Assembly (NCBI RefSeq): GCF_030063305.1
Contig: NZ_JASISV010000002.1
Location: 496,001 to 560,000, forward strand
Length of the DNA: 64,000 nt
Origin: Salinibacterium sp. G-O1
Lineage (GTDB): Bacteria > Actinomycetota > Actinomycetes > Actinomycetales > Microbacteriaceae
Direction: 5' to 3'
The position numbers were made by a program, and so were the translations under genes. The notes under the pieces were generated by a model that was given only the letters and a program-made list of their open reading frames with translations, did not search any database and had not been told where the DNA came from. The stretch's first letter is position 1. Every line of letters begins with the position of its first letter. Shown piece by piece: positions 1 to 64,000 of this stretch.

Positions 1-48
1 CTCATCATCGGGTCGATTGCCGACCCTGATTCGACGAAGCGCCGCTGA
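1..48 (+). CDS. 3' end of a gene entering from the left (partial)
   Basis: Frame 1 is open from the first base and ends with TGA at 46-48, giving a 15-residue tail ending DSTKRR. The next gene on the opposite strand ends immediately after it, a tail-to-tail arrangement that supports a real upstream gene. The fragment is too short to identify. In many actinobacteria a regulator or pyruvate dehydrogenase gene lies upstream of fabD, but nothing here shows which gene this is. Confidence 0.4.
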   Translation, partial: LIIGSIADPDSTKRR

Positions 49-1836
49 CTAGTTTTCGTTCACCCGCCACAGCGTGAGCGTTACAGTTCCGCCCGCCTCG
101 GCGTAGCTACCTGAGCTGACTCGTTCGAGGTACCCGGAGCCATCTTCTGCCCAGTCCACCGCACACGAGTCGTCGGTGATGACCCAATTCACATCGGCAT
201 TCTGCAGCACTGCCTGGCTGGGCAGAACTCCCTCGTTGCGGAGCCTGAGCAAGCCGAGAATGGCCGGTTTGTCTGCGGGCCAGGCCATACCGCCGTTGTA
301 GTACACAATTGCGGCGCCCGTGTTGGCCTTGAAGTGCAGAGGATCGAGGCACGGATCGGTCAGCACCATCGCGTCGGCAGCAGCTACCGCCTCCGACGCC
401 GCTCGCTGACGTTCTGATTGAAAGGACAGCCCGATAACCTCGGTCTCGCCATAGCGGTAGAAGCTGGACCAGTCCACGAGCGAGACGCCGATAAGTGCGA
501 CAGGCAGGACGGTTGCGACGATTCGCACCGCCCACCCTTTCCGCGTTATTTCCGGCCGGTTTCTCAATACGAGGTACGCCGCATAGCCGAATAGCGGCAC
601 CGAGGTCACGGCCGTGAAAACAAACATGTCGATCCAGAACCGGTACGGCTCCTGATTTGCACCCCAGCTGTCATTGCCAGCGACGACGAACCAGACCGTC
701 ACAATGGCGATCGGGTAGGAACGGAGGAATACATCCCGTCGACGGAAACCGACAACCGCGATGTACGCGAGCAGCACCAGAAGCACCATCGCACACAGCA
801 GTCCGAGGTGGAGGGGAACCCCGAGGTTCTTGCTGGACGCCACGCGATACGCGAGGAAGGGGTCGCCTGCCTTCGTCGCAAGATATGTTCCGATGATCTG
901 CGGAGAGGCTGCCAATGCGAGAGCGACGGCGGGGATGGCGAGCAATCCGCGGGTACGGACAAGCACGAGGATCAGACCGGGGATCGCTGGCACCAAGCCC
1001 AGAGTGAGGGTAGCGAGCTGACCCAGCGCCGGTGCGACCAGGGGCCCTACGAAGAAGAGCGCAACGACAAGACCACCAGACAGGGCGATGAGGCTCCGGC
1101 GCGGCCGTCGCGACAGCCCAAAAGCGGCGACCGTGTAGCACAGCACGTAGACGCTGGTGAGGAAGGCGTAAGTCTGAACGTTACCCAGCAATCCGACGAC
1201 AGCCGCAGCCGCGATTCCGACTATGAGCCACACCCTCGTGCTGGGCGCGCGCACCGCGAGAACGAGCACTGCCAGCAGTGCAACGCCGGCGACTGAGAGC
1301 GACGCCGCTTCGCCGTTGAGCGTGAACAGGACCGCAAACGGCCCCCACAGCACGGCGTGGGAGTCGAGGAGCGTCATCCAGGTTCCGCTGATGAACGTTG
1401 ACAATGTGCCGATCACCAGAGGAATCGGGCCGACAAACGCAAACCAGCGATTCCGGGTCATGAGCACCGCAGCAATCGATACCGACACCGTGAGAAGCAC
1501 GATGAAGCAAATCCCGACGACGCTCCATGTGGCCGCTGGCGTGACGCCGGTGACGTAGGAGACAGCTCCCAGCAGCGAGTAGTAAAGGTGCGGGTAGTTG
1601 ATAGTGCCAGTTTCGGTGAACGGTTCAACAGCAGCGAAACGTCCCTGCGATCCGTTGATCACGATCGCGAAGTAGGAGAGTTGATCTCCAGCAAAATAGC
1701 CCCGGAAGTTGGAGAGTTTCCAGCCCGGCTGGGACATCAGCATCGATACCTGAGTGACGATGGTCAGGGCGATCGTCGATGCAAGACCTGCGGCGATGAT
1801 GAGAGCGGACGTTAGGAAAGAACGAGTCGCAGGCAT
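49..1836 (-). CDS. multi-pass membrane protein, GT-C glycosyltransferase-like
   Basis: The 595-residue protein has about a dozen hydrophobic segments, starting with a signal-anchor helix after MPATRSF, and ends in a hydrophilic region of about 130 residues that is probably extracytoplasmic. An acidic motif (AGDQLSYF) in the first large loop resembles the loop-1 Asp of GT-C enzymes that use polyprenyl-linked sugars. A longer reading frame extends upstream but would overlap fabD on the other strand, so the ATG at 1836 is preferred. If it is a GT-C enzyme it would modify cell-wall polysaccharide or lipoglycan outside the membrane. The donor and acceptor cannot be read from the sequence, and the family call is tentative. 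Confidence 0.6.
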   Translation of the reverse strand: MPATRSFLTSALIIAAGLASTIALTIVTQVSMLMSQPGWKLSNFRGYFAGDQLSYFAIVINGSQGRFAAVEPFTETGTINYPHLYYSLLGAVSYVTGVTPAATWSVVGICFIVLLTVSVSIAAVLMTRNRWFAFVGPIPLVIGTLSTFISGTWMTLLDSHAVLWGPFAVLFTLNGEAASLSVAGVALLAVLVLAVRAPSTRVWLIVGIAAAAVVGLLGNVQTYAFLTSVYVLCYTVAAFGLSRRPRRSLIALSGGLVVALFFVGPLVAPALGQLATLTLGLVPAIPGLILVLVRTRGLLAIPAVALALAASPQIIGTYLATKAGDPFLAYRVASSKNLGVPLHLGLLCAMVLLVLLAYIAVVGFRRRDVFLRSYPIAIVTVWFVVAGNDSWGANQEPYRFWIDMFVFTAVTSVPLFGYAAYLVLRNRPEITRKGWAVRIVATVLPVALIGVSLVDWSSFYRYGETEVIGLSFQSERQRAASEAVAAADAMVLTDPCLDPLHFKANTGAAIVYYNGGMAWPADKPAILGLLRLRNEGVLPSQAVLQNADVNWVITDDSCAVDWAEDGSGYLERVSSGSYAEAGGTVTLTLWRVNEN

Positions 1837-1957
1837 CGGATAAGCATAAGGTGCGGGCTCGTACCCGATTTGTCCGCAATGATTGCCACAACGATTCGAC
1901 TGAAGATTAGGTGAGTCCCAACAGCACCGATTCAGACAGAGTTGGCAGACTGGAACG

Positions 1958-2875
1958 GTGATTGTCATCGTCGCCCCCGGACAGGGCTCCCAAACTCCCG
2001 GCTTCCTCGACCCCTGGCTCGCTGAAAAGCGATTCCGCGACCAGCTCGGTGCAATGTCAGACGCGGTCGGCATCGACCTGATCGCACACGGCACCACGAG
2101 TGACGCAGACACCATCCGCGACACCCGAGTGGCTCAGCCGCTCATCGTCGCCGCGGGGCTTCTGACCGCCTCCGCATTGCTCGCCGACGGCCGTCGGGAG
2201 AAGGTCGGCGGTGTAGCGGGTCACTCGGTGGGCGAGATCACCGCGGCCGCGGTGTCTGGCATCCTGAGCGAAAATGACGCCGTCGCCTTCGTGCGTGAGC
2301 GCGGGCAGGCGATGGCGGATGCCGCAGCGCTCGAGCCCACCGGCATGTCTGCAGTTCTGGGCGGCGACGAGGTCGCACTGCTCGAACGGCTCGCAGAACT
2401 CGGCCTGCAGCCCGCCAACTTCAACGGAGGCGGACAGGTCGTTGTCGCTGGCGCCATGCCGGCTCTGGCCGAGTTCGCCGCGAACCCGCTCGCCGGCACC
2501 CGGGTCATTCCTCTGCAGGTCGCTGGCGCCTTCCACACCCGCTACATGCAGCCCGCCGTCGGCCGCCTCGAACTGTTCGCTGCCGGTCTCGAGAAGAACG
2601 ACCCGACAATTCCGATCTGGACGAACCGCGACGGTTCCCGCATCAACAGCGGCAGTCACTTCGTGGAGTTGATGGTCGGCCAGGTCTCGTCCCCGGTACG
2701 GTGGGACATGTCCATGGCTGCGCTTGCCGCGGCCGGTGTCACAGGAATCATCGAGCTCGCACCTGCGGGCGCGCTGGTCGGACTGGCCAAACGTGCGCTG
2801 AAGGGAATTCCCTCAGTCGCAGTCAAAACCCCTGACGACCTGCCTGCAGCGTTCGCCATGATCGATGGGATCTGA
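1958..2875 (+). CDS. fabD: malonyl-CoA:ACP transacylase
   Basis: FabD transfers malonyl from CoA to the acyl carrier protein, the entry step for elongation in type II fatty acid synthesis. The 305-residue protein has the N-terminal GQGSQ oxyanion motif at residues 9-13, the nucleophile elbow GHSVG with Ser90, and the catalytic His193 in GAFHTRYM. It starts with GTG. It is the first gene of fabD-fabH-acpP-fabF, the usual actinobacterial order, and lies 5 nt before fabH. Length is normal for the family. Confidence 0.97.
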   Translation: MIVIVAPGQGSQTPGFLDPWLAEKRFRDQLGAMSDAVGIDLIAHGTTSDADTIRDTRVAQPLIVAAGLLTASALLADGRREKVGGVAGHSVGEITAAAVSGILSENDAVAFVRERGQAMADAAALEPTGMSAVLGGDEVALLERLAELGLQPANFNGGGQVVVAGAMPALAEFAANPLAGTRVIPLQVAGAFHTRYMQPAVGRLELFAAGLEKNDPTIPIWTNRDGSRINSGSHFVELMVGQVSSPVRWDMSMAALAAAGVTGIIELAPAGALVGLAKRALKGIPSVAVKTPDDLPAAFAMIDGI

Positions 2876-2880
2876 ACAGC

Positions 2881-3885
2881 ATGACCAGAGCAGTACTCAC
2901 CCAGTCCACCGGTGTCGAGTTCACCAGGATCTACAGCTACGGCGCCTCACGCGGCGACCTCGTTGTACCCAACAGCGAACTGATCGGCCCGATCGATTCG
3001 AGCGATGAGTGGATCCAGCAGCGAACCGGAATCATCACACGAACCCGCGCATCGGCCGGCATCCTCGCCGTCGACATGGCGACGGATGCGGCGAAGGAGG
3101 CGATCGAGAAGTCGGGCATCCCCGCCGATCAGATCGACCTCGTCATTGTCGCCACCATCGGTAACGTGCAGCAGACTCCCTCCATCGCGGCGGTGCTCGC
3201 CGACCGGGTCGGCGCCAACCCTGCTGCGGCCTATGACAGCAACGCTGCCTGTGCCGGGTTCAGCTACGGCGTCACCCAGGCCGACGCACTCATCCGCTCC
3301 GGCGCTGCGCACTACGCGCTGGTTGTCGGAGCAGAGAAGCTCTCTGACGTCGTCTCCCCCACCGACCGGTCGATTTCGTTCCTCCTCGGTGATGGTGCGG
3401 GCGCGGTCGTCATCGGCCCCAGCGACTACGCCGGCATCGCGGCGCCGGTCTGGGGCTCAGACGGTTCGAAAGCTGATGCCGTGGGCATGGACAGCACCCT
3501 GGTTGACTTCCGTGATGGAACATCCGAATGGCCCACCCTCCGCCAGGAAGGTCCGGTCGTCTTCCGCTGGGCCGTCTGGGAGATGGCGAAGGTCGCCAAG
3601 CAGGCGCTCGAGGCGGCGGGAATCGAGGCGTCTGACCTGGCCGCGTTCGTCCCTCACCAGGCCAACATGCGCATCATCGATGAGCTCGCAAAGCAACTCA
3701 AACTCCCCGAAAGCGTCGTCATCGGTCGCGACATCGCGACCACCGGAAACACCTCGGCCGCCTCAATCCCTCTCGCGACGCATCGCTTGCTGGAGGAGAA
3801 CCCTGAACTGAGCGGTGGCCTCTGCCTCCAGATCGGTTTTGGCGCCGGGCTCGTTTTCGGCGCGCAGGTTGTCGTACTCCCGTAA
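2881..3885 (+). CDS. fabH: beta-ketoacyl-ACP synthase III
   Basis: FabH condenses an acyl-CoA primer with malonyl-ACP to start each fatty acid; in actinobacteria it usually accepts branched primers, which gives iso/anteiso lipids. The 334-residue protein has the full catalytic triad: Cys124 in NAACAGF, His259 in PHQANMRI and Asn290 in TGNTSAAS. It is the second gene of the fab operon, only 5 nt after fabD, so translation is probably coupled. Substrate preference for branched primers is inferred from the lineage, not visible in the sequence. Confidence 0.97.
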   Translation: MTRAVLTQSTGVEFTRIYSYGASRGDLVVPNSELIGPIDSSDEWIQQRTGIITRTRASAGILAVDMATDAAKEAIEKSGIPADQIDLVIVATIGNVQQTPSIAAVLADRVGANPAAAYDSNAACAGFSYGVTQADALIRSGAAHYALVVGAEKLSDVVSPTDRSISFLLGDGAGAVVIGPSDYAGIAAPVWGSDGSKADAVGMDSTLVDFRDGTSEWPTLRQEGPVVFRWAVWEMAKVAKQALEAAGIEASDLAAFVPHQANMRIIDELAKQLKLPESVVIGRDIATTGNTSAASIPLATHRLLEENPELSGGLCLQIGFGAGLVFGAQVVVLP

Positions 3886-3927
3886 ACTGTCCCACGGTCA
3901 AATCACATCCCCCAAGGAGAAAAAACA

Positions 3928-4176
3928 ATGGCATTGTCCACCGAAGAAGTCCTCGCCGGCCTGGCTGAACTGATCAACGACGAAACCGGCATCGCGACGG
4001 ACACCGTCGAGATGGACAAGTCGTTTACCGACGACCTTGACATCGACTCGATCTCGATGATGACGATCGTCGTCAACGCAGAAGAGAAGTTCGACGTGAA
4101 GATCCCGGACGAAGAGGTCAAGAACCTCAAGACCGTCGGCGACGCCGTCAACTTCATCACCAGCGCACAGGGCTAA
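3928..4176 (+). CDS. acpP: acyl carrier protein
   Basis: This 82-residue acidic protein carries the growing acyl chain on a 4'-phosphopantetheine arm. The attachment Ser41 lies in DIDSISMM, where the usual DSL is DSI, a conservative change. A strong AAGGAG ribosome site precedes the ATG, as expected for an abundant protein. It lies between fabH and fabF. A stable hairpin follows the stop codon and may separate its expression level from that of fabF. Confidence 0.96.
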   Translation: MALSTEEVLAGLAELINDETGIATDTVEMDKSFTDDLDIDSISMMTIVVNAEEKFDVKIPDEEVKNLKTVGDAVNFITSAQG

Positions 4177-4188
4177 CACTCCCTCAGC

Positions 4189-4221
4189 GGAATGGCGGGC
4201 CGGTCACCGGGCCGCCATTCC
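4189..4221 (+). promoter_or_regulatory. intercistronic hairpin between acpP and fabF
   Basis: GGAATGGCGG (4189-4198) is the exact reverse complement of CCGCCATTCC (4212-4221), with a further CCGG/CCGG pairing inside the loop. No T-tract follows, so it is more likely an mRNA-stabilising or attenuating structure than a full terminator. Higher expression of acpP than fabF would be the expected result; this is inferred. Confidence 0.6.
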
Positions 4222-4253
4222 ACTGGCAATGCCCGCTCCAAAAGGAACGTGAA

Positions 4254-5489
4254 ATGACCAAAAAGATCGTTGTAACCGGCATCGGCGCCACCTCCCCACT
4301 CGGCGGCACCGCCCGCGAGTCGTGGGACGCACTTCTTGCCGGCGAGTCCGGAGCGCGAAGCCTCAAGCATGACTGGGTAGAGCAGTATGGGCTCCCCGTC
4401 ACGTTCGCAGCGGAAGCCAAAGTGCGACCGGAGGAAGTGCTCGAGCGTGTCGAATACAAGCGACTCGACCCTTCGAGCCAGTTCGCGCTGATCTCCGCGC
4501 GTGAGGCCTGGGCAGACGCCGGCTCTCCCGACGTTGACCCCGTTCGCATCGGCGTCGACTACTCCACGGGTATCGGCGGGCTGTGGACGCTCCTCGATGC
4601 GTGGGACACGCTCAAGGAGAAGGGCCCTCGCCGGGTTCTTCCGATGACCATCCCCATGCTCATGCCCAACGCGGCGGCGGCCGCGATCAGCATGTCCATT
4701 CCGTCACGGGCCTATGCCCGCACCGATGTCTCTGCGTGTGCGTCAAGCACCGAGGCAATCGCCAACGCCTACGTGCACCTTCAGGCTGGCCTCGCCGATG
4801 TGGTCATCGCTGGCGGTACCGAAGCGGTCGTTCATCCACTGCCCATCGCGGCCTTCGCCTCGATGCAGGCTCTCTCCAAGCGAAACGACGACCCAGCTTC
4901 GGCCTCACGCCCGTATGACATCAGTCGCGACGGATTCGTGCTTGGCGAAGGCGCGGCAACGATCGTGCTCGAAACTGAGGAGCACGCGCTCGCCCGTGGC
5001 GCACGTATTTATGCTGAGTTGGCCGGTGGCGCCGTCACCAGCGACTCCTTCCACATCACCGCTCCAGACCCGGAGGGTTCGGCAGCTGCTCGCGCCATGC
5101 TCGGCGCTCTTGAGCAGGCCGGAGCGTCTCCAGCAGATGTACGGCACATCAACGCTCACGCCACGAGCACCCCGGTGGGCGACATCGCTGAATACCGCGC
5201 GCTTTTGCGGGTCTTCGGCGACCACCTCGCCAACATTCCGGTGTCGGCAACGAAAGCCGCGACGGGTCATCTTCTCGGCGGCACAGGTGCTCTCGAGGCC
5301 ATCTTCACGATCCTGGCCCTGCATCACCGCACCGCACCGCCGACAATCAACCTCACCGAGCAGGATCCAGAAATCCTGCTGGACGTCGTGACATCCCCTC
5401 GCGCACTGGGTGACGGCGATCTTGTGGCGATCAGCAACTCGTTCGGCTTCGGTGGCCACAACGCTGTTGCGGCGTTCCGCAGCTACTGA
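4254..5489 (+). CDS. fabF: beta-ketoacyl-ACP synthase II
   Basis: FabF performs the chain-elongating condensations of type II fatty acid synthesis using acyl-ACP and malonyl-ACP. The 411-residue protein has the Cys-His-His triad of KAS I/II enzymes: Cys162 in SACASSTEA, His302 in NAHATSTPVGD and His339 in KAATGHLLGGTGA, plus the GFGGHN motif near the C-terminus. AGGAA precedes the ATG. It is the last gene of the fab operon and is followed by a strong terminator. Confidence 0.97.
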   Translation: MTKKIVVTGIGATSPLGGTARESWDALLAGESGARSLKHDWVEQYGLPVTFAAEAKVRPEEVLERVEYKRLDPSSQFALISAREAWADAGSPDVDPVRIGVDYSTGIGGLWTLLDAWDTLKEKGPRRVLPMTIPMLMPNAAAAAISMSIPSRAYARTDVSACASSTEAIANAYVHLQAGLADVVIAGGTEAVVHPLPIAAFASMQALSKRNDDPASASRPYDISRDGFVLGEGAATIVLETEEHALARGARIYAELAGGAVTSDSFHITAPDPEGSAAARAMLGALEQAGASPADVRHINAHATSTPVGDIAEYRALLRVFGDHLANIPVSATKAATGHLLGGTGALEAIFTILALHHRTAPPTINLTEQDPEILLDVVTSPRALGDGDLVAISNSFGFGGHNAVAAFRSY

Positions 5490-5511
5490 TCGCTCGGGCG
5501 TGACCCAGACA

Positions 5512-5547
5512 AAAACCCTGGATAACCGTGAGGTCGTCCAGGGTTTT
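5512..5547 (+). terminator. rho-independent terminator of the fab operon
   Basis: An 11-bp perfect inverted repeat, AAAACCCTGGA (5512-5522) and TCCAGGGTTTT (5537-5547), ends in a T-run and begins 23 nt after the fabF stop. The A/T flanks make it usable in both directions, so it may also stop transcripts of the small minus-strand gene at 5675-5833. Confidence 0.85.
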
Positions 5548-5674
5548 GTCGTTGAACCCGTTCATCACCCGGACTCTGTGCACCACGATGCGATAACTGC
5601 GACCTCCGCTGTTGCGGCGACCGCTTCGCTCCCGCAGCTACCAGATCCGGGCGATGCCGGGTGGCTTGTTGGCT

Positions 5675-5833
5675 TCAGGCTGCGATCGGTCGGCAACCAT
5701 CATGAAGAGTGCATTCACCGTCGAACGTAAGCATGTCGTCTTCTGTGACGAGTCGCTCGAGCTGTTCGAGGTCGATGAATGTTGGAGCCACTTCACCGAT
5801 CAGGTCTTCAAGTTCGCGATGCAGGGTGTCCAT
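5675..5833 (-). CDS. small acidic protein, 52 aa, unknown
   Basis: An ATG at 5833 preceded by GGAGG four bases upstream opens a 52-residue frame ending in TGA at 5675. The protein starts MDTLHRELEDLIGEV and ends with a Cys-containing tail (GECTLHDGCRP). It is acidic and probably helical, with two cysteines seven residues apart. It lies 37 nt downstream of the DUF3145 gene on the same strand and may be co-transcribed with it. The strong ribosome site and tidy placement before the fab terminator argue for a real gene. I do not recognise the family. Confidence 0.6.
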   Translation of the reverse strand: MDTLHRELEDLIGEVAPTFIDLEQLERLVTEDDMLTFDGECTLHDGCRPIAA

Positions 5834-5870
5834 GATGCCTCCTTACGTTGATGCGCTGATGTGAAACGTG

Positions 5871-6374
5871 TTAGCCGACCTTGTGGAGCCAGACAACAGC
5901 CGAGTCCTGGCTGGCGTGCCGGAATACTTCGAGTTCCTCGTCCCAGGCCTGCCCGAGGGCGAGCCTCAGCTCGCGGTGGAGTTCGGTCGCGTTGGCGCCG
6001 GCGATGTCCATCGCGTATCGCACGCGGTCCTCGGGAATGACCATGTTGCCTGCGGTGTCGGTCTGTGCGTAGAAGATTCCGAGATCGGGCGTGTGCATCC
6101 AGCGACCACCATCAGTGCCGAGGCCTGCGTCTTCGGTGACCTCGTAACGCAGGTGCTCCCAGCCGCGAAGCGCGGACGCGAGTCGTGCCCCGGTGCCGCG
6201 TGGGCCTTCCCAATAGAACTCAGCGCGCTGCGAGCCCTTGAGTACGGGCTGCTGATCCCAGTCGAAGTTGACGGCGCGATCGAGCGCGCGACCTGCAGCC
6301 CACTCGATGTGAGGGCACAGTGCGCGTGGCGAAGAGTGCACAAATAGCACTCCGCGAGCGTGTGATGCAGTCAC
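5871..6374 (-). CDS. DUF3145 family protein
   Basis: The 167-residue protein has the conserved core of the actinobacterial DUF3145 family: GVLFVHSSPRALCPHIEWA, then RAEFYWEGP, then GGRWMHTPDLGIF and PEDRVRYAM. Its function is not known to me; the gene commonly lies beside the fabF end of the fatty-acid operon, which suggests a lipid-related or co-regulated role. A longer frame is open to 6509, but the GTG at 6374 has GGAG five bases upstream and matches the usual family N-terminus (TASHARGVLF). Confidence 0.85.
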   Translation of the reverse strand: MTASHARGVLFVHSSPRALCPHIEWAAGRALDRAVNFDWDQQPVLKGSQRAEFYWEGPRGTGARLASALRGWEHLRYEVTEDAGLGTDGGRWMHTPDLGIFYAQTDTAGNMVIPEDRVRYAMDIAGANATELHRELRLALGQAWDEELEVFRHASQDSAVVWLHKVG

Positions 6375-6555
6375 GATAACTCCGTTCCGGTTGGATGCGA
6401 CTTCCCCATCGATCCGTGGAACGGTATGTGACCAGCTGTTCAATTGTGTGGTGTGTAGCAAACCACATCCACTGAGGTCATTATCGCGGACAAACCCGCC
6501 GAAATACAAGCATGTAGTTCGGCCCGGCGGGAATTTGTGCCGAACTCAACTCCGT

Positions 6556-7104
6556 TCAGGCACGAACGGGTCTGCCCCGTCGCGGGGGCTCGACGTCGAG
6601 AGCGAACGGACGCGACTCGGCCACCAGGGTTTCGGCTCGGGCCAGCCAGCCCAGAACGGCCTCAGCCGCTGCAATCCGCGCATCATCCACGAGCTGTCGC
6701 GCCAGATCGGCCGAGCTGCTGCCGGTGCGCAACGCGTCGACCTCGAGCGCGGTCGCAGCGCGCTGGCGATCGACCAGCGCCGCGGCATCCACACCGGGAA
6801 GCGACTGGGCTAACGCCAGCTTCAGTGCCAACTCATCGACATCAGCACCAGCTTCGGCGGTCTCGAACCACGTTGCCACCTCAGCTCGGCCTTCGTCGGT
6901 GATGGAGTAGAACACGTGCCCCGTGGTGCTCGCTCCGAGCTTCACGACGAGGCCGTCGCGTTCCAGTCGATCGAGAGTCGCATACACCTGACCCACGTTC
7001 AGCGGACGAGCCTGCGCTGTTCTGCGTTCGAACTCGACTCGAAGCTGGTAGCCGTAGCAATCGCCCTGGTCGAGGATCGCGAGCAGGCTGTGACGGATCG
7101 ACAT
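6556..7104 (-). CDS. PadR-family transcriptional regulator
   Basis: The N-terminal winged helix (residues 1-80: SIRHSLLAILDQGDCYGYQL and VGQVYATLDRLERDGLV) is typical of PadR repressors. The C-terminal half is helical and Ala-rich, as in the PadR dimerisation region of the two-domain (Vir/AphA-like) members. At 182 residues it has the length of that subgroup. It lies 24 nt downstream of the polymerase-like gene on the same strand. A near-perfect 17-bp palindrome touches its start codon, consistent with autorepression. No obvious effector or target transporter gene adjoins it, so the ligand is unknown. Confidence 0.88.
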   Translation of the reverse strand: MSIRHSLLAILDQGDCYGYQLRVEFERRTAQARPLNVGQVYATLDRLERDGLVVKLGASTTGHVFYSITDEGRAEVATWFETAEAGADVDELALKLALAQSLPGVDAAALVDRQRAATALEVDALRTGSSSADLARQLVDDARIAAAEAVLGWLARAETLVAESRPFALDVEPPRRGRPVRA

Positions 7105-7121
7105 GCATACACGGTATATGC
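7105..7121. promoter_or_regulatory. palindrome at the padR-like start, candidate operator
   Basis: GCATACACGGTATATGC pairs at 7 of 8 symmetric positions around a central G and abuts the ATG of the PadR gene. On the minus strand it contains TATACC about 12 nt before the ATG, and no Shine-Dalgarno sequence is visible. A leaderless transcript with an operator over the -10 element would fit. This is inferred from layout only. Confidence 0.45.
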
Positions 7122-7128
7122 CAGTGGG

Positions 7129-8796
7129 CTATTTTGCCTGCCCATAGTCATCGACGATTGCAATGGTGAGCGGAAACTCGGCCGGTAGCGCCCCGAAGAG
7201 CAGCCTGCCGGCTTCTGCCGCGGCCTCGTTGATCTCGGCGGCAACCCGATCGGCAAGGTGAGCAGGAGCGTGCACCACGACTTCATCGTGAAGGAAGAAG
7301 ACCAGGTGTGGGCCATCGGTCAGCACGCCGTGGTCGTTCAGGTCATCCATTCGCCGCCGGATGCTCGCCATCCAGCACAGCGCCCATTCCGCCGCGGTGC
7401 CCTGCACGATGAAGTTTCGCGTAAACCGTCCCCACGCTCGCGATCGCTCGCGTGCGCGGGTGGCATCAGCGGACGAAACCCCTTCGCTCCAGGAGCCGTT
7501 GGAGCTGCCCGGTGCGGAGCTTCGGCCCAGCCTGGTCGTCACCACCTCACCACGCTCCCCCGCCCGTGCCGCACTTTCCACCATGCTGATTGCCCTGGGG
7601 TACGCGCGAGCGAGTTTCGGCATCAGCCTGCCACTCTCGCCAGTGGTGGCTCCATACATGGCGCCGAGCATCGCGACCTTGGCCTGGTCCCGTGTTTCCA
7701 CCGCTCCGCTTGCGACGATCCCGGCGTAGAGGTCTCCAGCTGACCCAGCCTCGATCATTCCGCGGTCGCCAGCCATGGCGGCGAGGATGCGCGGCTCGAG
7801 CTGCGATGCATCCGCCACCACCAACTTCCAGCCGTCGTCTGCGACCACCGCCGCGCGGATCTGCCGCGGCAACTGCAGCGCGCCTCCCCCGCTGGTGGCC
7901 CAGCGCCCTGTCGCGGCGCCGCCGGGCACATAGTCGGGGCGAAAACGGTCGTTGACGACCCAGGTGTCGCGCCACACCCACCCGTTGGAGGCCAGCAGGC
8001 GTGCGAGTTTCTTGTATTCCAGCAGTGGTTCGATCGCGGGATGCTTGAGCTTCCTGAGTTCCCACGACCTCGTCGAGCTCACTTGCAATCCGGCCAGACC
8101 GAGGGCTCGCATCAAGTCTGCAGGCGAGTCGGGATTCAGCTCTGGCGCCTCGAGTCGAGATCTCACCAGGTCGAGTGCGGCCTGAAGTTTTTGGGGGCGA
8201 GCGCCGTCGACGGCCGGCCGCGGGCCGAGGAACGCGGTGAGGATTGCGTCGTGCTGCGCAGAGCTCCACGGAAGACCGGCGAACCGCATCTCGGCCGCGA
8301 CGAGCGAACCGGCAGATTCCGCCGCGAGCAGCCGCCCGATGCGCGCGGGCTCGGGGCAGCCCGCCACCGCTGCGCGCTGCAGTTGGAATTCGGCCACCCC
8401 ATCAGCATCGGCCCCTTCATTGCGGGTCGAAGTCTGATCCAGATCGAACAGGGTCGAGTGGGACGGTCGGGAGACAACCTGACCACTCTGCTGCGGCGGC
8501 GCGTCCCATGGCCCAGTGCCTGCGAGGGCCAGATCAGAATCCGCGGTGAGCGACGAGGCGCGCAGGATCGCGTGGCACAACCGCAGATCGAAGCACCGGT
8601 CGACGCGGACCCCGGCCGCGAGCAGCTGCGGGTACCAGCGGGAGGTGTCGTCCCACACCCAGCGTGGATGCTCCCGCTCCCGGTCGGCGACGAACGCCGC
8701 CAGGTCGGCAACGGTGTCGACCCGCACTATTTCGTCGGAGTCGCTCACCGTCGTCGCACGCACGTCGCCGTGGGTTCGATCGAGGACGATGTGCAC
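7129..8796 (-). CDS. bifunctional 3'-5' exonuclease/DNA polymerase (family A-like)
   Basis: This 555-residue protein resembles the small actinobacterial DNA polymerase I-like proteins found in addition to PolA. Polymerase motif A is visible at residues 326-342 (VVADASQLEPRILAAMA), a motif B-like helix follows (QAKVAMLGAMYGATTGES), and motif C is FLHDEVVVHAP near the C-terminus. The N-terminal 200 residues correspond to the exonuclease-like region but lack clear catalytic acidic motifs, so proofreading activity is doubtful. It lacks a 5' nuclease domain. A role in repair synthesis is likely by family and is not proven. Confidence 0.85.
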   Translation of the reverse strand: MHIVLDRTHGDVRATTVSDSDEIVRVDTVADLAAFVADREREHPRWVWDDTSRWYPQLLAAGVRVDRCFDLRLCHAILRASSLTADSDLALAGTGPWDAPPQQSGQVVSRPSHSTLFDLDQTSTRNEGADADGVAEFQLQRAAVAGCPEPARIGRLLAAESAGSLVAAEMRFAGLPWSSAQHDAILTAFLGPRPAVDGARPQKLQAALDLVRSRLEAPELNPDSPADLMRALGLAGLQVSSTRSWELRKLKHPAIEPLLEYKKLARLLASNGWVWRDTWVVNDRFRPDYVPGGAATGRWATSGGGALQLPRQIRAAVVADDGWKLVVADASQLEPRILAAMAGDRGMIEAGSAGDLYAGIVASGAVETRDQAKVAMLGAMYGATTGESGRLMPKLARAYPRAISMVESAARAGERGEVVTTRLGRSSAPGSSNGSWSEGVSSADATRARERSRAWGRFTRNFIVQGTAAEWALCWMASIRRRMDDLNDHGVLTDGPHLVFFLHDEVVVHAPAHLADRVAAEINEAAAEAGRLLFGALPAEFPLTIAIVDDYGQAK

Positions 8797-8827
8797 GACT
8801 CCAGTCTGCCCCCAGCCCCCGACCCCC

Positions 8828-8889
8828 GCGGTCAGGCAGAGCGGTCAGGCGGAGCGGTCAGGCAAAGCGGTCCTCCGGAGCGGTCAGCT
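8828..8889. repeat. 13-bp tandem repeat, about 4.6 copies
   Basis: The unit GCGGTCAGGCRRA repeats at 8828, 8841, 8854, 8867 (diverged) and 8880 (partial). It covers the stop codon of the HNH gene and most of the gap to the polymerase gene start, so it encodes the last residues of the endonuclease and lies in the polymerase promoter region. A slippage-prone minisatellite is the simplest reading. Confidence 0.8.
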
Positions 8890-10221
8890 TGCTCCTGTCG
8901 AGGTCGTCACCTGGGCATGCGCTCTCGTTTGGGCGAGCCCCCGGCTCTGGGCGGGGATCGGCGTCTGCGTGGGATCGATCGACGGCGGTGGGATGATCCA
9001 GTAACGCGAGTCGCGTAGCGATATCTCCCAGCCGTTGTTGTGCGCCAGCATGTGGTGGTGCCTGCAGAGGAGCACTCCCTGCTCGATGTCGGTTCGACCG
9101 TCGTCCCGCCCCCAGAATTCGATGTGGTGGGCTTCACACCAGCTTGGCGGTCGATCACAGCCGGGAAAGATGCATCCGCCGTCGCGTGCCGCGAGGGCGA
9201 TCTTCTGTCGCCAGGTGAAGAGCCGTTCATTTCGCCCGACGTCGAGCGGTTGTCCTTCGTGAAACAGGATGGGAACGTACCCACCGGCGCACGCCAGTCG
9301 CTGCGCTGTCGCGAGGGACACGTTTGCTGTCTGACCCTCGAGCTGTGCCGCCCCGCTGCCCGCGGTGAGGTCGGCGAGCGACACGTGCAGGCGAACCTCG
9401 GGCTTGCGACTACCGAACAGTTTTCCCTTGTCCGCCACCCCGGCGAGAACAACCATCTCGACCAGCGCGTCGAGGGCGATCTGCTCGGTCGTTCTTGGGT
9501 CGGCGATGATGCGCTCCGCGCGCGCCACCTCGGTGGGGTCCACGAATCTCGGCCCGCCACGGCGAGGTGAGGTGATTGAGTCGACGGCGGCGCCCACTAC
9601 TGCGGCCGACTCGGGATCGAGCAGGCCGATGATCCTCGTCATGCCGTCTGGTTGCGGAATCAGGCGCAGGAATCTCTTGTCGCGCAGTACCCGCTCACGG
9701 TCATCCACCCCTTCCAGATCGAGGTCGTCTCTCATCGAGCGTGCCGCGGCGGCGATTCGCTCTGGCGTCGTCTGCGAAGCGACGCCTACCAGTCGAGCGG
9801 CAGCGTCCAGTAGATCGTCCGCCGCGACTTGGGAACCCGGCACACCAAGTCCCGCGACGATGCCGTCGGCCGACGCCACGGAAATACTGCCGTCTCGCAC
9901 GGCAGCGGCCACCGGATCTAGCCACGGCGACGAGCCATCGAGCGCCAACCCAACCCGAATCATCGAGCGCGCTTCGGAACGGGTGACGCCTGCCACTCGC
10001 TGGACGAGAGCCTCCGGCGTGCGCAGGCCCGAACGCTGAGCAAGACCCGCATAGCCAAGCTCCAGCGCCGAGCGCCTACTCACTTCCGCAGAGATACTGG
10101 CGCTCACCGCATCAAGCTGGCGCCGGGACGCCGCAATCTCACCCTGCAGGGAGAGCAGCGCTGAGTCATCAAGCGCACTGAGTTCGACGTGATCCGGCAC
10201 GATCACTGTGGTGATCGTCAT
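8884..10221 (-). CDS. DUF222 / HNH endonuclease domain protein (13E12 type)
   Basis: The 445-residue protein has an N-terminal DUF222 region (about residues 40-300) and a C-terminal HNH nuclease motif: CIFPGCDRPPSWCEAHHIEFW followed by LLCRHHHMLAH, with the Cys pairs that bind structural zinc. This is the actinobacterial 13E12-repeat family, which often occurs in several copies per genome; its cellular role is unsettled. A perfect LexA box lies 20 nt upstream, so the gene is probably induced by DNA damage, as reported for mycobacterial 13E12 members. The C-terminus is formed by the 13-bp tandem repeat region. Confidence 0.93.
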   Translation of the reverse strand: MTITTVIVPDHVELSALDDSALLSLQGEIAASRRQLDAVSASISAEVSRRSALELGYAGLAQRSGLRTPEALVQRVAGVTRSEARSMIRVGLALDGSSPWLDPVAAAVRDGSISVASADGIVAGLGVPGSQVAADDLLDAAARLVGVASQTTPERIAAAARSMRDDLDLEGVDDRERVLRDKRFLRLIPQPDGMTRIIGLLDPESAAVVGAAVDSITSPRRGGPRFVDPTEVARAERIIADPRTTEQIALDALVEMVVLAGVADKGKLFGSRKPEVRLHVSLADLTAGSGAAQLEGQTANVSLATAQRLACAGGYVPILFHEGQPLDVGRNERLFTWRQKIALAARDGGCIFPGCDRPPSWCEAHHIEFWGRDDGRTDIEQGVLLCRHHHMLAHNNGWEISLRDSRYWIIPPPSIDPTQTPIPAQSRGLAQTRAHAQVTTSTGAS

Positions 10222-10241
10222 AGTGATACCTTACCACACAT

Positions 10242-10257
10242 TCGAACATATGTTCGA
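10242..10257. promoter_or_regulatory. LexA (SOS) box
   Basis: TCGAACATATGTTCGA is a perfect 16-bp palindrome matching the actinobacterial LexA consensus TCGAAC-N4-GTTCGA. It lies 21-36 nt upstream of the start codon of the HNH endonuclease gene, over the expected promoter. Confidence 0.9.
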
Positions 10258-10267
10258 GAAAATACAA

Positions 10268-10301
10268 AGCAGGGCGTGACCCAAACGGATCACGCCCTGC
10301 T
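10268..10301 (-). terminator. terminator downstream of aceB
   Basis: A 12-bp perfect inverted repeat, AGCAGGGCGTGA (10268-10279) and TCACGCCCTGCT (10290-10301), lies just past the aceB stop. On the minus strand it is followed by TTTGTATTTT, a suitable U-rich tail. Confidence 0.85.
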
Positions 10302-10319
10302 TATCGGTGGCGCTGGATA

Positions 10320-11927
10320 CTACGCGGCGACGGCCTGCGCATTCTCCACGAGGTACTGGCTGTACGCGGTGAGCGTCAGGAAGGTGGGGAAATCCTCCTC
10401 CAGCGTCACGGCCCTGAACACCTCGGCCGCCTCGCCAAACCTGCCGCCGGCCGGCGCGGAGTCGAGAACCGCCTCGAGCTCTCGCTCCACAATGGCCCGA
10501 GTGATCAGGGTGCCCTCCGCCGTCACCACCCGCTGGTGCATCCACTGCCACAGCTGGCTGCGGCTGATCTCGGCTGTCGCGGCATCTTCCATCAGGTTGT
10601 CGATCGCCGCGGCACCAACTCCACGCAGCCAGCTCTCGATGTACCTGACCGCGATGGATACGTTCGAAGCAACCCCGGCATCCGTCACCTTCCCGTCGAT
10701 GCGCAGGTCGAGCAGATCGTCGGCCGTCACGTGCACGTCGGGGCGGAGTCGATCGACCTGGTTGGGGCGATCGCCCAGCACCGCGTCGAACTCGGCGCGA
10801 GCGGTCGACACGAGGTCGGGATGCGCCACCCAGGTGCCGTCGAAGCCGTCGGTTGCCTCGCGCCGCTTGTCTGCGGTCACCGCGGCAAGCGCCCTGGTCG
10901 TCACCTCCGGGTCGCGGCGGTTCGGGATGAACGCGCTCATGCCCCCGATGGCGTGCGCGCCGCGCTTGTGGCACGTCGCAACCAGCAGCTCGGTGTACGC
11001 CCGCATGAACGGAACAGTCATGGTGATGTCCGCGCGGTCCGGCAGCACGAAGCTTGCCCCGCGCCCACGGAAGTTCTTGATGATCGAGAAGATGTAGTCC
11101 CACCGGCCGGCGTTCAGCCCCGCGCAATGTTCGCGCAGTTCGTACAGGATCTCTTCCATCTCGAAGGCGGCCGGGATCGTCTCGATCAGGATCGTCGCCC
11201 TGATCGTGCCGTGCTGGATGCCCAGCGCGTTCTCCGCAAAGGTGAAAACGTCATCCCAGAGCCGTGCTTCGAGGTGGTTCTCGATCTTGGCGATGTAGAA
11301 GTACGGGCCGGTTCCTCGTTCGATGAGCTCTTTCGCGTTGTGGAAGAAGTACAGCCCGAAGTCGACGAGCGAACCTGACGCGGGTGAACGCTGGCCGGCG
11401 CGATCGGTGTACCTGAGGTGCTTCTCAACGAGGTGCCAGCCCCGCGGACGCATCACGATCGTGGGGGTCGTCTCCCCCAGCCGGTACTCCTTGCCCTCAG
11501 AGCTGGTGAAATCGATCTGGCGGCGAATGGCGTCGTGGAGGCTGATCTGGCCACCGATCACGTTGTCCCAGGTGGGGCTGGTGGCATCTTCCTGGTCTGC
11601 CAGCCACACCTTCGCGCCGGAGTTCATGGCATTGACTGTCATCTTGCGATCGGTCGGCCCCGTGATCTCCACGCGGCGATCCTCGAGTCCAGGGCCGGCA
11701 CCGGCAACGCGCCAGGTCGGTTCCTCGCGAACGGCTGCCGTCTCTGGCAGGAAGCGCAGGTTGCGCCCATTGCTGATGTGCTTGCGCGACTCCATCCGGG
11801 CAGCCAGCCTGTCGTGCCTGCGACCAGCGAACTGGTCGTGCAGCCTGGTGAGGAAGTTCAGTGCTTCCGGTGTCAGTATTTCGTAGAATCGGTCGCCCGA
11901 GTCAGCGGTGATCTCCATGCGGTTCAT
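10320..11927 (-). CDS. aceB: malate synthase A
   Basis: Malate synthase condenses glyoxylate with acetyl-CoA to malate, the second step of the glyoxylate bypass. The 535-residue length fits the A isoform rather than the 720-residue G isoform. Family motifs include [27 protein letters not shown], and [17 protein letters not shown]. The start [18 protein letters not shown] has AGGGA upstream. It lies 41 nt downstream of aceA on the same strand, so aceA-aceB form one operon under the divergent RamB-type regulator. Confidence 0.96.
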
Positions 11928-11968
11928 GATCGTGTCCCTAAAAGTATGTGAGCGGATAGTGGTTGGAT

Positions 11969-13276
11969 TTAGTGGAACTGGGCGGTTTCGGTGCTACCGA
12001 CCAGGGCGAGCGTTTCGCTCGTGGGGTTGAGTGCGGTCGCGATGCGATCGAAGTACCCCGTTCCGACCTCGCGCTGATGGCGCGTGGCCGTGTATCCATC
12101 CGTTTCGGACGCAAACTCTGCCTCCTGCAGTTCGACGTACGCGCTCATGTGGCGCTGCGAGTAGTCGCGAGCCAGCGTGTACATCGAGTGGTTGAGGGCG
12201 TGGAATCCGGCAAGAGTGATGAACTGGAACGCGTAGCCCATGGCGGCAAGCTCGCGCTGGAAGGTGGCGATCTGCGCGTCGTCGAGGTGGCTCTTCCAGT
12301 TGAACGACGGCGAGCAGTTGTACGCCAGCTTCTTGCCAGGAAACTCCTTGTGGATGCTTTCGGCAAACGTGCGCGCCAGCTCGAGGTCGGGCTCCGAACT
12401 CTCCACCCACAGCAGGTCGGCGTACGGCGCGTATGCATGTCCCCGCGCCAGCACTGTCTCGATGCCGGGAGTGGTGCGGAAGAAGCCCTCCGTGGTGCGC
12501 TCGCCGGTGAGGAACTGCTTGTCGCGGTCGTCGATGTCGCTGGTGATCAGGTCGGCCGCCAACGAGTCGGTTCGCGCGATGACCAGCGTCGACACCCCGG
12601 CGACGTCCGCTGCGAGGCGAGCGGCGTTGAGCGTGCGAATGTGCTGAGCGGTCGGGATGAGCACCTTCCCGCCCATATGACCGCACTTCTTCTCGGAGGC
12701 GAGCTGGTCTTCCCAGTGCACGCCGGCCGCGCCAGCCTCGATCATGGACGACATGAGTTCGTAGGCGTTCAGCGGGCCCCCGAAGCCGGCCTCGGCGTCG
12801 GCGACGATCGGTGCAAGCCAGTCGGTACGCGGTGCGCCGTCTTCGGCAACCTCGATCTGGTCGGCTCGGAGCAGCGCGTTGTTGATGCGGCGCACCACAG
12901 CGGGCACGCTGTTGGCCGGGTAGAGGCTCTGGTCGGGGTAGGTGTGGCCGGACAGGTTTGCATCGGCGGCGACCTGCCATCCGCTGAGGTAGATGGCTTT
13001 CAGGCCGGCGCGCACCTGCTGCACGGCCTGGTTGCCGGTGAGCGCTCCGAGTGCGGGAACCCATTCCTCAGAATGGATCAGGTTCCAGAGGTTCTCGGCA
13101 CCACGACGGGCGAGGGTGCGATCTTCCCGCACGCTGCCCCGCAACGCGATGACGTCATCGGCGGTGTACTCGCGCTCGATACCGTTCCAGCGTGCATCCG
13201 TCTTCCACTCGGTCTCGAGCTGGGCGGCGGTCTGTGTCTGGTCGCCGGGACGGGTGCTGTTCGCTTCGCTTGTCAT
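11969..13276 (-). CDS. aceA: isocitrate lyase
   Basis: Isocitrate lyase splits isocitrate into succinate and glyoxylate, allowing growth on acetate and fatty acids. The 435-residue protein contains the signature KKCGH with catalytic Cys198, plus WEDQLAS before it and YNCSPSFNW further on. A longer frame is open upstream, but the ATG at 13276 has AAGGAG eight bases before it and gives the family-typical N-terminus. It is the first gene of the aceA-aceB operon and diverges from the regulator at 13410. Confidence 0.97.
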
Positions 13277-13409
13277 GATGAAAACTCCTTGGTCGGTGCT
13301 GCCTTGAATCGACTCTGAGGCCTCCACAGTGGTTCTTCTCCAAGTTATGAGGCAGAATAAGTGGGATTCTTCTGGTTCCCGGAAGAACGGCGCAGCGGAG
13401 GGCCACCAC

Positions 13410-14873
13410 ATGACACCGAGCATCCCGAACCGGGCCCACGATGAAGACATGCTCGATTCCCTCACCGTCGGCCGTCGCATCCGCCAACTCCGCACCGAAC
13501 GTGGGCTTACCCTCGATCACCTCGGTGCCGAGCTCGGGCGCGCCGCCTCGCAGGTGTCCGTCATCGAGAACGGCAAGCGCGAGCTGAAGCTCAGCGAGCT
13601 GCAGAAGCTGGCGAGAATCCTCGAGGTCACCGTCGACGAGCTGCTTAGGCCCGAGGCACCATCCCGGCGGGCAGCACTGGAGATCGCGCTGGAGCGCGCG
13701 CAGCGCGGGCCGCTCTACGCCAGCCTGCCGCTGCCGAGCCTGCCGGTCCGCAAGTCGCTCAGCGACGAGGCGATCGAGACCATCCTTGCGCTGCACGATG
13801 AGCTGCAGCGGCTGCACCGGGAACGGGCGGCGACTCCGGAGGAGGCACGCCGGGCCAACACCGAACTGCGCAAGACCATGAGAAAGCGCAACAACTACTT
13901 CGGCGAGCTGGAGACGACAGCAAAGGGGCTGTTGGATGCCGTGGGCCATGCCGGTGGACCACTGTCGCAACGCGTCGCCTCCGACCTCGCGAACCACCTC
14001 GGGTTCTCGTTGCATTTCGTTCCCGACCTGCCCGGCTCCACCCGGAGCGTGACCGATCTGCGCAACGGCAGGATCTACCTTCCTGTGGGGCAAAGTGACG
14101 GCGCAGACCCCCGATCCACCCTGCTGCAGGCGCTTGCCTGCCATGTGCTGGGTGTCGGCGAGCCCAAGGACTATGCGGACTTCCTGCGGCAACGGGTTGA
14201 AACCAACTACCTCGCGGCTGCCCTCATGGTGCCCGAGCACACCGCGGTGGAATTTCTGCTGGCGGCAAAATCAAAGCGGGAGCTCTCCGTCGAAGATCTG
14301 CGCGACACGTTCGCGGTCAGCTACGAAACGGCCGCACACCGGTTCACGAACCTCGCCACCGAGCACCTCGGCGTACCAGTGCATTTTCTTAAGGTGCACG
14401 AAAGCGGCACCATCTCGAAGGCCTACGAGAACGACAGCGCCGCCTTCCCGACGGATGCCCTGGGTGCCGTCGAGGGCCAGCTCGTCTGCCGCTACTGGAG
14501 TGCCCGCCGCGTCTTCGACGTCTCCGATCGGTTCAGCCCGTACCACCAGTACACGGACAAGCCCGGCGGAACCTACTGGTGCACCTCGCGCATCCAGACG
14601 AGCAGCCAGGGCCACTTCTCGGTGAGCGTCGGCACCCCCTTTGCCACGGCCAAGTGGTTCCGCGGCCGCGACACCGCCAATCGCGCGACCTCGACGTGTC
14701 CAGACGATTCGTGCTGTCGCCGAGCACCCGAGTCGCTGGCGAGCCGCTGGGAGAAGTTCTCTCTGCCCAGCGCCCGGCTCAACAGCTCACTGCTTGCGGC
14801 TATGCCGACCGGAATGTACCCGGGGGTCGACTCGACCGAGGTGTTCGAGTTTCTGGAGCACCACGACGGCTGA
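13410..14873 (+). CDS. XRE-family regulator of acetate/short-chain acyl metabolism (RamB/ScfR type)
   Basis: The 487-residue protein has an N-terminal XRE helix-turn-helix ([33 protein letters not shown]), an IrrE/ImmA-like middle domain and a Cys-rich C-terminal domain. This is the architecture of Corynebacterium RamB, which controls aceA and aceB, and of mycobacterial homologues. In place of the metallopeptidase HExxH it has ALACHVLG, so the peptidase fold is probably only a sensor domain. The ATG at 13410 is preferred because GGAGGG lies seven bases upstream. The divergent position against aceA supports control of the glyoxylate bypass. Direction of control is inferred. Confidence 0.85.
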
Positions 14874-14881
14874 TCCACGCA

Positions 14882-15706
14882 CTAGATCTCGTGAAGCAGC
14901 GATCCATCCTTCTTCAGCACGTTCTTCTCGCCCGCCTCGATCGCGACAGCGAACCGGTTCTGCTTCGGAGGCATCGGGCAGTTGAAGTTGTAGCTGAAGG
15001 CGCACGGCGGCAGCACAGCGAGGTTGAAGTCGAGGGTGATCGTGCCGTCAGGGTTTGGGGCGAGGAACAGGAACCGACCAACACTGTAGGTGTCGGCACC
15101 GTTGGTGGCATCGGCGAAGACCAGCTGCAGGGCGCGTCCCGATTTAAAGGCGACCAGGTTGTAGTCGACGCCGTCCTTGATGAACGAGATGGCACCGGGG
15201 ATGACCTGCTCCTTGGTCTTGCCGGTGTCCTTCAGGTGCTCGAAGCCCATGGTGGTGCCGGCGGGGTTCTCGGTGAACGTTGCCGTGATCACCCACTCGG
15301 GGTTGTATGGGTAGCCGTCGATGCTCCCGAACTCCTGAATGCCCTCTGACGCTGAATCCCACACGCGCAACGCGTATGCCCCCTCATCGCTCGCGATGAC
15401 GAAGCCCGTGACCGTGTCGCTGAAGACGACGTCGCTCGGGTCGGTCTGGTCCTTGCCGCGCACGAGCGTCTCGCCGTCAACGACGACGCCGTCGACGACG
15501 ATGTTCTCGGATGCGGCAGCGGTGACGCGAAGCCCACCGTCGGCCGGCGCCCAGGTGCCGGGCACGCCCCAGATCGTCTGCTCGGAGTCGATCCATTGAG
15601 TGTTCACGAGTGCGAGGCTGCCCTTGGGCTGTACCACCGACTCCTCGCGACGGGATCGGAAGGTGGCGAGGCGGGCTTCTGCCGAAGGGGCAGTCGAGTC
15701 AGTCAT
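14882..15706 (-). CDS. DUF1684 domain-containing protein
   Basis: The 274-residue protein has the DUF1684 landmarks: an N-terminal segment ending LATFRSRREESV, GSIDGYPYNPEWVI, and the C-terminal LDFNLAVLPPCAFSYNFNCPMPP motif. No signal peptide is visible, so it should be cytosolic. Function is unknown. The ATG at 15706 has GGAG just upstream and gives a family-like N-terminus; the frame is open further up. It is convergent with the RamB-like gene and divergent from the small membrane protein at 15728. Confidence 0.85.
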   Translation of the reverse strand: MTDSTAPSAEARLATFRSRREESVVQPKGSLALVNTQWIDSEQTIWGVPGTWAPADGGLRVTAAASENIVVDGVVVDGETLVRGKDQTDPSDVVFSDTVTGFVIASDEGAYALRVWDSASEGIQEFGSIDGYPYNPEWVITATFTENPAGTTMGFEHLKDTGKTKEQVIPGAISFIKDGVDYNLVAFKSGRALQLVFADATNGADTYSVGRFLFLAPNPDGTITLDFNLAVLPPCAFSYNFNCPMPPKQNRFAVAIEAGEKNVLKKDGSLLHEI

Positions 15707-15727
15707 GGTCTCCATTATGCTGGCCCG

Positions 15728-15919
15728 ATGGATCCGGTCACTATCAGCGTCAGCGGCATCGTTGGTCTCATCATTTTCATCATCACTACGGTCTCCATCG
15801 TGAATAACCCGAACCACGGCGCCTTCGGAAAATTCATCTGGATCCTCGTCGCATTCTTCTTGTCTGTGCTCGGGTCGATCCTGTGGCTGCTATTCGGGCG
15901 CGGTCGCGTCTCCAGATAG
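15728..15919 (+). CDS. small membrane protein, PLDc_N (phospholipase D N-terminal) domain
   Basis: The 63-residue protein has two hydrophobic helices (GIVGLIIFIITTVSIV and FIWILVAFFLSVLGSILWLLF) ending in a basic GRGRVSR tail. This matches the stand-alone PLDc_N family common in actinobacteria, whose role is unknown. The start ATG lies 21 nt from the divergent DUF1684 start, so the two genes share a compact promoter region. Confidence 0.75.
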   Translation: MDPVTISVSGIVGLIIFIITTVSIVNNPNHGAFGKFIWILVAFFLSVLGSILWLLFGRGRVSR

Positions 15920-15935
15920 CAAGCTCGCCTTCGCC

Positions 15936-16247
15936 TCAAACATTCCCGTCGTCGGGCTCGTCCAGGATCACTAATCCGCTGCCGCTGCTGGCCACGAGCG
16001 ATAACTCTTCCAGCCACCGACGATTGAGAACAGGGGCTTTGCTTCCCTCAAAGTCGAAGTGCAGCGGCAACGACGGAGCGATCCAGATGGTCGATCGACC
16101 GTGACCTTCGGCGCTCGACTTCGCCCACGAGAACGAGAAGGATTCGCCGCGACGGAGCTTATTGATCATCACCACTTTGAGGTGCGATAGCGTGCGATCC
16201 TCCACCGGGATGGCGAACCGAGAGTCTCCGTAATACAGCGTTCCCAC
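15936..16247 (-). CDS. DUF7882-like small protein
   Basis: The 103-residue protein begins MGTLYYGDSRFAIPVEDRTL, with LKVVMINKLRRGESFSFSW and STIWIAPSLPLHFDFEG, the pattern of a small Microbacteriaceae family usually labelled hypothetical or, wrongly, DNA-ligase related. The GTG at 16247 is chosen because GGAGGG precedes it at good spacing; a longer frame lacks a ribosome site. It diverges from the SOS-boxed gene at 16357. Function unknown. Confidence 0.75.
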   Translation of the reverse strand: MGTLYYGDSRFAIPVEDRTLSHLKVVMINKLRRGESFSFSWAKSSAEGHGRSTIWIAPSLPLHFDFEGSKAPVLNRRWLEELSLVASSGSGLVILDEPDDGNV

Positions 16248-16337
16248 GATTGCCCTCCTCTGATTGGTACCCGTATGCACGGAACCCTATCAATTAACCG
16301 ACAAGATCCATCGTGCAAACTTGACGCTGGCCCATAT

Positions 16338-16353
16338 TCGAACATATGTTCTA
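16338..16353. promoter_or_regulatory. LexA (SOS) box
   Basis: TCGAACATATGTTCTA matches the box upstream of the HNH gene at 15 of 16 bases, keeping GAAC-N4-GTTC intact. It overlaps a plausible -10 (TATGTT, 16345-16350) 18 bp from TTGACG (16321-16326), and ends 3 nt before the ATG of the next gene, so the transcript may be leaderless and directly repressed by LexA. Confidence 0.85.
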
Positions 16354-16356
16354 TTC

Positions 16357-16944
16357 ATGACGCACCACTGGCGGCCGAGCGATCACCTCGAGCGGGCGCC
16401 GGGGCGCAGCGAGTGGCGGCTGGTTCACCGTGGCATCCCGATTGGGCGCATTGAGTACGGACGCGTCGCCCACAGACCAGCGTTCCGTTCCCTTACAAGG
16501 CCGAACCCGGCAACCGGGGTCGAAGCGGTGGTCGGATACGCCTGGGTGCTTGAGACCGCGTGCGACCGGCTCTGGGACTGGTCGGTACGAATGAAAACGA
16601 CGACACCGAAGGAGCACTCCAGCATGGCGGCATGGCCGTGGCCACCCATCAGCATCAACGACAGCGAGTGGGTGGTGATGCGCAACAGCGCGAGCCGTCC
16701 GAAGGCGATCATCCGACGCATGCAGGCGGATGCCGGTCATCCACCGTTCTTCAGGGCGGTCAGCTGGGCGCCCGTCTCCGCGGATCGCCGGCTCATTGGA
16801 TACTTTCCCACGCTCGAGCTTGCGGACTTGGCCATCCTGGAAGACCCGCCGCAGCTGATCACACACGGACCGGACAAAGATCGGCTGGGCTCACCACCGC
16901 AGGCGATCCGGCCCGAGAAGAGCCGTGCGCCTGCGACCCTATAG
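16357..16944 (+). CDS. putative DNA-damage-inducible protein of unknown function
   Basis: The 195-residue protein starts MTHHWRPSDHLERAPGRSEW directly after a LexA box. It is Trp- and Arg-rich, with no membrane segment and no motif I can assign to a known repair family. A Pro-rich C-terminal tail follows residue 165. No Shine-Dalgarno site precedes the ATG, consistent with a leaderless SOS transcript. The 3' end overlaps the convergent gene at 16939 by 6 nt. An upstream extension of the frame to 16264 would run through the operator and is rejected. Confidence 0.7.
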   Translation: MTHHWRPSDHLERAPGRSEWRLVHRGIPIGRIEYGRVAHRPAFRSLTRPNPATGVEAVVGYAWVLETACDRLWDWSVRMKTTTPKEHSSMAAWPWPPISINDSEWVVMRNSASRPKAIIRRMQADAGHPPFFRAVSWAPVSADRRLIGYFPTLELADLAILEDPPQLITHGPDKDRLGSPPQAIRPEKSRAPATL

Positions 16945-17274
16945 ATCATCCAGCGATAAGGAATCCGTGTCGCCCGTTGACTCAGGCTGGATTGCAGGCG
17001 GGTTCTCGAGCTCCCGGCGGCTCTCCGCGAGCCGCTCCAGATAGGGGCCGGCGTCGAACTCTGCGTCGAACTCGTCCCCCGCATCCTCGACGATGAGCTG
17101 GCTCGCTGGCCCGATCACGATTTCGACCATGCCAGGAACGCCGTCCTGGATCACCGGCAGGCTAACCGTATTGGCCTGGCCCGCCCGCGCCAGGGCGGTG
17201 GCGTACAACGCCACCGAGTGAGCGATCTCGTCCCCGGTGAGAACCGACCCGCTTGAGTAGAGGATTCGTTTCAT
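16939..17274 (-). CDS. conserved hypothetical protein
   Basis: The 111-residue protein begins MKRILYSSGSVLTGDEIAHSVALYATALARAG and has VSLPVIQDG and VEIVIGPASQLIVEDAG. This pattern occurs in small cytosolic proteins of Microbacteriaceae with no known function. The ATG at 17274 gives the family-like start; the frame is open to 17343 but that extension is basic and low in similarity. The C-terminal tail is acidic. It is convergent with the SOS gene. Confidence 0.7.
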   Translation of the reverse strand: MKRILYSSGSVLTGDEIAHSVALYATALARAGQANTVSLPVIQDGVPGMVEIVIGPASQLIVEDAGDEFDAEFDAGPYLERLAESRRELENPPAIQPESTGDTDSLSLDDL

Positions 17275-17361
17275 ATGCTCACTCTTGGGCCGCCGGGGCC
17301 GGGATGCAATCCCCCTCGAAAAGCTAGCCAAAACGGCTCGCACGGGGTATGAGCGAGCCGC

Positions 17362-17559
17362 TCAGTCGCGCTTGAGGCGCTTCTTCGCCGCGCGCTCGGC
17401 GAGCACTGCCACGTAGTCGTGCACCGGTTTATCGGCGAGGGCCGCAACCTCTTCGCGCACAATCGACTCCACGTGGCTCGCGCTGGCCTGCGGAAATCGC
17501 TCGTGCATTCGAGCCGTAACCTGCCGTGCGACCTCGTCTGCGTCGAAATCTGATGTCAT
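17362..17559 (-). CDS. three-helix bundle dimerisation domain protein
   Basis: This 65-residue protein reads as three amphipathic helices with VARQVTARMHERFPQAS, VESIVREEVAALADKPV and HDYVAVLAERAAKKRLK. It matches the small actinobacterial three-helix bundle family, thought to be a dimerisation module. An alternative ATG lies two codons upstream at 17565. It is followed by the gene at 17274 on the same strand. Partners are unknown. Confidence 0.75.
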   Translation of the reverse strand: MTSDFDADEVARQVTARMHERFPQASASHVESIVREEVAALADKPVHDYVAVLAERAAKKRLKRD

Positions 17560-17607
17560 GCCCACCAGTGTTACACGATCGGCTGAACGCGCATACGGCG
17601 TGAATGC

Positions 17608-18585
17608 CTATCGAGAGACTGGGTCCAGTGCCGTCAGCAGCGCGAGCTCCGACCGGCGGGGCGCACCCTCCCAGTCCCCGTCGGAGAGGCACGCGAAGGC
17701 GCCCGCCACAACGGCTACCGCAAGACATTGCTCGGGCGTGCCTCCCGAGAGGTGCTCGGCGAGATATCCAGCCACGAATCCATCGCCCGCCCCCACGGTG
17801 TCGACGGGAGAGATTGAGACTGCGTCGCATGACACAACGTCGTCTGCCGTGAGCGCTATTGCGCCAGCCGCGCCGCGCTTCAATACGATAGTTGGTGAGC
17901 CGAATTCTGCCAGTTGGCGCGCAAGCACCTCGGCATCATCGCCGGTCTCAGTGACAATCTTGGCCTCGTCCTCGCCGGCAAACACGATATCCACCGACGG
18001 CAGGATCTCACGATAAAAGCTCGCGGCGTCTGCAGCCGACCAGAGCCTGCTTCGAAAATTGAGATCGAACGACACGGGCACGCCTGCCGCGCGCGCCATC
18101 GCAATCGCCGCGAGCGTCAACTCCCGGCACGATGGCGAGAGGGCAGGCGTGATTCCGGTGAGGTGCAGCAGTCGTGCGCCCGCGATCACCGCGGGATCGA
18201 GGTCGCCGGGCGACATGCCGGATGCTGCACTGCCCGCCCTGTAGTACACAACGTTCGTCGTTCCCGGCGTTCGTCGCTCCTTGATCATCAGCCCGGTGGG
18301 AGCCGTGGAAACGCGAGAAGCCTGAACCGTCACCCCCTCGGACTGAAGCTCACGGACGATGAAGTCGCCGCCGGCGTCCGCTCCAAGCCGACTTGTCCAG
18401 GTTGTGGGAACTCCCAGCCTGGCCAGCCCGATCGCAACGTTGCTTTCCGCTCCCCCCATGCCGATGTCCGCTGTGGCGGAGTGCGCGAGACTTCCGATGC
18501 GTGACGCCGAGAACCGCAGCATTGTCTCGCCGATCGTGACCACGGTGCCGACGCGGCGCTCGGAATCATTCAGATGCGGGGACAT
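17608..18585 (-). CDS. kdgK: PfkB-family sugar kinase, probable 2-dehydro-3-deoxygluconokinase
   Basis: The 325-residue protein is a ribokinase-fold (PfkB) kinase: GGAESNVAIGLARLG near the N-terminus and DTVGAGDGFVAGYL with catalytic Asp268. The segment TTNVVYYRAGSAASGMSPGD resembles KDG kinases, which phosphorylate 2-keto-3-deoxygluconate to KDPG. The neighbouring uronate polysaccharide genes need exactly this step. It lies 29 nt downstream of the lacI-type gene on the same strand. KDPG aldolase is not in the window. Confidence 0.82.
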   Translation of the reverse strand: MSPHLNDSERRVGTVVTIGETMLRFSASRIGSLAHSATADIGMGGAESNVAIGLARLGVPTTWTSRLGADAGGDFIVRELQSEGVTVQASRVSTAPTGLMIKERRTPGTTNVVYYRAGSAASGMSPGDLDPAVIAGARLLHLTGITPALSPSCRELTLAAIAMARAAGVPVSFDLNFRSRLWSAADAASFYREILPSVDIVFAGEDEAKIVTETGDDAEVLARQLAEFGSPTIVLKRGAAGAIALTADDVVSCDAVSISPVDTVGAGDGFVAGYLAEHLSGGTPEQCLAVAVVAGAFACLSDGDWEGAPRRSELALLTALDPVSR

Positions 18586-18614
18586 GCTCTCTCCAAACTG
18601 TCGGAAGGACCCGG

Positions 18615-19706
18615 CTACGGGGTGGCGGGAACGTGCAGGAACGAGTCACTGATCGTGTTGGCATACAGCGCCGTCGATTCCCGCACAACCAGCTCGGGTC
18701 GCAAGAGCACCGAGCTGCCCGGATCGGTCGACTCACTCGAACCTCGTTCGACAGCTTCGCTGACGGCGAGCTGCGCCATGCGCGTGATCGGCTGGCGGAC
18801 AGTCGTCAGTGGCGGATCGTACAGATCAGCCAGGATGATGTCGTCGAAACCGATGACGGACACGTCCTGCCCCACCTTGAGACCCATGTCTCGCAGGCCA
18901 CGACAGAACCCCAAAGCGGTCATGTCGTTAATCGCGACGACCGCTGTCGGCGCCGTCGCCCGATCCGCAAAGAGCTCAAGTGCGGCAGCGCGACCCAGTT
19001 CGGATGCCTCGACGTCGCCAAACTGGTCGGCCTCGAGGCCCGCCCAATGCGGCATGTCAGCGACATTCAATCCTGCCGCCTCGATGGCGTCGCAGTACCC
19101 GCGGTAGCGCGCTGATCGGTTGACCGAACGGATCGATCCAGAGACGAAGGCGATATTGGTGTGACCCAGCTCGAGCAGGTGTGTGGTCGCGACGTGACCA
19201 CCCACATTGTTGTCGACACTGATGCTGACTACTGATTCGGGGTCGTGTGGCTGGGCCGGCCGGTCGAAGGTGACGAGGCGGAGCCCCTCCGAGATCACGT
19301 GGCTCACGTGGTCGAGCGATGGCAGCGAGGTGCAGAGAATGATGCTTCGCACCCCGTCCTCCCAGAGCTCTTCGACGTACCGGCGCTCACGATCGGGATC
19401 GCGCTCGCTGTTGCAGAGCAGGACGCTGCAGCCCAGAGCGAGGGCGGCAATCTCCACCTCGTGGGCGAATGCACCCCAGAAAGGGTTGCCTACCGACGGC
19501 ACAACAAGTCCGACGGTCTGGCTCTTGCCGTTGCGAAGTTGCCGCGCAGCCCGGTTTGGCCGGTATCCGAGCTCGGCTATGGCTGCCTCGATGCGGTCGC
19601 GGGTTGCCGCGACCATACGGTCCTGGCGGTCATTGAGAAAGTTGGAGACCGAGCTGGGCGAGACATTTGCCGCTTGGGCTACGTCCTGAATAGTCACTCG
19701 TGCCAC
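18615..19706 (-). CDS. LacI-family transcriptional repressor
   Basis: The 363-residue protein has an N-terminal LacI helix-turn-helix (VTIQDVAQAANVSPSSVSNFLN, hinge RPNRAARQLRNGKSQ) and a periplasmic-binding-like ligand domain (QTVGLVVPSVGNPFWGAF, SIRSVNRSARYRGY). It diverges from the sugar ABC operon and probably represses both itself and that operon. Two copies of GTGTAACGAT in opposite orientation flank the intergenic region and are candidate operators. The inducer is probably a sugar acid derived from the polysaccharide; this is inferred. Confidence 0.92.
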   Translation of the reverse strand: MARVTIQDVAQAANVSPSSVSNFLNDRQDRMVAATRDRIEAAIAELGYRPNRAARQLRNGKSQTVGLVVPSVGNPFWGAFAHEVEIAALALGCSVLLCNSERDPDRERRYVEELWEDGVRSIILCTSLPSLDHVSHVISEGLRLVTFDRPAQPHDPESVVSISVDNNVGGHVATTHLLELGHTNIAFVSGSIRSVNRSARYRGYCDAIEAAGLNVADMPHWAGLEADQFGDVEASELGRAAALELFADRATAPTAVVAINDMTALGFCRGLRDMGLKVGQDVSVIGFDDIILADLYDPPLTTVRQPITRMAQLAVSEAVERGSSESTDPGSSVLLRPELVVRESTALYANTISDSFLHVPATP

Positions 19707-19745
19707 GTTGCCTCCTTTGGCGATGATCCGTTGGTGCTCGTTTTA

Positions 19746-19755
19746 GTGTAACGAT
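19746..19755. promoter_or_regulatory. candidate LacI operator half-site, repressor side
   Basis: GTGTAACGAT lies 40 nt upstream of the lacI-type start. Its exact reverse complement occurs at 19859-19868, next to the transporter promoter. AACG centres are typical of LacI-family operators. Confidence 0.4.
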
Positions 19756-19822
19756 TTATTGGTTCAACACAAGGAAATTGCTGACGTCGTGCAGTGCACG
19801 TCACTAATTCTGTTGACTGCTC

Positions 19823-19868
19823 TTGACTCTCGCGGACAGACTCGTCTAGTGTCAGTGCATCGTTACAC
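19823..19868 (+). promoter_or_regulatory. promoter with operator-like site for the transport operon
   Basis: TTGACT (19823-19828) and TAGTGT (19847-19852) are separated by 18 bp. ATCGTTACAC (19859-19868), the reverse complement of the site near lacI, follows directly at the expected start of transcription. Repression by blocking initiation, possibly with looping to the other site, would fit. Confidence 0.45.
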
Positions 19869-19962
19869 CGACGACGGCGAGACTCCGCTCATCGGTCAAC
19901 ACTGAACTGAGACGACGAGGTCGATGCGCAGCAGTCGACGCTCGTTCTCATATTGAGAGGAC

Positions 19963-21267
19963 ATGCACATGGAAGTGAAGTCACGAATGCGCCGCACCGC
20001 GTCGGTAGCAATGGTCGCCCTGATGGGGCTGGGTCTGGTCGCCTGTTCCGCAGGAGGCTCAGACACACCACTCGATCCAGACGAAGTATCCGGAGAGATC
20101 AGCCTCCTTACCCCGATCTTCGAAGGCAGCCCGGGCCAGGATCTGCTCGAAGACGAGCTCCTCCCCAAGTTTTACGAGGAATACCCCAACGTCAAGGTCA
20201 ACGTGGATTACACGACCTACGGCAACCTCAACGAAAAGCTCACCACTGCCGTCGTGTCCGGCCTCGTGCCCGACGTGATGCTGATGGGCGTTGGCTGGGT
20301 TGAAGGCTTTGCCTCCAAGAACGTTCTCGCCGACCTCGGCGAGCTCGGACTGAGCGAAAGCTCACTCAAGGAGAAGTACACAGACGCCATCGTCGATGCC
20401 GGCACGTGGGACGGCAAGGTTTACGCTGTGCCGATCATGCTCGACACGCGCTTCGGTGTGGCGCGGATGGACATCCTCAAGGAGGCTGGCTACGACAGCC
20501 CTCCATCGTCATGGGAGGAACTCATCGAGATCGCCGAGGCGACCACGGTGCGGTCGTCCAGCGGCAAGCTCGAGCGGGCCGGCTTTGACATGCTGTCGCT
20601 CGACGCACGTCAGGCGTTCGAAACCATGCTCTTCTCGGCGGGTGGCGACATCTTCAATGACGACGACACCGAACCGACCTTCAACGGCCCGGAGGGCGTC
20701 GCTGCGCTGGGACTCATGTCAGACCTCATAAACAAGTACAAGGTCGAAGACATTGGATTCACGTCGACAGACGACATTGTCAATCCACTCATCAACGGTC
20801 GAGCAGCGATGGGAATCGCTCACAACAACCTGTGGAGCCAGACGCTCGCCGCCGACCCCACCGTGATTGACAACCTTGAGCCGTTCCTCATTCAGGGTGA
20901 AGCTCCCGGAATGTTCTTCGGTGGCACTCTCGCCACGGTGGCCAAGAACTCGAAGAGTCCGCAGGCGGCCCGCGCGCTACTCGAATTCCTCTCGAGCCCA
21001 GAGGCAGCGCTGGCAGCGAACGAACAGCGCGGAAACGTGCCTGCTCTCACCGAATTGCTCGACTCTGACTATGTGCAGTCGAACCGCTTTGTGCAGTTCG
21101 CCATGGAGAACCTGGATGTCGCGAAGCGCGAGGGTGGGCCGGCCAAGTGGCTCGAGGTGCGAGGAGATGTCGCGCCAGCAGTACAGTCCGCTCTTCTGGG
21201 ACAGTCGACGCCGGAGAAGGCTCTCGATGATCTCGCCGGGCTTGTTCAGTCAGCGATAGACCGCTAG
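19963..21267 (+). CDS. sugar ABC transporter substrate-binding lipoprotein
   Basis: The 434-residue protein has a signal peptide with lipobox LVAC followed by a family 1 extracellular solute-binding domain (ISLLTPIFEGSPGQDLLEDELLPKFYEEYP near the start, MLDTRFGVARMDILKEAGYDSPPSSWEEL, and EFLSSPEAALAANEQRGNVPA). It should be anchored on the outer face of the membrane and bind oligosaccharides. It opens the operon with two permeases and polysaccharide lyases, so unsaturated uronate oligosaccharides are the likely ligand. Several in-frame ATGs exist at 19963, 19969 and 19987. Confidence 0.92.
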   Translation: MHMEVKSRMRRTASVAMVALMGLGLVACSAGGSDTPLDPDEVSGEISLLTPIFEGSPGQDLLEDELLPKFYEEYPNVKVNVDYTTYGNLNEKLTTAVVSGLVPDVMLMGVGWVEGFASKNVLADLGELGLSESSLKEKYTDAIVDAGTWDGKVYAVPIMLDTRFGVARMDILKEAGYDSPPSSWEELIEIAEATTVRSSSGKLERAGFDMLSLDARQAFETMLFSAGGDIFNDDDTEPTFNGPEGVAALGLMSDLINKYKVEDIGFTSTDDIVNPLINGRAAMGIAHNNLWSQTLAADPTVIDNLEPFLIQGEAPGMFFGGTLATVAKNSKSPQAARALLEFLSSPEAALAANEQRGNVPALTELLDSDYVQSNRFVQFAMENLDVAKREGGPAKWLEVRGDVAPAVQSALLGQSTPEKALDDLAGLVQSAIDR

Positions 21268-21275
21268 CACCGATA

Positions 21276-21304
21276 GTGCCCGGGTGCAGCGTGCACCCGG
21301 GCAC
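21276..21304 (+). promoter_or_regulatory. intercistronic hairpin between binding protein and permease genes
   Basis: GTGCCCGGGTGC (21276-21287) and GCACCCGGGCAC (21293-21304) form a 12-bp perfect GC-rich stem with a 5-nt loop, 9 nt after the stop codon. No T-tract follows. Such structures often stabilise the upstream message and lower downstream expression, giving more binding protein than permease. Confidence 0.65.
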
Positions 21305-21339
21305 CTCCCCCTAAGCCACTGAGAAAACACGAGGGCGTG

Positions 21340-22299
21340 ATGACCACTACAGATCGACACCCGGTGCAGAGCGACAGCGCTCCACCGACAGGGATGTCCG
21401 TGAAGAAGCTGCCGAAACGGGCCGGCCACATCAGCATCGCTGAAAAGAGAAGGCGCCGCGCCGGTTGGCTCATGATCACGCCATCCGTGATCCACGTCGG
21501 CCTGTGGACGGCCATCCCCGTCCTCGCGACCTTCTACCTTTCCTTTACCGATTACAACATCTTTGATGCGCCGAACTGGATCTGGCTCGATAACTACATC
21601 GAGATGTTCCAGGATCCGGTGTTCGTTCAGTCGATCTGGAACACCATCTGGTACACGTTCTGGACGGTGCCTGTGGCGATGGCGGTCGCCGTGGTCGTCG
21701 CGGTGCTGCTGAACCAGGGCCTCAAGATGCAGAAGTTCTACCGCACCGCGTTCTTCGTGCCACAAGTCACCGCGACCGTCGCCATCGCGATGGTGTGGCT
21801 CTGGATCTTCAACCCGCAGTACGGGCTGCTGAACGCGGCACTCGAGTCAATCGGACTTCCCGGACAGGCGTGGCTGGTTGATCCCACCTGGGCGCTCCCC
21901 TCGGTCATCCTGGTCGGCGCGTGGCAGGGCATCGGCATCAAGATGCTCATCTACATCGCGGCACTGCAGAACATCGATGAATCCCTCTACGAGGCGGCGT
22001 CGCTCGACGGAGCTTCCTCCATCCGCAAGTTCTTCAGCATCACGGTTCCGATGCTAAAACCCGCCACCTTCTTCGTGTTCATCATCTCGATCATCGGAGC
22101 GTTCCAGGTGTTCGACCAGATCTACGTGCTCACCGACGGTGGCCCCGCAAACGCCACCACGATGATGACCTACGAGGTCTACCGCTCGGCATTCCAGGAG
22201 TTCCGAATGGGAATGGCCGCGGCCCAGTCGGTCGTGCTGTTCGCATTCCTCCTGTTTGTCACCCTCATCAGCCGACGTGCCACCAAGGAAGAGGACTAG
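21340..22299 (+). CDS. sugar ABC transporter permease (MalF/UgpA type)
   Basis: This approximately 319-residue integral membrane protein has six hydrophobic segments and the EAA loop (ESLYEAASLDGASSIRKFFSITVPML) that contacts the transport ATPase. A long N-terminal cytosolic segment precedes the first helix (MITPSVIHVGLWTAIPVLATFYLSF). GTG at 21337 is possible, but ATG at 21340 is better spaced from GAGGG. It pairs with the next permease; no ATPase gene is nearby, which suggests a shared MsiK-type ATPase encoded elsewhere. Confidence 0.92.
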   Translation: MTTTDRHPVQSDSAPPTGMSVKKLPKRAGHISIAEKRRRRAGWLMITPSVIHVGLWTAIPVLATFYLSFTDYNIFDAPNWIWLDNYIEMFQDPVFVQSIWNTIWYTFWTVPVAMAVAVVVAVLLNQGLKMQKFYRTAFFVPQVTATVAIAMVWLWIFNPQYGLLNAALESIGLPGQAWLVDPTWALPSVILVGAWQGIGIKMLIYIAALQNIDESLYEAASLDGASSIRKFFSITVPMLKPATFFVFIISIIGAFQVFDQIYVLTDGGPANATTMMTYEVYRSAFQEFRMGMAAAQSVVLFAFLLFVTLISRRATKEED

Positions 22300-22301
22300 T
22301 G

Positions 22302-23237
22302 ATGACCGTCAACACTGTTCGGGCCGCTGCGATTGCCAGCCCGGCAACGCGAAAAGGCCCCAAGCGCTGGTACCACCACGCGACTGGGCGCCAGGCCGCA
22401 CTGATCAACGTCCTGCTGACCATCGGTGCCGTCACCATGCTCGTGCCCTTCGTCTGGATGGTGCTCACGAGCCTCAAGTCCCCGGCGGAGCTCGCGCAGT
22501 TCCCACCGACCGTGCTTCCGCAGGAGTGGATGTTCAGCAACTACGCGGCGACGCTGGATGCCGCTCCGTTCGGGACCTACTTCCGCAACAGCCTCATCAT
22601 CGCGTCGACCCACACGATCATCACGATCGCGCTCGGCTCGCTGGCGGGTTACGCACTGGCCAGGGTCTACTTCCGCGGCCGTGAAGCGATCTTCCTCGCT
22701 TTCGTCGCGATGCTGATGATCCCCACCTACACGAAGATCGTTCCGCAGTTCCTGCTGGTGAAGTTCATGCCGCTGTTCGGTGGCAATGACATCTTCGGCC
22801 AGGGCGGTATCGGCTGGTTGAACAGCTGGTGGGCGCTGATCATCCCCGGAGGGCTGAGCGCATCCGCAATCTTCCTGTTCCGTCAGTTCTACCTGTCGCT
22901 ACCGAAAGACCTCGAGGAGGCCGCTCGACTCGACGGCCTCGGAGAGTTCCGCATCTATGCGCAGATCTACACTCCCCTGATCAAGCCGGCAATCGCTACG
23001 GTCGGCCTGCTGACGTTCCAGGACAGTTGGAACAACTTCCTCTGGCCTCTGCTGGTCACTACCAGCGCGGATTTGCGAGTGATCCAGGTCGGTTTGGCGG
23101 TGTTCCAGCAGCTCGACAACACGCAATGGCAGTACCTCATGGCCGGAACGACGATGGCCACCGTACCCATGGTGCTGCTGTTCATCTTCGCCCAGAAGTA
23201 CTTCATTCAGGGCTTCACCAACGCCGGCATCAAGTAG
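22302..23237 (+). CDS. sugar ABC transporter permease (MalG/UgpE type)
   Basis: The roughly 311-residue permease has six membrane segments and the EAA loop KDLEEAARLDGLGEFRIYAQIYTPLIKPA. It begins 2 nt after the stop of the first permease, with AAGGAAGAGG upstream; a GTG at 22299 overlapping the stop is an alternative start. It completes the importer together with the binding protein. The expected substrate is an oligosaccharide released by the lyases encoded downstream. Confidence 0.92.
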   Translation: MTVNTVRAAAIASPATRKGPKRWYHHATGRQAALINVLLTIGAVTMLVPFVWMVLTSLKSPAELAQFPPTVLPQEWMFSNYAATLDAAPFGTYFRNSLIIASTHTIITIALGSLAGYALARVYFRGREAIFLAFVAMLMIPTYTKIVPQFLLVKFMPLFGGNDIFGQGGIGWLNSWWALIIPGGLSASAIFLFRQFYLSLPKDLEEAARLDGLGEFRIYAQIYTPLIKPAIATVGLLTFQDSWNNFLWPLLVTTSADLRVIQVGLAVFQQLDNTQWQYLMAGTTMATVPMVLLFIFAQKYFIQGFTNAGIK

Positions 23238-23275
23238 CCCACACACCAACTAACAGATAGGCACGGTAGATAAAA

Positions 23276-24040
23276 ATGAGCATTGACCTCACCGGACGGC
23301 GCGCACTGGTCACAGGCGCGGGAGCAGGAATCGGCGCGGCGATCGCTTTAGCCCTGGCCAAGGCGGGTGCCGACGTTGTTGTGCACTACGCACACAGCGA
23401 AGGCGGCGCGACCTCAGTCAAGGAGCAGATCGAAGCGGGCGGCACTCGTTCCCTCGCGGTTCAGGCAGACCTCACGGACTCTGCCGAGGCAACACGTCTG
23501 GTGGATTCCGCTGTCGAGTTTCTGGGCGGGTTGGACATCCTCGTCAATAACGCCGGGCACCTCGTAGGACGTGCGCCGCTCACCGAGACCACGGACGAGC
23601 GCTACAACGAGATCATGAATGTGAACATGGCGAGCACCTTCTTCACGACACGGCAGGCCCTTGCAGCGCTCGCCGAATCCTCCAACGGTCGCGTCATCAC
23701 GATGGCGTCGCTCGCTGCCGAAAACGGCGGCGGCGCAGGCTCCGTCGTGTACGCCACGTCGAAGGCGGCAGTGGTCGGGTTCACCAGGGCACTCGCGAAA
23801 GAGATCGCCGGCAAGAAGATCACGGTGAACGCCGTCGCACCGGGCTTCATCGCGTCGACTCCTTTTCACGACACCTTCACGCCGAGCGAAGCCCAGAAGA
23901 ACATCATCTCGGGCATCCCTCTCGGTCGCGCCGGAACTGCCGACGACGTCGCTGACGTCGCGCTCTTCCTCGCCTCCGATCTGGCGTCGTATGTCACCGG
24001 CCAGGTCGTTGACATCAACGGAGGACTCAACTTCCGATGA
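23276..24040 (+). CDS. SDR-family oxidoreductase, possible DEH/uronate reductase
   Basis: The 254-residue classical short-chain dehydrogenase has the cofactor motif TGAGAGIG (residues 13-20), NNAG at 91-94, and catalytic Ser145, Tyr159 and Lys163. Its place between the importer and the lyase genes, with a KDG kinase nearby, suggests reduction of 4-deoxy-5-hexoseulose uronate (DEH) or a related keto-uronate to KDG. FabG-like activity on other substrates cannot be excluded. Its stop overlaps the next start as ATGA, so translation is coupled. Confidence 0.8.
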   Translation: MSIDLTGRRALVTGAGAGIGAAIALALAKAGADVVVHYAHSEGGATSVKEQIEAGGTRSLAVQADLTDSAEATRLVDSAVEFLGGLDILVNNAGHLVGRAPLTETTDERYNEIMNVNMASTFFTTRQALAALAESSNGRVITMASLAAENGGGAGSVVYATSKAAVVGFTRALAKEIAGKKITVNAVAPGFIASTPFHDTFTPSEAQKNIISGIPLGRAGTADDVADVALFLASDLASYVTGQVVDINGGLNFR

Positions 24041-25833
24041 GCGTGGTGCCGCAGCGGCCGGGTGGGTGGTGGCACGACTATGTGTGCGACACGCACGGGA
24101 TCGAGTTGGGTGCTCGGGACGGCGACGAATATCTCTGTTCTTATGGGTGCCGGCTGACGGGCGAGAAGGTGGAGGCAGCCTGGCTGGCGCTGGAACATCA
24201 GGCTCTCGCTCGGGCCACCCGCGTTGCAGCGCACAGCTACCGCCTGAACGGCAGCGCCAACGACCGGGAGCGCGCTGTCACGCTGCTTGTCGACTACGCC
24301 GAACTGTACGACGCGATCTCGGCTGATGGTTGGAGCTCACAGAGCGAATCCTGGATGCTGCGAGGCAAACTTTTCGCTCAGGCTCTCTCTGAGGCGCAAT
24401 GGGCCGTCGGCATCGCGGATGCCGTGATCGCGCTCGGTCCCCTGCCTGAGCTGCAGGAATCAGCCAGCCTCGCACGGATGCTGGCTGGACTCGCGGAGAC
24501 CCTCACCGAGTCGCGGCGCATCCTGGTCGACGACCGTTCCGACCAGCGCAGCAACTACACGGCCTGGCTTGACGCGGCGGCACGGTTGGTTGCCCTGGCC
24601 ACGCACACCCTCGGCGGTGAGCCGCCAGCGGCCCATCTCGAGACGGCAATCTATGAGCACATGCAGATTGCAGTCCGGCCGGATGGCTGGGAGTGGGAGG
24701 CATCCACGTACTATCACGTGTTCGTGTTGCGGGCCTATCTGCTGGGGTTGCGCGGTCTCGACCCGCAGGCGGTGCCTGTCGAGACATCCGGTGTTCTGCG
24801 CTCCATGATTGACGTTCTGATTTCGATCGCAGCCCCGGATGGATTCCTGCCGGCGCTGCACGATGGCCCGTTCGACCGCGAGGCGATGCACCGCGAGGTG
24901 CTGGAAATCTGCACACTGGCTGCGCAGTTCTTCGCCGCCACCGGTCTTGAGACGGTGAAAGCCTGGGTGGTGGAGCGCCTTGGCGTCAACCACGACGGTC
25001 TCGAATCGATGCTCGACGGTTGGTTCACCGGAGCACCCGTCGCCAGCGTGCCCGCGGTGGCAGGTTCGCGCTATTTCGAAGACGCTGGCTATGTGGTGTT
25101 ACGTGACCCGGGCAACCGGATGCACGCCGTGCTCGACGCCGGACCGCACGGTGGTGCGCACGGACACTTCGATAAGTTGTCGCTGTACCTGTACGGCGAT
25201 GGGGCGAAGTGGCAACCAGCCCCGGCGGTTCCGCCGTACGGTCACGCTTTACGCCACTCGTACTACGCCCGCACCGTGGCGCATCCAACAGTTCGTGTCG
25301 ATGGTGCTGACCAGCTGGAGGCGACAGCCGACGTTACGTCGTGGGACGCCGCAGCGTCGCGTGTGTCTGCAGTGACGACGACAGCCATCGACGGGGTGCG
25401 GCTGAGTCGAACGGTTCAGCTCAGCGACGGTTTCCTGGTGGATGTGGTGCACGTCACCAGTGATCACGATGTTGCGCGCTCGATCTCTCTCGGGCTACGA
25501 CCCGCCGTCGATTTCAGCGTCGTGCACGAGGGCGACCGATGGCGGTCGACGTGGGACTCCCCCGGCACCACCTCGCTCACCGGGGCGCATTGGGCTTCGG
25601 GCGACGCAACTCTCGAATTGTCGTCGGGCCGAGGTCCGTCCGACGACCCCAGCCGGCCTCAACACATCGGCAACTGGGCTGCAACCGCGTCAGAGGCCAC
25701 TTTTGTGAGCGTGTATTCCTTCGATCCCCAGCTCAGCATCGACAGCGCTCATGCGACCTTCTCGGACGCCAGCGTCGTGATCGACATCAGCATTTCAGAC
25801 CAGGAAATTTCCCGAATAGAGGTAACACTGTGA
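24037..25833 (+). CDS. heparinase II/III family polysaccharide lyase
   Basis: The 598-residue protein combines an N-terminal alpha-helical toroid region with a C-terminal beta-sandwich, the architecture of heparinase II/III-like lyases (PL12/15/17/21 group). The start GGWWHDYVCDTHGIEL is typical of actinobacterial members. GPHGGAHGHFDKLSLYLYGDGAKW carries the conserved His residues of the central sheet. No signal peptide is seen, so it should act on imported oligosaccharides in the cytosol. Start and stop overlap both neighbours by 4 nt. Alginate, heparin-like or other uronate substrates are all possible. Confidence 0.82.
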   Translation: MSVVPQRPGGWWHDYVCDTHGIELGARDGDEYLCSYGCRLTGEKVEAAWLALEHQALARATRVAAHSYRLNGSANDRERAVTLLVDYAELYDAISADGWSSQSESWMLRGKLFAQALSEAQWAVGIADAVIALGPLPELQESASLARMLAGLAETLTESRRILVDDRSDQRSNYTAWLDAAARLVALATHTLGGEPPAAHLETAIYEHMQIAVRPDGWEWEASTYYHVFVLRAYLLGLRGLDPQAVPVETSGVLRSMIDVLISIAAPDGFLPALHDGPFDREAMHREVLEICTLAAQFFAATGLETVKAWVVERLGVNHDGLESMLDGWFTGAPVASVPAVAGSRYFEDAGYVVLRDPGNRMHAVLDAGPHGGAHGHFDKLSLYLYGDGAKWQPAPAVPPYGHALRHSYYARTVAHPTVRVDGADQLEATADVTSWDAAASRVSAVTTTAIDGVRLSRTVQLSDGFLVDVVHVTSDHDVARSISLGLRPAVDFSVVHEGDRWRSTWDSPGTTSLTGAHWASGDATLELSSGRGPSDDPSRPQHIGNWAATASEATFVSVYSFDPQLSIDSAHATFSDASVVIDISISDQEISRIEVTL

Positions 25834-27797
25834 CCACCCCCATGTTGTTCGGCACGCGAGAAAGCAGTCTCAAGGCTGAGCTCGACGGGCCTCGCAGCGC
25901 CCAGTTCCGGCGTCTGCTTGAAGAGTGCGAGCGCGCGAAGGGCATGGAACTGCCGCAGGAGCATCCGCTGGCATCCATCACCTATTTTGGGCCGGGTTCG
26001 GCCAACCTGGCGCTCGCCTACCGCCTCACCGGACAGCAGGCCTACCTCGACGAGCTGCTGCGCTGGCTCGCGCCGCCGCTGTCGTTTCCGCATTGGGGCA
26101 AGGCCAACCTGCCCGACCACGACCTCGACGCCGGCTGGATCCTGCACGGGCTGTCGCTGGCCTACTCGTGGGCTGGCGATGCGCTTCCCACGGATGTTCG
26201 GCAGGCCCTCGAAGACAAGCTGCTGCTCCAGGGCCAGCGTCTGTACAAGTTCGCCGTCGAGACCGAGGGCGGGTGGTGGTCGTCGTCGTACTGGCAGAAC
26301 CACAACTGGATTTGCTACGCCGGTCTCGCCACCGCGGGTTATGCGCTGCAGGAGAAGTACCCGGAGGCGCGGCTTTGGACTGAACGCGCGAAAGACAACT
26401 TCGCGAAGGTGTTGGATGCGCTGCCCGACGACGGATCCAACAACGAGGGCGTCGTCTACTGGCGCTACGGAGTGCCGTGGATCGCGAGCTACCTCGATGT
26501 GCTTCGCGACCAGGAGGGCATCGACTGGTTCAACCGCGGAACCTACCTGAAGGAAACCTTCTGGTACCGCCTCTACCAGGCCGCCCCCGACATGGAGCGG
26601 ATCGTCGACCACGGCGATTGCCACGACCGCCGCAGCGGGCATTCCGTCGCTCTCTACTACAAGCTCGCCGCCGAATACCGCATCCCTCAGGCGCAGTGGC
26701 TGGCCGACAAGGTGTCGACGGAGTTCTACTGGCGCGAGGCCTACGAGAGCGGTGTTCGCCCCGGTGTCAGGCCCGAGGCATATCAGGAGCTGCTGTGGTT
26801 CGATCCTTCGGTCGAGCCGGCGGGCCCCGAGACCCTCGAACCGAGCCGGTACTTCGCCGACCTTGGTCTCGTGGTCGGACGCACCTCGTGGGATGACCAG
26901 GCGAGCCTCGTCTCGTTCAAGGCATCACCCGGCGGCGGACACAAGGCATGGAACCAGTCCCACCAGCAGCGCAAGGAGAACGGTTGGGTGACCCTGAACG
27001 CCGGCCACCATCATCCCGACTCTGGCACCTTCGTCTTCATCGGACATGGTTCCTACCTGGCGATCGATGAAGGCTATTCGTCGCGCAAGCTCACTGAGCA
27101 CCACAACGCGATCCTCATCGACGGCAACGGTTTCGTGAACGAAGACCGCTACCACGTGTTCGAGGAGCTGGCCGAGGAGTTCACGGCGGAGATCCTGACC
27201 ACCACGCTGCAGGGCGGCTGGACGCACGCCGTGAGCGAATCGTCGGCAATGTATGACCGTGCTCTCGGAGTTACCCGGGTTCGCCGACACCTCGTGCTGA
27301 CTCCGGGCGGCAGTCTCGTGATCGTCGACGACCTCACCGCCACGCAACCCCGAACCTGGACCTGGCTGCTGCAGATGGACAACGCTCCAACGCAGCTGGG
27401 TGCCGACCGCTGGCTCGCGGAAGCTGGACATGGCGTGATGCCCATCGCGGCCCTCGACGGCAACCCCACGAGCGAGATTGTCACCACGTTCGTGCACGCT
27501 AACCCCACCTCGTCGACGCCGACCCTGGCGATCAGCAAGGCTCAGCACACGCTCAAGCGGGTCAGCGAACCAGTCGAATCGGCGCGCTTTGTGACGGTGC
27601 TCGAGTCGCGCCGGTGGGACGACACAGCACCAGCGACGATCAGCTGCGACGCGACAGACTCGGGTGTCGTCGTGAAAATCGAGCGCGACGGCCTGGTCGA
27701 ATCCGTATCGTTGGGATATGACGGCGACGCTCCGCAACTGTCTGGGGCGGATGTCAGCGGCGACGGCTTTCAGGGGAGCACGAGCACACAGCGATGA
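25830..27797 (+). CDS. heparinase II/III family lyase, second copy
   Basis: The 655-residue protein starts with GTG overlapping the previous stop (GTGA) and lacks a signal peptide. It has the toroid region (GPGSANLALAYRLTGQQAYLDEL, WYAG-type NHNWICYAGLATAGYAL) and the C-terminal sheet domain with AGHHHPDSGTFVFIGHGSYLAIDEGY. It is only distantly similar to the neighbouring lyase, so the two probably cut different linkages or chain lengths. It resembles oligo-alginate/oligo-uronide lyases, but substrate is not determinable here. The frame open further upstream is shadow coding. Confidence 0.8.
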   Translation: MTTPMLFGTRESSLKAELDGPRSAQFRRLLEECERAKGMELPQEHPLASITYFGPGSANLALAYRLTGQQAYLDELLRWLAPPLSFPHWGKANLPDHDLDAGWILHGLSLAYSWAGDALPTDVRQALEDKLLLQGQRLYKFAVETEGGWWSSSYWQNHNWICYAGLATAGYALQEKYPEARLWTERAKDNFAKVLDALPDDGSNNEGVVYWRYGVPWIASYLDVLRDQEGIDWFNRGTYLKETFWYRLYQAAPDMERIVDHGDCHDRRSGHSVALYYKLAAEYRIPQAQWLADKVSTEFYWREAYESGVRPGVRPEAYQELLWFDPSVEPAGPETLEPSRYFADLGLVVGRTSWDDQASLVSFKASPGGGHKAWNQSHQQRKENGWVTLNAGHHHPDSGTFVFIGHGSYLAIDEGYSSRKLTEHHNAILIDGNGFVNEDRYHVFEELAEEFTAEILTTTLQGGWTHAVSESSAMYDRALGVTRVRRHLVLTPGGSLVIVDDLTATQPRTWTWLLQMDNAPTQLGADRWLAEAGHGVMPIAALDGNPTSEIVTTFVHANPTSSTPTLAISKAQHTLKRVSEPVESARFVTVLESRRWDDTAPATISCDATDSGVVVKIERDGLVESVSLGYDGDAPQLSGADVSGDGFQGSTSTQR

Positions 27798-28438
27798 GAC
27801 AGCCTAAGAGCGGCACCAGGCGGGTTCCCCGGTGGGAGCGTACGCTGCTGGGTGCGCTCACCTATCCGGGAAACATCATCCTGGGGTCGGTGGCTGTTCT
27901 GGTGCTGTCGCTCGGCGTGATCACGGCGCTGCCAGCAGCGATCGCGCTTGCCCGGGCGTTCGCCAGCTGGACGGCACAGGGCGATGACAAGGTATTCACA
28001 AACACGTTCCGCGAGTTCGCGCGGACCTGGCGGCGAACGCTGGGGCTCGGTGTCGTGGCCGTCGTGGTTTTTGGGATCATGGTCGCTGACGGGCTGTTCC
28101 TGTCATTCCAGCTCTCGCAGCCCGGCGGATCCCTCGCGCTGTTGTTCAGCGCGGCGGTGCTTCCGCTCTCCGCCCTTGCTTGCGTCTACACCGTGGCCAT
28201 CACGGCCGCCGCAACGCTCAACACCGAAGCGAATGCATCGACGTGGATTCGGGAGGCGATCGTTCTCATGCTGGGCTCACCGCGTCGCTCGCTTCTCGTG
28301 CTTCTGACCGTGGTGGTAGTAGTGGTGACGTGCGTGCTGCTACCGACGCTGGCTCCTTTTGCTGCTGTTGCGGTTCCCGTTTATGTGGGTGTGCGGTGCT
28401 GGGGCCCGCGACCGCCGGTCAACACCGAGCAGGATTAG
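27794..28438 (+). CDS. DUF624 (YesL-like) membrane protein
   Basis: The 214-residue protein has about five hydrophobic segments and the family start YPGNIILGSVAVLVLSLGVITALPAAIALARAF followed by FREFARTWRRTLGLG. DUF624/YesL proteins are regularly encoded with carbohydrate ABC importers and polysaccharide lyases in Gram-positive bacteria; their role is unknown. It overlaps the preceding lyase gene by 4 nt (ATGA) and is followed immediately by an MFS gene. Confidence 0.82.
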   Translation: MRQPKSGTRRVPRWERTLLGALTYPGNIILGSVAVLVLSLGVITALPAAIALARAFASWTAQGDDKVFTNTFREFARTWRRTLGLGVVAVVVFGIMVADGLFLSFQLSQPGGSLALLFSAAVLPLSALACVYTVAITAAATLNTEANASTWIREAIVLMLGSPRRSLLVLLTVVVVVVTCVLLPTLAPFAAVAVPVYVGVRCWGPRPPVNTEQD

Positions 28439-29641
28439 GTGGCGGCGAAACGGTCGAGCGGGTCTTTCGCGCTGAAGGTTCTCTATGGCGACACCTTCAC
28501 GATGGCGGTCGGCTTTTACATGCTGGTGCCCCTGCTCGCGTATCACTTCCTTCAAGACCTGACCCTCACAATTGCGGTTGTCGCACTGCTGACCGCCGTG
28601 CGCACCGCATCCCAGAACGGGCTCATGCCGATTGCCGGCTGGGTGGCCGACCGCATCAACTTTCGCCGCGCGATCCTCATCGGGGTGCTCATTCGCGCCC
28701 TGGGTTTCGCTCTCCTCGGCACCGCTGAATCGATACCGCTGCTCGCCGTGGCGTCAGTGCTCACCGGGCTCGGCGGCGCCCTGTTTCATCCGGCAAGCTA
28801 CGCGGCCTACGCGGCGCTGACGACGGGTACCGATCGCGTGCGGGTCTATTCAACGCGCGAGGTTGTCAGCAACGTCGGTTTTGTCGTCGGGCCCATCGTT
28901 GGCGGGTTTCTGGCGGGCGCCGATTTCGCGCTCGTCAGCCTCTCGGCGGCAGCGATGTTCGTGCTCGCGTTCATCATCAGCGCCATCGGCCTGCCACGGA
29001 CGGGTGACTTCGAGCACTCAGGCACACCCCCACGCTTGCGGGTGGCCTTTGCGGATGTGGCTTTTCTTCGCTACTGCGCACTGGTCGCGGGTACGGCCGT
29101 GTTGATCGCCCAGTTCTATCTGGTGATCCCGTTCCGGGCCGCTCAGTTCATCTCGGGCCCGTCCGAACTCGGCCTGATCTACTCGGGTGCGGCGGTGGTG
29201 ATGGTAGTCACGATGCTGCCTCTCACCGGAGCGGCCAACCGGTTCCTGCCGACGCGCGTCACGCTGGCGGGGGCCGCCGTGTGTCTGGGCGCCGGGGTTG
29301 CGCTCATGGGCCTGTCGTCATCCCTCACCACGATGCTGATCGGTGTTGCCGTCTTCATCATCGGACAGATGCTGGCCCAGCCTGTGCTCAACGCCACGGT
29401 CTCCCGGTTTGCGCCTCCCGGTGCGGTCGCGAGCTATTTCGGGGTGCAGGGTCTCGCAACCGCCATCGGCGGGGCTGCTGGCAGCACCTCAGCCGGGGTT
29501 CTCTATGCGATCGCTGATTCTGGCAACGCCGGCGCCGCGTACATTTGGCTGGCATTCCCCCTGTGGGCGCTCATCGTCGCGGCACTCTTCGTGGTCTTCG
29601 GACCACGGCAGACGTCGGGCACTCCGGAACCGAGCGACTGA
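28439..29641 (+). CDS. MFS transporter
   Basis: The 400-residue protein has 12 predicted membrane segments and the MFS loop 2-3 motif GWVADRINFRRAIL. It starts with GTG directly after the DUF624 stop and is the last gene of the plus-strand operon. It could import monomeric uronates or export a by-product; the sequence resembles generic drug/sugar MFS proteins and does not decide this. A weak hairpin at 29641-29664 separates it from the convergent GH26 gene. Confidence 0.85.
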   Translation: MAAKRSSGSFALKVLYGDTFTMAVGFYMLVPLLAYHFLQDLTLTIAVVALLTAVRTASQNGLMPIAGWVADRINFRRAILIGVLIRALGFALLGTAESIPLLAVASVLTGLGGALFHPASYAAYAALTTGTDRVRVYSTREVVSNVGFVVGPIVGGFLAGADFALVSLSAAAMFVLAFIISAIGLPRTGDFEHSGTPPRLRVAFADVAFLRYCALVAGTAVLIAQFYLVIPFRAAQFISGPSELGLIYSGAAVVMVVTMLPLTGAANRFLPTRVTLAGAAVCLGAGVALMGLSSSLTTMLIGVAVFIIGQMLAQPVLNATVSRFAPPGAVASYFGVQGLATAIGGAAGSTSAGVLYAIADSGNAGAAYIWLAFPLWALIVAALFVVFGPRQTSGTPEPSD

Positions 29642-29663
29642 ACCATCGCGACTCTTCGACGGT

Positions 29664-30857
29664 TTAGCCCAGTCCTGAGCTCGCTGAGTCGTTTCCCTCG
29701 CCCAGGTGGGCCGGGATCACCCACGCCGGCAGGTCGTCAACGAAGGCCGAAAGCACATCATCCGTTTCGCCAAGGGTCCAGTCGACGTCGTCCCCGACCT
29801 CTGGCTCGAATTTGTTCCACTCGAACCAGTTGATCATGTGCAATTGGGGGAATCGCGTCGCCGTCTCCTCCGAGAACACCTGCCGCCACCACGCTTGCTT
29901 GATGGACCGCTCCAGGTCGGGATCACCGTCGGCAACGACCAATGCGGCCGTCTCGGGAATCCCCAACGCCTTTCCGTGCTCAACGGCATAGGTCTGGTAG
30001 AAGTCAGGAGCCGACGTATCGTCGCCGCCGTAGCCGCTGTAGGTGCCGGTGAGCTGTGCCGCGAATTTTCCGGCCTCTGGAATCTCGCTTTCACCCCAGG
30101 GGTGGGCCGAGCCCCAGTGGTAGAGCGACAACCCGACCCAATCCACGACGTCGTCGCCCGGGTAATAGGGCGCATAAGCCTCGTCGAGAGTAAGCACACC
30201 GTCGCCGGACGTGTCGAGCGCGGCGTAGTCTGCCGAACCCGGAGCGGCCGCGAATGAGCCACCGGTGAAGGGATATCCCCCGGCGTAGTTCGGCGCCCAC
30301 ATCATCGACGACCCTGGGGCGAGTCGGTGCACAGCCATGGCGACCGTGCGATACGCGGCAATGTACGCGCTCGGCTGCTGCCCCCACGCGTACCAGGATC
30401 CGTTCATCTCATGCGCAAAACGCACCACAACGGGCACTCCGGATGCGTTGAACTCGGCCAACAGCGTAGCCACCTCGCCAGCAATCTCTGGGGTCACCAC
30501 CGCGAGCCCGGCATGGGGTTCCAAAGTCAGAAGCAGGGTTCCGTTGCCCGCCCGAACCTGGTCGGCCGCTCCCCGCACGTTCACGAGGTCAGTCTCGCTC
30601 ATCGGCAGGTGCGTGAAGGAGACTGCGACCGCGGGCTCGAGCCCCAATCGATCACTGAACTCCTGAAGCGACTCGACACCCCAGTCGAGGTTGACTCCGA
30701 ACAGGGCCCCGCTTTCGGGAATGATGTCAGCGGCCGGCAGGATTGCGCGAGCAACTTCCCCGGTGCTGTCCGGCGAGGCCAGACCAATCGCGCTGCATGC
30801 CGTGAGCGGCAGCACCAAAGCTACTGCGACTGCTACAGCCAATGCGCGAGACCCCAT
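29664..30857 (-). CDS. GH26-like glycoside hydrolase lipoprotein
   Basis: The 397-residue protein has a signal peptide with lipobox LTAC (Cys21). RFAHEMNGSWYAWG with Glu150 matches the acid/base motif of family 26 (beta-mannanase type) enzymes, and INWFEWNKFEPE contains a plausible Glu nucleophile. Residues 215-226 (DTSGDGVLTLDE) look like an EF-hand calcium loop inserted before YYPGDDVVDWVGLSLYHW. It should act at the cell surface. It is convergent with the uronate operon; shared control is not shown. Start at 30857 places the signal peptide correctly. Confidence 0.82.
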   Translation of the reverse strand: MGSRALAVAVAVALVLPLTACSAIGLASPDSTGEVARAILPAADIIPESGALFGVNLDWGVESLQEFSDRLGLEPAVAVSFTHLPMSETDLVNVRGAADQVRAGNGTLLLTLEPHAGLAVVTPEIAGEVATLLAEFNASGVPVVVRFAHEMNGSWYAWGQQPSAYIAAYRTVAMAVHRLAPGSSMMWAPNYAGGYPFTGGSFAAAPGSADYAALDTSGDGVLTLDEAYAPYYPGDDVVDWVGLSLYHWGSAHPWGESEIPEAGKFAAQLTGTYSGYGGDDTSAPDFYQTYAVEHGKALGIPETAALVVADGDPDLERSIKQAWWRQVFSEETATRFPQLHMINWFEWNKFEPEVGDDVDWTLGETDDVLSAFVDDLPAWVIPAHLGEGNDSASSGLG

Positions 30858-31057
30858 ATGTTCCAAAATACCTGAGTAGAACTCGCCCTGGGAGCAAGGG
30901 GCTACCCCAAAGCGAGGGCCTGCGCGGCCCGGAAGTTGCCGTCGCAGCCCACGCATTATTGGGTCTTGTGGCAACGCTCCAGGAGGTGTATTACGTATCT
31001 GAGGGCCGCGCCATCCATCGGCTCTGAGCCCTCTTTGAACTGTTGTGAGGTGTTCAT

Positions 31058-31147
31058 ATGGACGGCATTAGTCTCACGAGTCCCTTCGGACTGAACTGCA
31101 GCACGGGCGGCAACCTCGAGGCCCACCCGCCCATCCTCCGAATCTAG
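31058..31147 (+). CDS. possible 29-aa small ORF
   Basis: The 298-nt gap between the GH26 and lysin-like genes contains an ATG at 31058 with GAGG at reasonable spacing, giving a 29-residue frame (MDGISLTSPFGLNCSTGG...). It ends 8 nt before the lysin-like gene and could be a leader peptide or the remnant of a longer gene. Nothing else in the gap is recognisable. Confidence 0.25.
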   Translation: MDGISLTSPFGLNCSTGGNLEAHPPILRI

Positions 31148-31155
31148 GGGGGCTG

Positions 31156-32028
31156 ATGAGATCCGGCGCAGAAGCGCTCAGGGTGGCGATGAGTCGTCCC
31201 CATATCCCGTTCTCGTTTGTGGGAACTGATGATCAACAGCGCGAGGTCGGCGATCTGATGTGTATGAGGGCTGTGCTCGCCAACTTTGATCTCATCCCCA
31301 TTGATCACTTTGGGACAGCGAATGACGGGTTTCTCATCTCACAGGGGAAGCACGCCGACAGGAACCCGCCGCGGGGTGCCGTTGTGTGGTTTCCGAACCC
31401 CCTGAAAGGGTCGAGCGGTCATGTGGCAATCGCTACTGGCAAACGCGGCGAAGACGAGGTGTGGACGACGCCGGTGTGGTTGCAGGAGTCTGATCGGCAC
31501 TCGACGTCACACCTCACGACCATTGCAAAGATGGAAGTCCTCTGCGGCAACGCGTATGCCGGGTGGACTGACCACATCGGCGACAACGAGATCGACTTCG
31601 TTGCGCCGGCCGGAGGCGCTTTCGCACTTTTCCTCGAACCACCCCCTATCCCAGAATTGGATGATGACATGATCGGCGCGATTGAGCAGCGCGGAACGGC
31701 GGATGACCCCACGAACCTGATGATCGCAGTATTTGGTGGCGGAATTGGGTGGGTCGAGATCTCGCCCGCAGACCGCGAGCCGTACAACCGTCTGAGGGCA
31801 GTGCTGAATACCATCGCGGATCAGGCTGGCGCTGCTGAGGTGCTGCCCAAGATTCCGATGGGCGTTGACCTGAATGGATGGAACACGACCAAGAGCTTCT
31901 TCTTTCACCCGGTACCTCCGAGTGCTGTCGACGCCACGGAGGTGAGGAAAGCCCTCGAGCTTGACTTCGCGGCCATGATCGAAAAACTCGCCGAGTTCGC
32001 GGCAATGAACCCTCGGGTGAAAAGCTAA
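31156..32028 (+). CDS. phage-lysin-like cell-wall hydrolase (CHAP/NlpC-type), tentative
   Basis: The 290-residue protein has no signal peptide. Residues 70-105 (DRNPPRGAVVWFPNP, SSGHVAIATGKRGEDEVWTT) match the Trp-rich, Gly-His-Val-Ala segment shared by CHAP/NlpC-type peptidoglycan hydrolases of actinophages, and Cys36 in DLMCMRAV is a candidate nucleophile with the GHVAIA His. The C-terminal half is not recognised. It lies between two chromosomal genes and is followed 10 nt later by a decayed tRNA fragment, so it may be what is left of a prophage. Confidence 0.5.
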   Translation: MRSGAEALRVAMSRPHIPFSFVGTDDQQREVGDLMCMRAVLANFDLIPIDHFGTANDGFLISQGKHADRNPPRGAVVWFPNPLKGSSGHVAIATGKRGEDEVWTTPVWLQESDRHSTSHLTTIAKMEVLCGNAYAGWTDHIGDNEIDFVAPAGGAFALFLEPPPIPELDDDMIGAIEQRGTADDPTNLMIAVFGGGIGWVEISPADREPYNRLRAVLNTIADQAGAAEVLPKIPMGVDLNGWNTTKSFFFHPVPPSAVDATEVRKALELDFAAMIEKLAEFAAMNPRVKS

Positions 32029-32037
32029 AGGTGGATC

Positions 32038-32058
32038 TCGTAGGGCGGACGGGACGTG
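32038..32058. repeat. decayed tRNA 3'-end fragment, possible old attachment site
   Basis: This 21-nt stretch matches 19 of 21 bases of the sequence at 47373-47393, which covers the 3' end of the CAT-anticodon tRNA gene and its flank. It lies right after the lysin-like gene. A chance match of this length with the same flank (TCG) is unlikely but possible. Confidence 0.4.
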
Positions 32059-32157
32059 CGCGGCCGGTTTCGAATTTCGCGCAACGTCACGAAGCGACAG
32101 GAGGCCGTACCGTCAAAGCCAACGCAGCTAACCCAACGCCTCCGACAATTCGCTGGC

Positions 32158-33045
32158 CTAGCGGAGGTCAGCGTCCAGAAGCACGTCGCGGATGAGGTCG
32201 TTCCCCTCCTGCGAGGGGTGCGTGTAGTCGTCCGCTAGCAGACTGCCGGCGGCAGTCGTCCCCTCCGGTCCATTGAACGGCTCCAGCAGATCAACGCACT
32301 GGGCGTCGACCACAGCAACCACTTTGCAGACTTCGGCGCGCCATGCGATCAGGCCGCTGGCGATGGTGGAATTCACGCTCGCTCGGACATCCGGTTGTTC
32401 CGCTTCGAGGACCGACCACCCCGACCAGGCGTTGTATGCGGTGAGAACCAAAATCGAGGCTTCCGGCGCTTTTTCGCGGACGTGGTCCAGCACGCCCGCC
32501 AACTCCGCGCCAGTCGATGCCGTCTGAGTTGTAATGCACTCAGTGGATGTCGCGATCACGGCGGCCAAGACCTCCGCGTCCGTGACGAGTTGTTCCGCAC
32601 GACAGGCTTCGCCCTCATCGGCATATGGCGGTTGGTCGTTGAAGCCCGCAGAGACGATGACGACCACGGCGTCGCCAAGCGCCGCGTCAAGGGAGCCTGA
32701 TTGCAGCTCTCTAAGGATGTCGGCGGTCTGAGCGCCATCATGACGTGAACGATTGACGACCAGGTACGGCTCGTCGTTCGACTGCGCGAGTTCATCGGCG
32801 TAGGTATCGACGAAACCTGCGCAACCGGGACAGTCCCCCTCGGCGTTGAACGGAATTGAGTCGCCGATGGCAAGCACCGTGCGCTGCGAACTGGTCGCGC
32901 TCGGGGTCGCCGACTCCGCTGTGGGCGCGCTCGGAGCGGCACACCCCGCAAGGATGACAGCGAGCACCACGCCGATCATTCCTGCACGAGAGGGCCGTGC
33001 TCCCAACTCGTTGCGGGATCCGACAGCTCTCGTGGTCTGGTGCAT
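32158..33045 (-). CDS. SGNH/GDSL hydrolase lipoprotein
   Basis: The 295-residue protein has a signal peptide with lipobox LAGC (Cys35), a low-complexity Thr/Ser/Pro linker, then VLAIGDSIPFN with catalytic Ser63, VVIVSAGFNDQPP with the block III Asn, and DDYTHPSQEG near the C-terminus carrying the Asp-x-x-His pair. It is a surface-anchored esterase or acetylhydrolase of unknown substrate. It diverges from the MocR regulator across a short region rich in TTGGTC motifs, which suggests control by that regulator. Confidence 0.85.
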   Translation of the reverse strand: MHQTTRAVGSRNELGARPSRAGMIGVVLAVILAGCAAPSAPTAESATPSATSSQRTVLAIGDSIPFNAEGDCPGCAGFVDTYADELAQSNDEPYLVVNRSRHDGAQTADILRELQSGSLDAALGDAVVVIVSAGFNDQPPYADEGEACRAEQLVTDAEVLAAVIATSTECITTQTASTGAELAGVLDHVREKAPEASILVLTAYNAWSGWSVLEAEQPDVRASVNSTIASGLIAWRAEVCKVVAVVDAQCVDLLEPFNGPEGTTAAGSLLADDYTHPSQEGNDLIRDVLLDADLR

Positions 33046-33141
33046 TTGGTCCCCCGCTCGTGGGTGCAACTCATTGATAGAGGTTCATATGACCACAAAT
33101 TTGGTCTTCCGAACAGAGACCAATCCGCGTTAACTGGTCGC
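33046..33141. promoter_or_regulatory. shared promoter region with repeated TTGGTC/GACCAA motifs
   Basis: The 96-bp divergent region contains GACCACAAATTTGGTC at 33091-33106, an inverted pair with one extra base change, plus TTGGTC at 33046-33051, GACCAA at 33118-33123 and CTGGTC at 33134-33139. Clusters of repeated and inverted half-sites are typical of MocR-type GntR regulators. Confidence 0.55.
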
Positions 33142-34566
33142 ATGGCGTCACCGTCAATTCCCCTGAATCACCTCACCGAACAGCTCGGGGAATGGCGCGC
33201 TGAAGCGAGCAGCGACTACGCGGCACTTGCGGAGCGAATTCGCCTCCTGACGATCGACGGACGCATTAAGGCCGGCATGCGCCTGCCGTCGGAGCGTCGA
33301 ATGGCCGAGCACTTTGGCGTGAGCCGAACCACGGTGAACTCCGCGCTCGGAGAACTGCGAAAAACGGGATATGCGCGCAGCAGGCAAGGGTCCGGAACGG
33401 TGATAACGATTCCTGGGATGACCGGAGACATCCCGATACCCCACGCGGGCGATCTTCTGGATCTCAGCCGTGCCACCTCGGCTGCAGCGCCGGGACTATA
33501 CGCTGCTGCAGAGCGGGCGCTCCAGCGGTTATCCGCGAGGCTGGGCACGGACGGTTACGAACTCGCTGGCCTGCCATCGCTGCGTGAGGCGATCGCGGAT
33601 AAGTACACTACGGCGGGTCAGCCCACTTCGCCCGACCAGATCCTCATTACCAATGGAGCAGCCGGCGCGATTTCTTTGATCGCCCGCACGCTCGTGAGCG
33701 TCGGAGACCGGGTGCTCGTCGAAACACCTGGCTACCCGCACTCGAATGAAGCGTTTCGCGCCGTCAGCGCCCGACTTGTGCCCACCATTGTCGACGGGGA
33801 CGACGGATGGGATCTGACCCACTTCACCCAAACGGTCGCCCTGTCATCGCCCAGAGTCGCGTACCTCATGCCCGACTTCCACAACCCGACAAGTCGCAGC
33901 ATGTCGATCGCGACGCGAGAGAAGGTCGTGCACACCGCCCGGAGGCACGGGATGCTCATTGTCGCGGACGAGACAACAGCCGACCTCTCCCTTAACGGTG
34001 ACACCCACATCGCCCCACTTGGAGCGTCTGACGAATGGGGCGAGACGGTGATCAGCGTCGGGTCTGCGAGCAAGACCATCTGGGGAGGTCTGCGCGTGGG
34101 ATGGATCCGCGCCGCCGAGCAACACATCAACCGCCTCCATGCCGCACGATTCTCCTACGACCTTGGAGTCAGTGTCCTTGATCAGCTAACGGTCTCCGAA
34201 ATGATCGAAAACCTCCCGGAGGTGCTTGCCTACCGTCGCGGCATTCACCGCCAATCCGCGGACGCGCTTCGTGCCGCCTTACAAGAGCATCTGCCCGAAG
34301 CCCGATTACACTCCGTCGCCGGTGGCGTCGCCGCGTGGATCGACCTCAACACACCCATCAGCTCTGCGCTCACGGTTGCCGCGCGCTCCAGGGGCCTGCT
34401 GATCGGCGCCGGACCCTGGTTCGGACTCAACGGCGAGTTCGAACTGAAACTTCGCATCCCCATAACTGCGCCTCCTCCCGACATCACGCGCGCCATCGCG
34501 ATCCTCGCCGAAGCTCGACGCGATCTGCCACAACCTGTCGGCCGCTCAGCTCGCCACGCTTCTTGA
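33142..34566 (+). CDS. MocR-family (GntR-HTH plus class I aminotransferase) regulator
   Basis: The 474-residue protein has an N-terminal GntR winged helix (LRLPSERRMAEHFGVSRTTVNSALGEL region) and a large PLP-dependent aminotransferase-like domain with ITNGAAGAISLIARTL, YLMPDFHNPTSRSM and the PLP Lys in GSASKTIWGGLRVGW. MocR regulators use PLP or amino-compound sensing to control a nearby gene; the divergent SGNH lipoprotein is the obvious target here. The ATG at 33142 is chosen over upstream extensions because it begins right before the conserved region. Confidence 0.92.
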   Translation: MASPSIPLNHLTEQLGEWRAEASSDYAALAERIRLLTIDGRIKAGMRLPSERRMAEHFGVSRTTVNSALGELRKTGYARSRQGSGTVITIPGMTGDIPIPHAGDLLDLSRATSAAAPGLYAAAERALQRLSARLGTDGYELAGLPSLREAIADKYTTAGQPTSPDQILITNGAAGAISLIARTLVSVGDRVLVETPGYPHSNEAFRAVSARLVPTIVDGDDGWDLTHFTQTVALSSPRVAYLMPDFHNPTSRSMSIATREKVVHTARRHGMLIVADETTADLSLNGDTHIAPLGASDEWGETVISVGSASKTIWGGLRVGWIRAAEQHINRLHAARFSYDLGVSVLDQLTVSEMIENLPEVLAYRRGIHRQSADALRAALQEHLPEARLHSVAGGVAAWIDLNTPISSALTVAARSRGLLIGAGPWFGLNGEFELKLRIPITAPPPDITRAIAILAEARRDLPQPVGRSARHAS

Positions 34567-34600
34567 GCGGGTCGACATCGACGGCGCCTGCAATGAGTAT

Positions 34601-34643
34601 GTAGGGCGGATGGGACTTGAACCCATGACCGACGGATTATGAG
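34601..34643. repeat. left attachment site (attL)
   Basis: Exact copy of the 3' 42 nt of the tRNA at 47376-47449 plus one flanking base. It stops within the anticodon region (ATTATGAG) and then diverges, so it cannot encode a tRNA. It lies 34 nt after the MocR stop codon. Confidence 0.92.
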
Positions 34644-34959
34644 CGCGTCGGATGGCGCTTACCACCCCTGACCAGCGCACACCATTCCGAACCACTGAGA
34701 CCCATCGTCCCCGTAGTTCAGGGGAAGTTGGGTCCGTCACCGGAGGTCACTGGTACGCGCTGCGAGGCCTTGGTCAGGCGCGGTCCGACGGGATTTCGCC
34801 GGGTTCTCGACGCTCTCTCCACATGTTGCGGCACGGGATGGCTGCGCCGATACTCGGTTGGGCGCTCAGTGGTCGGAGGGTCGGGTTGGGCCGGTTGGCC
34901 TCTCTTGCTCCGTTCGTCCGTTACGCACCATCCTCGCCACGGCGGTGCACGGGGTTGGT
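34644..34959. other. intergenic region inside the element's left end
   Basis: I see no convincing gene in these 316 nt. Frames on both strands are open but lack ribosome sites and have low-complexity translations. A short inverted repeat CCCC-GTAGTTCA-GGGG lies near 34711. The region may hold integrase or excisionase arm sites. Confidence 0.4.
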
Positions 34960-35622
34960 CTAGCCCGCGTCCCTTGCCTTGAGGAACTGGCGCAGCTCCA
35001 CGACCTTTGGGATATCCACCCATAGCCGGATGCTGTTCTCGACCACTGAGGTGCCACCGACTCGGAATGCGTCGAAGGGCAACGGGTCCAGGAGCGGTGC
35101 GAGGGCGGCAGCTTTGGCCGCCGACACATACCCAACCTTCCGACCCTTGCCGTGCACCGCTATTGCGCTCGTGTCGTGACGGTTGTTCGGCTCGCGCACC
35201 AGCAGGTACTCGGTGCCGCCGACCTTTCCACGTTCCGCATCTGTTACCCAGTTCGCCGAACCCTTAATTCGCATTCGGATAGAGGGAAGCTCGCGAAGGT
35301 CCAGAACCGTTAGCGACATCGGCTCGACCGATTCCGCCTTGACCGGATTCGCCAGCGCTTCCTCGCGCCGGTCGAGTCGGTCGATTTCCTTCATGTATTC
35401 GTCATGAACGTCGAAGACGCTGAGACCGTGGCGCTCTGCAATCTCAATGCCCACGTCCCAAAGCGACCGACCAGTTGATTTCTCGACCGCAACGATCTCT
35501 GCCGCGATTGCTCTCCGGTCAGCGGCTGGCGGAGTTGCAGGAGCAGGAGGCGATGGGCTTTCAGGAGGCGCAGTACTCGTGCCACCAGCCAGCACTTCCT
35601 TAACCGTGCTCCAGAATCCCAT
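34960..35622 (-). CDS. HIRAN-domain-like protein
   Basis: The 220-residue protein has a Pro/Ala-rich N-terminal segment, a helical middle (residues 40-85), and a C-terminal domain with GGTEYLLVREPNNRHDTSAIAVHGKGRKVGYVSAAKAAALAPLL. This is the HIRAN pattern, a beta-barrel that binds single-stranded 3' DNA ends. It is the only element gene at the left end read leftward, and it diverges from the RHH regulator. A DNA-damage or nuclease-linked role is inferred from the domain; no catalytic domain is attached. Confidence 0.7.
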   Translation of the reverse strand: MGFWSTVKEVLAGGTSTAPPESPSPPAPATPPAADRRAIAAEIVAVEKSTGRSLWDVGIEIAERHGLSVFDVHDEYMKEIDRLDRREEALANPVKAESVEPMSLTVLDLRELPSIRMRIKGSANWVTDAERGKVGGTEYLLVREPNNRHDTSAIAVHGKGRKVGYVSAAKAAALAPLLDPLPFDAFRVGGTSVVENSIRLWVDIPKVVELRQFLKARDAG

Positions 35623-35668
35623 GGGCCGAGCTTATCGAGCGGGTGAGAGCGAGGCTCACAAATAATGA

Positions 35669-35696
35669 CCTTGCAGACTCGCCCTTGCAACCTCGC
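35669..35696. repeat. 14-bp tandem direct repeat, candidate operator
   Basis: CCTTGCAGACTCGC (35669-35682) is followed at once by CCTTGCAACCTCGC (35683-35696), 12 of 14 identical. GAGCGAGGCT also occurs twice in this divergent region (35647 and 35749). RHH regulators bind short tandem repeats, and the RHH gene begins at 35792. Confidence 0.5.
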
Positions 35697-35791
35697 GAAA
35701 TCGGATTCTGACGGATTCTCAGAAAGCCAAGCGGCGCTGTGTCGTTTCGAGCGAGGCTTAGTTAACGACCCCGACAAACGAAGGAGCTGAC

Positions 35792-36013
35792 ATGGCCCGA
35801 CCCAAGGTGCTCGCCAGTGAAATGGTGACGCTCAAGACCCGCGTCGCTCAGACAGACGACGCGGCGCTCAACAGTCTGGCGCAAGCCACCGGTGAAGCGA
35901 AGGCGTCGCACATACGTCGAGCGTTGAGCCAGTACGTTGCGGCGTTCGCTCTGGCGGACCACACGACAACTTCGATTGTCACCCACCCAACACAGAAGGA
36001 GACAACACGATGA
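35792..36013 (+). CDS. ribbon-helix-helix DNA-binding protein
   Basis: The 73-residue protein has a short beta strand (MVTLKTRVAQTDDAALNSLA) followed by two helices (KASHIRRALSQYVAAF), typical of CopG/Arc-like RHH regulators. It is the first gene of the rightward element operon, preceded by AAGGAG. It probably controls the element promoter region shared with the HIRAN gene. Its stop overlaps the next start as ATGA. Confidence 0.75.
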   Translation: MARPKVLASEMVTLKTRVAQTDDAALNSLAQATGEAKASHIRRALSQYVAAFALADHTTTSIVTHPTQKETTR

Positions 36014-36261
36014 CCATTCACAACGCGTGGGGAACCAAGCCTGACCCGGTGACCGGCCTACCGCCATACCCCCTCCGCACGGCCTCGACCCAGACCCGGC
36101 TCAGGAAGCGTGCGGCAGACGCCGCAGCGTTGCGGAAGCAGCTCCAGGCGCGACTGGACTCGCTGACCGAAGAGTTCGAATCGGCGTTCTCAGAGTCCGA
36201 CAAGCTCGCCGCGACGCGACAGCGGATCACCGCCGCCGCTAAGACCCACCGCAAGAACTAA
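36010..36261 (+). CDS. small element protein, unknown
   Basis: This 83-residue basic protein has a Pro-rich N-terminus (WGTKPDPVTGLPPYPL) and a long amphipathic helix rich in Arg, Ala and Glu (residues 25-80). No known domain is recognised. It overlaps the RHH gene by 4 nt, so the two are translated together. Confidence 0.6.
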   Translation: MTIHNAWGTKPDPVTGLPPYPLRTASTQTRLRKRAADAAALRKQLQARLDSLTEEFESAFSESDKLAATRQRITAAAKTHRKN

Positions 36262-36273
36262 GGAGACGCGATC

Positions 36274-36723
36274 ATGCACAACCCGCTCACGGGCACTTCC
36301 CTAGACAGTTTGAGGCTGGAAGCACGCAACGCGAGCTACCCGAACACCGAAGCCGAGATGACGGCGGTGACGAACCGCGAGCACGAGATTCGCCAGTTGG
36401 TCGCCATGCACGAGGACGGTCTCGTGGAGTCCGCCGAGGCTGTCCACCGCTCAGGCGAGCCGCTACTCGCGAAGGCTGATGAGCTCCTGACAGAGATGAG
36501 CGGTCTGCGCACCGACATCGAGCGGGCGGGCACCAGCACCGGTCCCGAGCACGCAGCGCGCTTCGAATCGATCCGCCACCGAATGCAGACGCGCATAAAC
36601 GAGCTGGCCAAGGTGGAGTCCGACGCCCAGTATCACGCCGGGAAGGTCTCGGACCCCTATGGATCGCTGGACAACATCCGTCGCAAGTACCCCGCCATCG
36701 TGGCTGGTCGACGCATCAGCTGA
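36274..36723 (+). CDS. coiled-coil element protein, unknown
   Basis: The 149-residue protein is mainly helical and charged, with a likely coiled coil from about residue 25 to 125 (NREHEIRQLVAMHEDGLVES, RFESIRHRMQTRINELAKVE). It has no membrane segment and no recognised domain. It lies 12 nt after the previous gene with AAGGAG upstream. A terminator-like hairpin follows. Confidence 0.6.
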   Translation: MHNPLTGTSLDSLRLEARNASYPNTEAEMTAVTNREHEIRQLVAMHEDGLVESAEAVHRSGEPLLAKADELLTEMSGLRTDIERAGTSTGPEHAARFESIRHRMQTRINELAKVESDAQYHAGKVSDPYGSLDNIRRKYPAIVAGRRIS

Positions 36724-36732
36724 ACATGACGA

Positions 36733-36760
36733 TGGCCCTACAGATTCACCTGCAGGGCCA
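36733..36760 (+). terminator. hairpin after the early element genes
   Basis: TGGCCCT (36733-36739) and AGGGCCA (36754-36760) pair perfectly around a 14-nt loop, directly after the stop at 36723. There is no T-tract, so attenuation is more likely than full termination. Confidence 0.45.
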
Positions 36761-36792
36761 CCACCTGAACAACCACGAAAGGACACCACGAC

Positions 36793-37368
36793 ATGTCTCT
36801 ACCAATAACGCTACCTGAGCGGGCTTACTCGCCGCAGTTCGGCCCATTCGACCACTTCGCGCGGGCATGGAATCGCGATCTCGAAGCTGAGCCGGAGTTC
36901 GACCTCGACGGAAGGCGATCGCCCTTGTTGCGTCTTCCAGCAGTGTCTATCGGAACCCTCCACTACACCGCACCGCCCATCGAGGACATGCATCTCACCA
37001 CCAGAGGAATGGTGACGGAAGCCTGCCTCAGGCTGGCTCGCTGGCGATGGCAGGACGGCAAGGCGTCGGCGTGGTGGATCGCCAAGCGGCTGGAGGGAAC
37101 CTACTTCCCTACCGGCGTCGACGGCTACCGTCGCAACGGCGACCCGCTCACGCGCATCCCGCGCAAGGGTCTGGCGCTCATCGCCGCAACCGACGCGCTG
37201 AACTCCGGCGGCGTCGAGTGGTATTGCGAAATACCGCGCGACGACGATCCATGGTCTTTCGAGACCTTGCGCCTTTCGGCCGCACTTGCAAAGTTCGAAG
37301 GTTCTCGTTTGAACGCGCAAAGGGCAGTCTCCTCAGCCGCCCAGCGGCGACCCCAGCTGATCGAGTAG
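36793..37368 (+). CDS. element protein, unknown
   Basis: The 191-residue protein is rich in Trp, Arg and Leu, with RWRWQDGKASAWWIAKRLEGTYFPTGVDGYRRNGDPL in the centre. No membrane segment and no catalytic motif are recognised. It begins after an AAGGACACC ribosome site. It is followed by a 257-nt gap before the excisionase-like gene. Confidence 0.6.
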   Translation: MSLPITLPERAYSPQFGPFDHFARAWNRDLEAEPEFDLDGRRSPLLRLPAVSIGTLHYTAPPIEDMHLTTRGMVTEACLRLARWRWQDGKASAWWIAKRLEGTYFPTGVDGYRRNGDPLTRIPRKGLALIAATDALNSGGVEWYCEIPRDDDPWSFETLRLSAALAKFEGSRLNAQRAVSSAAQRRPQLIE

Positions 37369-37547
37369 CGTTAACAGCGAACCGGTCATAGCGGCTCGCG
37401 AAAGAAACGAAACGCAAGAGAACATACGGAACCGAAGACGACGAGCAAGACCCAAATGCAGCACCACTACGACATACCCAGCCTCGACTAGTTCGAGTCT
37501 GCTCACGCTGAATCCTCAGGAGTACAGGCGTACGGGCGAGTGGAGAA

Positions 37548-37568
37548 CCACCTTCGACTTGAAGGTGG
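37548..37568. promoter_or_regulatory. 8-bp hairpin upstream of the excisionase-like gene
   Basis: CCACCTTC (37548-37555) and GAAGGTGG (37561-37568) form a perfect stem with a 5-nt loop, 57 nt before the TTG start. The rest of the 37369-37625 gap has no visible gene. It may be an operator or an attenuator for the replication module. Confidence 0.45.
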
Positions 37569-37625
37569 CGACTCCCAACCGTGCGCCCTTTCTGCATTAA
37601 AGCGCAGCTCCCCAAGGAGACTGCA

Positions 37626-37844
37626 TTGCAAAACATCAATCCTGAGCATCCCGCCGCCCCCGGTCGTCTGCTCGACACCGCCGAAGTCGCTGAACTTCTG
37701 CACATTACTCCCCGACAAGTCGCTCGACTACGGCAATCCGGAAAGCTCAAGTCCGTCCGCATCACGGGCGCGGCGGCTCGGCACACCATTGCCCAAGTCC
37801 AAGGGTTTGTAGCCGAGCACTCCAACGACGAAACGGCGCTCTGA
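37626..37844 (+). CDS. excisionase-like helix-turn-helix protein
   Basis: The 72-residue protein contains LLDTAEVAELLHITPRQVARLRQSGKLKSVRITGAAARHTIAQVQGFV, a MerR/excisionase-type winged helix (HTH_17). The TTG at 37626 is chosen because AAGGAG lies six bases upstream; an ATG at 37581 has no ribosome site. It may direct integrase toward excision or regulate the replication genes that follow at once. Confidence 0.75.
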   Translation: MQNINPEHPAAPGRLLDTAEVAELLHITPRQVARLRQSGKLKSVRITGAAARHTIAQVQGFVAEHSNDETAL

Positions 37845-37845
37845 C

Positions 37846-38184
37846 ATGCGCGATCCATCGACTCGATGGTTGGCAGTGCGCTCGCGAGCCGACATGTCAC
37901 CGTGGCTCGTTCAGAAACTCGAGGCCCTACGCGACCGCTTTCGCGACGAGTTTGCGGGAAGCGACTCCGTCGTCATCTGCGGCCTCAATGGCGGCGTGAA
38001 GGACGAGGAGTCCGTCGAAGGGCGCACCTGTGACCGCTGTCGCGTCTACACCCCGAACATCTGGAGGCACTGGTACACCCTTCGCGCTGAGGGCTACGTC
38101 ATGCGAGTCGAATCCAAGTTCTGCACGCCCTGCGCACAGGGCGAAGGGTTCCCAACCGGTCGGAGGCCTGACAGAACCGGCTAA
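37846..38184 (+). CDS. small Cys-rich element protein, unknown
   Basis: The 112-residue protein has two CxxC pairs (CDRC near residue 62 and CTPC near residue 93), a likely zinc ribbon. It starts one base after the excisionase-like stop and precedes the TOPRIM primase-like gene. A zinc-binding accessory domain for the primase is one possibility; nothing in the sequence proves it. Confidence 0.6.
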   Translation: MRDPSTRWLAVRSRADMSPWLVQKLEALRDRFRDEFAGSDSVVICGLNGGVKDEESVEGRTCDRCRVYTPNIWRHWYTLRAEGYVMRVESKFCTPCAQGEGFPTGRRPDRTG

Positions 38185-38223
38185 CCGTCCAGCCCGCGCG
38201 CCCACCAAGGCAACGACGCGCTC

Positions 38224-38916
38224 ATGCACCAATTCCGCAGAGCGACCACGAAAGTAGCACTCCCCATGAACGACACAGCACGGCGAAAGCGCGAAGTCTG
38301 TCGGTACGACTTCACCGACGAGCGCGGGCGCCTGGTCTTCCAGAAGGTCAGATACGCCATCGATAGTCCCGGTCCTGGCGGTCGGACCAAATCCTTCAAG
38401 TACTACAACCCGAACGCCTTTGGTGGCATCGGCGGCTTTGGCAAGCCAGAGGGCGCAGACCGGCTCATCTTCAACCTGCCGGCCACCCTCGCAGCCACCC
38501 GGGCAGGTGAGACGATCCACTCGACCGAGGGCGAGAAGGACGCACTCGAACTCATCAAGCGGGGCTATGCGGCCACCAGCGTTCACCAAGGAGCCAACAA
38601 GGTCACGGTCGAGCAGATGGCATGGCTGTACGAGGCACCGCGCGTAGTGCTCTGGGTCGACAAGGACGTGGAGCATCCGGAGGTCGGCGCGCACGATGCG
38701 GCGATGCGGCATGACCACCTACTGCGGCTGGGCTACCCCGGCATCATCGAGTTCCGGCGCGCACGCGGTCCGTGGGGCGGTCTGAAAGACATTGCGGATC
38801 ACCTTGCCGCTGGCTACACCGTCGATCAGGCCGTTCGGGTGAGCCCCGCTCGCCTCGCCGCATGCGCAGCGCAGTGGACCCCTGCCGATAACCGGAGGGC
38901 TCGCTATGTCCTCTGA
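38224..38916 (+). CDS. TOPRIM primase-like protein
   Basis: The 230-residue protein starts with CRYDFTDERGRLVFQKVRYAID and has a TOPRIM core: STEGEKDALELIKRGYAATS with the catalytic Glu and VVLWVDKDVEHP with the Asp-x-Asp-like pair. This pattern occurs in the primase part of plasmid and phage primase-helicases. An internal ATG at 38266 is an alternative start. It overlaps the helicase gene by 11 nt, so the two work together in element replication. Confidence 0.75.
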   Translation: MHQFRRATTKVALPMNDTARRKREVCRYDFTDERGRLVFQKVRYAIDSPGPGGRTKSFKYYNPNAFGGIGGFGKPEGADRLIFNLPATLAATRAGETIHSTEGEKDALELIKRGYAATSVHQGANKVTVEQMAWLYEAPRVVLWVDKDVEHPEVGAHDAAMRHDHLLRLGYPGIIEFRRARGPWGGLKDIADHLAAGYTVDQAVRVSPARLAACAAQWTPADNRRARYVL

Positions 38917-40189
38917 CGGAACCCGCTCATTCAAGTTGCTCAAAGGCGGCGGCATGGAACCCATCGATAGCCCTAGTGAAGCTGTCGATGACGACCCGTT
39001 CGTGCCAAGGGAGCAGAAGGCGCGCGCCCGCCGGAAACAGACCGGCGAATCGTCGATCCCCGAAAACGTCCTGCTACTGCGCGAGAACCAGCCTTCGAAG
39101 GCCATCGTTCGGTTCGCAAACGACATCAAGTCGCGTCGGCAGAAGTTCCTTTGGCAAGACCGGATTCCAATAGGAACTGTCGGTCTGTTTGCCGGTCGTG
39201 GTGGTGTCGGCAAGTCCACCTTCGCGATCTGGCTCGCGGTCGAGGCACAGCATGGCCGTCTGCCGGGTGACCTTCAAGGTGAGCGCGTGGTCGTGCTGTA
39301 CGTGTCCGTCGAGGATCACTGGGAGACGCAGATGAAGCCGCGCCTCACGGCGGCGGGTGCTGACATGGCGCGGTTCGGCGCCCTCACAATCCAGTCGAGC
39401 GTGGATACAGCGACCGGAGAGCGCATTCCGCTTCTCCCAGAGGACACCGAGGCAGTCCGCAACGCGATCGTGGACACGGGCGCTCGCATCGTGATCCTCG
39501 ATCCGATTACGTCCACCGTCTCCGGCGACGACCATAAGCGCGAGATCGTCCGCGCCGTGCTCGACCCTCTGGCGAAGGTCGCCGGTGAGACCGGCTCGGT
39601 GATCCTCGGCATCATGCACTTCAACAAGGGTGCAGGGGCCGCGAGCGACAAGGTCTCCGGGTCTCATGCATATCGAGACGCGGCGCGCTCGGTGATGCTC
39701 TTCGCCAAAGACGAGGAATCCGGCCACGTCGTAATGACGCAGGACAAGGGCAACTACGCCGACTTCGGAGACATGTCTCTCGAGTACGACCTTGTGGACA
39801 CCGTGGTCGAGTTGGACGACGGTGAGCTCGCCCATGTCGCCAAGGTGAACATGATCGGCGAGACCAGCACGTCTGTCGGCGAGATCATCAACCGCGTTCC
39901 CGTGAACGACGAGGTCGTTCGATGGCTCATGAACTACATGACCGAGAGCGCCGGTCCTGTACCGGCAAAGCAAGCTGAGGACGACGGCAAGATCGAGGGC
40001 TTCTCGGTGCACCAACTCAAGCGCGCCCGAGCGCGGTGCCGACCGCAGATCGTCGCGAGCAAAGTCGGCATGACCGGCCCGTGGATGTGGTCGTTCGCCG
40101 AAGAGAGTGCGAAGAGCGCTGTGACCACGGACGGCGCACTCTTCTCAGAATCCGCGGCACCACCGCGCACTCTTCAGGAGCCGAAATGA
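38906..40189 (+). CDS. RecA-fold replicative helicase/ATPase (RepA-like)
   Basis: The 427-residue protein has a Walker A motif GRGGVGKST at residues 97-105 and a Walker B RIVILDPITS, with GILGIMHFNKG-type motif and SHAYRDAARSVMLF further on, as in AAA_25/RepA-like hexameric helicases. It follows the TOPRIM gene, overlapping by 11 nt. The C-terminal third is likely a DNA-binding region. Its 3' end runs into the iteron-like repeats. Confidence 0.85.
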   Translation: MSSDGTRSFKLLKGGGMEPIDSPSEAVDDDPFVPREQKARARRKQTGESSIPENVLLLRENQPSKAIVRFANDIKSRRQKFLWQDRIPIGTVGLFAGRGGVGKSTFAIWLAVEAQHGRLPGDLQGERVVVLYVSVEDHWETQMKPRLTAAGADMARFGALTIQSSVDTATGERIPLLPEDTEAVRNAIVDTGARIVILDPITSTVSGDDHKREIVRAVLDPLAKVAGETGSVILGIMHFNKGAGAASDKVSGSHAYRDAARSVMLFAKDEESGHVVMTQDKGNYADFGDMSLEYDLVDTVVELDDGELAHVAKVNMIGETSTSVGEIINRVPVNDEVVRWLMNYMTESAGPVPAKQAEDDGKIEGFSVHQLKRARARCRPQIVASKVGMTGPWMWSFAEESAKSAVTTDGALFSESAAPPRTLQEPK

Positions 40190-40285
40190 AGGGTGCGCGT
40201 CGCTCCCCGAAGAGTGCGGCGAACTCCTCAGTAAAACCAAAAGAGTGCGCTCCCCGAGCACACAGCACTCTTCGGCGCACTCTTC
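40135..40285. repeat. iteron-like array, candidate replication origin
   Basis: CGCACTCTTC occurs at 40135, 40166 and 40276 with a one-mismatch copy at 40264; the inverse GAAGAGTGCG occurs at 40209 with a one-mismatch copy at 40240. Six copies in 151 bp in both orientations, directly after the helicase gene, are far above chance. Position and structure fit an origin recognised by the element replication proteins. Confidence 0.7.
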
Positions 40286-40359
40286 GGGAGAACACGACCC
40301 AATCGACCACTAGGAACACCACATCGACGCATGAAACAGAAGTTGGAGAGACGACATGA
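40186..40359 (+). CDS. possible 57-aa basic protein inside the iteron region
   Basis: The frame starts with ATG overlapping the helicase stop (ATGA) and ends overlapping the next start (ATGA), with GGAG five bases upstream. The product is rich in Arg, Ser and Thr. The double overlap suggests translational coupling, but the composition is dictated by the repeats, so it could be a chance frame. Confidence 0.35.
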   Translation: MKGARRSPKSAANSSVKPKECAPRAHSTLRRTLRENTTQSTTRNTTSTHETEVGETT

Positions 40360-41156
40360 CGAAGAAGAAGGACGATCGACCGAGGGGTGAAGCTGCACCT
40401 TGGAAGGACGGGCGGAAGCCTGCTGTGACATGCAGTGCACGGACTACTGCTGGGTTCCCATGTAAGAGACCACCCATCAAAGGCTCAAACGTCTGCCGAG
40501 CGCACGGCGGGGCAGCTCCTCAGGTGCGCGCTGCCGCACAGGTCCGCATCCTCATGAGCGCGGATGCAGCAGCGGCCAAGCTCATCGAGATGATCCATTC
40601 GAAGAAGGTTGCAGACAACGTCAAGCTCGCCGCTGTGAAGGACTTGCTCGACCGAGCGAACCTGTCGGGCATACAAAACATCGAGGTCGGAGTTACCAAG
40701 CGGGACTTCTCCGACATCAGCTCGATCATCTCGATGGATCTCGACATGAGCGACTTGGACATTGTCGATGCGGAGGTGATCGAGGAGGACGACAACAGCC
40801 CGCTGGTGCCCCGCGACATCGACGGCGTCCCGCCTGCTCGCACACGTGGCGACCGGAACTTCGAAGCCGTGATCGAGAAGGGTCGTCGCGCAGAGGTTCA
40901 GCGGATGCGGTCGGGCGGGATGAGCGTCTCTGAGCGCGCGCGCCGCGAAGCCGAGGCCTTCGCCCAAGCGCCATCTTCAACCGACAGCCGGGGCAAGGCC
41001 GCGTACCTCGCCGCCCTCGACGCTGGGGCGAGCCACGACGATGCCGAGCGGGCAGCCAAGAGGGCTGTCGAGGGTGGCGACGACTCCGGGAAACGGCGTG
41101 CCAGGACCAGCGAGGCCACGATGGGCCAGCGGCGCTCAAAGCGGGATCGGTCCTAG
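40356..41156 (+). CDS. small terminase-like protein
   Basis: The 266-residue protein has an N-terminal CxxC/CxxHGG segment (CSARTTAGFPCKRPPIKG, VCRAHGGAAPQVRAAAQVR), then helices with VKLAAVKDLLDRANLSG. This matches a family often found as small terminase subunit-like proteins beside actinophage large terminases. No large terminase is present here. In phage satellites a private small terminase redirects helper packaging. The C-terminal half is acidic then basic, with no recognised domain. The terminase call rests on motif resemblance only. Confidence 0.55.
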   Translation: MTKKKDDRPRGEAAPWKDGRKPAVTCSARTTAGFPCKRPPIKGSNVCRAHGGAAPQVRAAAQVRILMSADAAAAKLIEMIHSKKVADNVKLAAVKDLLDRANLSGIQNIEVGVTKRDFSDISSIISMDLDMSDLDIVDAEVIEEDDNSPLVPRDIDGVPPARTRGDRNFEAVIEKGRRAEVQRMRSGGMSVSERARREAEAFAQAPSSTDSRGKAAYLAALDAGASHDDAERAAKRAVEGGDDSGKRRARTSEATMGQRRSKRDRS

Positions 41157-41166
41157 GCATGAGCAG

Positions 41167-41214
41167 GATGGGCGCTCCCCAACGCAATCACGGGGTCTGG
41201 GAGTAGCGCCCATC
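41167..41214. promoter_or_regulatory. long imperfect hairpin after the terminase-like gene
   Basis: GATGGGCGCT (41167-41176) and AGCGCCCATC (41205-41214) pair exactly, with further partial pairing inside. It begins 10 nt after the stop. The rest of the 41157-41377 gap has no visible gene. It may act as a terminator or, speculatively, a packaging site. Confidence 0.45.
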
Positions 41215-41377
41215 CCACCGTCCCGACCAGCCCTGCGACCACCCAATGACGCGGCTGAATTTGGCTTCTGACCAGCTATTTGCCTTCTCGCCCGCGCTGG
41301 AGTTGAGTAGCCCTCGCCGCCAGTTCTACGGAATCGGCGGCATCCCACGAAAACCAACCGAAGGACCGGAACACGAG

Positions 41378-41827
41378 ATGACCACGACGAAGAACAACAA
41401 GACCACCGCTCCCCTCGCACACCGCGTGCCTACCGCGGTGAGCGCGACGATTCAGGAATACACCGCTTGGTTGGAGGGCCAGACTGGCGTCAAGATCGAC
41501 GCCCTCAGCGTCTACTTGGGTAGCCAGCTCCGAGGCACATGGCAGAAGAGCGCTGAGCGACAGGCTGAGCTTGCCGACGCAGCAGCCGCGAGGGTACTGG
41601 CCGACGCTGCCAAGGCCAAGGCGAAGGCCGCTCGTGAAGCCGCCGCTGTTGCGAAGACCGCTGAGCCTAAGGACAAGCCCGTTGCCAAAGCAGCACCGAA
41701 GGCCGCACCCAAAAAGGTTGCGCCGAAGCGCCCCACCAAGGCCGGTTCGACCATCGCTGCGACGGGAAACGACGGTCAGCCCGTCGTCATCGCCGAGACC
41801 AATCACGTCGACGCGGTGCAGGCATGA
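41378..41827 (+). CDS. element protein with Ala/Lys-rich tail, unknown
   Basis: The 149-residue protein has a compact N-terminal part (VPTAVSATIQEYTAWLEGQTGVKIDALSVYLGSQL) then a long Ala/Lys helix and KAAPKKVAPK-type repeats like histone H1 tails, which suggests nucleic acid binding. The ATG at 41378 is preferred over an upstream frame without a ribosome site. Its stop overlaps the next start (ATGA). Confidence 0.6.
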   Translation: MTTTKNNKTTAPLAHRVPTAVSATIQEYTAWLEGQTGVKIDALSVYLGSQLRGTWQKSAERQAELADAAAARVLADAAKAKAKAAREAAAVAKTAEPKDKPVAKAAPKAAPKKVAPKRPTKAGSTIAATGNDGQPVVIAETNHVDAVQA

Positions 41828-42198
41828 GCACGGACCAGCCGACGACACCCGGCGCGCGAATAGCGCTGACACACACCACGGACGAGCACACGCGATTGCA
41901 GCCGAACACCATGGGCACGGTGCTACACGTCGACGACCTCGGCACCGTGCATGTGCGCTTCGACACCGGCGAGACGTTGGGGCTCATTTCCGGCGAGGAC
42001 GAGTGGCGTTCGCTGCACCCGCGCTGGGACGTGCAGCGCATGACCGGCACGACCGATGCACGCTCTCGACGCGGTCGGCTCCGCATGCAGCTTGCCGAAC
42101 TCATGGATAGCAACGCGCCACGTGCCGAGATCGAGGCGGTCCGTTCACAGATACAGCAGCTCAACATCCAGATCGAGGAACAGGACGGCCACCGATGA
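41824..42198 (+). CDS. DUF4314 domain protein
   Basis: The 124-residue protein has GARIALTHTTDEHTRLQPNTMGTVLHVDD and VHVRFDTGETLGLISGEDEW, the DUF4314 core, an SH3-like barrel found in plasmids, integrative elements and phages of Gram-positive bacteria. A C-terminal helical tail follows residue 75. Function unknown. It overlaps both neighbours by 4 nt. Confidence 0.75.
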   Translation: MSTDQPTTPGARIALTHTTDEHTRLQPNTMGTVLHVDDLGTVHVRFDTGETLGLISGEDEWRSLHPRWDVQRMTGTTDARSRRGRLRMQLAELMDSNAPRAEIEAVRSQIQQLNIQIEEQDGHR

Positions 42199-42968
42199 AC
42201 GCCGTCATGTACCTTCGCGTGTCATCCGTGGGTCAGCTAGATGGCTTCGGCCTCGACGTTCAGGAAGAAGCGTGCCGTGCATATGCCAACGCTCACGGTC
42301 TTCACATCACCGCCACGTTCCGCGACGAGGGTGTGTCGGGCATGTTAGACGCCACCGAGCGCGAAGGGCTCATGGATGCCCTTACGGCGTTGCAGGACGG
42401 GTCAGTGGACCTGCTGTTAGTCGCGCGGCTTGACCGTCTCGCTCGCTCGCTCACGGTGCAGGAGGCCGTGCTCGCGCAAGTCTGGACGGCGAATCGCACG
42501 CTGCACTCTGCGGACGTAGGCGAAGTCCTGCGCGATGACCCCGACGACCCCTTGCGCACCGCGATGCGGCAGATGGCCGGTGTGTTTGCCGAACTAGACC
42601 GAGGCATGGTTGTGAAGCGCATGCGCGACGGCCGCAGGGCTAAGGCAGCACAAGGCGGTCGCGCGGTCGGGCCTGCACCCTACGGCTATCTCGCGAAGGA
42701 CGGCATGCTGCACCTCGTCCACGCTGAACAGCTCGCCCTCGCACGCATGCACGAGCTGCGCTTGACCGGCTGCACGATGGCCGAGATTGCCGTCACCCTT
42801 GCCGAGGAAAACCATCCGACCAAGCGAGGCGGCGGCTGGTCCAGCCCTGTCGTGAGTCGCATCCTGTCCCGCCCGCCAGTGCCGCTTGTGCAGATCGCCG
42901 ATGTGGACCTGTCCGAAGCCATCACCCCTACAAACCTCACCAAGGAACCTGCGGCACATGCCGCCTAA
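42195..42968 (+). CDS. serine recombinase (resolvase/invertase family)
   Basis: The 257-residue protein has the catalytic N-terminal resolvase domain: YLRVSS with Ser10, DEGVSGM and LLVARLDRLARS with the catalytic Arg residues. A short recombinase domain follows (GPAPYGYLAKDGMLHLV, LTGCTMAEIAVTLAEE). It is shorter than large serine integrases and lacks their zinc and coiled-coil domains, so it may be a resolvase for multimers or for inversion. It is the second recombinase in the element. Confidence 0.85.
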   Translation: MNAVMYLRVSSVGQLDGFGLDVQEEACRAYANAHGLHITATFRDEGVSGMLDATEREGLMDALTALQDGSVDLLLVARLDRLARSLTVQEAVLAQVWTANRTLHSADVGEVLRDDPDDPLRTAMRQMAGVFAELDRGMVVKRMRDGRRAKAAQGGRAVGPAPYGYLAKDGMLHLVHAEQLALARMHELRLTGCTMAEIAVTLAEENHPTKRGGGWSSPVVSRILSRPPVPLVQIADVDLSEAITPTNLTKEPAAHAA

Positions 42969-42984
42969 TCAGTAAGGAAACGCT

Positions 42985-43242
42985 ATGTCGAACTACACCC
43001 CAGGGACCGTTGTCACCGTCGGCGCGCTTGCCGTCGGAGACTCCATCTTTCTCCGCGAACGCCGGGCGGTTGGACTGGCCGTCCCAACCCATCCCGCCAC
43101 GGTCACCGAACTGGTTCCGTCCACAGACGGTCGAGTCCTGGTCCGTGTGAAGAGCGCGAACGCCGGAAGCGATGCAGCGCCGCGCGTTCTGGGTCAGCTC
43201 CCTGCCACCCGCGAGTTCCGCCGCGCGGTCGCTGTCATCTGA
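42985..43242 (+). CDS. small element protein, unknown
   Basis: The 85-residue protein appears all-beta, with VTVGALAVGDSIFLRERRAVG and RVLVRVKSAN. The ALxVGDxI motif recurs in the next gene. AAGGAAACG precedes the start. No known domain is recognised. Confidence 0.55.
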   Translation: MSNYTPGTVVTVGALAVGDSIFLRERRAVGLAVPTHPATVTELVPSTDGRVLVRVKSANAGSDAAPRVLGQLPATREFRRAVAVI

Positions 43243-43245
43243 CCC

Positions 43246-43518
43246 ATGCGAACGCGTCCCCTGCCCGAGCGCAAGACTCTCGGCACCGCCTGGAACCTCC
43301 GACCCGACACCGAGCGTGTCGAGGCGCGAGCGCTCCGGGTGGGGGACGTCGTCATGGAAAGCCCCGACCACCCATTCCGCATCGCGAAAGTGACGCACCA
43401 GAACGGCGTCATCGTCCACGGCAAGTACGTCTGGCAAGACGATCGCGAGAAGTCCTGGATGCTCTCCCGGTTCTCCAACAGCCACGTTCTCGACCGAGCC
43501 ATCCCCGGCGAGTACTAA
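43246..43518 (+). CDS. small element protein, unknown
   Basis: The 90-residue protein contains ARALRVGDVVMESPDHPFRIAKVTHQNGVIVHGKYVW, a probable SH3-like barrel with the same ALxVGDxV motif as the preceding gene, so the two may be distant paralogues. It starts 4 nt after that gene and is followed by a short gap with direct repeats before the integrase. Confidence 0.55.
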   Translation: MRTRPLPERKTLGTAWNLRPDTERVEARALRVGDVVMESPDHPFRIAKVTHQNGVIVHGKYVWQDDREKSWMLSRFSNSHVLDRAIPGEY

Positions 43519-43547
43519 TTCCGAAATCTCAACCCAATTCCGAAATC
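43517..43547. repeat. 12-bp direct repeat upstream of the integrase gene
   Basis: AATTCCGAAATC occurs at 43517-43528 and 43536-43547, 19 bp apart, ending 18 nt before the integrase start. It could bind a regulator or excisionase. Confidence 0.5.
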
Positions 43548-43564
43548 CCACCAAGGAGCACAAC

Positions 43565-44776
43565 ATGGCACACGTTCGAGAAGTTCCCCGCAAAGGTTCG
43601 TCCAACGGAATCGCTTATGAGGTGCACTGGCGACTGCCGGGCGGTAAGAAGGTGCAGCAGACCTTCACTGTAAAGCGCGAGGCCGAACGGTTCGCATTGC
43701 GAGTGGAAAGCGACCTCGGCGACGGACAGACCACCGCGCCTCTCATGCGAAAGTCCAAGACCTTCGCGCAGGTCACCGAGGCAGCGCTGGCTGCGAGTGC
43801 CGGGCGGCTCAAGGTGCGCACGCAGGAAGGGTATCGGCAAATGCTCGACCGGCACGTCCTCCCGACTTTCGGCACACGCCGCATCGCCTCCATCACCTCC
43901 GCGAATTTGGAGCAGTGGATTGCCCAGCTGACGTCCACACAGAAACAACGCGGTGGCTCGCGCCTGCACCCGTCGACCGTTCGACACGCCTTCATCGCGG
44001 CGAACAAGGTCTTCCGCTACGCCTTGCGGCACCGGATGATCGTGCATAACCCCGCTACTGGCACCGAGCTTCCGAGAGTCCAGCACACCGAGAAATTCGC
44101 GCCGCAGTTTCTTTCGGGTGCAGAGGTCGAGGCGCTTGCAGAAGCGCTCTCGGGATCCGCCCCGGACGATCTGCTGGTGCGTGTCGGTGCCTATTGCGGA
44201 CTCCGCGCCGGGGAACTGGTGGCACTGCGTGTGGGCGACGTGGACGTGCACCGAGGCCGCATCCGTGTACAGCGCACACTCGTACGGACCCCGGACGGCT
44301 GGATCGAGGACTCCCCCAAGTCGGCGAACTCCACGCGCACCGTTCCAATGACCAAGGAGCTTGCAGCTCTCCTGCGTGACTATCTCGCCGCGCACCCACA
44401 CGGGGACGACCTCGGCGCGCCCTTGTGGCCAGGACGCAACTACGCAGGCGGCGGCGAATGGCGTGGCGCGCTCGACTGGTCCAAGCGACTCGACTACGAC
44501 AGCTTCTACAGGCGTCGGTTCAGGGTCGCCGCTGAAACGATCGGTCGACCAACGCTCCGATTCCACGACCTGCGACACACCGCAGCGAGCCTGTGGGCGA
44601 TGCACGGAATGGCGATGGAGCGCGTCGCAGCAGCACTGGGCCACGCCGACACCGGGATCACCTACAAGACCTATCTGCACTTCTTCCCGGATCAGTGGGA
44701 CGCCGACATGGCTCGCTTCTCGGCGGGCCTCGCTTCCCCGAGCGCGCGGGTCACGCCGCTGCAGCGAGAGGCTTAG
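43565..44776 (+). CDS. int: tyrosine recombinase / integrase
   Basis: The 403-residue protein has an AP2-like N-terminal arm-binding part, a SAM-like core-binding domain (about residues 65-160), and the catalytic domain with Arg214 (GLRAGEL), Lys252, His334/Arg337 (FHDLRHTA), His360 (LGHADT) and Tyr370 (TYLHFF). Such enzymes insert elements into tRNA 3' ends, as seen here at both repeats. AAGGAG precedes the ATG. Its 3' end overlaps the convergent OLD-family gene by 4 nt. Confidence 0.95.
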   Translation: MAHVREVPRKGSSNGIAYEVHWRLPGGKKVQQTFTVKREAERFALRVESDLGDGQTTAPLMRKSKTFAQVTEAALAASAGRLKVRTQEGYRQMLDRHVLPTFGTRRIASITSANLEQWIAQLTSTQKQRGGSRLHPSTVRHAFIAANKVFRYALRHRMIVHNPATGTELPRVQHTEKFAPQFLSGAEVEALAEALSGSAPDDLLVRVGAYCGLRAGELVALRVGDVDVHRGRIRVQRTLVRTPDGWIEDSPKSANSTRTVPMTKELAALLRDYLAAHPHGDDLGAPLWPGRNYAGGGEWRGALDWSKRLDYDSFYRRRFRVAAETIGRPTLRFHDLRHTAASLWAMHGMAMERVAAALGHADTGITYKTYLHFFPDQWDADMARFSAGLASPSARVTPLQREA

Positions 44777-46737
44777 GCGATAGCTTCGTTCAGCTTGACG
44801 AATGCTTTCTCGAACCTCTCGACGGTGTCGGGGCTGATCGTGCTGAAGAACTCCGGCTGGTTGTAAGTAAGCGCGTGCGCGGGGAGAGCGTGATCGAACC
44901 AACCGTGCAGGTCGATCAGCTTCTTGATGATCGGGACCGGCGTAGCAGGAAGATCAGACTCCTGCACGTTGCGGGAGAACGCCCAGTTGTACAGCTTCAA
45001 GTAGTCGACCGGCGCGAACAAGTCCTCAATGTCTGCAGTAGCCGGGAGTGCGGTATCGATTTCGCTCACGGCGACGATCGTGGTCGGATCGACACCATTC
45101 TCTTCGGCTGCCTTCCGCGCTCGATCGAGGGTCGCCGCAGTTTTGCTCCCATCGACCAGTGCGGACACCTTGAGCCGACGTCCCATCAAAGCCACGAACG
45201 CTGGCATGTTGGAAATACCTCCGACTGGAATGATCGCGAGCCGAGGGCTGAGTGGGGTCTTGCCGTTCTGTTCCATGTAAGAGCTGAGCCGCATGAGGTA
45301 GATGAAGTCGCTGCTGCCTTCCACCGCGAGATGGGGTCCCGAGCCGAGGAACAGGTGCTGGCTGATCGTGTAACCGAGGGCGGACTCGACGGGCAAGATC
45401 GTGTCCCTGTCCGCAGAGAGACTCACGTGAGTCACCGCCACGCCGCCTTCGTTGTCTTCTCGCGTGGCTTTGTCGTGGACCGCCCGAAGCTTTTCGTACA
45501 CTTCTGGATCGATCATGAACTGCGAATGAGTTGTGTAGATCGTCTGCTTGGATGCGCCGAGCTCGTTGAAGATGTAGTCAACGAAGTCCTTCTGCGCCTC
45601 GCCGTGAAGACTCGTGCCGGGCTCGTCGAGCAGGACAACTACGGGCTTGGAAGTGTGCTGGTACTCACTGAATGCAGCGAAGAAGGAGAAGAACCACTGG
45701 AACCCGGTGGATCGGGTCGAGAAGTTCGTCTCTACATCTCCATGACGAGCGTCACGCAGTTCGATCTTCAAGATTCGGTGATTGTCCGTGCCTCCTGTTG
45801 AAGGGTTCGCAACCGCCACATTGTCGTCGCCGAAAATGACCGCGAGGTCTGTGTTGACCTTCCAGTAGTTGAACACTTCGCGGCTCAGGTCGGAGGCTGC
45901 CGCCTGCAACTCGGCCTTGCGGCTGTCGTAGTTCGAATCAAGGAAGTCTTTTGGCTGCACACCTGCGTGTGCAAGGAGGGACACGACAGTTTGATTCTCT
46001 TCGCTGAGTGCAGTACCTGCGCCGACCGTTGCTGCTAGCTCAGTTAGGTCTGTCTCCCCCGGCAGGACGCTGTAATTGGAGAAGTAGAAAAAGGTTGGAA
46101 CGCGCGCAGCGAAGGCGTCAAGCTGGTCTTGCTCCAAGACGGCTGGCTCGACCTGATAGCGGTACTTATCCGCCGATCCGGCGAATCCGCCTACAGCCTT
46201 CGCCCGGGTGGGCTCTCGCTCCTTGAGCGCCTTTGCCAACTCTTTGGACTTCGCGATAGCCGCATCGAGCGTCTCCTCGCCGAGCAGTTCGTCTATTTCC
46301 TGAGCGGCGATTGATGCATCTGCACCCGCCGCCTGGATGACTTCCGCCAAGTCGGCTTCAAGCCAGACATAAAACTGGTTCGCGTAGCTCTTTGCCGCAA
46401 ACACCTTGGTGTCAAGAAGAAGCGGGCCTGGCAGTACTCCGTCAAGTGCGTCGATGTCGCTCTGCTCGACCGCAAATTCGGCACTTACGGGCCTCGTATT
46501 TTGCAGGTTCGGGTCCGCCCTGCGATCGCGGGCAAGACGCCAGCGAGGATACTCCGTGACAAGTTCAAACTTCCTGCTGTCACCGTTCGCGGGGTGCAGC
46601 CGATGCAGAGCTTTTAGGATCGTTGTCTTGCCAGACTCGTTCTTGCCGACGAGCGCCGTGACGTCACTCTCGATTTCTATCCGTTGGGGCTCCACAAAGT
46701 TGCGGAACTTCTGGATAGTCACAGCGACCAACTTCAT
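44773..46737 (-). CDS. OLD-family ATP-dependent nuclease (AAA ATPase plus TOPRIM)
   Basis: The 654-residue protein has an SMC/ABC-type ATPase: Walker A GKNESGKT at residues 31-38, a signature-like STRSTGFQW near 340, Walker B VVVLLDEPGTSLH near 367-379 and a switch His in TTHSQF. The C-terminal TOPRIM domain begins VEGSSD with Glu473 and has VDGS with Asp529, where the second acidic residue of DxD is Ser. OLD proteins are anti-phage nucleases or exclusion factors. It stands alone, with no helicase partner, so it is class 1-like. GGGAG precedes the ATG at 46737. Confidence 0.85.
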   Translation of the reverse strand: MKLVAVTIQKFRNFVEPQRIEIESDVTALVGKNESGKTTILKALHRLHPANGDSRKFELVTEYPRWRLARDRRADPNLQNTRPVSAEFAVEQSDIDALDGVLPGPLLLDTKVFAAKSYANQFYVWLEADLAEVIQAAGADASIAAQEIDELLGEETLDAAIAKSKELAKALKEREPTRAKAVGGFAGSADKYRYQVEPAVLEQDQLDAFAARVPTFFYFSNYSVLPGETDLTELAATVGAGTALSEENQTVVSLLAHAGVQPKDFLDSNYDSRKAELQAAASDLSREVFNYWKVNTDLAVIFGDDNVAVANPSTGGTDNHRILKIELRDARHGDVETNFSTRSTGFQWFFSFFAAFSEYQHTSKPVVVLLDEPGTSLHGEAQKDFVDYIFNELGASKQTIYTTHSQFMIDPEVYEKLRAVHDKATREDNEGGVAVTHVSLSADRDTILPVESALGYTISQHLFLGSGPHLAVEGSSDFIYLMRLSSYMEQNGKTPLSPRLAIIPVGGISNMPAFVALMGRRLKVSALVDGSKTAATLDRARKAAEENGVDPTTIVAVSEIDTALPATADIEDLFAPVDYLKLYNWAFSRNVQESDLPATPVPIIKKLIDLHGWFDHALPAHALTYNQPEFFSTISPDTVERFEKAFVKLNEAIA

Positions 46738-46810
46738 TGGATCTCCCTCGATACCTGTATGACGCTCAGGATATCGGCAGGCAGCGACACTCCATGCCCC
46801 CAGACTGGGC

Positions 46811-47278
46811 TTAGCCCAAACATGCAGTCGCGTCGCCGATGCCAGCCCCGGCTTCCGCAATCACGTTGGAGACCGGCATCATGACGACCGTGTGCGAGGC
46901 TGTCACGTCGTCAAGCGGAAAGACCATCGACGTTGTCTCGCCCGAGGGGTCCTCTCCTGCTCCCCAGGAACCCAGAATCTCCTCACCCGATGGCGACGTG
47001 TAGAGGAGCGCCACCGAGAAGTATCTACCACCGGACGGCACCGCCGAGCCGCGAGTCACTGTGTACCCCTCTTCCATGAATCCCTGAATGTGGGCGACCC
47101 AAGTTGCGCTCATCATTAGGCACTCTGGTGCAGGCTCGGGCACTGCGGTCGGGCTGGCGTCCTGCGTCGGCTGGGTGGTCTGCGTGGGTCGAGGCGCTTC
47201 ATCTTGCTCGGCGGACGAGAGTCCGGAACACCCTGCAAGCGCGAGGACCAGGACGGCAAGAGCGATGGGACGGAACAT
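46811..47278 (-). CDS. putative lipoprotein in element right end
   Basis: The 155-residue protein has a signal peptide (MFRPIALAVLVLALAG) with lipobox LAGC, a Thr/Gln/Pro-rich linker, and a small beta-rich domain with one Cys pair (Cys near residues 54 and 153). It is oriented like the OLD gene and may be co-transcribed with it. Surface lipoproteins in mobile elements sometimes block superinfection, but no homologous family is recognised here. Confidence 0.65.
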   Translation of the reverse strand: MFRPIALAVLVLALAGCSGLSSAEQDEAPRPTQTTQPTQDASPTAVPEPAPECLMMSATWVAHIQGFMEEGYTVTRGSAVPSGGRYFSVALLYTSPSGEEILGSWGAGEDPSGETTSMVFPLDDVTASHTVVMMPVSNVIAEAGAGIGDATACLG

Positions 47279-47374
47279 GCCGCAACCGTATCGGTTCTCG
47301 AACGCGGACGGGATTTGGACGGGATCGGCTCCGGGACCTCGCAGCGCCGACACCCAACTTCCCCGTAAACATTC

Positions 47375-47417
47375 GTAGGGCGGATGGGACTTGAACCCAT
47401 GACCGACGGATTATGAG
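47375..47417. repeat. right attachment site (attR), within the tRNA gene
   Basis: Exact 43-bp match to 34601-34643. It forms the 3' 42 nt of the intact tRNA gene plus one flanking base, so the element restores the tRNA on integration. Confidence 0.92.
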
Positions 47418-47449
47418 TCCGCTGCTCTAACCAGCTGAGCTACCGCCCC
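47376..47449 (-). tRNA. tRNA-Met (CAT anticodon)
   Basis: The minus strand folds as a 74-nt tRNA: acceptor GGGGCGG with CCGCCCT (first pair G-U), D stem GCTC/GAGC, anticodon stem GCGGA/TCCGT with loop CTCATAA, T stem ATGGG/CCCAT with loop TTCAAGT, discriminator A. CCA is not encoded. The CAT anticodon fits elongator Met; a tRNA-Ile2 modified by TilS is an alternative. Confidence 0.92.
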
Positions 47450-47554
47450 GAGCCCCACGTGCTCGGGCGGATACCTACGATACAGGCCTGCGAGCCGTAA
47501 TCTGGCACCTTCGTGTGCCGTCGAACAGGCTGTCTACTGCGCTACCCTTTGGGC

Positions 47555-47893
47555 ATGGAGATTTCTTGCTGCGTTCAGTTTTGGGCACACCCCGGCATGG
47601 AGACTGATCTGTCGACCTACCTTGATCGCGTGGTCGATCTGGAGATCGAACACGGTGGGAACATACGGTATCGCGGTGTAACCAGTGGCACCGATGACCA
47701 GCCGCTGGAAATTCATATCCTCGAATTCCCGACAGCGGACATGCTCAACAACTTCATGGGCGACGATCGCCGAACGGCCATGGCTCCTGAACGCGAGCGA
47801 GTCATCGCACGCATGGAGATCATGACCACGAACGAGGTGCCGGTACAAAACCAGACCGCCGAATCGGAGCTTCCTCAGGCGAACAAAGCCTAG
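47555..47893 (+). CDS. small ferredoxin-fold protein, DUF1330/ABM-like, unknown
   Basis: The 112-residue protein reads as an alternating alpha/beta dimeric barrel (MEISCCVQFWAHPGMETDLSTYLDRVVDLE, IHILEFPTADMLNNFMGDDRR), similar to DUF1330 or antibiotic-biosynthesis-monooxygenase-like proteins. The ATG at 47555 gives a sensible N-terminus but has a weak ribosome site. It lies between the tRNA and a convergent glycosyltransferase gene, overlapping it by 4 nt. No enzyme activity can be assigned. Confidence 0.65.
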   Translation: MEISCCVQFWAHPGMETDLSTYLDRVVDLEIEHGGNIRYRGVTSGTDDQPLEIHILEFPTADMLNNFMGDDRRTAMAPERERVIARMEIMTTNEVPVQNQTAESELPQANKA

Positions 47894-49146
47894 GCGCCCG
47901 GCTCAGCCCTTGGCTGAGCGATGACGACGTCTCCATCGACCTCTTCGCCGCGGTACAGCGATTCGAACGTGTCGAGCGTGCGCTGGATGTCGTGTGACTC
48001 GACAATCTTCAGGCTCTCGTTCTTGAATTTCAGGATCTCATCCTGCGACATCGAGAGCACCCTGGTGAGCTTTTCGGCGAGGTCGGCCACATTGCCCGGC
48101 TCGAAGAGAAAACCGTTCTCCCCGTCGTGCACCAGATGAGGCAGCGCCATCGCATCTGCGGCCACGATGGGCAGTCCTGATGCCATGGCTTCCATGGTCG
48201 AGATGCTCTGAAGCTCCGCAATGGACGGCATCGCAAACACTGTGGCGCGGGTGAGGGCGTTGCGCAGGTAGGACTCCTCCACATAGCCGCTGAACTTCAC
48301 GCGATCGCGCACCCCCAGGTGCGAAGCGAGCGACTTCAGCCGGCCCTCCTGGTCGCCACCTCCGACAATCTCCAGCCGGGCATCCAGCGATGGGTCGAGG
48401 GTAGCGAATGCTTTGATCAGCTTGTCGATCTGCTTCTCTTCGACCACTCGGCCAAGGAAGACGATGAGGTTGTCAGTTCTCGGCTGCATATTTGGCGTGT
48501 AGTTGTGCGCATCGATGCCGCACGAAATAGCCAGAACCTTCTTTACCGAGGTGTTGGCCTCGAGGTACTCGGCAGCCTTACGCGTCGGCGTCGTTACACG
48601 TTCGGCGCGCCCGAACGAGCGGTCCGCAGCACCCCACGCCGCCTTGACCGCCTTCTCCCTGAGGAAGGGAGGGATGATCAACGTGTATTCGAGCAGGTTC
48701 TCTGGCATGAAGTGGTTGGTGCCGATGAGGCGAACGCCACGCTTCCGGCCCTCCACGGTCATGCCTCTTCCGATGATGACGTGCGATTGGAAGTGGATCG
48801 CGTCAGGCTTCACGGCATCGATGATGCGGGCGCTGTTGTGCTTGATGCGCCACGGAAGGGAGAAACGAAGCCAGGGATGCGGGTACCAACGCCATGAGTA
48901 GATGCGGTGCACGGTGAACGTCTGGCCCTCGTGCTCCTCGAGCAGAGCGCCGAGTTTCTTGTTCGAGTACGACGGAGCAGCGACGTGCACATCGTGTCCA
49001 CGCTCTGCCAGCCCGGCCGAAAGTCGCGCAATGAAACTGGCTGCCCCATTGATCTCGGGCCAGAAAGTATCTGCCCCAATCAGGATGCGGAGTCGAGGTT
49101 TTCCCTCGTGCGGGGAGAGGCGGGGGGCGTCAGACACGCTGTACAC
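47890..49146 (-). CDS. GT4-family glycosyltransferase
   Basis: The 418-residue protein has the GT-B fold motifs of family 4: N-terminal ILIGADTFWPEINGAASFIARLSAGLAERGHDV and C-terminal SIAELQSISTMEAMASGLPIVA with the EX7E pair, plus DGENGFLFEPGN. Related actinobacterial enzymes add mannose to glycolipids or phosphatidylinositol (PimB/MgtA type). It lies 6 nt downstream of the membrane transporter gene on the same strand. Donor and acceptor are not readable from the sequence. Confidence 0.88.
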   Translation of the reverse strand: MYSVSDAPRLSPHEGKPRLRILIGADTFWPEINGAASFIARLSAGLAERGHDVHVAAPSYSNKKLGALLEEHEGQTFTVHRIYSWRWYPHPWLRFSLPWRIKHNSARIIDAVKPDAIHFQSHVIIGRGMTVEGRKRGVRLIGTNHFMPENLLEYTLIIPPFLREKAVKAAWGAADRSFGRAERVTTPTRKAAEYLEANTSVKKVLAISCGIDAHNYTPNMQPRTDNLIVFLGRVVEEKQIDKLIKAFATLDPSLDARLEIVGGGDQEGRLKSLASHLGVRDRVKFSGYVEESYLRNALTRATVFAMPSIAELQSISTMEAMASGLPIVAADAMALPHLVHDGENGFLFEPGNVADLAEKLTRVLSMSQDEILKFKNESLKIVESHDIQRTLDTFESLYRGEEVDGDVVIAQPRAEPGA

Positions 49147-49152
49147 CGTACC

Positions 49153-50136
49153 TCACGGATTCGGGGCGCCCTCTTCTGCTACGTCGGCGAGTGGAGTATT
49201 GGCGAGCGCCTGGGGGTGGTGACGCGAGAGCGAGAGCACACCCCAGACCGCGCAGCCTCCGGCCACAATGAATGCGAAGACTGCCCAGAGGGGCGCACCC
49301 GCGGCCTCCCCCAGCACGATGATGCCGATCGCCACCGCCACGATCGGGTCGATAACGGTCAGGCCGGCAACAACAAGGTCTGGCGGGTTTGACGAGTGTG
49401 CGGTCTGAACGAAATAGGTGCCGAGCAGCGCCGCGGCGATGAGACCCACTACGCACAGCACCGTGAGGATATCGGCCGAGCTGAACTGGAAATTCGTGCG
49501 CAGGATGGTCTGCACGCGACCGATCACGACGTTGGCGAGCGTGACCACGAAGCCGAAAAGCACGCCGGCCGCGATGACGTAGAGGATCGGCTTAGGTGCC
49601 TTGTGCCGCATCACCAGGAACAGGGTCACAAATACCGCGAGCACGGCGGTGAGAATGATCAGCACGATCAGAAGCTGGGTGCCGGTAACCGGATGCTTCT
49701 CGGTGACCATGGCAGCGATAGTCACGAATACCGCGACCCCACTGATGCAGACGATGATGGCCCGGATCGAAATCCGGTCGAGCGGAAGCCCGGTCAACCG
49801 GGAGTTGACGATCGCGGTGATCACCAGGGCGATCGCCCCCAGCGGCTGCACCACGGTGATCGGAGCGAGCGTGAGACTCGTTAGCTGCAGAACGACCGCC
49901 AGACCGAGGAACAACGTGCCGACCACCCACGACGGCCGCGCCAGCAGGGAGGTGAGTTGTCCGATGCTCAGGCCCGTCTTGCCCTCGTGACCGGATCGCT
50001 CGTTGACGACGGCCACCCCGCCGTGCTGGAACTGGGTACCGAACGCCAGCAGTACTGCGGCGATGACGGCAAGGGCGATCCCGATGGGGGCATTGCCGCC
50101 AAGCGAATCTGCGATGTCTGTCAGGTCGGGCTGCAC
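49153..50136 (-). CDS. DMT-superfamily membrane transporter
   Basis: The 327-residue protein has about nine to ten membrane segments (ALAVIAAVLLAFGTQFQH, VGTLFLGLAVVLQLTSLTLAPITVVQPLGAIAL) and resembles actinobacterial DMT/NIPA-like proteins. Substrate unknown. It is upstream of the GT4 gene on the minus strand and diverges from def, sharing a 40-bp promoter region. Confidence 0.8.
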   Translation of the reverse strand: MQPDLTDIADSLGGNAPIGIALAVIAAVLLAFGTQFQHGGVAVVNERSGHEGKTGLSIGQLTSLLARPSWVVGTLFLGLAVVLQLTSLTLAPITVVQPLGAIALVITAIVNSRLTGLPLDRISIRAIIVCISGVAVFVTIAAMVTEKHPVTGTQLLIVLIILTAVLAVFVTLFLVMRHKAPKPILYVIAAGVLFGFVVTLANVVIGRVQTILRTNFQFSSADILTVLCVVGLIAAALLGTYFVQTAHSSNPPDLVVAGLTVIDPIVAVAIGIIVLGEAAGAPLWAVFAFIVAGGCAVWGVLSLSRHHPQALANTPLADVAEEGAPNP

Positions 50137-50176
50137 CCGACGAATCTACCCGCTCTGCCTCCGTTATTCTGGAGGC

Positions 50177-50743
50177 ATGGCCGTGCTCCCCATCAGAATC
50201 ACCGGCGAACCGGTACTCCACTCAATCGCCGAAGATGTGGTCGACTTCGATGCCGAACTCACGACGCTCGTCGAGGACATGTTCGAGACCATGGAGGAAG
50301 CTCCCGGTGTCGGACTCGCCGCACCGCAGGTCGGCGTCGGGCTGCGCCTGTTCGTCTACAACTGGGTTGACGATGACGAGGTGCTGTGGCGCGGGGTGGC
50401 CATTAATCCTGAACTGTGGCTCGCGCCGACCCCGATCGGCGAACCTGACGACGAAGACGAGTCGGAGGGCTGCCTGTCGATCCCCGGTGAGCGATTTGCG
50501 CTGCGCCGCTCACCGAAAGTGATCCTGCGCGCCACCGACCTGAACCAGAAGACCTTCGAGATCAACGCCGACGGCTGGCTGGCGCGGATCTTTCAGCACG
50601 AATACGACCACCTCGACGGCACCCTCTATGCCGACCGTCTCGACCACGCACAGAAGAAGACGGTGACAAAGACGATCCGCAAAAAGGGTTGGGGCGTGCC
50701 GGGCCAGAGCTGGATGCCCGGCGAGGACGACCTCGAAGGCTAG
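50177..50743 (+). CDS. def: peptide deformylase
   Basis: The 188-residue enzyme removes the formyl group from nascent proteins. It has all three motifs: GVGLAAPQ (residues 44-51), EGCLS with metal ligand Cys99, and HEYDH with His141, Glu142 and His145. An acidic insertion (GEPDDEDESE) precedes motif 2. The ATG at 50177 follows a GGAGGC ribosome site. It ends 3 nt from the convergent azlD gene. Confidence 0.96.
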   Translation: MAVLPIRITGEPVLHSIAEDVVDFDAELTTLVEDMFETMEEAPGVGLAAPQVGVGLRLFVYNWVDDDEVLWRGVAINPELWLAPTPIGEPDDEDESEGCLSIPGERFALRRSPKVILRATDLNQKTFEINADGWLARIFQHEYDHLDGTLYADRLDHAQKKTVTKTIRKKGWGVPGQSWMPGEDDLEG

Positions 50744-50746
50744 GCC

Positions 50747-51052
50747 CTAGGTCACCGCCCTGATCAGCGCTGCGGTTGCTGCGGCCGCGATGATCACCAG
50801 GATGAACGGCACCCGTACCGCGAACAGGCCGGCCGCGACCAGCAGTGCTGGAACTCGCGCGTCCACGGTCACGTCCTGCCCCGCCCCGATCGTCTGCGTG
50901 ACGATGAGCGCCGACAGCAACGCAACGGTGAGCAACCCAGCAATGCGGGCGGGAAGCGGCTTCTCAATCAGTGACGGCGGCACCAGATAGCCGACAAGCT
51001 TGAGTGCGAGTACGGCGATGGATGCCAGGATGATGACCTGCCAGATCGTCAC
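50747..51052 (-). CDS. azlD: AzlD-family branched-chain amino acid transport protein
   Basis: The 101-residue protein has three to four hydrophobic segments (VIILASIAVLALKLVGYLVP, IAGLLTVALLSALIVTQTI) with the AzlD pattern. AzlC and AzlD form a two-component exporter for branched-chain amino acids and analogues. Its GTG start overlaps the azlC stop (GTGA), so the two are coupled; a longer upstream frame overlaps azlC out of frame. Confidence 0.88.
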   Translation of the reverse strand: MTIWQVIILASIAVLALKLVGYLVPPSLIEKPLPARIAGLLTVALLSALIVTQTIGAGQDVTVDARVPALLVAAGLFAVRVPFILVIIAAAATAALIRAVT

Positions 51053-51771
51053 GCTTTCGCCCCCCACCAGTTGGTGACCCCGACCACCACGGCGACCATT
51101 GCGGCCATCAGAACGGGAATCCCCGGCGGGAGCCACGGTGTGAGCACGGCGGCCACCACGGCTGCTCCGATAGCGACCACGACGGGCTGCAACTGCTTCA
51201 GTCTGGGCCACAGGAGGCCGAGGAAAGCGGCGGCGGCAGCGGCATCCAGCCCGTATTGGCTCACATCGCCCAGCTGGTTGCCGATGAGGGCGCCCACGAA
51301 GGTGGTGAGGTTCCAGCCGAGATAGATGAGGCCGCCAGTAAACCAGAAACCGGTGCGCTGGCCCTCGAGGCCGGGCTGGGCCGTCGCGACGGCGGTGCTT
51401 TCATCGATGGTCCAGTGGGCAGCGAGGAGCTTCCTCGGCCAGCGACCGCCGATGAGCGGCGCGATCCGCAGCGCGTACAGACCATTGCGTGTGCCGAGCA
51501 ACGCCGCACCGGCGATGGCGGCGCCTCCCGCCGCCGCGCCGCCCGAGGCGAGCACTCCGATGAGGGCGAACTGCGAGCCTCCGGAAAACATCAGCAAACT
51601 CAGCACGCAGGTCTGCCAGATATCGAGACCGGATGCCACAGACAGCGCTCCGAACGAGAACCCGTAGGCGGAGACGGCCAGCGCAACGCCGAGGCTGGCG
51701 CGGATCGCGGCGGCGCGCTCGGCGCTGCGCGGTGCGCGTGTTGTGGCGCCACCTGGCTGATCGACCAACAA
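51049..51771 (-). CDS. azlC: AzlC-family branched-chain amino acid exporter subunit
   Basis: The 240-residue membrane protein has the AzlC hallmarks GVALAVSAYGFSFGALSVASG and LMFSGGSQFALIGVLASGG near the N-terminus and about seven membrane segments. With AzlD it exports branched-chain amino acids. The start at 51771 leaves a short cytosolic N-terminus. It is upstream of azlD in the minus-strand pair. Confidence 0.92.
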   Translation of the reverse strand: MLVDQPGGATTRAPRSAERAAAIRASLGVALAVSAYGFSFGALSVASGLDIWQTCVLSLLMFSGGSQFALIGVLASGGAAAGGAAIAGAALLGTRNGLYALRIAPLIGGRWPRKLLAAHWTIDESTAVATAQPGLEGQRTGFWFTGGLIYLGWNLTTFVGALIGNQLGDVSQYGLDAAAAAAFLGLLWPRLKQLQPVVVAIGAAVVAAVLTPWLPPGIPVLMAAMVAVVVGVTNWWGAKA

Positions 51772-51855
51772 AAAATCTCCCTCCGGACCGGCGCCACCTG
51801 ACGGCGGACGCTGCTCCGAAGGGAGACTCTATCGGCAACGAGATGCGACGGTCGG

Positions 51856-52197
51856 CTACTTCACCGGGGGCGTGACGTCGTTGTTGGCGCGAAGCACTTC
51901 GAGACGCGCGCGGTACTCCTTCTCATCGATATCCCCCTGCGCGAAACGCTCAGCGAGCGTCGACTCCGCGCCACGGCTCGCGCTGTTCTGCCCATAACCG
52001 AAATGGCCTGGGCCGAAATGACCGGGGCCGAAACCGTTGCGGCTCCATCGGCGGCGGGCCAGCCCGCCGAACAAGAACAGGAGGCCGATGATGAAGAGCG
52101 GGATGATGAAAAACAGGAGTCCGAAGCCGAAGCCATAGCCGCCCAGGTGAGCGGCGGCGGCGGGTACAGCGAGTGTTGACAACATGAAAGGGTCCAA
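51856..52197 (-). CDS. SHOCT-domain membrane protein
   Basis: The 113-residue protein has one or two N-terminal hydrophobic segments (FGLLFFIIPLFIIGLLFLFGGLA), a Gly/Phe/His-rich linker (GPGHFGPGHFGYG) and a C-terminal SHOCT motif (LAERFAQGDIDEKEYRARLEVL). SHOCT proteins are often membrane-associated with unclear roles. An ATG at 52185 is an alternative start. It lies downstream of the two-component pair on the same strand. Confidence 0.85.
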   Translation of the reverse strand: MDPFMLSTLAVPAAAAHLGGYGFGFGLLFFIIPLFIIGLLFLFGGLARRRWSRNGFGPGHFGPGHFGYGQNSASRGAESTLAERFAQGDIDEKEYRARLEVLRANNDVTPPVK

Positions 52198-52319
52198 TCA
52201 CGGGAGGGTTCGCGGTTGCGGTGCACCGGTGAAACAAGCCTCGCCTTCGGCACGCCCTGGGGAATCTGCCCGCCGGTGTCTCTTGCGTACTCCGCCCGGT
52301 GCACAACAGCTCCCCCGTG

Positions 52320-52994
52320 CTACTCCCCTTCGACCGAACGCCCTGCCCGCACCAATCCCGTCTCGTAGGCGATGACAACCAGTTGCACCCGGTCGCGGGC
52401 GGCCAGCTTCGACATGATTCGAGACACGTGGGTCTTGGCGGTGAGCGGGCTCAGGAAGAGACGCTTGCCGATCTCATCGTTGGTGAGGCCGAGCCCCACG
52501 AGGCCGAGCACCTCCCGCTCGCGCTCGGTGATGACCGAAAGCTGCGAGGTGTCGGGCTCTTCCCGGAGGTCGGTCGAGATCCGCTCGAGCAACCGCCGCG
52601 TCACCCCGGGGCTCAGCAGAGCGTCGCCGCCCGCGACAACGTGCACGGCGCGGATCAGCTCGACAGGTTCGGTGTCCTTGACGAGAAAGCCGCTGGCCCC
52701 CGCGCGAATCGCCCTGCCGACATATTCGTCAAGCTCGAACGTCGTCACGATGACGATGTGAGTGCCGGAAAGGTCGGGGCGCTTCGCGATCTGCTCGGTG
52801 GCCCAGAGGCCGTCGCCATCGGGCATCCTGATGTCCATCAGCACCACATCGGGCCTGGTGGCAATCACGAGCGACACCGCTTCGGCCCCCGTGCCCGCCT
52901 CGCCCACGATCTCGATGTCGGGTTCGGCCTCGAGCAGGCTGCGGAATCCGGCACGAATCAGTTGCTGGTCGTCTGCTATCGCTACACGGATCAC
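52320..52994 (-). CDS. NarL/LuxR-type response regulator
   Basis: The 224-residue protein has a receiver domain with phosphoacceptor Asp54 (VLMDIRMPDG), Asp8-Asp9 and the conserved Thr/Lys positions (TTFE, VKDTEP), and a C-terminal LuxR-type helix-turn-helix (LSVITEREREVLGLVGLGLTNDEIGKRL). It overlaps the histidine kinase gene by 4 nt, forming a cognate pair. Targets may include the downstream SHOCT gene, which lies on the same strand; this is inferred. Confidence 0.94.
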   Translation of the reverse strand: MIRVAIADDQQLIRAGFRSLLEAEPDIEIVGEAGTGAEAVSLVIATRPDVVLMDIRMPDGDGLWATEQIAKRPDLSGTHIVIVTTFELDEYVGRAIRAGASGFLVKDTEPVELIRAVHVVAGGDALLSPGVTRRLLERISTDLREEPDTSQLSVITEREREVLGLVGLGLTNDEIGKRLFLSPLTAKTHVSRIMSKLAARDRVQLVVIAYETGLVRAGRSVEGE

Positions 52995-54178
52995 GTGGTG
53001 CCCCTCGGGTTGCGCTCGGTATGCGGGATGCGAGCGGTGATCAGAGTTCCTCCGCCTGGCGCTGTGCCGACGTCGAGGCTGCCGCCCAGCAGCTCGGCGC
53101 GCTCACGCATCCCCAGCAGTCCACGGCCGCTCACCGGCGACTCCGACATTCCCCTGCCGTCGTCGCCGACCGTCACCACGTAGTCGTGGTCGTCGGCGGC
53201 GACCCTGACGTGCACGGACGACGCCTGCGCGTGCCGCACCACGTTGGTCAGCGACTCCTGCACGATCCGGTAAATGGCGAGCTGTGCCGCTTTCGGCGCC
53301 TCGGTGACATTGGAATCCAGGGTCACGTCAACACCCTGCGACGAGACGGATGCGACCAGCCCTGCCAGTCGCGAGAGGTCAGGCTCGGGCACGAGTGGCG
53401 CGCTCGGATCCTGGCCGGCTTCGGCCCGAAGCAGCCCCAGCACCGATCTCACTTCATCGAGTGCGGTCTTGCTGGTCTCCTTGATGCTCGCGAGAGCTTC
53501 GGCCGCTTTGGCCGGCTGTTTCTCCATGAGATGCAGGCCCACCCCCGCCTGCACATTGATCTGGCTCAGCGAGTGGGCGAGCACGTCGTGGAGTTCACGC
53601 GCGATGCGCACGCGCTCCGCCTGGACTTCGGTCTGCTGCCGTTGCAGCTGTTCCCGCCGGAACTCGACGATGTGCTCCCTACGGCTGCGAAGCCCCTCGC
53701 CGATGCCGAAGGTGATCAGGATACCCAGGGTCGTGACGGCGATTCGCGCGGGGTGCCAGTCGGTTCCGGTCAGAAGCCCCACCGTGATGGTTCCCACCCA
53801 GCCAACACCCACCGAGATCCACGCCCAGATCCTCGCGCCCCGCGCAATCGACAGGATGATCGCGAAAGCGAGGGCGAGAAACTGCCCACCCTGCATTCGT
53901 TCTGACAAAACGAAATCGAGGCAGGCCGCGAGTGACACGAAGGCGACGACGGGGCCAGGGTGGCGTCGAATCAGCAACAATGCCAGCGGCCCCAGCACGG
54001 CGAGACCCACCGAGATCCATGCGGCCACGCTGCGGTATTGCGCCAGCCAGAACAGGTTCGCCGGCAGCTGCACCAGCAGCGAAAGGATCACCGGCATGAG
54101 TAGCCGGGCCCTAGACGAGAGAAGGAACATGGGAGGGGGACGCGAGCCGTATCGATCGATATGACTGGGCAGAGGCAT
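52991..54178 (-). CDS. NarL-type sensor histidine kinase
   Basis: The 395-residue protein has several N-terminal membrane segments (residues 20-150), a HisKA_3 dimerisation domain with phosphoacceptor His in ARELHDVLAHSLSQINVQ, and a C-terminal ATPase domain (VVRHAQASSVHVRV, VTVGDDGRGM, GRGLLGMRERAELLGG). It phosphorylates the regulator encoded directly downstream. No extracellular sensor domain is visible, so it may sense the membrane itself. Confidence 0.93.
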   Translation of the reverse strand: MPLPSHIDRYGSRPPPMFLLSSRARLLMPVILSLLVQLPANLFWLAQYRSVAAWISVGLAVLGPLALLLIRRHPGPVVAFVSLAACLDFVLSERMQGGQFLALAFAIILSIARGARIWAWISVGVGWVGTITVGLLTGTDWHPARIAVTTLGILITFGIGEGLRSRREHIVEFRREQLQRQQTEVQAERVRIARELHDVLAHSLSQINVQAGVGLHLMEKQPAKAAEALASIKETSKTALDEVRSVLGLLRAEAGQDPSAPLVPEPDLSRLAGLVASVSSQGVDVTLDSNVTEAPKAAQLAIYRIVQESLTNVVRHAQASSVHVRVAADDHDYVVTVGDDGRGMSESPVSGRGLLGMRERAELLGGSLDVGTAPGGGTLITARIPHTERNPRGTT

Positions 54179-54267
54179 GAGTTGATCGTAGTTGCGGCGA
54201 TCGCACGCGTCATCGGCCGTCAGGTGTTGAGCTGCTACTCCCCCGGGCGTACGTTGTCTCGGGAATC

Positions 54268-54300
54268 AAAAAGGCCCGGATCGTGGAGGACCCGGGCCTT
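54268..54300 (-). terminator. rho-independent terminator, minus strand
   Basis: AAGGCCCGG (54271-54279) and CCGGGCCTT (54292-54300) form a 9-bp GC-rich stem; on the minus strand a run of five T follows. It lies right after the tRNA-Asn remnant in the orientation of that gene, and may also end transcripts of the tad operon. Confidence 0.8.
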
Positions 54301-54302
54301 AG

Positions 54303-54337
54303 CTCCTCGACTTGGACTCGAACCAAGAACCTGCCGA
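54303..54337 (-). pseudogene. tRNA-Asn 3' remnant
   Basis: The minus strand reads the 3' 35 nt of a typical actinobacterial tRNA-Asn: end of the anticodon stem, variable loop, T arm CTTGG-TTCGAGT-CCAAG and acceptor strand TCGAGGA plus discriminator G. The D arm and anticodon are missing. A TCCTCGA sequence at 54344-54350 could be the 5' acceptor strand after internal deletion, or chance. Confidence 0.7.
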
Positions 54338-54422
54338 AATATCATCGAGGACACACCAACACGAACTAGTCGAGTTGCAGGTACCAATGATACATGGAGC
54401 CGCGGGGAACACGCACGTGGCC

Positions 54423-55271
54423 CTAGAAGAATGCTTTCACGATGTTGAGGACAGCCGGCGTGAGTAGCACGATGAACAGCACCGGCAGGATGCAGAAAAT
54501 GAGCGGGAAGAGCACCTTGACCGGAATCTTCATCGCTTTTTCCTCGGCGCGTTGGCGGCGTCGCAGTCGCATCTCGGCCGCCTGAACGCGGAGTACGGCC
54601 GCAATCGCGATGCCGTAGGTGTCTGCCTGCACCACCGAGCGGGTGAATCGGCGCAAGTCGGGAGACGACGTGCGATTGCCGAGCTCCTGATACGCGTCCT
54701 TGCGCGAACGGCCGATGCTCATGTCCTGGAGCGTGCGGATGAACTCCTCGGCGAGCGGGCCTTTCCCGTTCGTCGCAGCTTTCGCCATGGCTGCCTCGAA
54801 GCCGAGCCCAGCCTCAACGGCGATCGTCATTTGGTCAAGTGTGTCGGGTAGCGCCTCCTGCATAGCCGCCTGTCGCCTCTCTGCCCGACTCCGAAGTAGC
54901 AGGTCAGGGAGCATGAAGCACAGCAGGACAAGAAATGCCCCGAGAATGATGCGGATCGGCACCGGATCGCCGCTCGCCCACGACACAGCGAGCAATGCCC
55001 CGACAGCCGCGATGAGCGGCTTGGCGATCAGAATTTTGTCGATGGTCCAGGCTGGCGGCCTGCCCGCGAGCGCGAGCTGGTGATCGAGTTTTCGGATGTA
55101 GCCCTTGGGGACGTGCGCACGCATTCGGGGCCGACCCGCACTGCTGGTTGCCGGCACGGCATCAGTGGATGCCCCGACTGGTGAGGGTCGACCTCCGACC
55201 AGGATCCCCACGAGCGCTCCGACGCCCGCCGCCACTGCAACGGCGGCGGCCATGGCCAGGATGAATTCCAT
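54423..55271 (-). CDS. tadC: Tad pilus assembly membrane protein TadC
   Basis: The 282-residue protein has the type II secretion F domain: ALPDTLDQMTIAVEAGLGFEAAM and EEFIRTLQDMSIGRSRKDAY, with terminal membrane helices. TadB and TadC form the inner-membrane platform on which the Flp pilus is assembled. It is the last gene of the minus-strand tad operon, 10 nt after tadB. A stretch of variable Pro/Ser residues lies near the N-terminus. Confidence 0.9.
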   Translation of the reverse strand: MEFILAMAAAVAVAAGVGALVGILVGGRPSPVGASTDAVPATSSAGRPRMRAHVPKGYIRKLDHQLALAGRPPAWTIDKILIAKPLIAAVGALLAVSWASGDPVPIRIILGAFLVLLCFMLPDLLLRSRAERRQAAMQEALPDTLDQMTIAVEAGLGFEAAMAKAATNGKGPLAEEFIRTLQDMSIGRSRKDAYQELGNRTSSPDLRRFTRSVVQADTYGIAIAAVLRVQAAEMRLRRRQRAEEKAMKIPVKVLFPLIFCILPVLFIVLLTPAVLNIVKAFF

Positions 55272-55281
55272 CTCACAACTC

Positions 55282-56238
55282 CTAGAACTTGACCTTGACG
55301 ACGGCCATCATCCACAGGGATCCGACGATGAGCAGAACCCCGGCGACGATGAGCGCTATCACCCCAAGGATGTTGTCCAGGAAGCCAGAGAAGTACGCTG
55401 GCTGCGTGAGGAGCAGGAAGGCGAAAACACCCACCGGGAGAAGAATGAGCACCCACGCGGACATCTTCCCCTCGGCCGCGAGAGTCTTCACTTGCCTCCG
55501 GATCTCGTTGCGTTCACGAATGGTGTGTCCGACCTGGTCAAGCACCCCGGAGAGGTTGCCGCCGACCTCCCTGTTGATCGCTATGGCCTGAGCGACCCAT
55601 TGGAAATCGTCACTGCGCATTCTGATCGCCGTGTTATCCAGGGCATCGCTCAGGTCTCGGCCAATGCGGCTCTCGTTCACGATTCGTGCAAACTCGTCTG
55701 CGGTGGGCGACTCCACCTCCTGCGCCGCGGCGTCGATCGCCCGGAGGAGGCTATGCCCCGCGCGAAGACCGCCCGCGAGCAGCCCCAATGTCTCATCGAG
55801 TTGCTCCGAGAACTTGGAACGACGGCGAGCGGTGCGCACGCGGAGAATGAACTTAGCCCCGAGCGGTGCGAGCAGGGCAAGCCCTGCCGCCAGCGGAATC
55901 ATCCACACTGATGGTCTCGCGGCGACGAGGCCCGCAACCCCGAGCGCCGCTGCGACGGTGACCACCATGAAAAGGAAGACCGTCGGCTTCATTCGCACGT
56001 CGGCCTGCTCGAGTTCCTCCGCGTTGAACGGCGCTTTGCCGCGACGCCGGATCCCGCGCTCGATGACCGACAGCGTGCGATCGGTTAGCGCAGACATTGT
56101 CGTCGTCTTCACTGCTCCAGGGGCATTACGGCGCTCAAAAGACACCCGCGCAACAGGGGGCCCGATCACGAGGAACACGACGGCGAGTAGTGAGAGTAGT
56201 GCCGCGGTAAGCCCGATGAAGAGCACGATGTCGTTCAT
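55282..56238 (-). CDS. tadB: Tad pilus assembly membrane protein TadB
   Basis: The 318-residue protein has the F domain (EQLDETLGLLAGGLRAGHSLLRAIDAAAQEVESPTADEFARIV, AIAINREVGGNLSGVLDQVGHTIRER) between N- and C-terminal membrane helices. It acts with TadC as the pilus platform. It overlaps tadA by 4 nt (start ATGA at 56235-56238), so expression is coupled. Confidence 0.92.
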   Translation of the reverse strand: MNDIVLFIGLTAALLSLLAVVFLVIGPPVARVSFERRNAPGAVKTTTMSALTDRTLSVIERGIRRRGKAPFNAEELEQADVRMKPTVFLFMVVTVAAALGVAGLVAARPSVWMIPLAAGLALLAPLGAKFILRVRTARRRSKFSEQLDETLGLLAGGLRAGHSLLRAIDAAAQEVESPTADEFARIVNESRIGRDLSDALDNTAIRMRSDDFQWVAQAIAINREVGGNLSGVLDQVGHTIRERNEIRRQVKTLAAEGKMSAWVLILLPVGVFAFLLLTQPAYFSGFLDNILGVIALIVAGVLLIVGSLWMMAVVKVKF

Positions 56239-57800
56239 CGTGCGCCTCGCGTTGCCAACTCGGACTGGAAGACCGACGGAGGGAGTTCGATCCCCAATTC
56301 GGAAAACCGCTCAGAGAACCGAGGGCGCACTCCCGTCGCCACTACATGCCCACGATGGCGACCGTTCTCGTCGACTCCTGCCGCGTAGTCAAAGACGAAG
56401 GCATCCTGAAGCGTCACGATGTCGCTTTCCATCCCCTGCACTTCGGTGACGTGCGTGATCCGCCTGGTTCCGTCCTTCATTCGTCCGACCTGCACGATCA
56501 CGTCGACGGCAGAGGAGATCTGTTCGCGGATGGCCCGCAATGGCAGATCCATCCCCGCCATGAGGACGAGCGTCTCCATCCTCGCGATAGCGTCTCGCGG
56601 AGAATTCGAGTGGACGGTCGAGATTGACCCCTCGTGGCCGGTGTTCATCGCCTGCAGCATGTCCAGCGTCTCGCCACCGCGGCATTCGCCGATGACGATT
56701 CGGTCGGGTCGCATCCGCAGCGAGTTGCGCACGAGATCTCGAATCGTAATCTCACCGCTACCCTCGATATTCGCGGGGCGCGACTCGAGGCGAATCACAT
56801 GCTCCTGTTGCAGTTGCAGTTCGACGGCGTCCTCAATGGTGATGATCCGCTCGGTCGCGGGGATATAGCTGGACAAGACGTTCAAGAGGGTCGTCTTGCC
56901 CGTACCGGTGCCGCCGGAAACGATGATGTTCAGCCGAGCCTTTACGCACGCGTCGAGCACGGCAGCGATGTCGGTATTCATCGTGCCGAAACGAATCAGG
57001 TCATCGACCGTGAGCGGTTCCCGCGCGAACTTGCGGATGGTCAGGGACGACCCGTCAACCGCAAGCGGAGGGATGATCGCGTTGACTCGCGATCCGTCGG
57101 CGAGCCTGGCATCCACGAGTGGCGATGATTCGTCGATCCGACGTCCCACTTTCGAGACGATCCGCTCGATTACCCGTCGAAGTTGGGACTCGCTCGTGAA
57201 TCGGGCGGGATCCCTGGTGAGACGACCATCGCGCTCAACATAGATCTGCGCGGGTCCGTTGACCATGATTTCGGTCACGGCGTCATCCGCGAGCAGCGAT
57301 TCGAGTGGGCCAAAACCGAGCACGTCCGCATCGATCGCGGCTATAAGCCGCTTGCGCTCCTCGCCGCTGAGGGGCACTTGCTCGGCCTCCACGATGGTGG
57401 CCAGCTCTTCCCTCGCATACGTGTGGAGTTGCTCTTCAGACAGGTTTGGGTCGTTCAGTCGCAAACCGATTCGCTCGAACAGCAGCTGGGCTGCACGCTC
57501 TTTGATCTCCAGAAGTGGATCGGATTGAGGGTTCGTCGTAGGACCGATCTCCTGCTCCCCCACGACCGCTTTCGCTGCCCGCGCTCCGCGCTGCGCGGAC
57601 GAATCGTCCAGTGCCCCGACCACAGCAGTCGGCTCCCGAGATCCAGCCGCGTCACCGCGCGATGAGGGCGCCGGCACAGGTGCGGGCATCGTGGCAACGG
57701 GGGTCTCCCGACTCTTTGTTGCGGCAACAGCCCGGGCGATAGACGGCGATGGCACCTTCTCGCGCCGCAAGGCATCAGCTCGTTCCGTGAGATTCATCAC
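56235..57800 (-). CDS. tadA: Tad secretion ATPase TadA/CpaF
   Basis: The 521-residue ATPase powers pilus assembly. It has an N-terminal variable region, the VP/secretion ATPase domain with Walker A GGTGTGKTT, the Walker B region LRMRPDRIVIGECRGGE, and the His box GHEGSISTVHSNS. It is longer than many CpaF proteins because of the 90-residue low-complexity N-terminus. It overlaps the neighbouring genes on both sides by 4 nt. Confidence 0.95.
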   Translation of the reverse strand: MMNLTERADALRREKVPSPSIARAVAATKSRETPVATMPAPVPAPSSRGDAAGSREPTAVVGALDDSSAQRGARAAKAVVGEQEIGPTTNPQSDPLLEIKERAAQLLFERIGLRLNDPNLSEEQLHTYAREELATIVEAEQVPLSGEERKRLIAAIDADVLGFGPLESLLADDAVTEIMVNGPAQIYVERDGRLTRDPARFTSESQLRRVIERIVSKVGRRIDESSPLVDARLADGSRVNAIIPPLAVDGSSLTIRKFAREPLTVDDLIRFGTMNTDIAAVLDACVKARLNIIVSGGTGTGKTTLLNVLSSYIPATERIITIEDAVELQLQQEHVIRLESRPANIEGSGEITIRDLVRNSLRMRPDRIVIGECRGGETLDMLQAMNTGHEGSISTVHSNSPRDAIARMETLVLMAGMDLPLRAIREQISSAVDVIVQVGRMKDGTRRITHVTEVQGMESDIVTLQDAFVFDYAAGVDENGRHRGHVVATGVRPRFSERFSELGIELPPSVFQSELATRGAR

Positions 57801-59161
57801 ACAACCGTCCTTCGGTGGAGTCGATGCCGTTTCGGAGGGGCGGAGGGATCGAATCTTTGCACGATCGCGGCGAGGGCCCGCGAGGCAGAATCCCTCGATC
57901 GATCCTGCAGCACCGGAATGCCCCGATTCATCGACAGGACGAGCCGCTTAGACCGGGGAATCGCGATGTCGATGGACATGCCGGTGATGTGCTCGACGTC
58001 ACGAACAGTGAGGCCACTGTCCCTGTCGGCGAAGTTGAGAACGACGTGTAGCGAGCTGGGCAGAATATCGATGCTCTCGAGCGCCGACAGATGACTTCGC
58101 AACCCGCGCGCGCTCGTCACGGACATGCCGCAGATCAGGACGACATCGGTCGACCGCTCGATCGCGGCGAGCGTGTGCTCACCGAGTCCTGGTGCGGTGT
58201 CGATGACGACGTAGCGGAACTCGCCAGAGAGTTGAGCAATCAAGTTGCTCAGCTGGTCACCTGTAACCCGGCCTCCGTCGACGGGCGAGTCCGCCCCGCA
58301 GATAGCGAAAAATCCCGCTGGGTGAACTGTCAGATAGGACTTCAGCACAATCGGGTCGCTCGCGGCGACGTCGGACACCGCATCGGGCAATGTCGTCAGC
58401 GGCGCAAGCGCGAGCGCTGCGGCGACGTCGCCGAATTGCACGTCGCCGTCGATCAGCACGACCGACATCGGCGCGATCTTCGCGAGTCCGACGGCGATGT
58501 TCGTCGCCACGGTGGTCTTCCCCATCCCACCCTTGGGCGAGACGACCGCGATGATCTGGCTGAGGATCGCCGGCGACGGATCCAGGGCGTCTTGGCCATC
58601 GTCGGCGTGCACTTCGTAAGAGAGGTCGGGCAGGGTGCCCTCTTCAGCCGATGCGCCGTCAGCAGGTGAAAGGTCGTCCGGCACGTCCTTCGCGTCCAGG
58701 GGTGGGTGCTCAACAATGTCGCGAATCAGTGGGGGTTTTACTGCGGCAGGCTTGGCACGAGCGCGGACCTTACGAGCCTTACCTTCCTGAGGGGGACGAC
58801 CGCGCAGACCCGCCACTGCCTCAACGAGAGCACGGTCGTTGAGGTTCGGGCTCGCTACGGCGTGAACGTTCATGTCCGACATCCACTTCTCGATTCCCGG
58901 ACCGGGCTCTCGCACCAACATGATGCTCGTACTCGGATAGCGCGCCGACAATGTGCTGGACAGCTCGTAGGCCTGCGCATAGGAGAGGGAGGGACCGATC
59001 ATGGCGATGTCGGGAGCGTCATCCAGGGCCAATCCCGCTATCGCGACAGATGCGCCTCGTGCGATCGAGCGCCCCATGATGGTGTCGACCTCGTCACCGA
59101 GGAGTCCCCGCAATCGCGTCTCGAACTTGCGGCTTTTGCTAATCAGCAGCACCCGGCTCAT
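57797..59161 (-). CDS. tadZ: TadZ/CpaE-like ATPase
   Basis: The 454-residue protein has an N-terminal receiver-like domain (MSRVLLISKSRKFETRLRG) and a MinD/ParA-type domain with deviant Walker A SPKGGMGKTT and VVLIDGDVQFGDVA. TadZ/CpaE proteins localise the pilus machine, usually to a cell pole. The receiver-like domain seems to lack a clean phosphoacceptor. It overlaps tadA and cpaB by 4 nt. Confidence 0.9.
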   Translation of the reverse strand: MSRVLLISKSRKFETRLRGLLGDEVDTIMGRSIARGASVAIAGLALDDAPDIAMIGPSLSYAQAYELSSTLSARYPSTSIMLVREPGPGIEKWMSDMNVHAVASPNLNDRALVEAVAGLRGRPPQEGKARKVRARAKPAAVKPPLIRDIVEHPPLDAKDVPDDLSPADGASAEEGTLPDLSYEVHADDGQDALDPSPAILSQIIAVVSPKGGMGKTTVATNIAVGLAKIAPMSVVLIDGDVQFGDVAAALALAPLTTLPDAVSDVAASDPIVLKSYLTVHPAGFFAICGADSPVDGGRVTGDQLSNLIAQLSGEFRYVVIDTAPGLGEHTLAAIERSTDVVLICGMSVTSARGLRSHLSALESIDILPSSLHVVLNFADRDSGLTVRDVEHITGMSIDIAIPRSKRLVLSMNRGIPVLQDRSRDSASRALAAIVQRFDPSAPPKRHRLHRRTVV

Positions 59162-59892
59162 TCGAAAACCTTCCCGATGTCGACCCGGCTGGAGCCGGAT
59201 TCATCCGCGGCGGCGGGCTCGCTCGTCAGCCACACGGAGCCAAACTCCTGGCCCCACACGAGCTTCTCGAGGGCGGGCGTAGCGAGGGCGAGTGTGACCA
59301 TCAGGGTGTCCACCGGTTCGGCCGGGCTGTCGCCACTACTGGATGGTTGGGTGGACGTTCCGGGAAGAATGGCGAGCACGAGCACCTTGTGATGGATCTG
59401 CTTCGTTATCGGTATGTCCGTGCCATCCTCGGCTCTTGCCGTCGCTGAAATGACAATGCCCACGGTATCGCCGGCCTTAACCGCGCCACCGACGACGTGC
59501 TCGACGGGGAGGGCTATCGTGATGGCCTGCATCCCGTCGGGGAGGGGGACATCCCCGCTCGCTGCGAGGTCACCGGGGCTCACCCAGCGCGCCTTGAGTA
59601 GTTGTTCGCCCGGAATAAGCGCTACTTCAGCAACTTTCCCTTCCAGTTCCTGCAGCTGGGTGACCCGATCAGTGGCCGCGGCGACTGCGGGCACCCGTTT
59701 TGCGACGATCATGCTTTCAGCATCGGCTGCCGTAGTGCCCGCGCTGATTGGCGCAGACACAACGTAGACAGTGACGAGCTCGGCCCCGGCGAAGGCACGC
59801 GCATCGGCGCCTCTTACATAGCTGGTAAGCACCAGGGTGCCTGCAACGGCAAGCACTATGGCAACGATTGCGCCCACGAGTCGGGTCTTCAT
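59158..59892 (-). CDS. cpaB: Flp pilus assembly protein CpaB/RcpC
   Basis: The 244-residue protein has an N-terminal membrane helix (LVGAIVAIVLAVAGTLVLTSYV) and a SAF domain (VYVVSAPISAGTTAADAE, IPGEQLLKARWVSPGDL), as in CpaB/RcpC. It is expected outside the membrane, where it supports the pilus. It overlaps tadZ by 4 nt and lies 9 nt downstream of tadG. Confidence 0.88.
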   Translation of the reverse strand: MKTRLVGAIVAIVLAVAGTLVLTSYVRGADARAFAGAELVTVYVVSAPISAGTTAADAESMIVAKRVPAVAAATDRVTQLQELEGKVAEVALIPGEQLLKARWVSPGDLAASGDVPLPDGMQAITIALPVEHVVGGAVKAGDTVGIVISATARAEDGTDIPITKQIHHKVLVLAILPGTSTQPSSSGDSPAEPVDTLMVTLALATPALEKLVWGQEFGSVWLTSEPAAADESGSSRVDIGKVFE

Positions 59893-59901
59893 GGCGTTCT
59901 C

Positions 59902-60882
59902 CTAACGAATGAGTCTGACGACGGACGCGCCCAGGTCGGGACCGCCAAGTTCACCCTCAACGGCGTCGATTGACACCCAATGGCTGAAATATCCCTGGAT
60001 GCCACGGCAGTTTCCTGTGCACTTCGGAGCTTTCGGGTCGATGTTGACGCTCGGCATCTTGTTGCCACCCGAGAGTTTCCATCCGGTGATCGTGAAAGCT
60101 GCGAATGCATAAATGTGGTAACTCGCAGCCGGGCCATGCGTGACATTGGCCCCGTCGAAGATCGGTATGAGCACGGTGGTGCCGGCCGCGTTCGCAAACG
60201 TCGCGTCGCACGCGCCCGGATAGGAGTTTCCGGGCTCGCTCGGTATCGAGGCGCTGGCGAGATCGACGAAAGCCGAGCACGAGTTGTTGGCGAGCCTCTC
60301 AATCCACCCGAATCCGCCCGGGATGGGATGCCCGTCCCGCGACGCGCACGTGAGGTCCTGGTCGTACCGGATCAGCTGAAGCTTGCCCGACAGGGCGGGC
60401 TCGAACTCGCAATAGGAGACCGCGATCGGCAGCGCAACGGTCGCGGAAGCGGGTGAACCCCATTCCGCTGTCGCCGAGGCTCCGACCGTCGTCGTGCTAG
60501 CGCCGCCCGGCGAGATGACGGAGGCAAAGATATTGGTCAGTGCGGGCGCATTGCTGCCTGCTTCCCGGGTACTCGCGTTGACCTTGACGCTGTGACTCGT
60601 GGGGAAGGTCGGGGTGAGCACATTCGCCGCCCCGTCGTTGGCGTTCGAGTTCGCGAAGGACAATGCCGTCGCCGCAGTGCCCGTGCACGTCCCTGCTGCG
60701 CACTTCTGAGCAATGGCCAGCGCTGCGGCATCCGCCCCGTTTTGCAACTGCGCACGTTCCACATACAGGGCGCCCACGTCGATGGATATCGCGAGGCCGC
60801 CAATGATCGGCACCATGAGGATCCCCACGAGTACCGCGGATGCTCCGCGTTCGTCGCCCCGTAGTTTGCTCAGCCACCGCAT
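59902..60882 (-). CDS. tadG: TadG-like pilus/pseudopilin protein
   Basis: The 326-residue protein begins with RGASAVLVGILMVPIIGGLAISIDVGALYVERAQLQNGADAAALA, the TadG N-terminal class III prepilin-like membrane segment. The rest is an extracellular Cys-containing domain (about eight Cys after residue 60). The ATG at 60882 has AAGGAG seven bases upstream. It overlaps tadE by 13 nt. Confidence 0.85.
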   Translation of the reverse strand: MRWLSKLRGDERGASAVLVGILMVPIIGGLAISIDVGALYVERAQLQNGADAAALAIAQKCAAGTCTGTAATALSFANSNANDGAANVLTPTFPTSHSVKVNASTREAGSNAPALTNIFASVISPGGASTTTVGASATAEWGSPASATVALPIAVSYCEFEPALSGKLQLIRYDQDLTCASRDGHPIPGGFGWIERLANNSCSAFVDLASASIPSEPGNSYPGACDATFANAAGTTVLIPIFDGANVTHGPAASYHIYAFAAFTITGWKLSGGNKMPSVNIDPKAPKCTGNCRGIQGYFSHWVSIDAVEGELGGPDLGASVVRLIR

Positions 60883-61277
60883 AACATCACTCCTTTTCCT
60901 TGAAGAGGCAGCGTGACTCCGAAAAATCCGGTGAGGAGAGTGGCGCTGTACCGAATGGTCACCGTGACCGATGACCCGGCGACGCATTTTGTCGGGGCCA
61001 CGGTGACGTTGGCGGCGCTGAGGCCTGGGCGGAGCGACGGAGCTGCGGCGACCGCGGCGCTGCGTGCAAGCGAAGGGTCGTTGTGAATGGCCATTACACG
61101 AGCTCCTTCGCGAGCGGCGTTCATTACGGAGATCTGAGCGTTGAAGAGCAGACTGAATTCGACAAGCCCCATGATGAGAAGCACGAGGACCGGCAAGACG
61201 AGCGCAAACTCGACCGCGGCGGCACCTGTCTCGCCCTCTCTGTTTCGATCTCTCATCGCGATGCGCCTAACCTTCAT
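60870..61277 (-). CDS. tadE: TadE-like pseudopilin
   Basis: The 135-residue protein has the class III pseudopilin segment GETGAAAVEFALVLPVLVLLIMGLVEFSLLF with Glu at the expected place after the processing site, then MNAAREGARVMAI typical of TadE. GGAG lies eight bases before the ATG at 61277. It is 101 nt downstream of flp with a strong hairpin between, so it may be expressed less than the pilin. Confidence 0.88.
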   Translation of the reverse strand: MKVRRIAMRDRNREGETGAAAVEFALVLPVLVLLIMGLVEFSLLFNAQISVMNAAREGARVMAIHNDPSLARSAAVAAAPSLRPGLSAANVTVAPTKCVAGSSVTVTIRYSATLLTGFFGVTLPLQGKGVMLCGG

Positions 61278-61301
61278 TCCGTCCGCTCCTTGCGATTGTG
61301 T

Positions 61302-61329
61302 GGCGGCTTCCGCCTTCGCGGAAACCGCC
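61302..61329 (-). promoter_or_regulatory. hairpin between flp and tadE
   Basis: GGCGGCTTCCGC (61302-61313) pairs with GCGGAAACCGCC (61318-61329) with one mismatch around a 4-nt loop; a second palindrome, AGGTGGC-GA-GCCACCT, lies at 61350-61365. With no T-tract they probably act as attenuators that keep pilin expression above that of the assembly genes. Confidence 0.6.
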
Positions 61330-61377
61330 GCACGACCCGGGTTCGACTGAGGTGGCGAGCCACCTTCGTCAGGCTGC

Positions 61378-61563
61378 TCAGGGGGCTTTAATCTCGCCGG
61401 CGACTCCGTTGAAGACGGCAAGGAGGTTGGTGCCGAGGAGCGTCACGCCAGCGATGATGACGACCGCGATGAGCGAGACCATCAGGCCGTACTCAACGGC
61501 CGTGGCACCGTCTTCGTTCTGCATGCTGTTGAGCCGGGCCTGGATTCGGGTGTAGAGCTTCAT
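61378..61563 (-). CDS. flp: Flp-family type IVb pilin
   Basis: The 61-residue major pilin precursor has the Flp processing region EDG-ATAVEYGLMVSLIAVVIIAGVTLLGTNL: cleavage after Gly, Glu at +5 with the adjacent Tyr, and a hydrophobic helix. In-frame ATGs also exist at 61569 and 61575; the one at 61563 is best spaced from GGGA. It is the first gene of the tad operon. No prepilin peptidase is encoded in the window. Confidence 0.92.
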   Translation of the reverse strand: MKLYTRIQARLNSMQNEDGATAVEYGLMVSLIAVVIIAGVTLLGTNLLAVFNGVAGEIKAP

Positions 61564-61663
61564 GTGCATTCCCATCTGTGAGCCGCCGGTCCAAGAGGAG
61601 GGGGGTGACCGAGCGGGTGAGCGCCAAGTTACGCGCTGGGGAATGCTCACGCCAGACCGCCGG

Positions 61664-61788
61664 CGTTCAAAGAACTAAACGGCCGGTGCGCGGCCGTTTG
61701 AATGACTAAACGGACACCCGCCGGTGCTGCAGGGCTGCGCGTTTAGGAGTTTGAACGTCGCGGGCCGCTGCGTTCAGGTTTTTGAACG
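61664..61788. promoter_or_regulatory. four 18-bp palindromic boxes upstream of flp
   Basis: Boxes at 61664-61681, 61695-61712, 61740-61757 and 61771-61788 share the pattern CGTTYR-N6-YRAACG, e.g. CGTTCAGGTTTTTGAACG. Spacings start to start are 31, 45 and 31 bp. They lie in the 314-bp divergent region between flp and the surface protein gene and are strong candidates for operator sites of one regulator. Confidence 0.7.
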
Positions 61789-61877
61789 CTCCGACCTGCC
61801 TCATGCGGCGCGGGCGACCTTATCGTCGGAACAGCGCCACGGAATCCGTGTCCCGATCCCCCGATTAAGGAACTGCA

Positions 61878-64000
61878 ATGTCCACGCCCAAACAATCGTT
61901 CTTTACCGCCCCGCGGCGCACCCACGCCTCGACTATTCATGGCGGAATGCGCGCGCGAACAGTGCTCAGCATCGGAACGGTCGTAGCGCTCCTCTCAGTC
62001 GGGGTCATCACACCCGCAGCGCATGCCGCGAACGCGCCGGCGACCGCCGTCTTCACCGGCGGAAGCGGAACTGTTCTCGTCAGTGGCGAGCTTTACGCCA
62101 CCACTGGGGCTGTATTGACGCTCACCGTGACCGCGCCAAGCGACACGATATGCCTTGACGTGAGCGGATCATTCACCACGCACGCCACCTCAACTTCACC
62201 CAGATCCGTCTGGACGATGACCACGATCGCCGGCAGCGGCAGCGGGATTCGATCCATAACTGCCTCCGCGTCTCCCAGTGTCAACCCGAACGACAAGTGC
62301 ACCGGTCAAGCTGCACTGGCAAACGCTTCATATATTCTCGACAACACCGGGCCGGTCGTAGCCGCTTCTCTGACCCCGGCGCCCAACGCGGCTGGCTGGA
62401 ACAAAACGGCCACGACTGTTACGTGGATCGCGACCGACTCCGGCTCCGGAATCGGCAGCGGCCCGACTCCGGCATCGTCCATCGAGACGGCCAACGGCAT
62501 CGTCGTCCGCCAAGCGACCGCGACCGACCGGCTCGGCAACGTCGGCAGCGGCTCTGTGACAGTGCGCATTGACAAGATCGCCCCGACCATTTCTGCGGCG
62601 GAGACGAAGAACCCCGACGGCACGACGACCGTCTCCTTCACGTGCGACGACCCTGGCTCAAGCGGGTCGGTCTCCGGCATCACGAGCTGCCGCGCGGGAG
62701 GGTCATCCACCAATTCCGTGACCGTGCCGCCAGGCACAACAGTGAGCGGGACCGCGACCGATGCGGCCGGAAACAGCACGAGCACATCGGTGACCGTCGC
62801 CGCCGGAGACATCACCCCGCCGACGCTCACCGGCTCGCCGACGACCTCCCCCAACGGCGCAGGTTGGTATGCCGGCGACGTCACGATTCGCTGGAGCGCG
62901 TCAGACAACGAATCGGGCGTTCCCGTCGCCCCCGCTGACACGACGATCTCCGGAGAGGGCGCGGGCTTGGCGAGCACGACCACGGTGACCAACGGCGCCG
63001 GACTCTCCACGACGGCGACGAGTTCGCCGCTGGTCAATATCGACCGCACTGCTCCGACAACAAACATCAGTGGAGGCTCCAACCTCTGGACCAACAACGC
63101 GGTGACGATACGCCTCACCGCGAGCGACAACCTCTCGTCGGTGGCGACCACCGAATACACCGTGGACGCCGGCGAGGTTCACACGGGCACGGTCTTCACT
63201 CTTTCGACCGAGGGCGATCACGTCATCACGTTCCGCAGCATCGACGGGGCTGGCAATACCGAAGCCGTCCAGACCGCGCGAGTGCGAATCGACACGACCG
63301 CTCCGACGATTAGCCACGGGTTCACACCTCTCACGTACGCCGAAGGCTCGTGGAGCAATTCAGCAATCACCGTCACCTTCACGTGTGAGGACCAGGGCGG
63401 ATCCGGGGTATCCGCCTGCACCGCCCCCGTCACCACCAGCGCCGAGGGCACCGTCAGCGTCGACGGTGTCGCGGTTGACGGGGCGGGCAATTCCGCAAGT
63501 GACACTGCCACCGTCAGGATCGACCTGACCGCCCCGGCAATCGCCGCCGCTTCGAGCGGAATCAAGAATGCTGCGGGCTGGTACAAGGAAAGTGTCACCG
63601 TCCGCTACGAGGTGAGCGATGCGCTGTCAGGGGTGTTAATTGCCCCCTCCGAGCACGTGTTGGGCGAAGGCGCTGGTCAGAGCACGCACGCCACCGCCGT
63701 CGACATGGCGGGCAACAGCAATAGCGCGGGCGTGTCAGACATCAACATCGACCTGACGCCGCCGCTGGTGGAGGGCACATTTGCCGGCGGATGGCACACC
63801 GATGACGTGACCGTCGACTGGTCTTGCACGGATGCCCTTTCCGGGCCCAGCGCGCAGCCGGACCAAACCGTTGTCACGGGTGAGGGCGGCAACCTATCCT
63901 CCACCGCCAGTTGCACCGACCTGGCCGGAAACATCTCTATCGCGACCGTCTCCGGCATCATGATCGACCGGTCGAAGCCCACCACTCAGGCGGTTGTCCC
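61878..64000 (+). CDS. large secreted protein with Ig-like repeats (partial)
   Basis: The frame opens at an ATG preceded by AAGGA and is open to the window end (707 codons). A signal peptide is seen at residues 25-50 (RTVLSIGTVVALLSVGVITPAAHA). It is followed by repeats of about 85-100 residues, each ending in a D-x-A/L-G-N motif and an (I/V)-D-x-T/I-A-P-T linker, resembling bacterial Ig-like/OmpL47-type surface domains. Cys pairs occur in some repeats. It is probably a surface adhesin or matrix protein; no anchor is visible because the 3' end is missing. Confidence 0.8.
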   Translation, partial: MSTPKQSFFTAPRRTHASTIHGGMRARTVLSIGTVVALLSVGVITPAAHAANAPATAVFTGGSGTVLVSGELYATTGAVLTLTVTAPSDTICLDVSGSFTTHATSTSPRSVWTMTTIAGSGSGIRSITASASPSVNPNDKCTGQAALANASYILDNTGPVVAASLTPAPNAAGWNKTATTVTWIATDSGSGIGSGPTPASSIETANGIVVRQATATDRLGNVGSGSVTVRIDKIAPTISAAETKNPDGTTTVSFTCDDPGSSGSVSGITSCRAGGSSTNSVTVPPGTTVSGTATDAAGNSTSTSVTVAAGDITPPTLTGSPTTSPNGAGWYAGDVTIRWSASDNESGVPVAPADTTISGEGAGLASTTTVTNGAGLSTTATSSPLVNIDRTAPTTNISGGSNLWTNNAVTIRLTASDNLSSVATTEYTVDAGEVHTGTVFTLSTEGDHVITFRSIDGAGNTEAVQTARVRIDTTAPTISHGFTPLTYAEGSWSNSAITVTFTCEDQGGSGVSACTAPVTTSAEGTVSVDGVAVDGAGNSASDTATVRIDLTAPAIAAASSGIKNAAGWYKESVTVRYEVSDALSGVLIAPSEHVLGEGAGQSTHATAVDMAGNSNSAGVSDINIDLTPPLVEGTFAGGWHTDDVTVDWSCTDALSGPSAQPDQTVVTGEGGNLSSTASCTDLAGNISIATVSGIMIDRSKPTTQAVV

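Follow-up and report, generated by a model that had tools for sequence, protein, structure and literature searches.

What kind of element occupies the 12.8-kb region inserted at a tRNA gene in Salinibacterium sp. G-O1? The region lies within a 64-kb stretch of the genome, here called the window, and carries genes for integration, replication and packaging of DNA but no recognisable virus shell, so it probably parasitises bacterial viruses and spreads inside their particles. Phage-inducible chromosomal islands (PICIs) and related satellites carry an integrase, a regulator, replication genes, an origin and often a gene for a small terminase subunit (TerS). A sequence-only reading of the window had proposed such a satellite, and our comparisons favour the same interpretation. 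The element is probably an integrated satellite of tailed phages and one of a 9.9-12.8-kb family of Microbacteriaceae, a status that derives from comparison with six other elements that have one gene order in common with it. Five of these come from five other genera in a sample of the bacterial family and one is present in Agromyces.

Boundaries and integration site

The element is spanned by a perfect direct repeat (43/43 positions identical) at 34601-34643 and 47375-47417, which bears out the boundaries first proposed, including the placement of one copy in an intact tRNA. When both strands of the 64-kb window were searched with up to 12 mismatches, the repeat was found in these two copies only; a chance repeat was considered as an explanation and discarded. 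The right, attR-type copy forms the 3' portion of tRNA-Met(cat), an intact gene on the minus strand (47375-47449). The left, attL-type copy (minus strand) reproduces the 3' 43 bp of tRNA-Met, and together with adjacent bases it still scores as a tRNA (34602-34668, 30.9 bits). The GC content of the element (0.625) is close to that of the window (0.633), so the element is not marked by composition.

Corresponding regions of 15 genus mates were scanned for the tRNA, att sequences and flanks, and eight of them were compared gene by gene. In all eight, both conserved blocks are located at one tRNA-Met, with 1.5-5.6 kb from the left block to the tRNA, while the window carries more variable DNA left of the element, at about 16.3-34.6 kb. 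The suggested search for empty sites was thus answered in part: relatives without the element at the same tRNA exist, but none gave an empty site that is clean on both sides.

Gene content of the element

At the regulator end, cargo is represented by a HIRAN-domain protein of at most 220 aa with uncertain start (34960-35622, minus strand; PF08797, E 1.8e-10). One genus mate has a relative of this protein with 55% identity (L038), in a locus without other element genes. The co-oriented core, on the plus strand, begins with an RHH-type regulator (35792-36013). The claimed regulator gene is present and clusters with five of six relatives, but its family match taken alone is weak (RHH_1, E 0.0065, 16.8 bits against a cut-off of 20.5). 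A match of the same protein to a tail-fibre-helper family (E 0.082, half the Pfam cut-off) was read as chance. The next three genes are g3 (36010-36261), a small protein recognised by position and alignment A5, whose BLAST cluster comprises five relatives and leaves the window copy outside; g4 (36274-36723, 149 aa); and g5 (36793-37368, at most 191 aa). The last two are family markers, present in 7/7 elements. Profiles of g5 and g4 gave no convincing match to solved structures (best E 0.14 and 0.0081, respectively), and the predicted structure of g5, with mean pLDDT 37, was left out of analysis.

Further along the core are an excisionase (Xis)/AlpA-like HTH_17 protein (37581-37844; PF12728, E 8.5e-7; phrog_66, 1.2e-6), a 112-aa open frame without family match in Pfam or PHROGs (37846-38184), the TOPRIM-primase half of the replication protein (38224-38916; phrog_239, 8.5e-11) and its AAA_25 replicative helicase half (38906-40189; PF13481, 1.6e-27). 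The candidate origin (39939-40355) and the TerS gene (40356-41156) follow. Downstream are g11 (41246-41827, at most 193 aa; phrog_20596 of unknown function, 5.4e-10), with relatives in elements L033 and L035; a DUF4314 protein (41824-42198; PF14192, 3.9e-19), also present in L032; a small serine recombinase of 257 aa (42195-42968; PF00239, 7.8e-29), found in 7/7 elements; g14 (42985-43242, 85 aa) without family match; g15 (43246-43518, 90 aa), which occurs in some relatives and clusters with those of L031 and L033; and a tyrosine integrase (43565-44776; PF00589, 2.8e-21), again in 7/7 elements. The integrase, excisionase-like, primase-like and helicase genes claimed earlier are all supported by these matches.

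Two minus-strand genes complete the right end, where accessory genes had been expected. One codes for an AAA + TOPRIM nuclease of OLD/AriA/GajA type (44773-46737; AAA_15, 4.4e-23), probably anti-phage cargo, which PADLOC matches to AriA (1.1e-23) and Old (7.6e-16); its OLD-like TOPRIM match (0.0085) is below cut-off. The other is a putative lipoprotein with uncertain start (46811-47353; LPAM_1, E 0.006, below cut-off). The sequence-only reading had omitted the serine recombinase, the OLD/AriA-like nuclease, the HIRAN protein and the DUF4314 protein. A simple gene caller recovered 16 of the 18 listed genes; the two that it missed are Xis and its downstream neighbour, the 112-aa frame.

Structural, large-terminase (TerL) and conjugation genes had been reported as absent, and Pfam agrees for the window element and its six relatives. 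Capsid, portal, TerL, relaxase and FtsK families are not among the element's Pfam hits at E <=0.1, and across the six relatives 57 non-core proteins yielded 19 Pfam families in all, with no virion, TerL or transfer family among them. The no-virion result is a Pfam result; the PHROGs scan of the relatives listed 25 of 59 matched families.

Identification of the small terminase

By itself, the window TerS, a 266-aa protein of the HGG zinc-knuckle type, is weakly matched by phrog_2538 (E 0.0043), with an NCBIfam HGG_STG match at 1.9e-8; the call was settled by comparison with relatives. Profile A1 consists of nine rows, seven from the family and two from L036 and L037, loci outside the seven that have a TerS-like gene without the core. 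It matched the solved phage TerS structures 7joq (E 1.2e-8) and 6w7t (3.9e-7), the next match being at 0.0049. A mostly viral profile matched solved small terminases at 1.6e-5 and 1.9e-5, and the match of profile A7 to solved TerS covers the helical region, with the zinc knuckle outside it. Among the best 80 of 188 confirmed loci of viral TerS relatives, 70 have a gene of at least 330 aa within 3.5 kb downstream and ten lack a usable downstream gene; in at least 48 of the 70, the next large gene matches a large-terminase family. With these homologies and viral neighbours, the case that the gene described earlier as small-terminase-like encodes a small terminase subunit is now good.

Direct searches reach less far. 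The window TerS as query found no phage match, the Agromyces TerS weakly matched a single phage, Margaery (two records, E 4e-3), and the L036 protein, alone among such queries, retrieved 29 phage records. A fold search with the TerS model returned no PDB match at E <=0.001 and three viral models at that threshold; among viral models, a metagenomic myovirus protein ranked first, Microbacterium phage Megan second and FuzzBuster fourth. A TerS tree, which has too few columns to be more than a hint, groups five of the seven family proteins (99/92), places L035 among viral rows and does not resolve L032. Several phages have HGG-type proteins annotated as hypothetical, and these may, we suggest, be small terminases as well.

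A family of seven elements

All seven elements share a common order: RHH, g3, g4, g5, Xis, primase/helicase, iterons, TerS, serine recombinase, tyrosine integrase, cargo. Their core reading frames are open in our own gene calls, and direct repeats 9.9-12.8 kb apart bound each of them. L034 uses tRNA-Met, as does the window element, and its repeat is likewise 43 bp (copies 98% alike); L031 has a 61-bp repeat at tRNA-Ser, L032 48 bp at tRNA-Thr and L035 55 bp (96%) at a tRNA-Phe/Tyr pair. In L022 and L033 the repeats are shorter and imperfect and lie at the same protein gene.

The elements differ in the combination of their parts. L022 has integrase (77% identical) and site in common with L033 but a different helicase type, and has helicase and cargo (80%) in common with the window element but a different site. 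The integrases of the window element and L034, which share the tRNA-Met site type, are 60% identical. Judged from these sequences, the modules integrase plus site, helicase plus iterons, and cargo are shuffled among the elements, and these three exchangeable parts can be set apart. Defence-type genes are present in 5/7 elements. The nuclease of the window element and the cargo protein of the Agromyces element are 80% identical, and cargo of the relatives includes SIR2 and restriction-type genes. The recurrent slot beside the integrase, with its defence-type genes, is a practical place to search for new anti-phage systems.

Because five of the seven elements were retrieved through TerS, its presence in these five is by construction; L022 was retrieved via its helicase, yet has TerS. 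The g5 profile was built from the seven elements themselves, so a search with it is no independent test of TerS presence; it gained two incomplete elements that are outside the count of seven, L172, a 5.6-kb remnant without TerS, and L173, cut by a contig end. Altogether g5 was found in 8/398 genomes of the family. An order-wide g5 search (2/396) and a class-wide g4 search (2/374) each detected the same two genomes, that of the window and G105, which belongs to the same bacterial family, and neither sample yielded a member from outside that family. We also noted that a hairpin followed by a U tract recurs between g5 and xis, though covariation backs it little (a double change in 3 of 14 pairs).

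Replication module and iterons

Primase and helicase are two genes in the window and a single gene in the six relatives. The window helicase shows 43-48% identity, over 61-66% of its length, to Microbacterium phage primase/helicases (20 matches listed), and with the helicase alone as query 45 records of Microbacterium phages were matched. The claimed iteron array was confirmed: AGAGTGC occurs seven times in 417 bases, spanning the helicase 3' end and the helicase-TerS gap, and is the densest 7-mer array within the element. Shuffled sequences contained at most four copies (0/200 shuffles reached seven). Helicases of the window element, L022 and L034 are 60-62% identical and the iteron core CCGAAGA is common to all three, although the L034 count was reached by 29/200 shuffles and is weak evidence for that element. 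The other four elements lack CCGAAGA at that place and have different repeats instead.

One helicase search yielded 23 viral-contig loci. TerS, g4 and g5 were found in none of them, and six had an integrase- or serine-recombinase-like match. Two further pattern scans of viral contigs, of a kind that reaches close relatives only, gave no match; in these searches no member of the family came to light among viral contigs, which counts against the satellite interpretation.

Relationship to known satellites

SaPI-type PICIs encode an integrase, regulators and accessory functions and have an origin with iterons; their regulators adjoin the integrase and are transcribed separately from it. This arrangement is found in none of the seven elements, where the RHH-place gene and the integrase occupy opposite ends of one co-oriented core; compared by description, the core here runs in one direction from the regulator to a distant integrase. 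Further differences are the HGG zinc-knuckle type of TerS, the serine recombinase in 7/7 elements and the lack of a recognised capsid-size gene. The two types are alike in the replication module and in having their own TerS, as some SaPI-type PICIs do according to PMC6092414, which also describes their packaging in helper particles; for the present elements such packaging is proposed. A TerS homologue or a helper cos/pac site characterises the SaPI type; of these, the elements have the former, and neither a pac nor a cos site was recognised.

PICMI, the minimal satellites of Vibrionaceae, contain an integrase, AlpA/HTH_17 and primase, lack capsid-remodelling genes and protect their hosts; they are inserted beside fis, the prototype has 6.1 kb, and the main text of PMC10803314 does not use the word terminase. 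Our family resembles them in having an integrase, an HTH_17 protein and a primase without capsid-remodelling genes, and in a proposed protection of the host, but has 10-13 kb, a tRNA or protein-gene site instead of fis, and TerS. The PICMI primase is of the DUF3987/DUF5906 type; the window primase is of another, with neither family among its Pfam hits.

It had been remarked earlier that few satellites of actinobacteria are described, which holds only in part. Candidate PICIs with a capsid gene are reported in Mycobacterium; they are likewise small integrated elements with integrase, but are defined by that capsid gene (PMC10654092), which by Pfam our family lacks. The capsid-forming Streptomyces satellites MulchRoom and MiniFlayer carry capsid, portal and both terminases (PMC10690885), whereas here Pfam finds no own capsid, portal or TerL, and TerS only is present. 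Microbacterium phages FuzzBuster and SM23, whose HGG proteins were retrieved with L036 and not with a core element, have an HGG-type protein near the terminase, with a primase gene 0.8-1.5 kb before it, but are complete phages of about 55 kb. What differs here is the capsid-less, TerS-carrying type; our literature search found no description of this family.

Origin and proposed life cycle

Two features expected of satellites in general are present: att-bounded, site-specific integration in 7/7 elements, and own integration, regulation and replication genes without virion genes. TerS homology, TerL beside its viral relatives and defence-type cargo agree with the satellite interpretation, as do relatives that lack the element at this tRNA. 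A decayed or minimised prophage, left by a temperate phage stripped of structural genes and persisting as an immobile defence island, would account for the replication genes resembling those of Microbacterium and Arthrobacter phages, for a phage-derived TerS and for the remnant L172. We regard it as very unlikely, as seven elements in varied hosts and sites retain the same open core of 9.9-12.8 kb with TerS and, by Pfam, no TerL or capsid, and exchange modules; independent decay would hardly be expected to leave an identical gene set seven times.

An integrated mobilizable element or plasmid, dependent on helper conjugation machinery and keeping TerS for another DNA-binding role, also seems very improbable. 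Helicase relatives do occur on actinobacterial plasmids, and DUF4314 and serine recombinases are found on many mobile elements. Against it, Pfam detected no relaxase, FtsK-like transfer protein or type IV secretion family in the window element or the 57 non-core proteins of its six relatives, and two family TerS proteins had no match in 72,556 plasmids. Most improbable is a static genomic island with defence genes and a relic integrase: the core frames are open, and hosts that differ carry similar integrases at a shared site (L022/L033; window/L034), a sign of movement. In its favour are the rarity of g5 and the 26 genus mates, none of which matches element DNA outside tRNA/att-like stretches, a HIRAN stretch and a stretch of 42 bases. 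An ordinary prophage and a conjugative element were considered and discarded.

As a satellite, the element would rest at the tRNA-Met 3' end, where the RHH regulator probably keeps it silent. Infection by a helper phage, or its induction, may lead to excision by Xis and the tyrosine integrase, after which the primase/helicase would replicate the element from the iterons just before TerS. Given its identity, TerS could recruit the helper's large terminase and direct satellite DNA into helper particles, and in the next cell the integrase would return the element to the tRNA. The OLD/AriA-like nuclease, like the relatives' SIR2 and restriction-type genes, may shield its carrier against other phages. 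The genome itself lacks the PF05065 capsid and has only a marginal large-terminase match (E 6.7e-4), so it gives no sign of a resident helper prophage. As the family is defined by sequence and many phages are on record for the host bacterial family, helpers can be searched for at once.

More speculatively, and rather doubtfully, these elements may form a distinct class of TerS-directed, capsid-less satellites of actinobacterial phages, packaged as head-to-tail multimers in full-size helper heads, with the serine recombinase reducing multimers to single copies and the hairpin before xis acting as a switch between resting and mobile states. Microbacterium phages with HGG-type TerS are about 55 kb long, and four to five copies of 10-13 kb would fill a helper genome of that size.

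The element and its relatives

The sequence-only reading had described a 43-bp direct repeat around the element, and this was borne out: both copies (34601-34643 and 47375-47417) are perfect, and the repeat ends where an intact tRNA-Met has its 3' end. Eighteen genes are listed between them, 16 of which were returned by a simple gene caller, the other two being the excisionase gene xis and a 112-aa frame. Identification of the integrase, excisionase-like, primase-like and helicase genes is clear, and the iteron array is real, with a single 7-mer occurring seven times within 417 bases, a count reached in 0 of 200 shuffles. The RHH and small terminase (TerS) identities are weak when judged from single sequences alone. 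Genes for a serine recombinase, an OLD/AriA-like nuclease, a HIRAN protein and a DUF4314 protein had been overlooked.

Searching GTDB contigs with the helicase yielded one relative, in Agromyces sp. Root81 (L022; Microbacteriaceae). The TerS-like protein matched 8 of 398 genomes of the window's family, namely its own and seven others, and five of these seven, belonging to five genera, contain the whole core (L031-L035). Presence of TerS in these five relatives is by construction (ASCERTAINMENT), since they were found through it; L022, detected by its helicase, carries TerS as well. A profile of the core protein g5, built from the seven elements and searched against an equal number of family genomes (398), matched eight: the window, the same five, an element interrupted by a contig end (L173) and a remnant at a tRNA-Gly (L172), which has 5.6 kb between its repeats and in which primase/helicase, TerS and integrase all went unmatched. 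Among the 398 genomes this profile turned up no complete element lacking TerS, a test that is not independent, as the profile comes from the seven.

Clustering recovers g4 (another core protein), g5, primase/helicase, TerS, serine recombinase and tyrosine integrase in the same order in all seven elements. RHH and Xis cluster in six each; L032 has a gene in the RHH place and L022 an Xis-like reading frame visible in its sequence, both assigned by position. The primase/helicase is encoded by two overlapping genes in the window and by one in the six other elements.

Direct repeats bound every element, at spacings of 12,774 nt (window), 11,297 (L022), 11,424 (L031), 10,288 (L032), 11,160 (L033), 9,888 (L034) and 11,679 (L035). 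Over the reported length they are imperfect in L022 (78% of 37 bases) and L033 (86% of 28 bases), the copies agreeing exactly over a stretch on the 3' side; these two elements have a protein-gene integration site in common, and flanking genes as well. L034, from another genus, is also integrated in tRNA-Met(cat), at a site adjoining a glycosyltransferase gene of, by eye, the same kind as the window's.

The insertion site in genus mates

In 26 genus mates, the DNA of the element matches only tRNA- or att-like stretches, a HIRAN stretch (one genome) and a 42-base stretch (another). In eight mates compared gene by gene, homologues of window positions 13.4-15.9 kb and 47.9-54.1 kb flank one tRNA-Met, which lies 1.5-5.6 kb from the left conserved block, versus 31 kb in the window; of this distance the element takes up 12.8 kb, on the right. 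The ~18 kb to its left (16300-34600) are likewise missing between the conserved blocks of these eight mates and, by this gene comparison, make up another stretch of variable DNA beside this tRNA-Met. Second att-like copies were seen near the same tRNA-Met in 2 of 15 genus mates (L127:7768-7804 and L132:14308-14350), 1.5 and 5.3 kb off, and the site may be an integration hotspot.

Identity of the small terminase

A profile of nine proteins, from the seven elements and from two loci that have a TerS-like gene but lack the core (L036 and L037), matches the solved small terminases 7joq (E 1.2e-8) and 6w7t (3.9e-7), the next match being at 0.0049. With a profile of 48 proteins, 46 of them viral, the two structures are matched at 1.6e-5 and 1.9e-5. 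We take both to be TerS of Pseudomonas phages; the database label reads small terminase subunit only. In addition, phrog_10899 (terminase small subunit) matches two proteins of the relatives.

Of 252 pattern matches to TerS in IMG/VR, 188 were confirmed, and viral neighbours were counted in the best 80 of these 188 loci. A downstream gene of at least 330 aa lies within 3.5 kb in 70 of the 80, and matches phrog_2 (large terminase) in 48 of the 70; other large-terminase families are matched by 19, 19, 16 and fewer of these genes, counts which may overlap, and methyltransferase and ParB families by four each. Among plasmids, two family TerS proteins had no match.

Phage records were reached mainly with the L036 protein as query. 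In SM23, an HGG-type protein (31737-32297) lies 1.7 kb before the large terminase (TerL); in FuzzBuster it is the last gene (gene 85), and the terminase annotation is on gene 6 counted from the opposite end; for Indlulamithi, one of the two records labels the matched protein terminase small subunit. By resemblance, the HGG-type "hypothetical" proteins of the Microbacterium phages FuzzBuster, SM23 and Megan (gene 90) may be small terminases.

The TerS-like genes of L036 and L037, in two other family genomes, lie near genes common to both, comM/yraN-like by eye. L037 also has a primase-like protein (694 aa, by eye) and a serine recombinase, and these loci are possibly a second satellite-like kind.

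Genes looked for and proposed mechanism

Virion, TerL, relaxase, FtsK and secretion families were not found above the Pfam cut-off in the window proteins or in the 57 non-core proteins of the six relatives, for which all 19 Pfam families were listed. Among the PHROGs matches listed for the relatives (25 of 59 families), no structural family except small terminase is present. In the window's own genome no PF05065 capsid was found, and phrog_2 gave a single marginal match.

It would follow from the named gene families that the element integrates, excises, replicates and is packaged under the guidance of TerS. The serine recombinase of the window is a short protein that has a Resolvase domain but, of a Recombinase domain, just the beginning (weak, E 0.0024); this make-up would suit multimer resolution.

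Folding of the g5-xis stretch took in the six elements other than L032. A long two-tier hairpin (z -3.1 to -5.1), with a purine arm on the 5' side that pairs into the U tract coming after it, is present in five of the seven elements (L022:8910-8978, L031:7318-7388, L033:6736-6806, L034:12543-12616 on the minus strand and L035:7526-7586); that of the window is weaker (z -2.6). The hairpin is a possible attenuator ahead of the excision-replication genes. L022, L033 and L035 have in common a GGTAAAGTT box a little upstream of the RHH gene, a candidate operator.

Published descriptions

No published description of this element family was found in the literature on actinobacterial satellites and PICIs, covered mostly without subscription papers, so that absence is unproven. 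One paper raises the possibility that small prophage-like elements of actinobacteria are satellites (PMC10023795), and another names satellites in Actinobacteria (PMC11389934).

Cargo, candidate origins and exchanged modules

Past the integrase, the window and L022 carry the OLD/AriA-like nuclease, L031 a SIR2 protein (PDC-S25, E 8.5e-141), L032 a methyltransferase with a BamHI-type endonuclease, L033 a DUF6575 protein with weak PD-T4-10_B similarity (7.7e-8) and L034 a gene of no family. Cargo at the other end comprises a C5 methyltransferase and Vsr (L035), a kinase (L034), and a UDG-type and an HTH protein (L033). Putative defence-type cargo was counted in the window, L022, L031, L032 and L035.

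In six of the seven elements, the 7-mer repeated most densely lies at the helicase end or in the helicase-TerS gap. Shuffling attains its count in 0 of 200 trials for five of these six and in 2 of 200 for L022; for L034, the exception, the figure is 29 of 200. The window, L022 and L034 have a helicase type and a CCGAAGA core in common, with four, four and three copies there, respectively, and none in the other four elements. The integrases pair differently from the helicases (L022 with L033, 77%; window with L034, 60%), and the cargo differently again (window with L022, 80%); the pattern is, on sequence similarity, the mosaic of exchanging mobile elements.

A related primase/helicase adjoins an HTH protein on a 22-kb Streptomyces plasmid (NZ_CP058979.1; L175), which also carries a GntR regulator, an HNH endonuclease and a tyrosine integrase, and may be an extrachromosomal satellite-like element.
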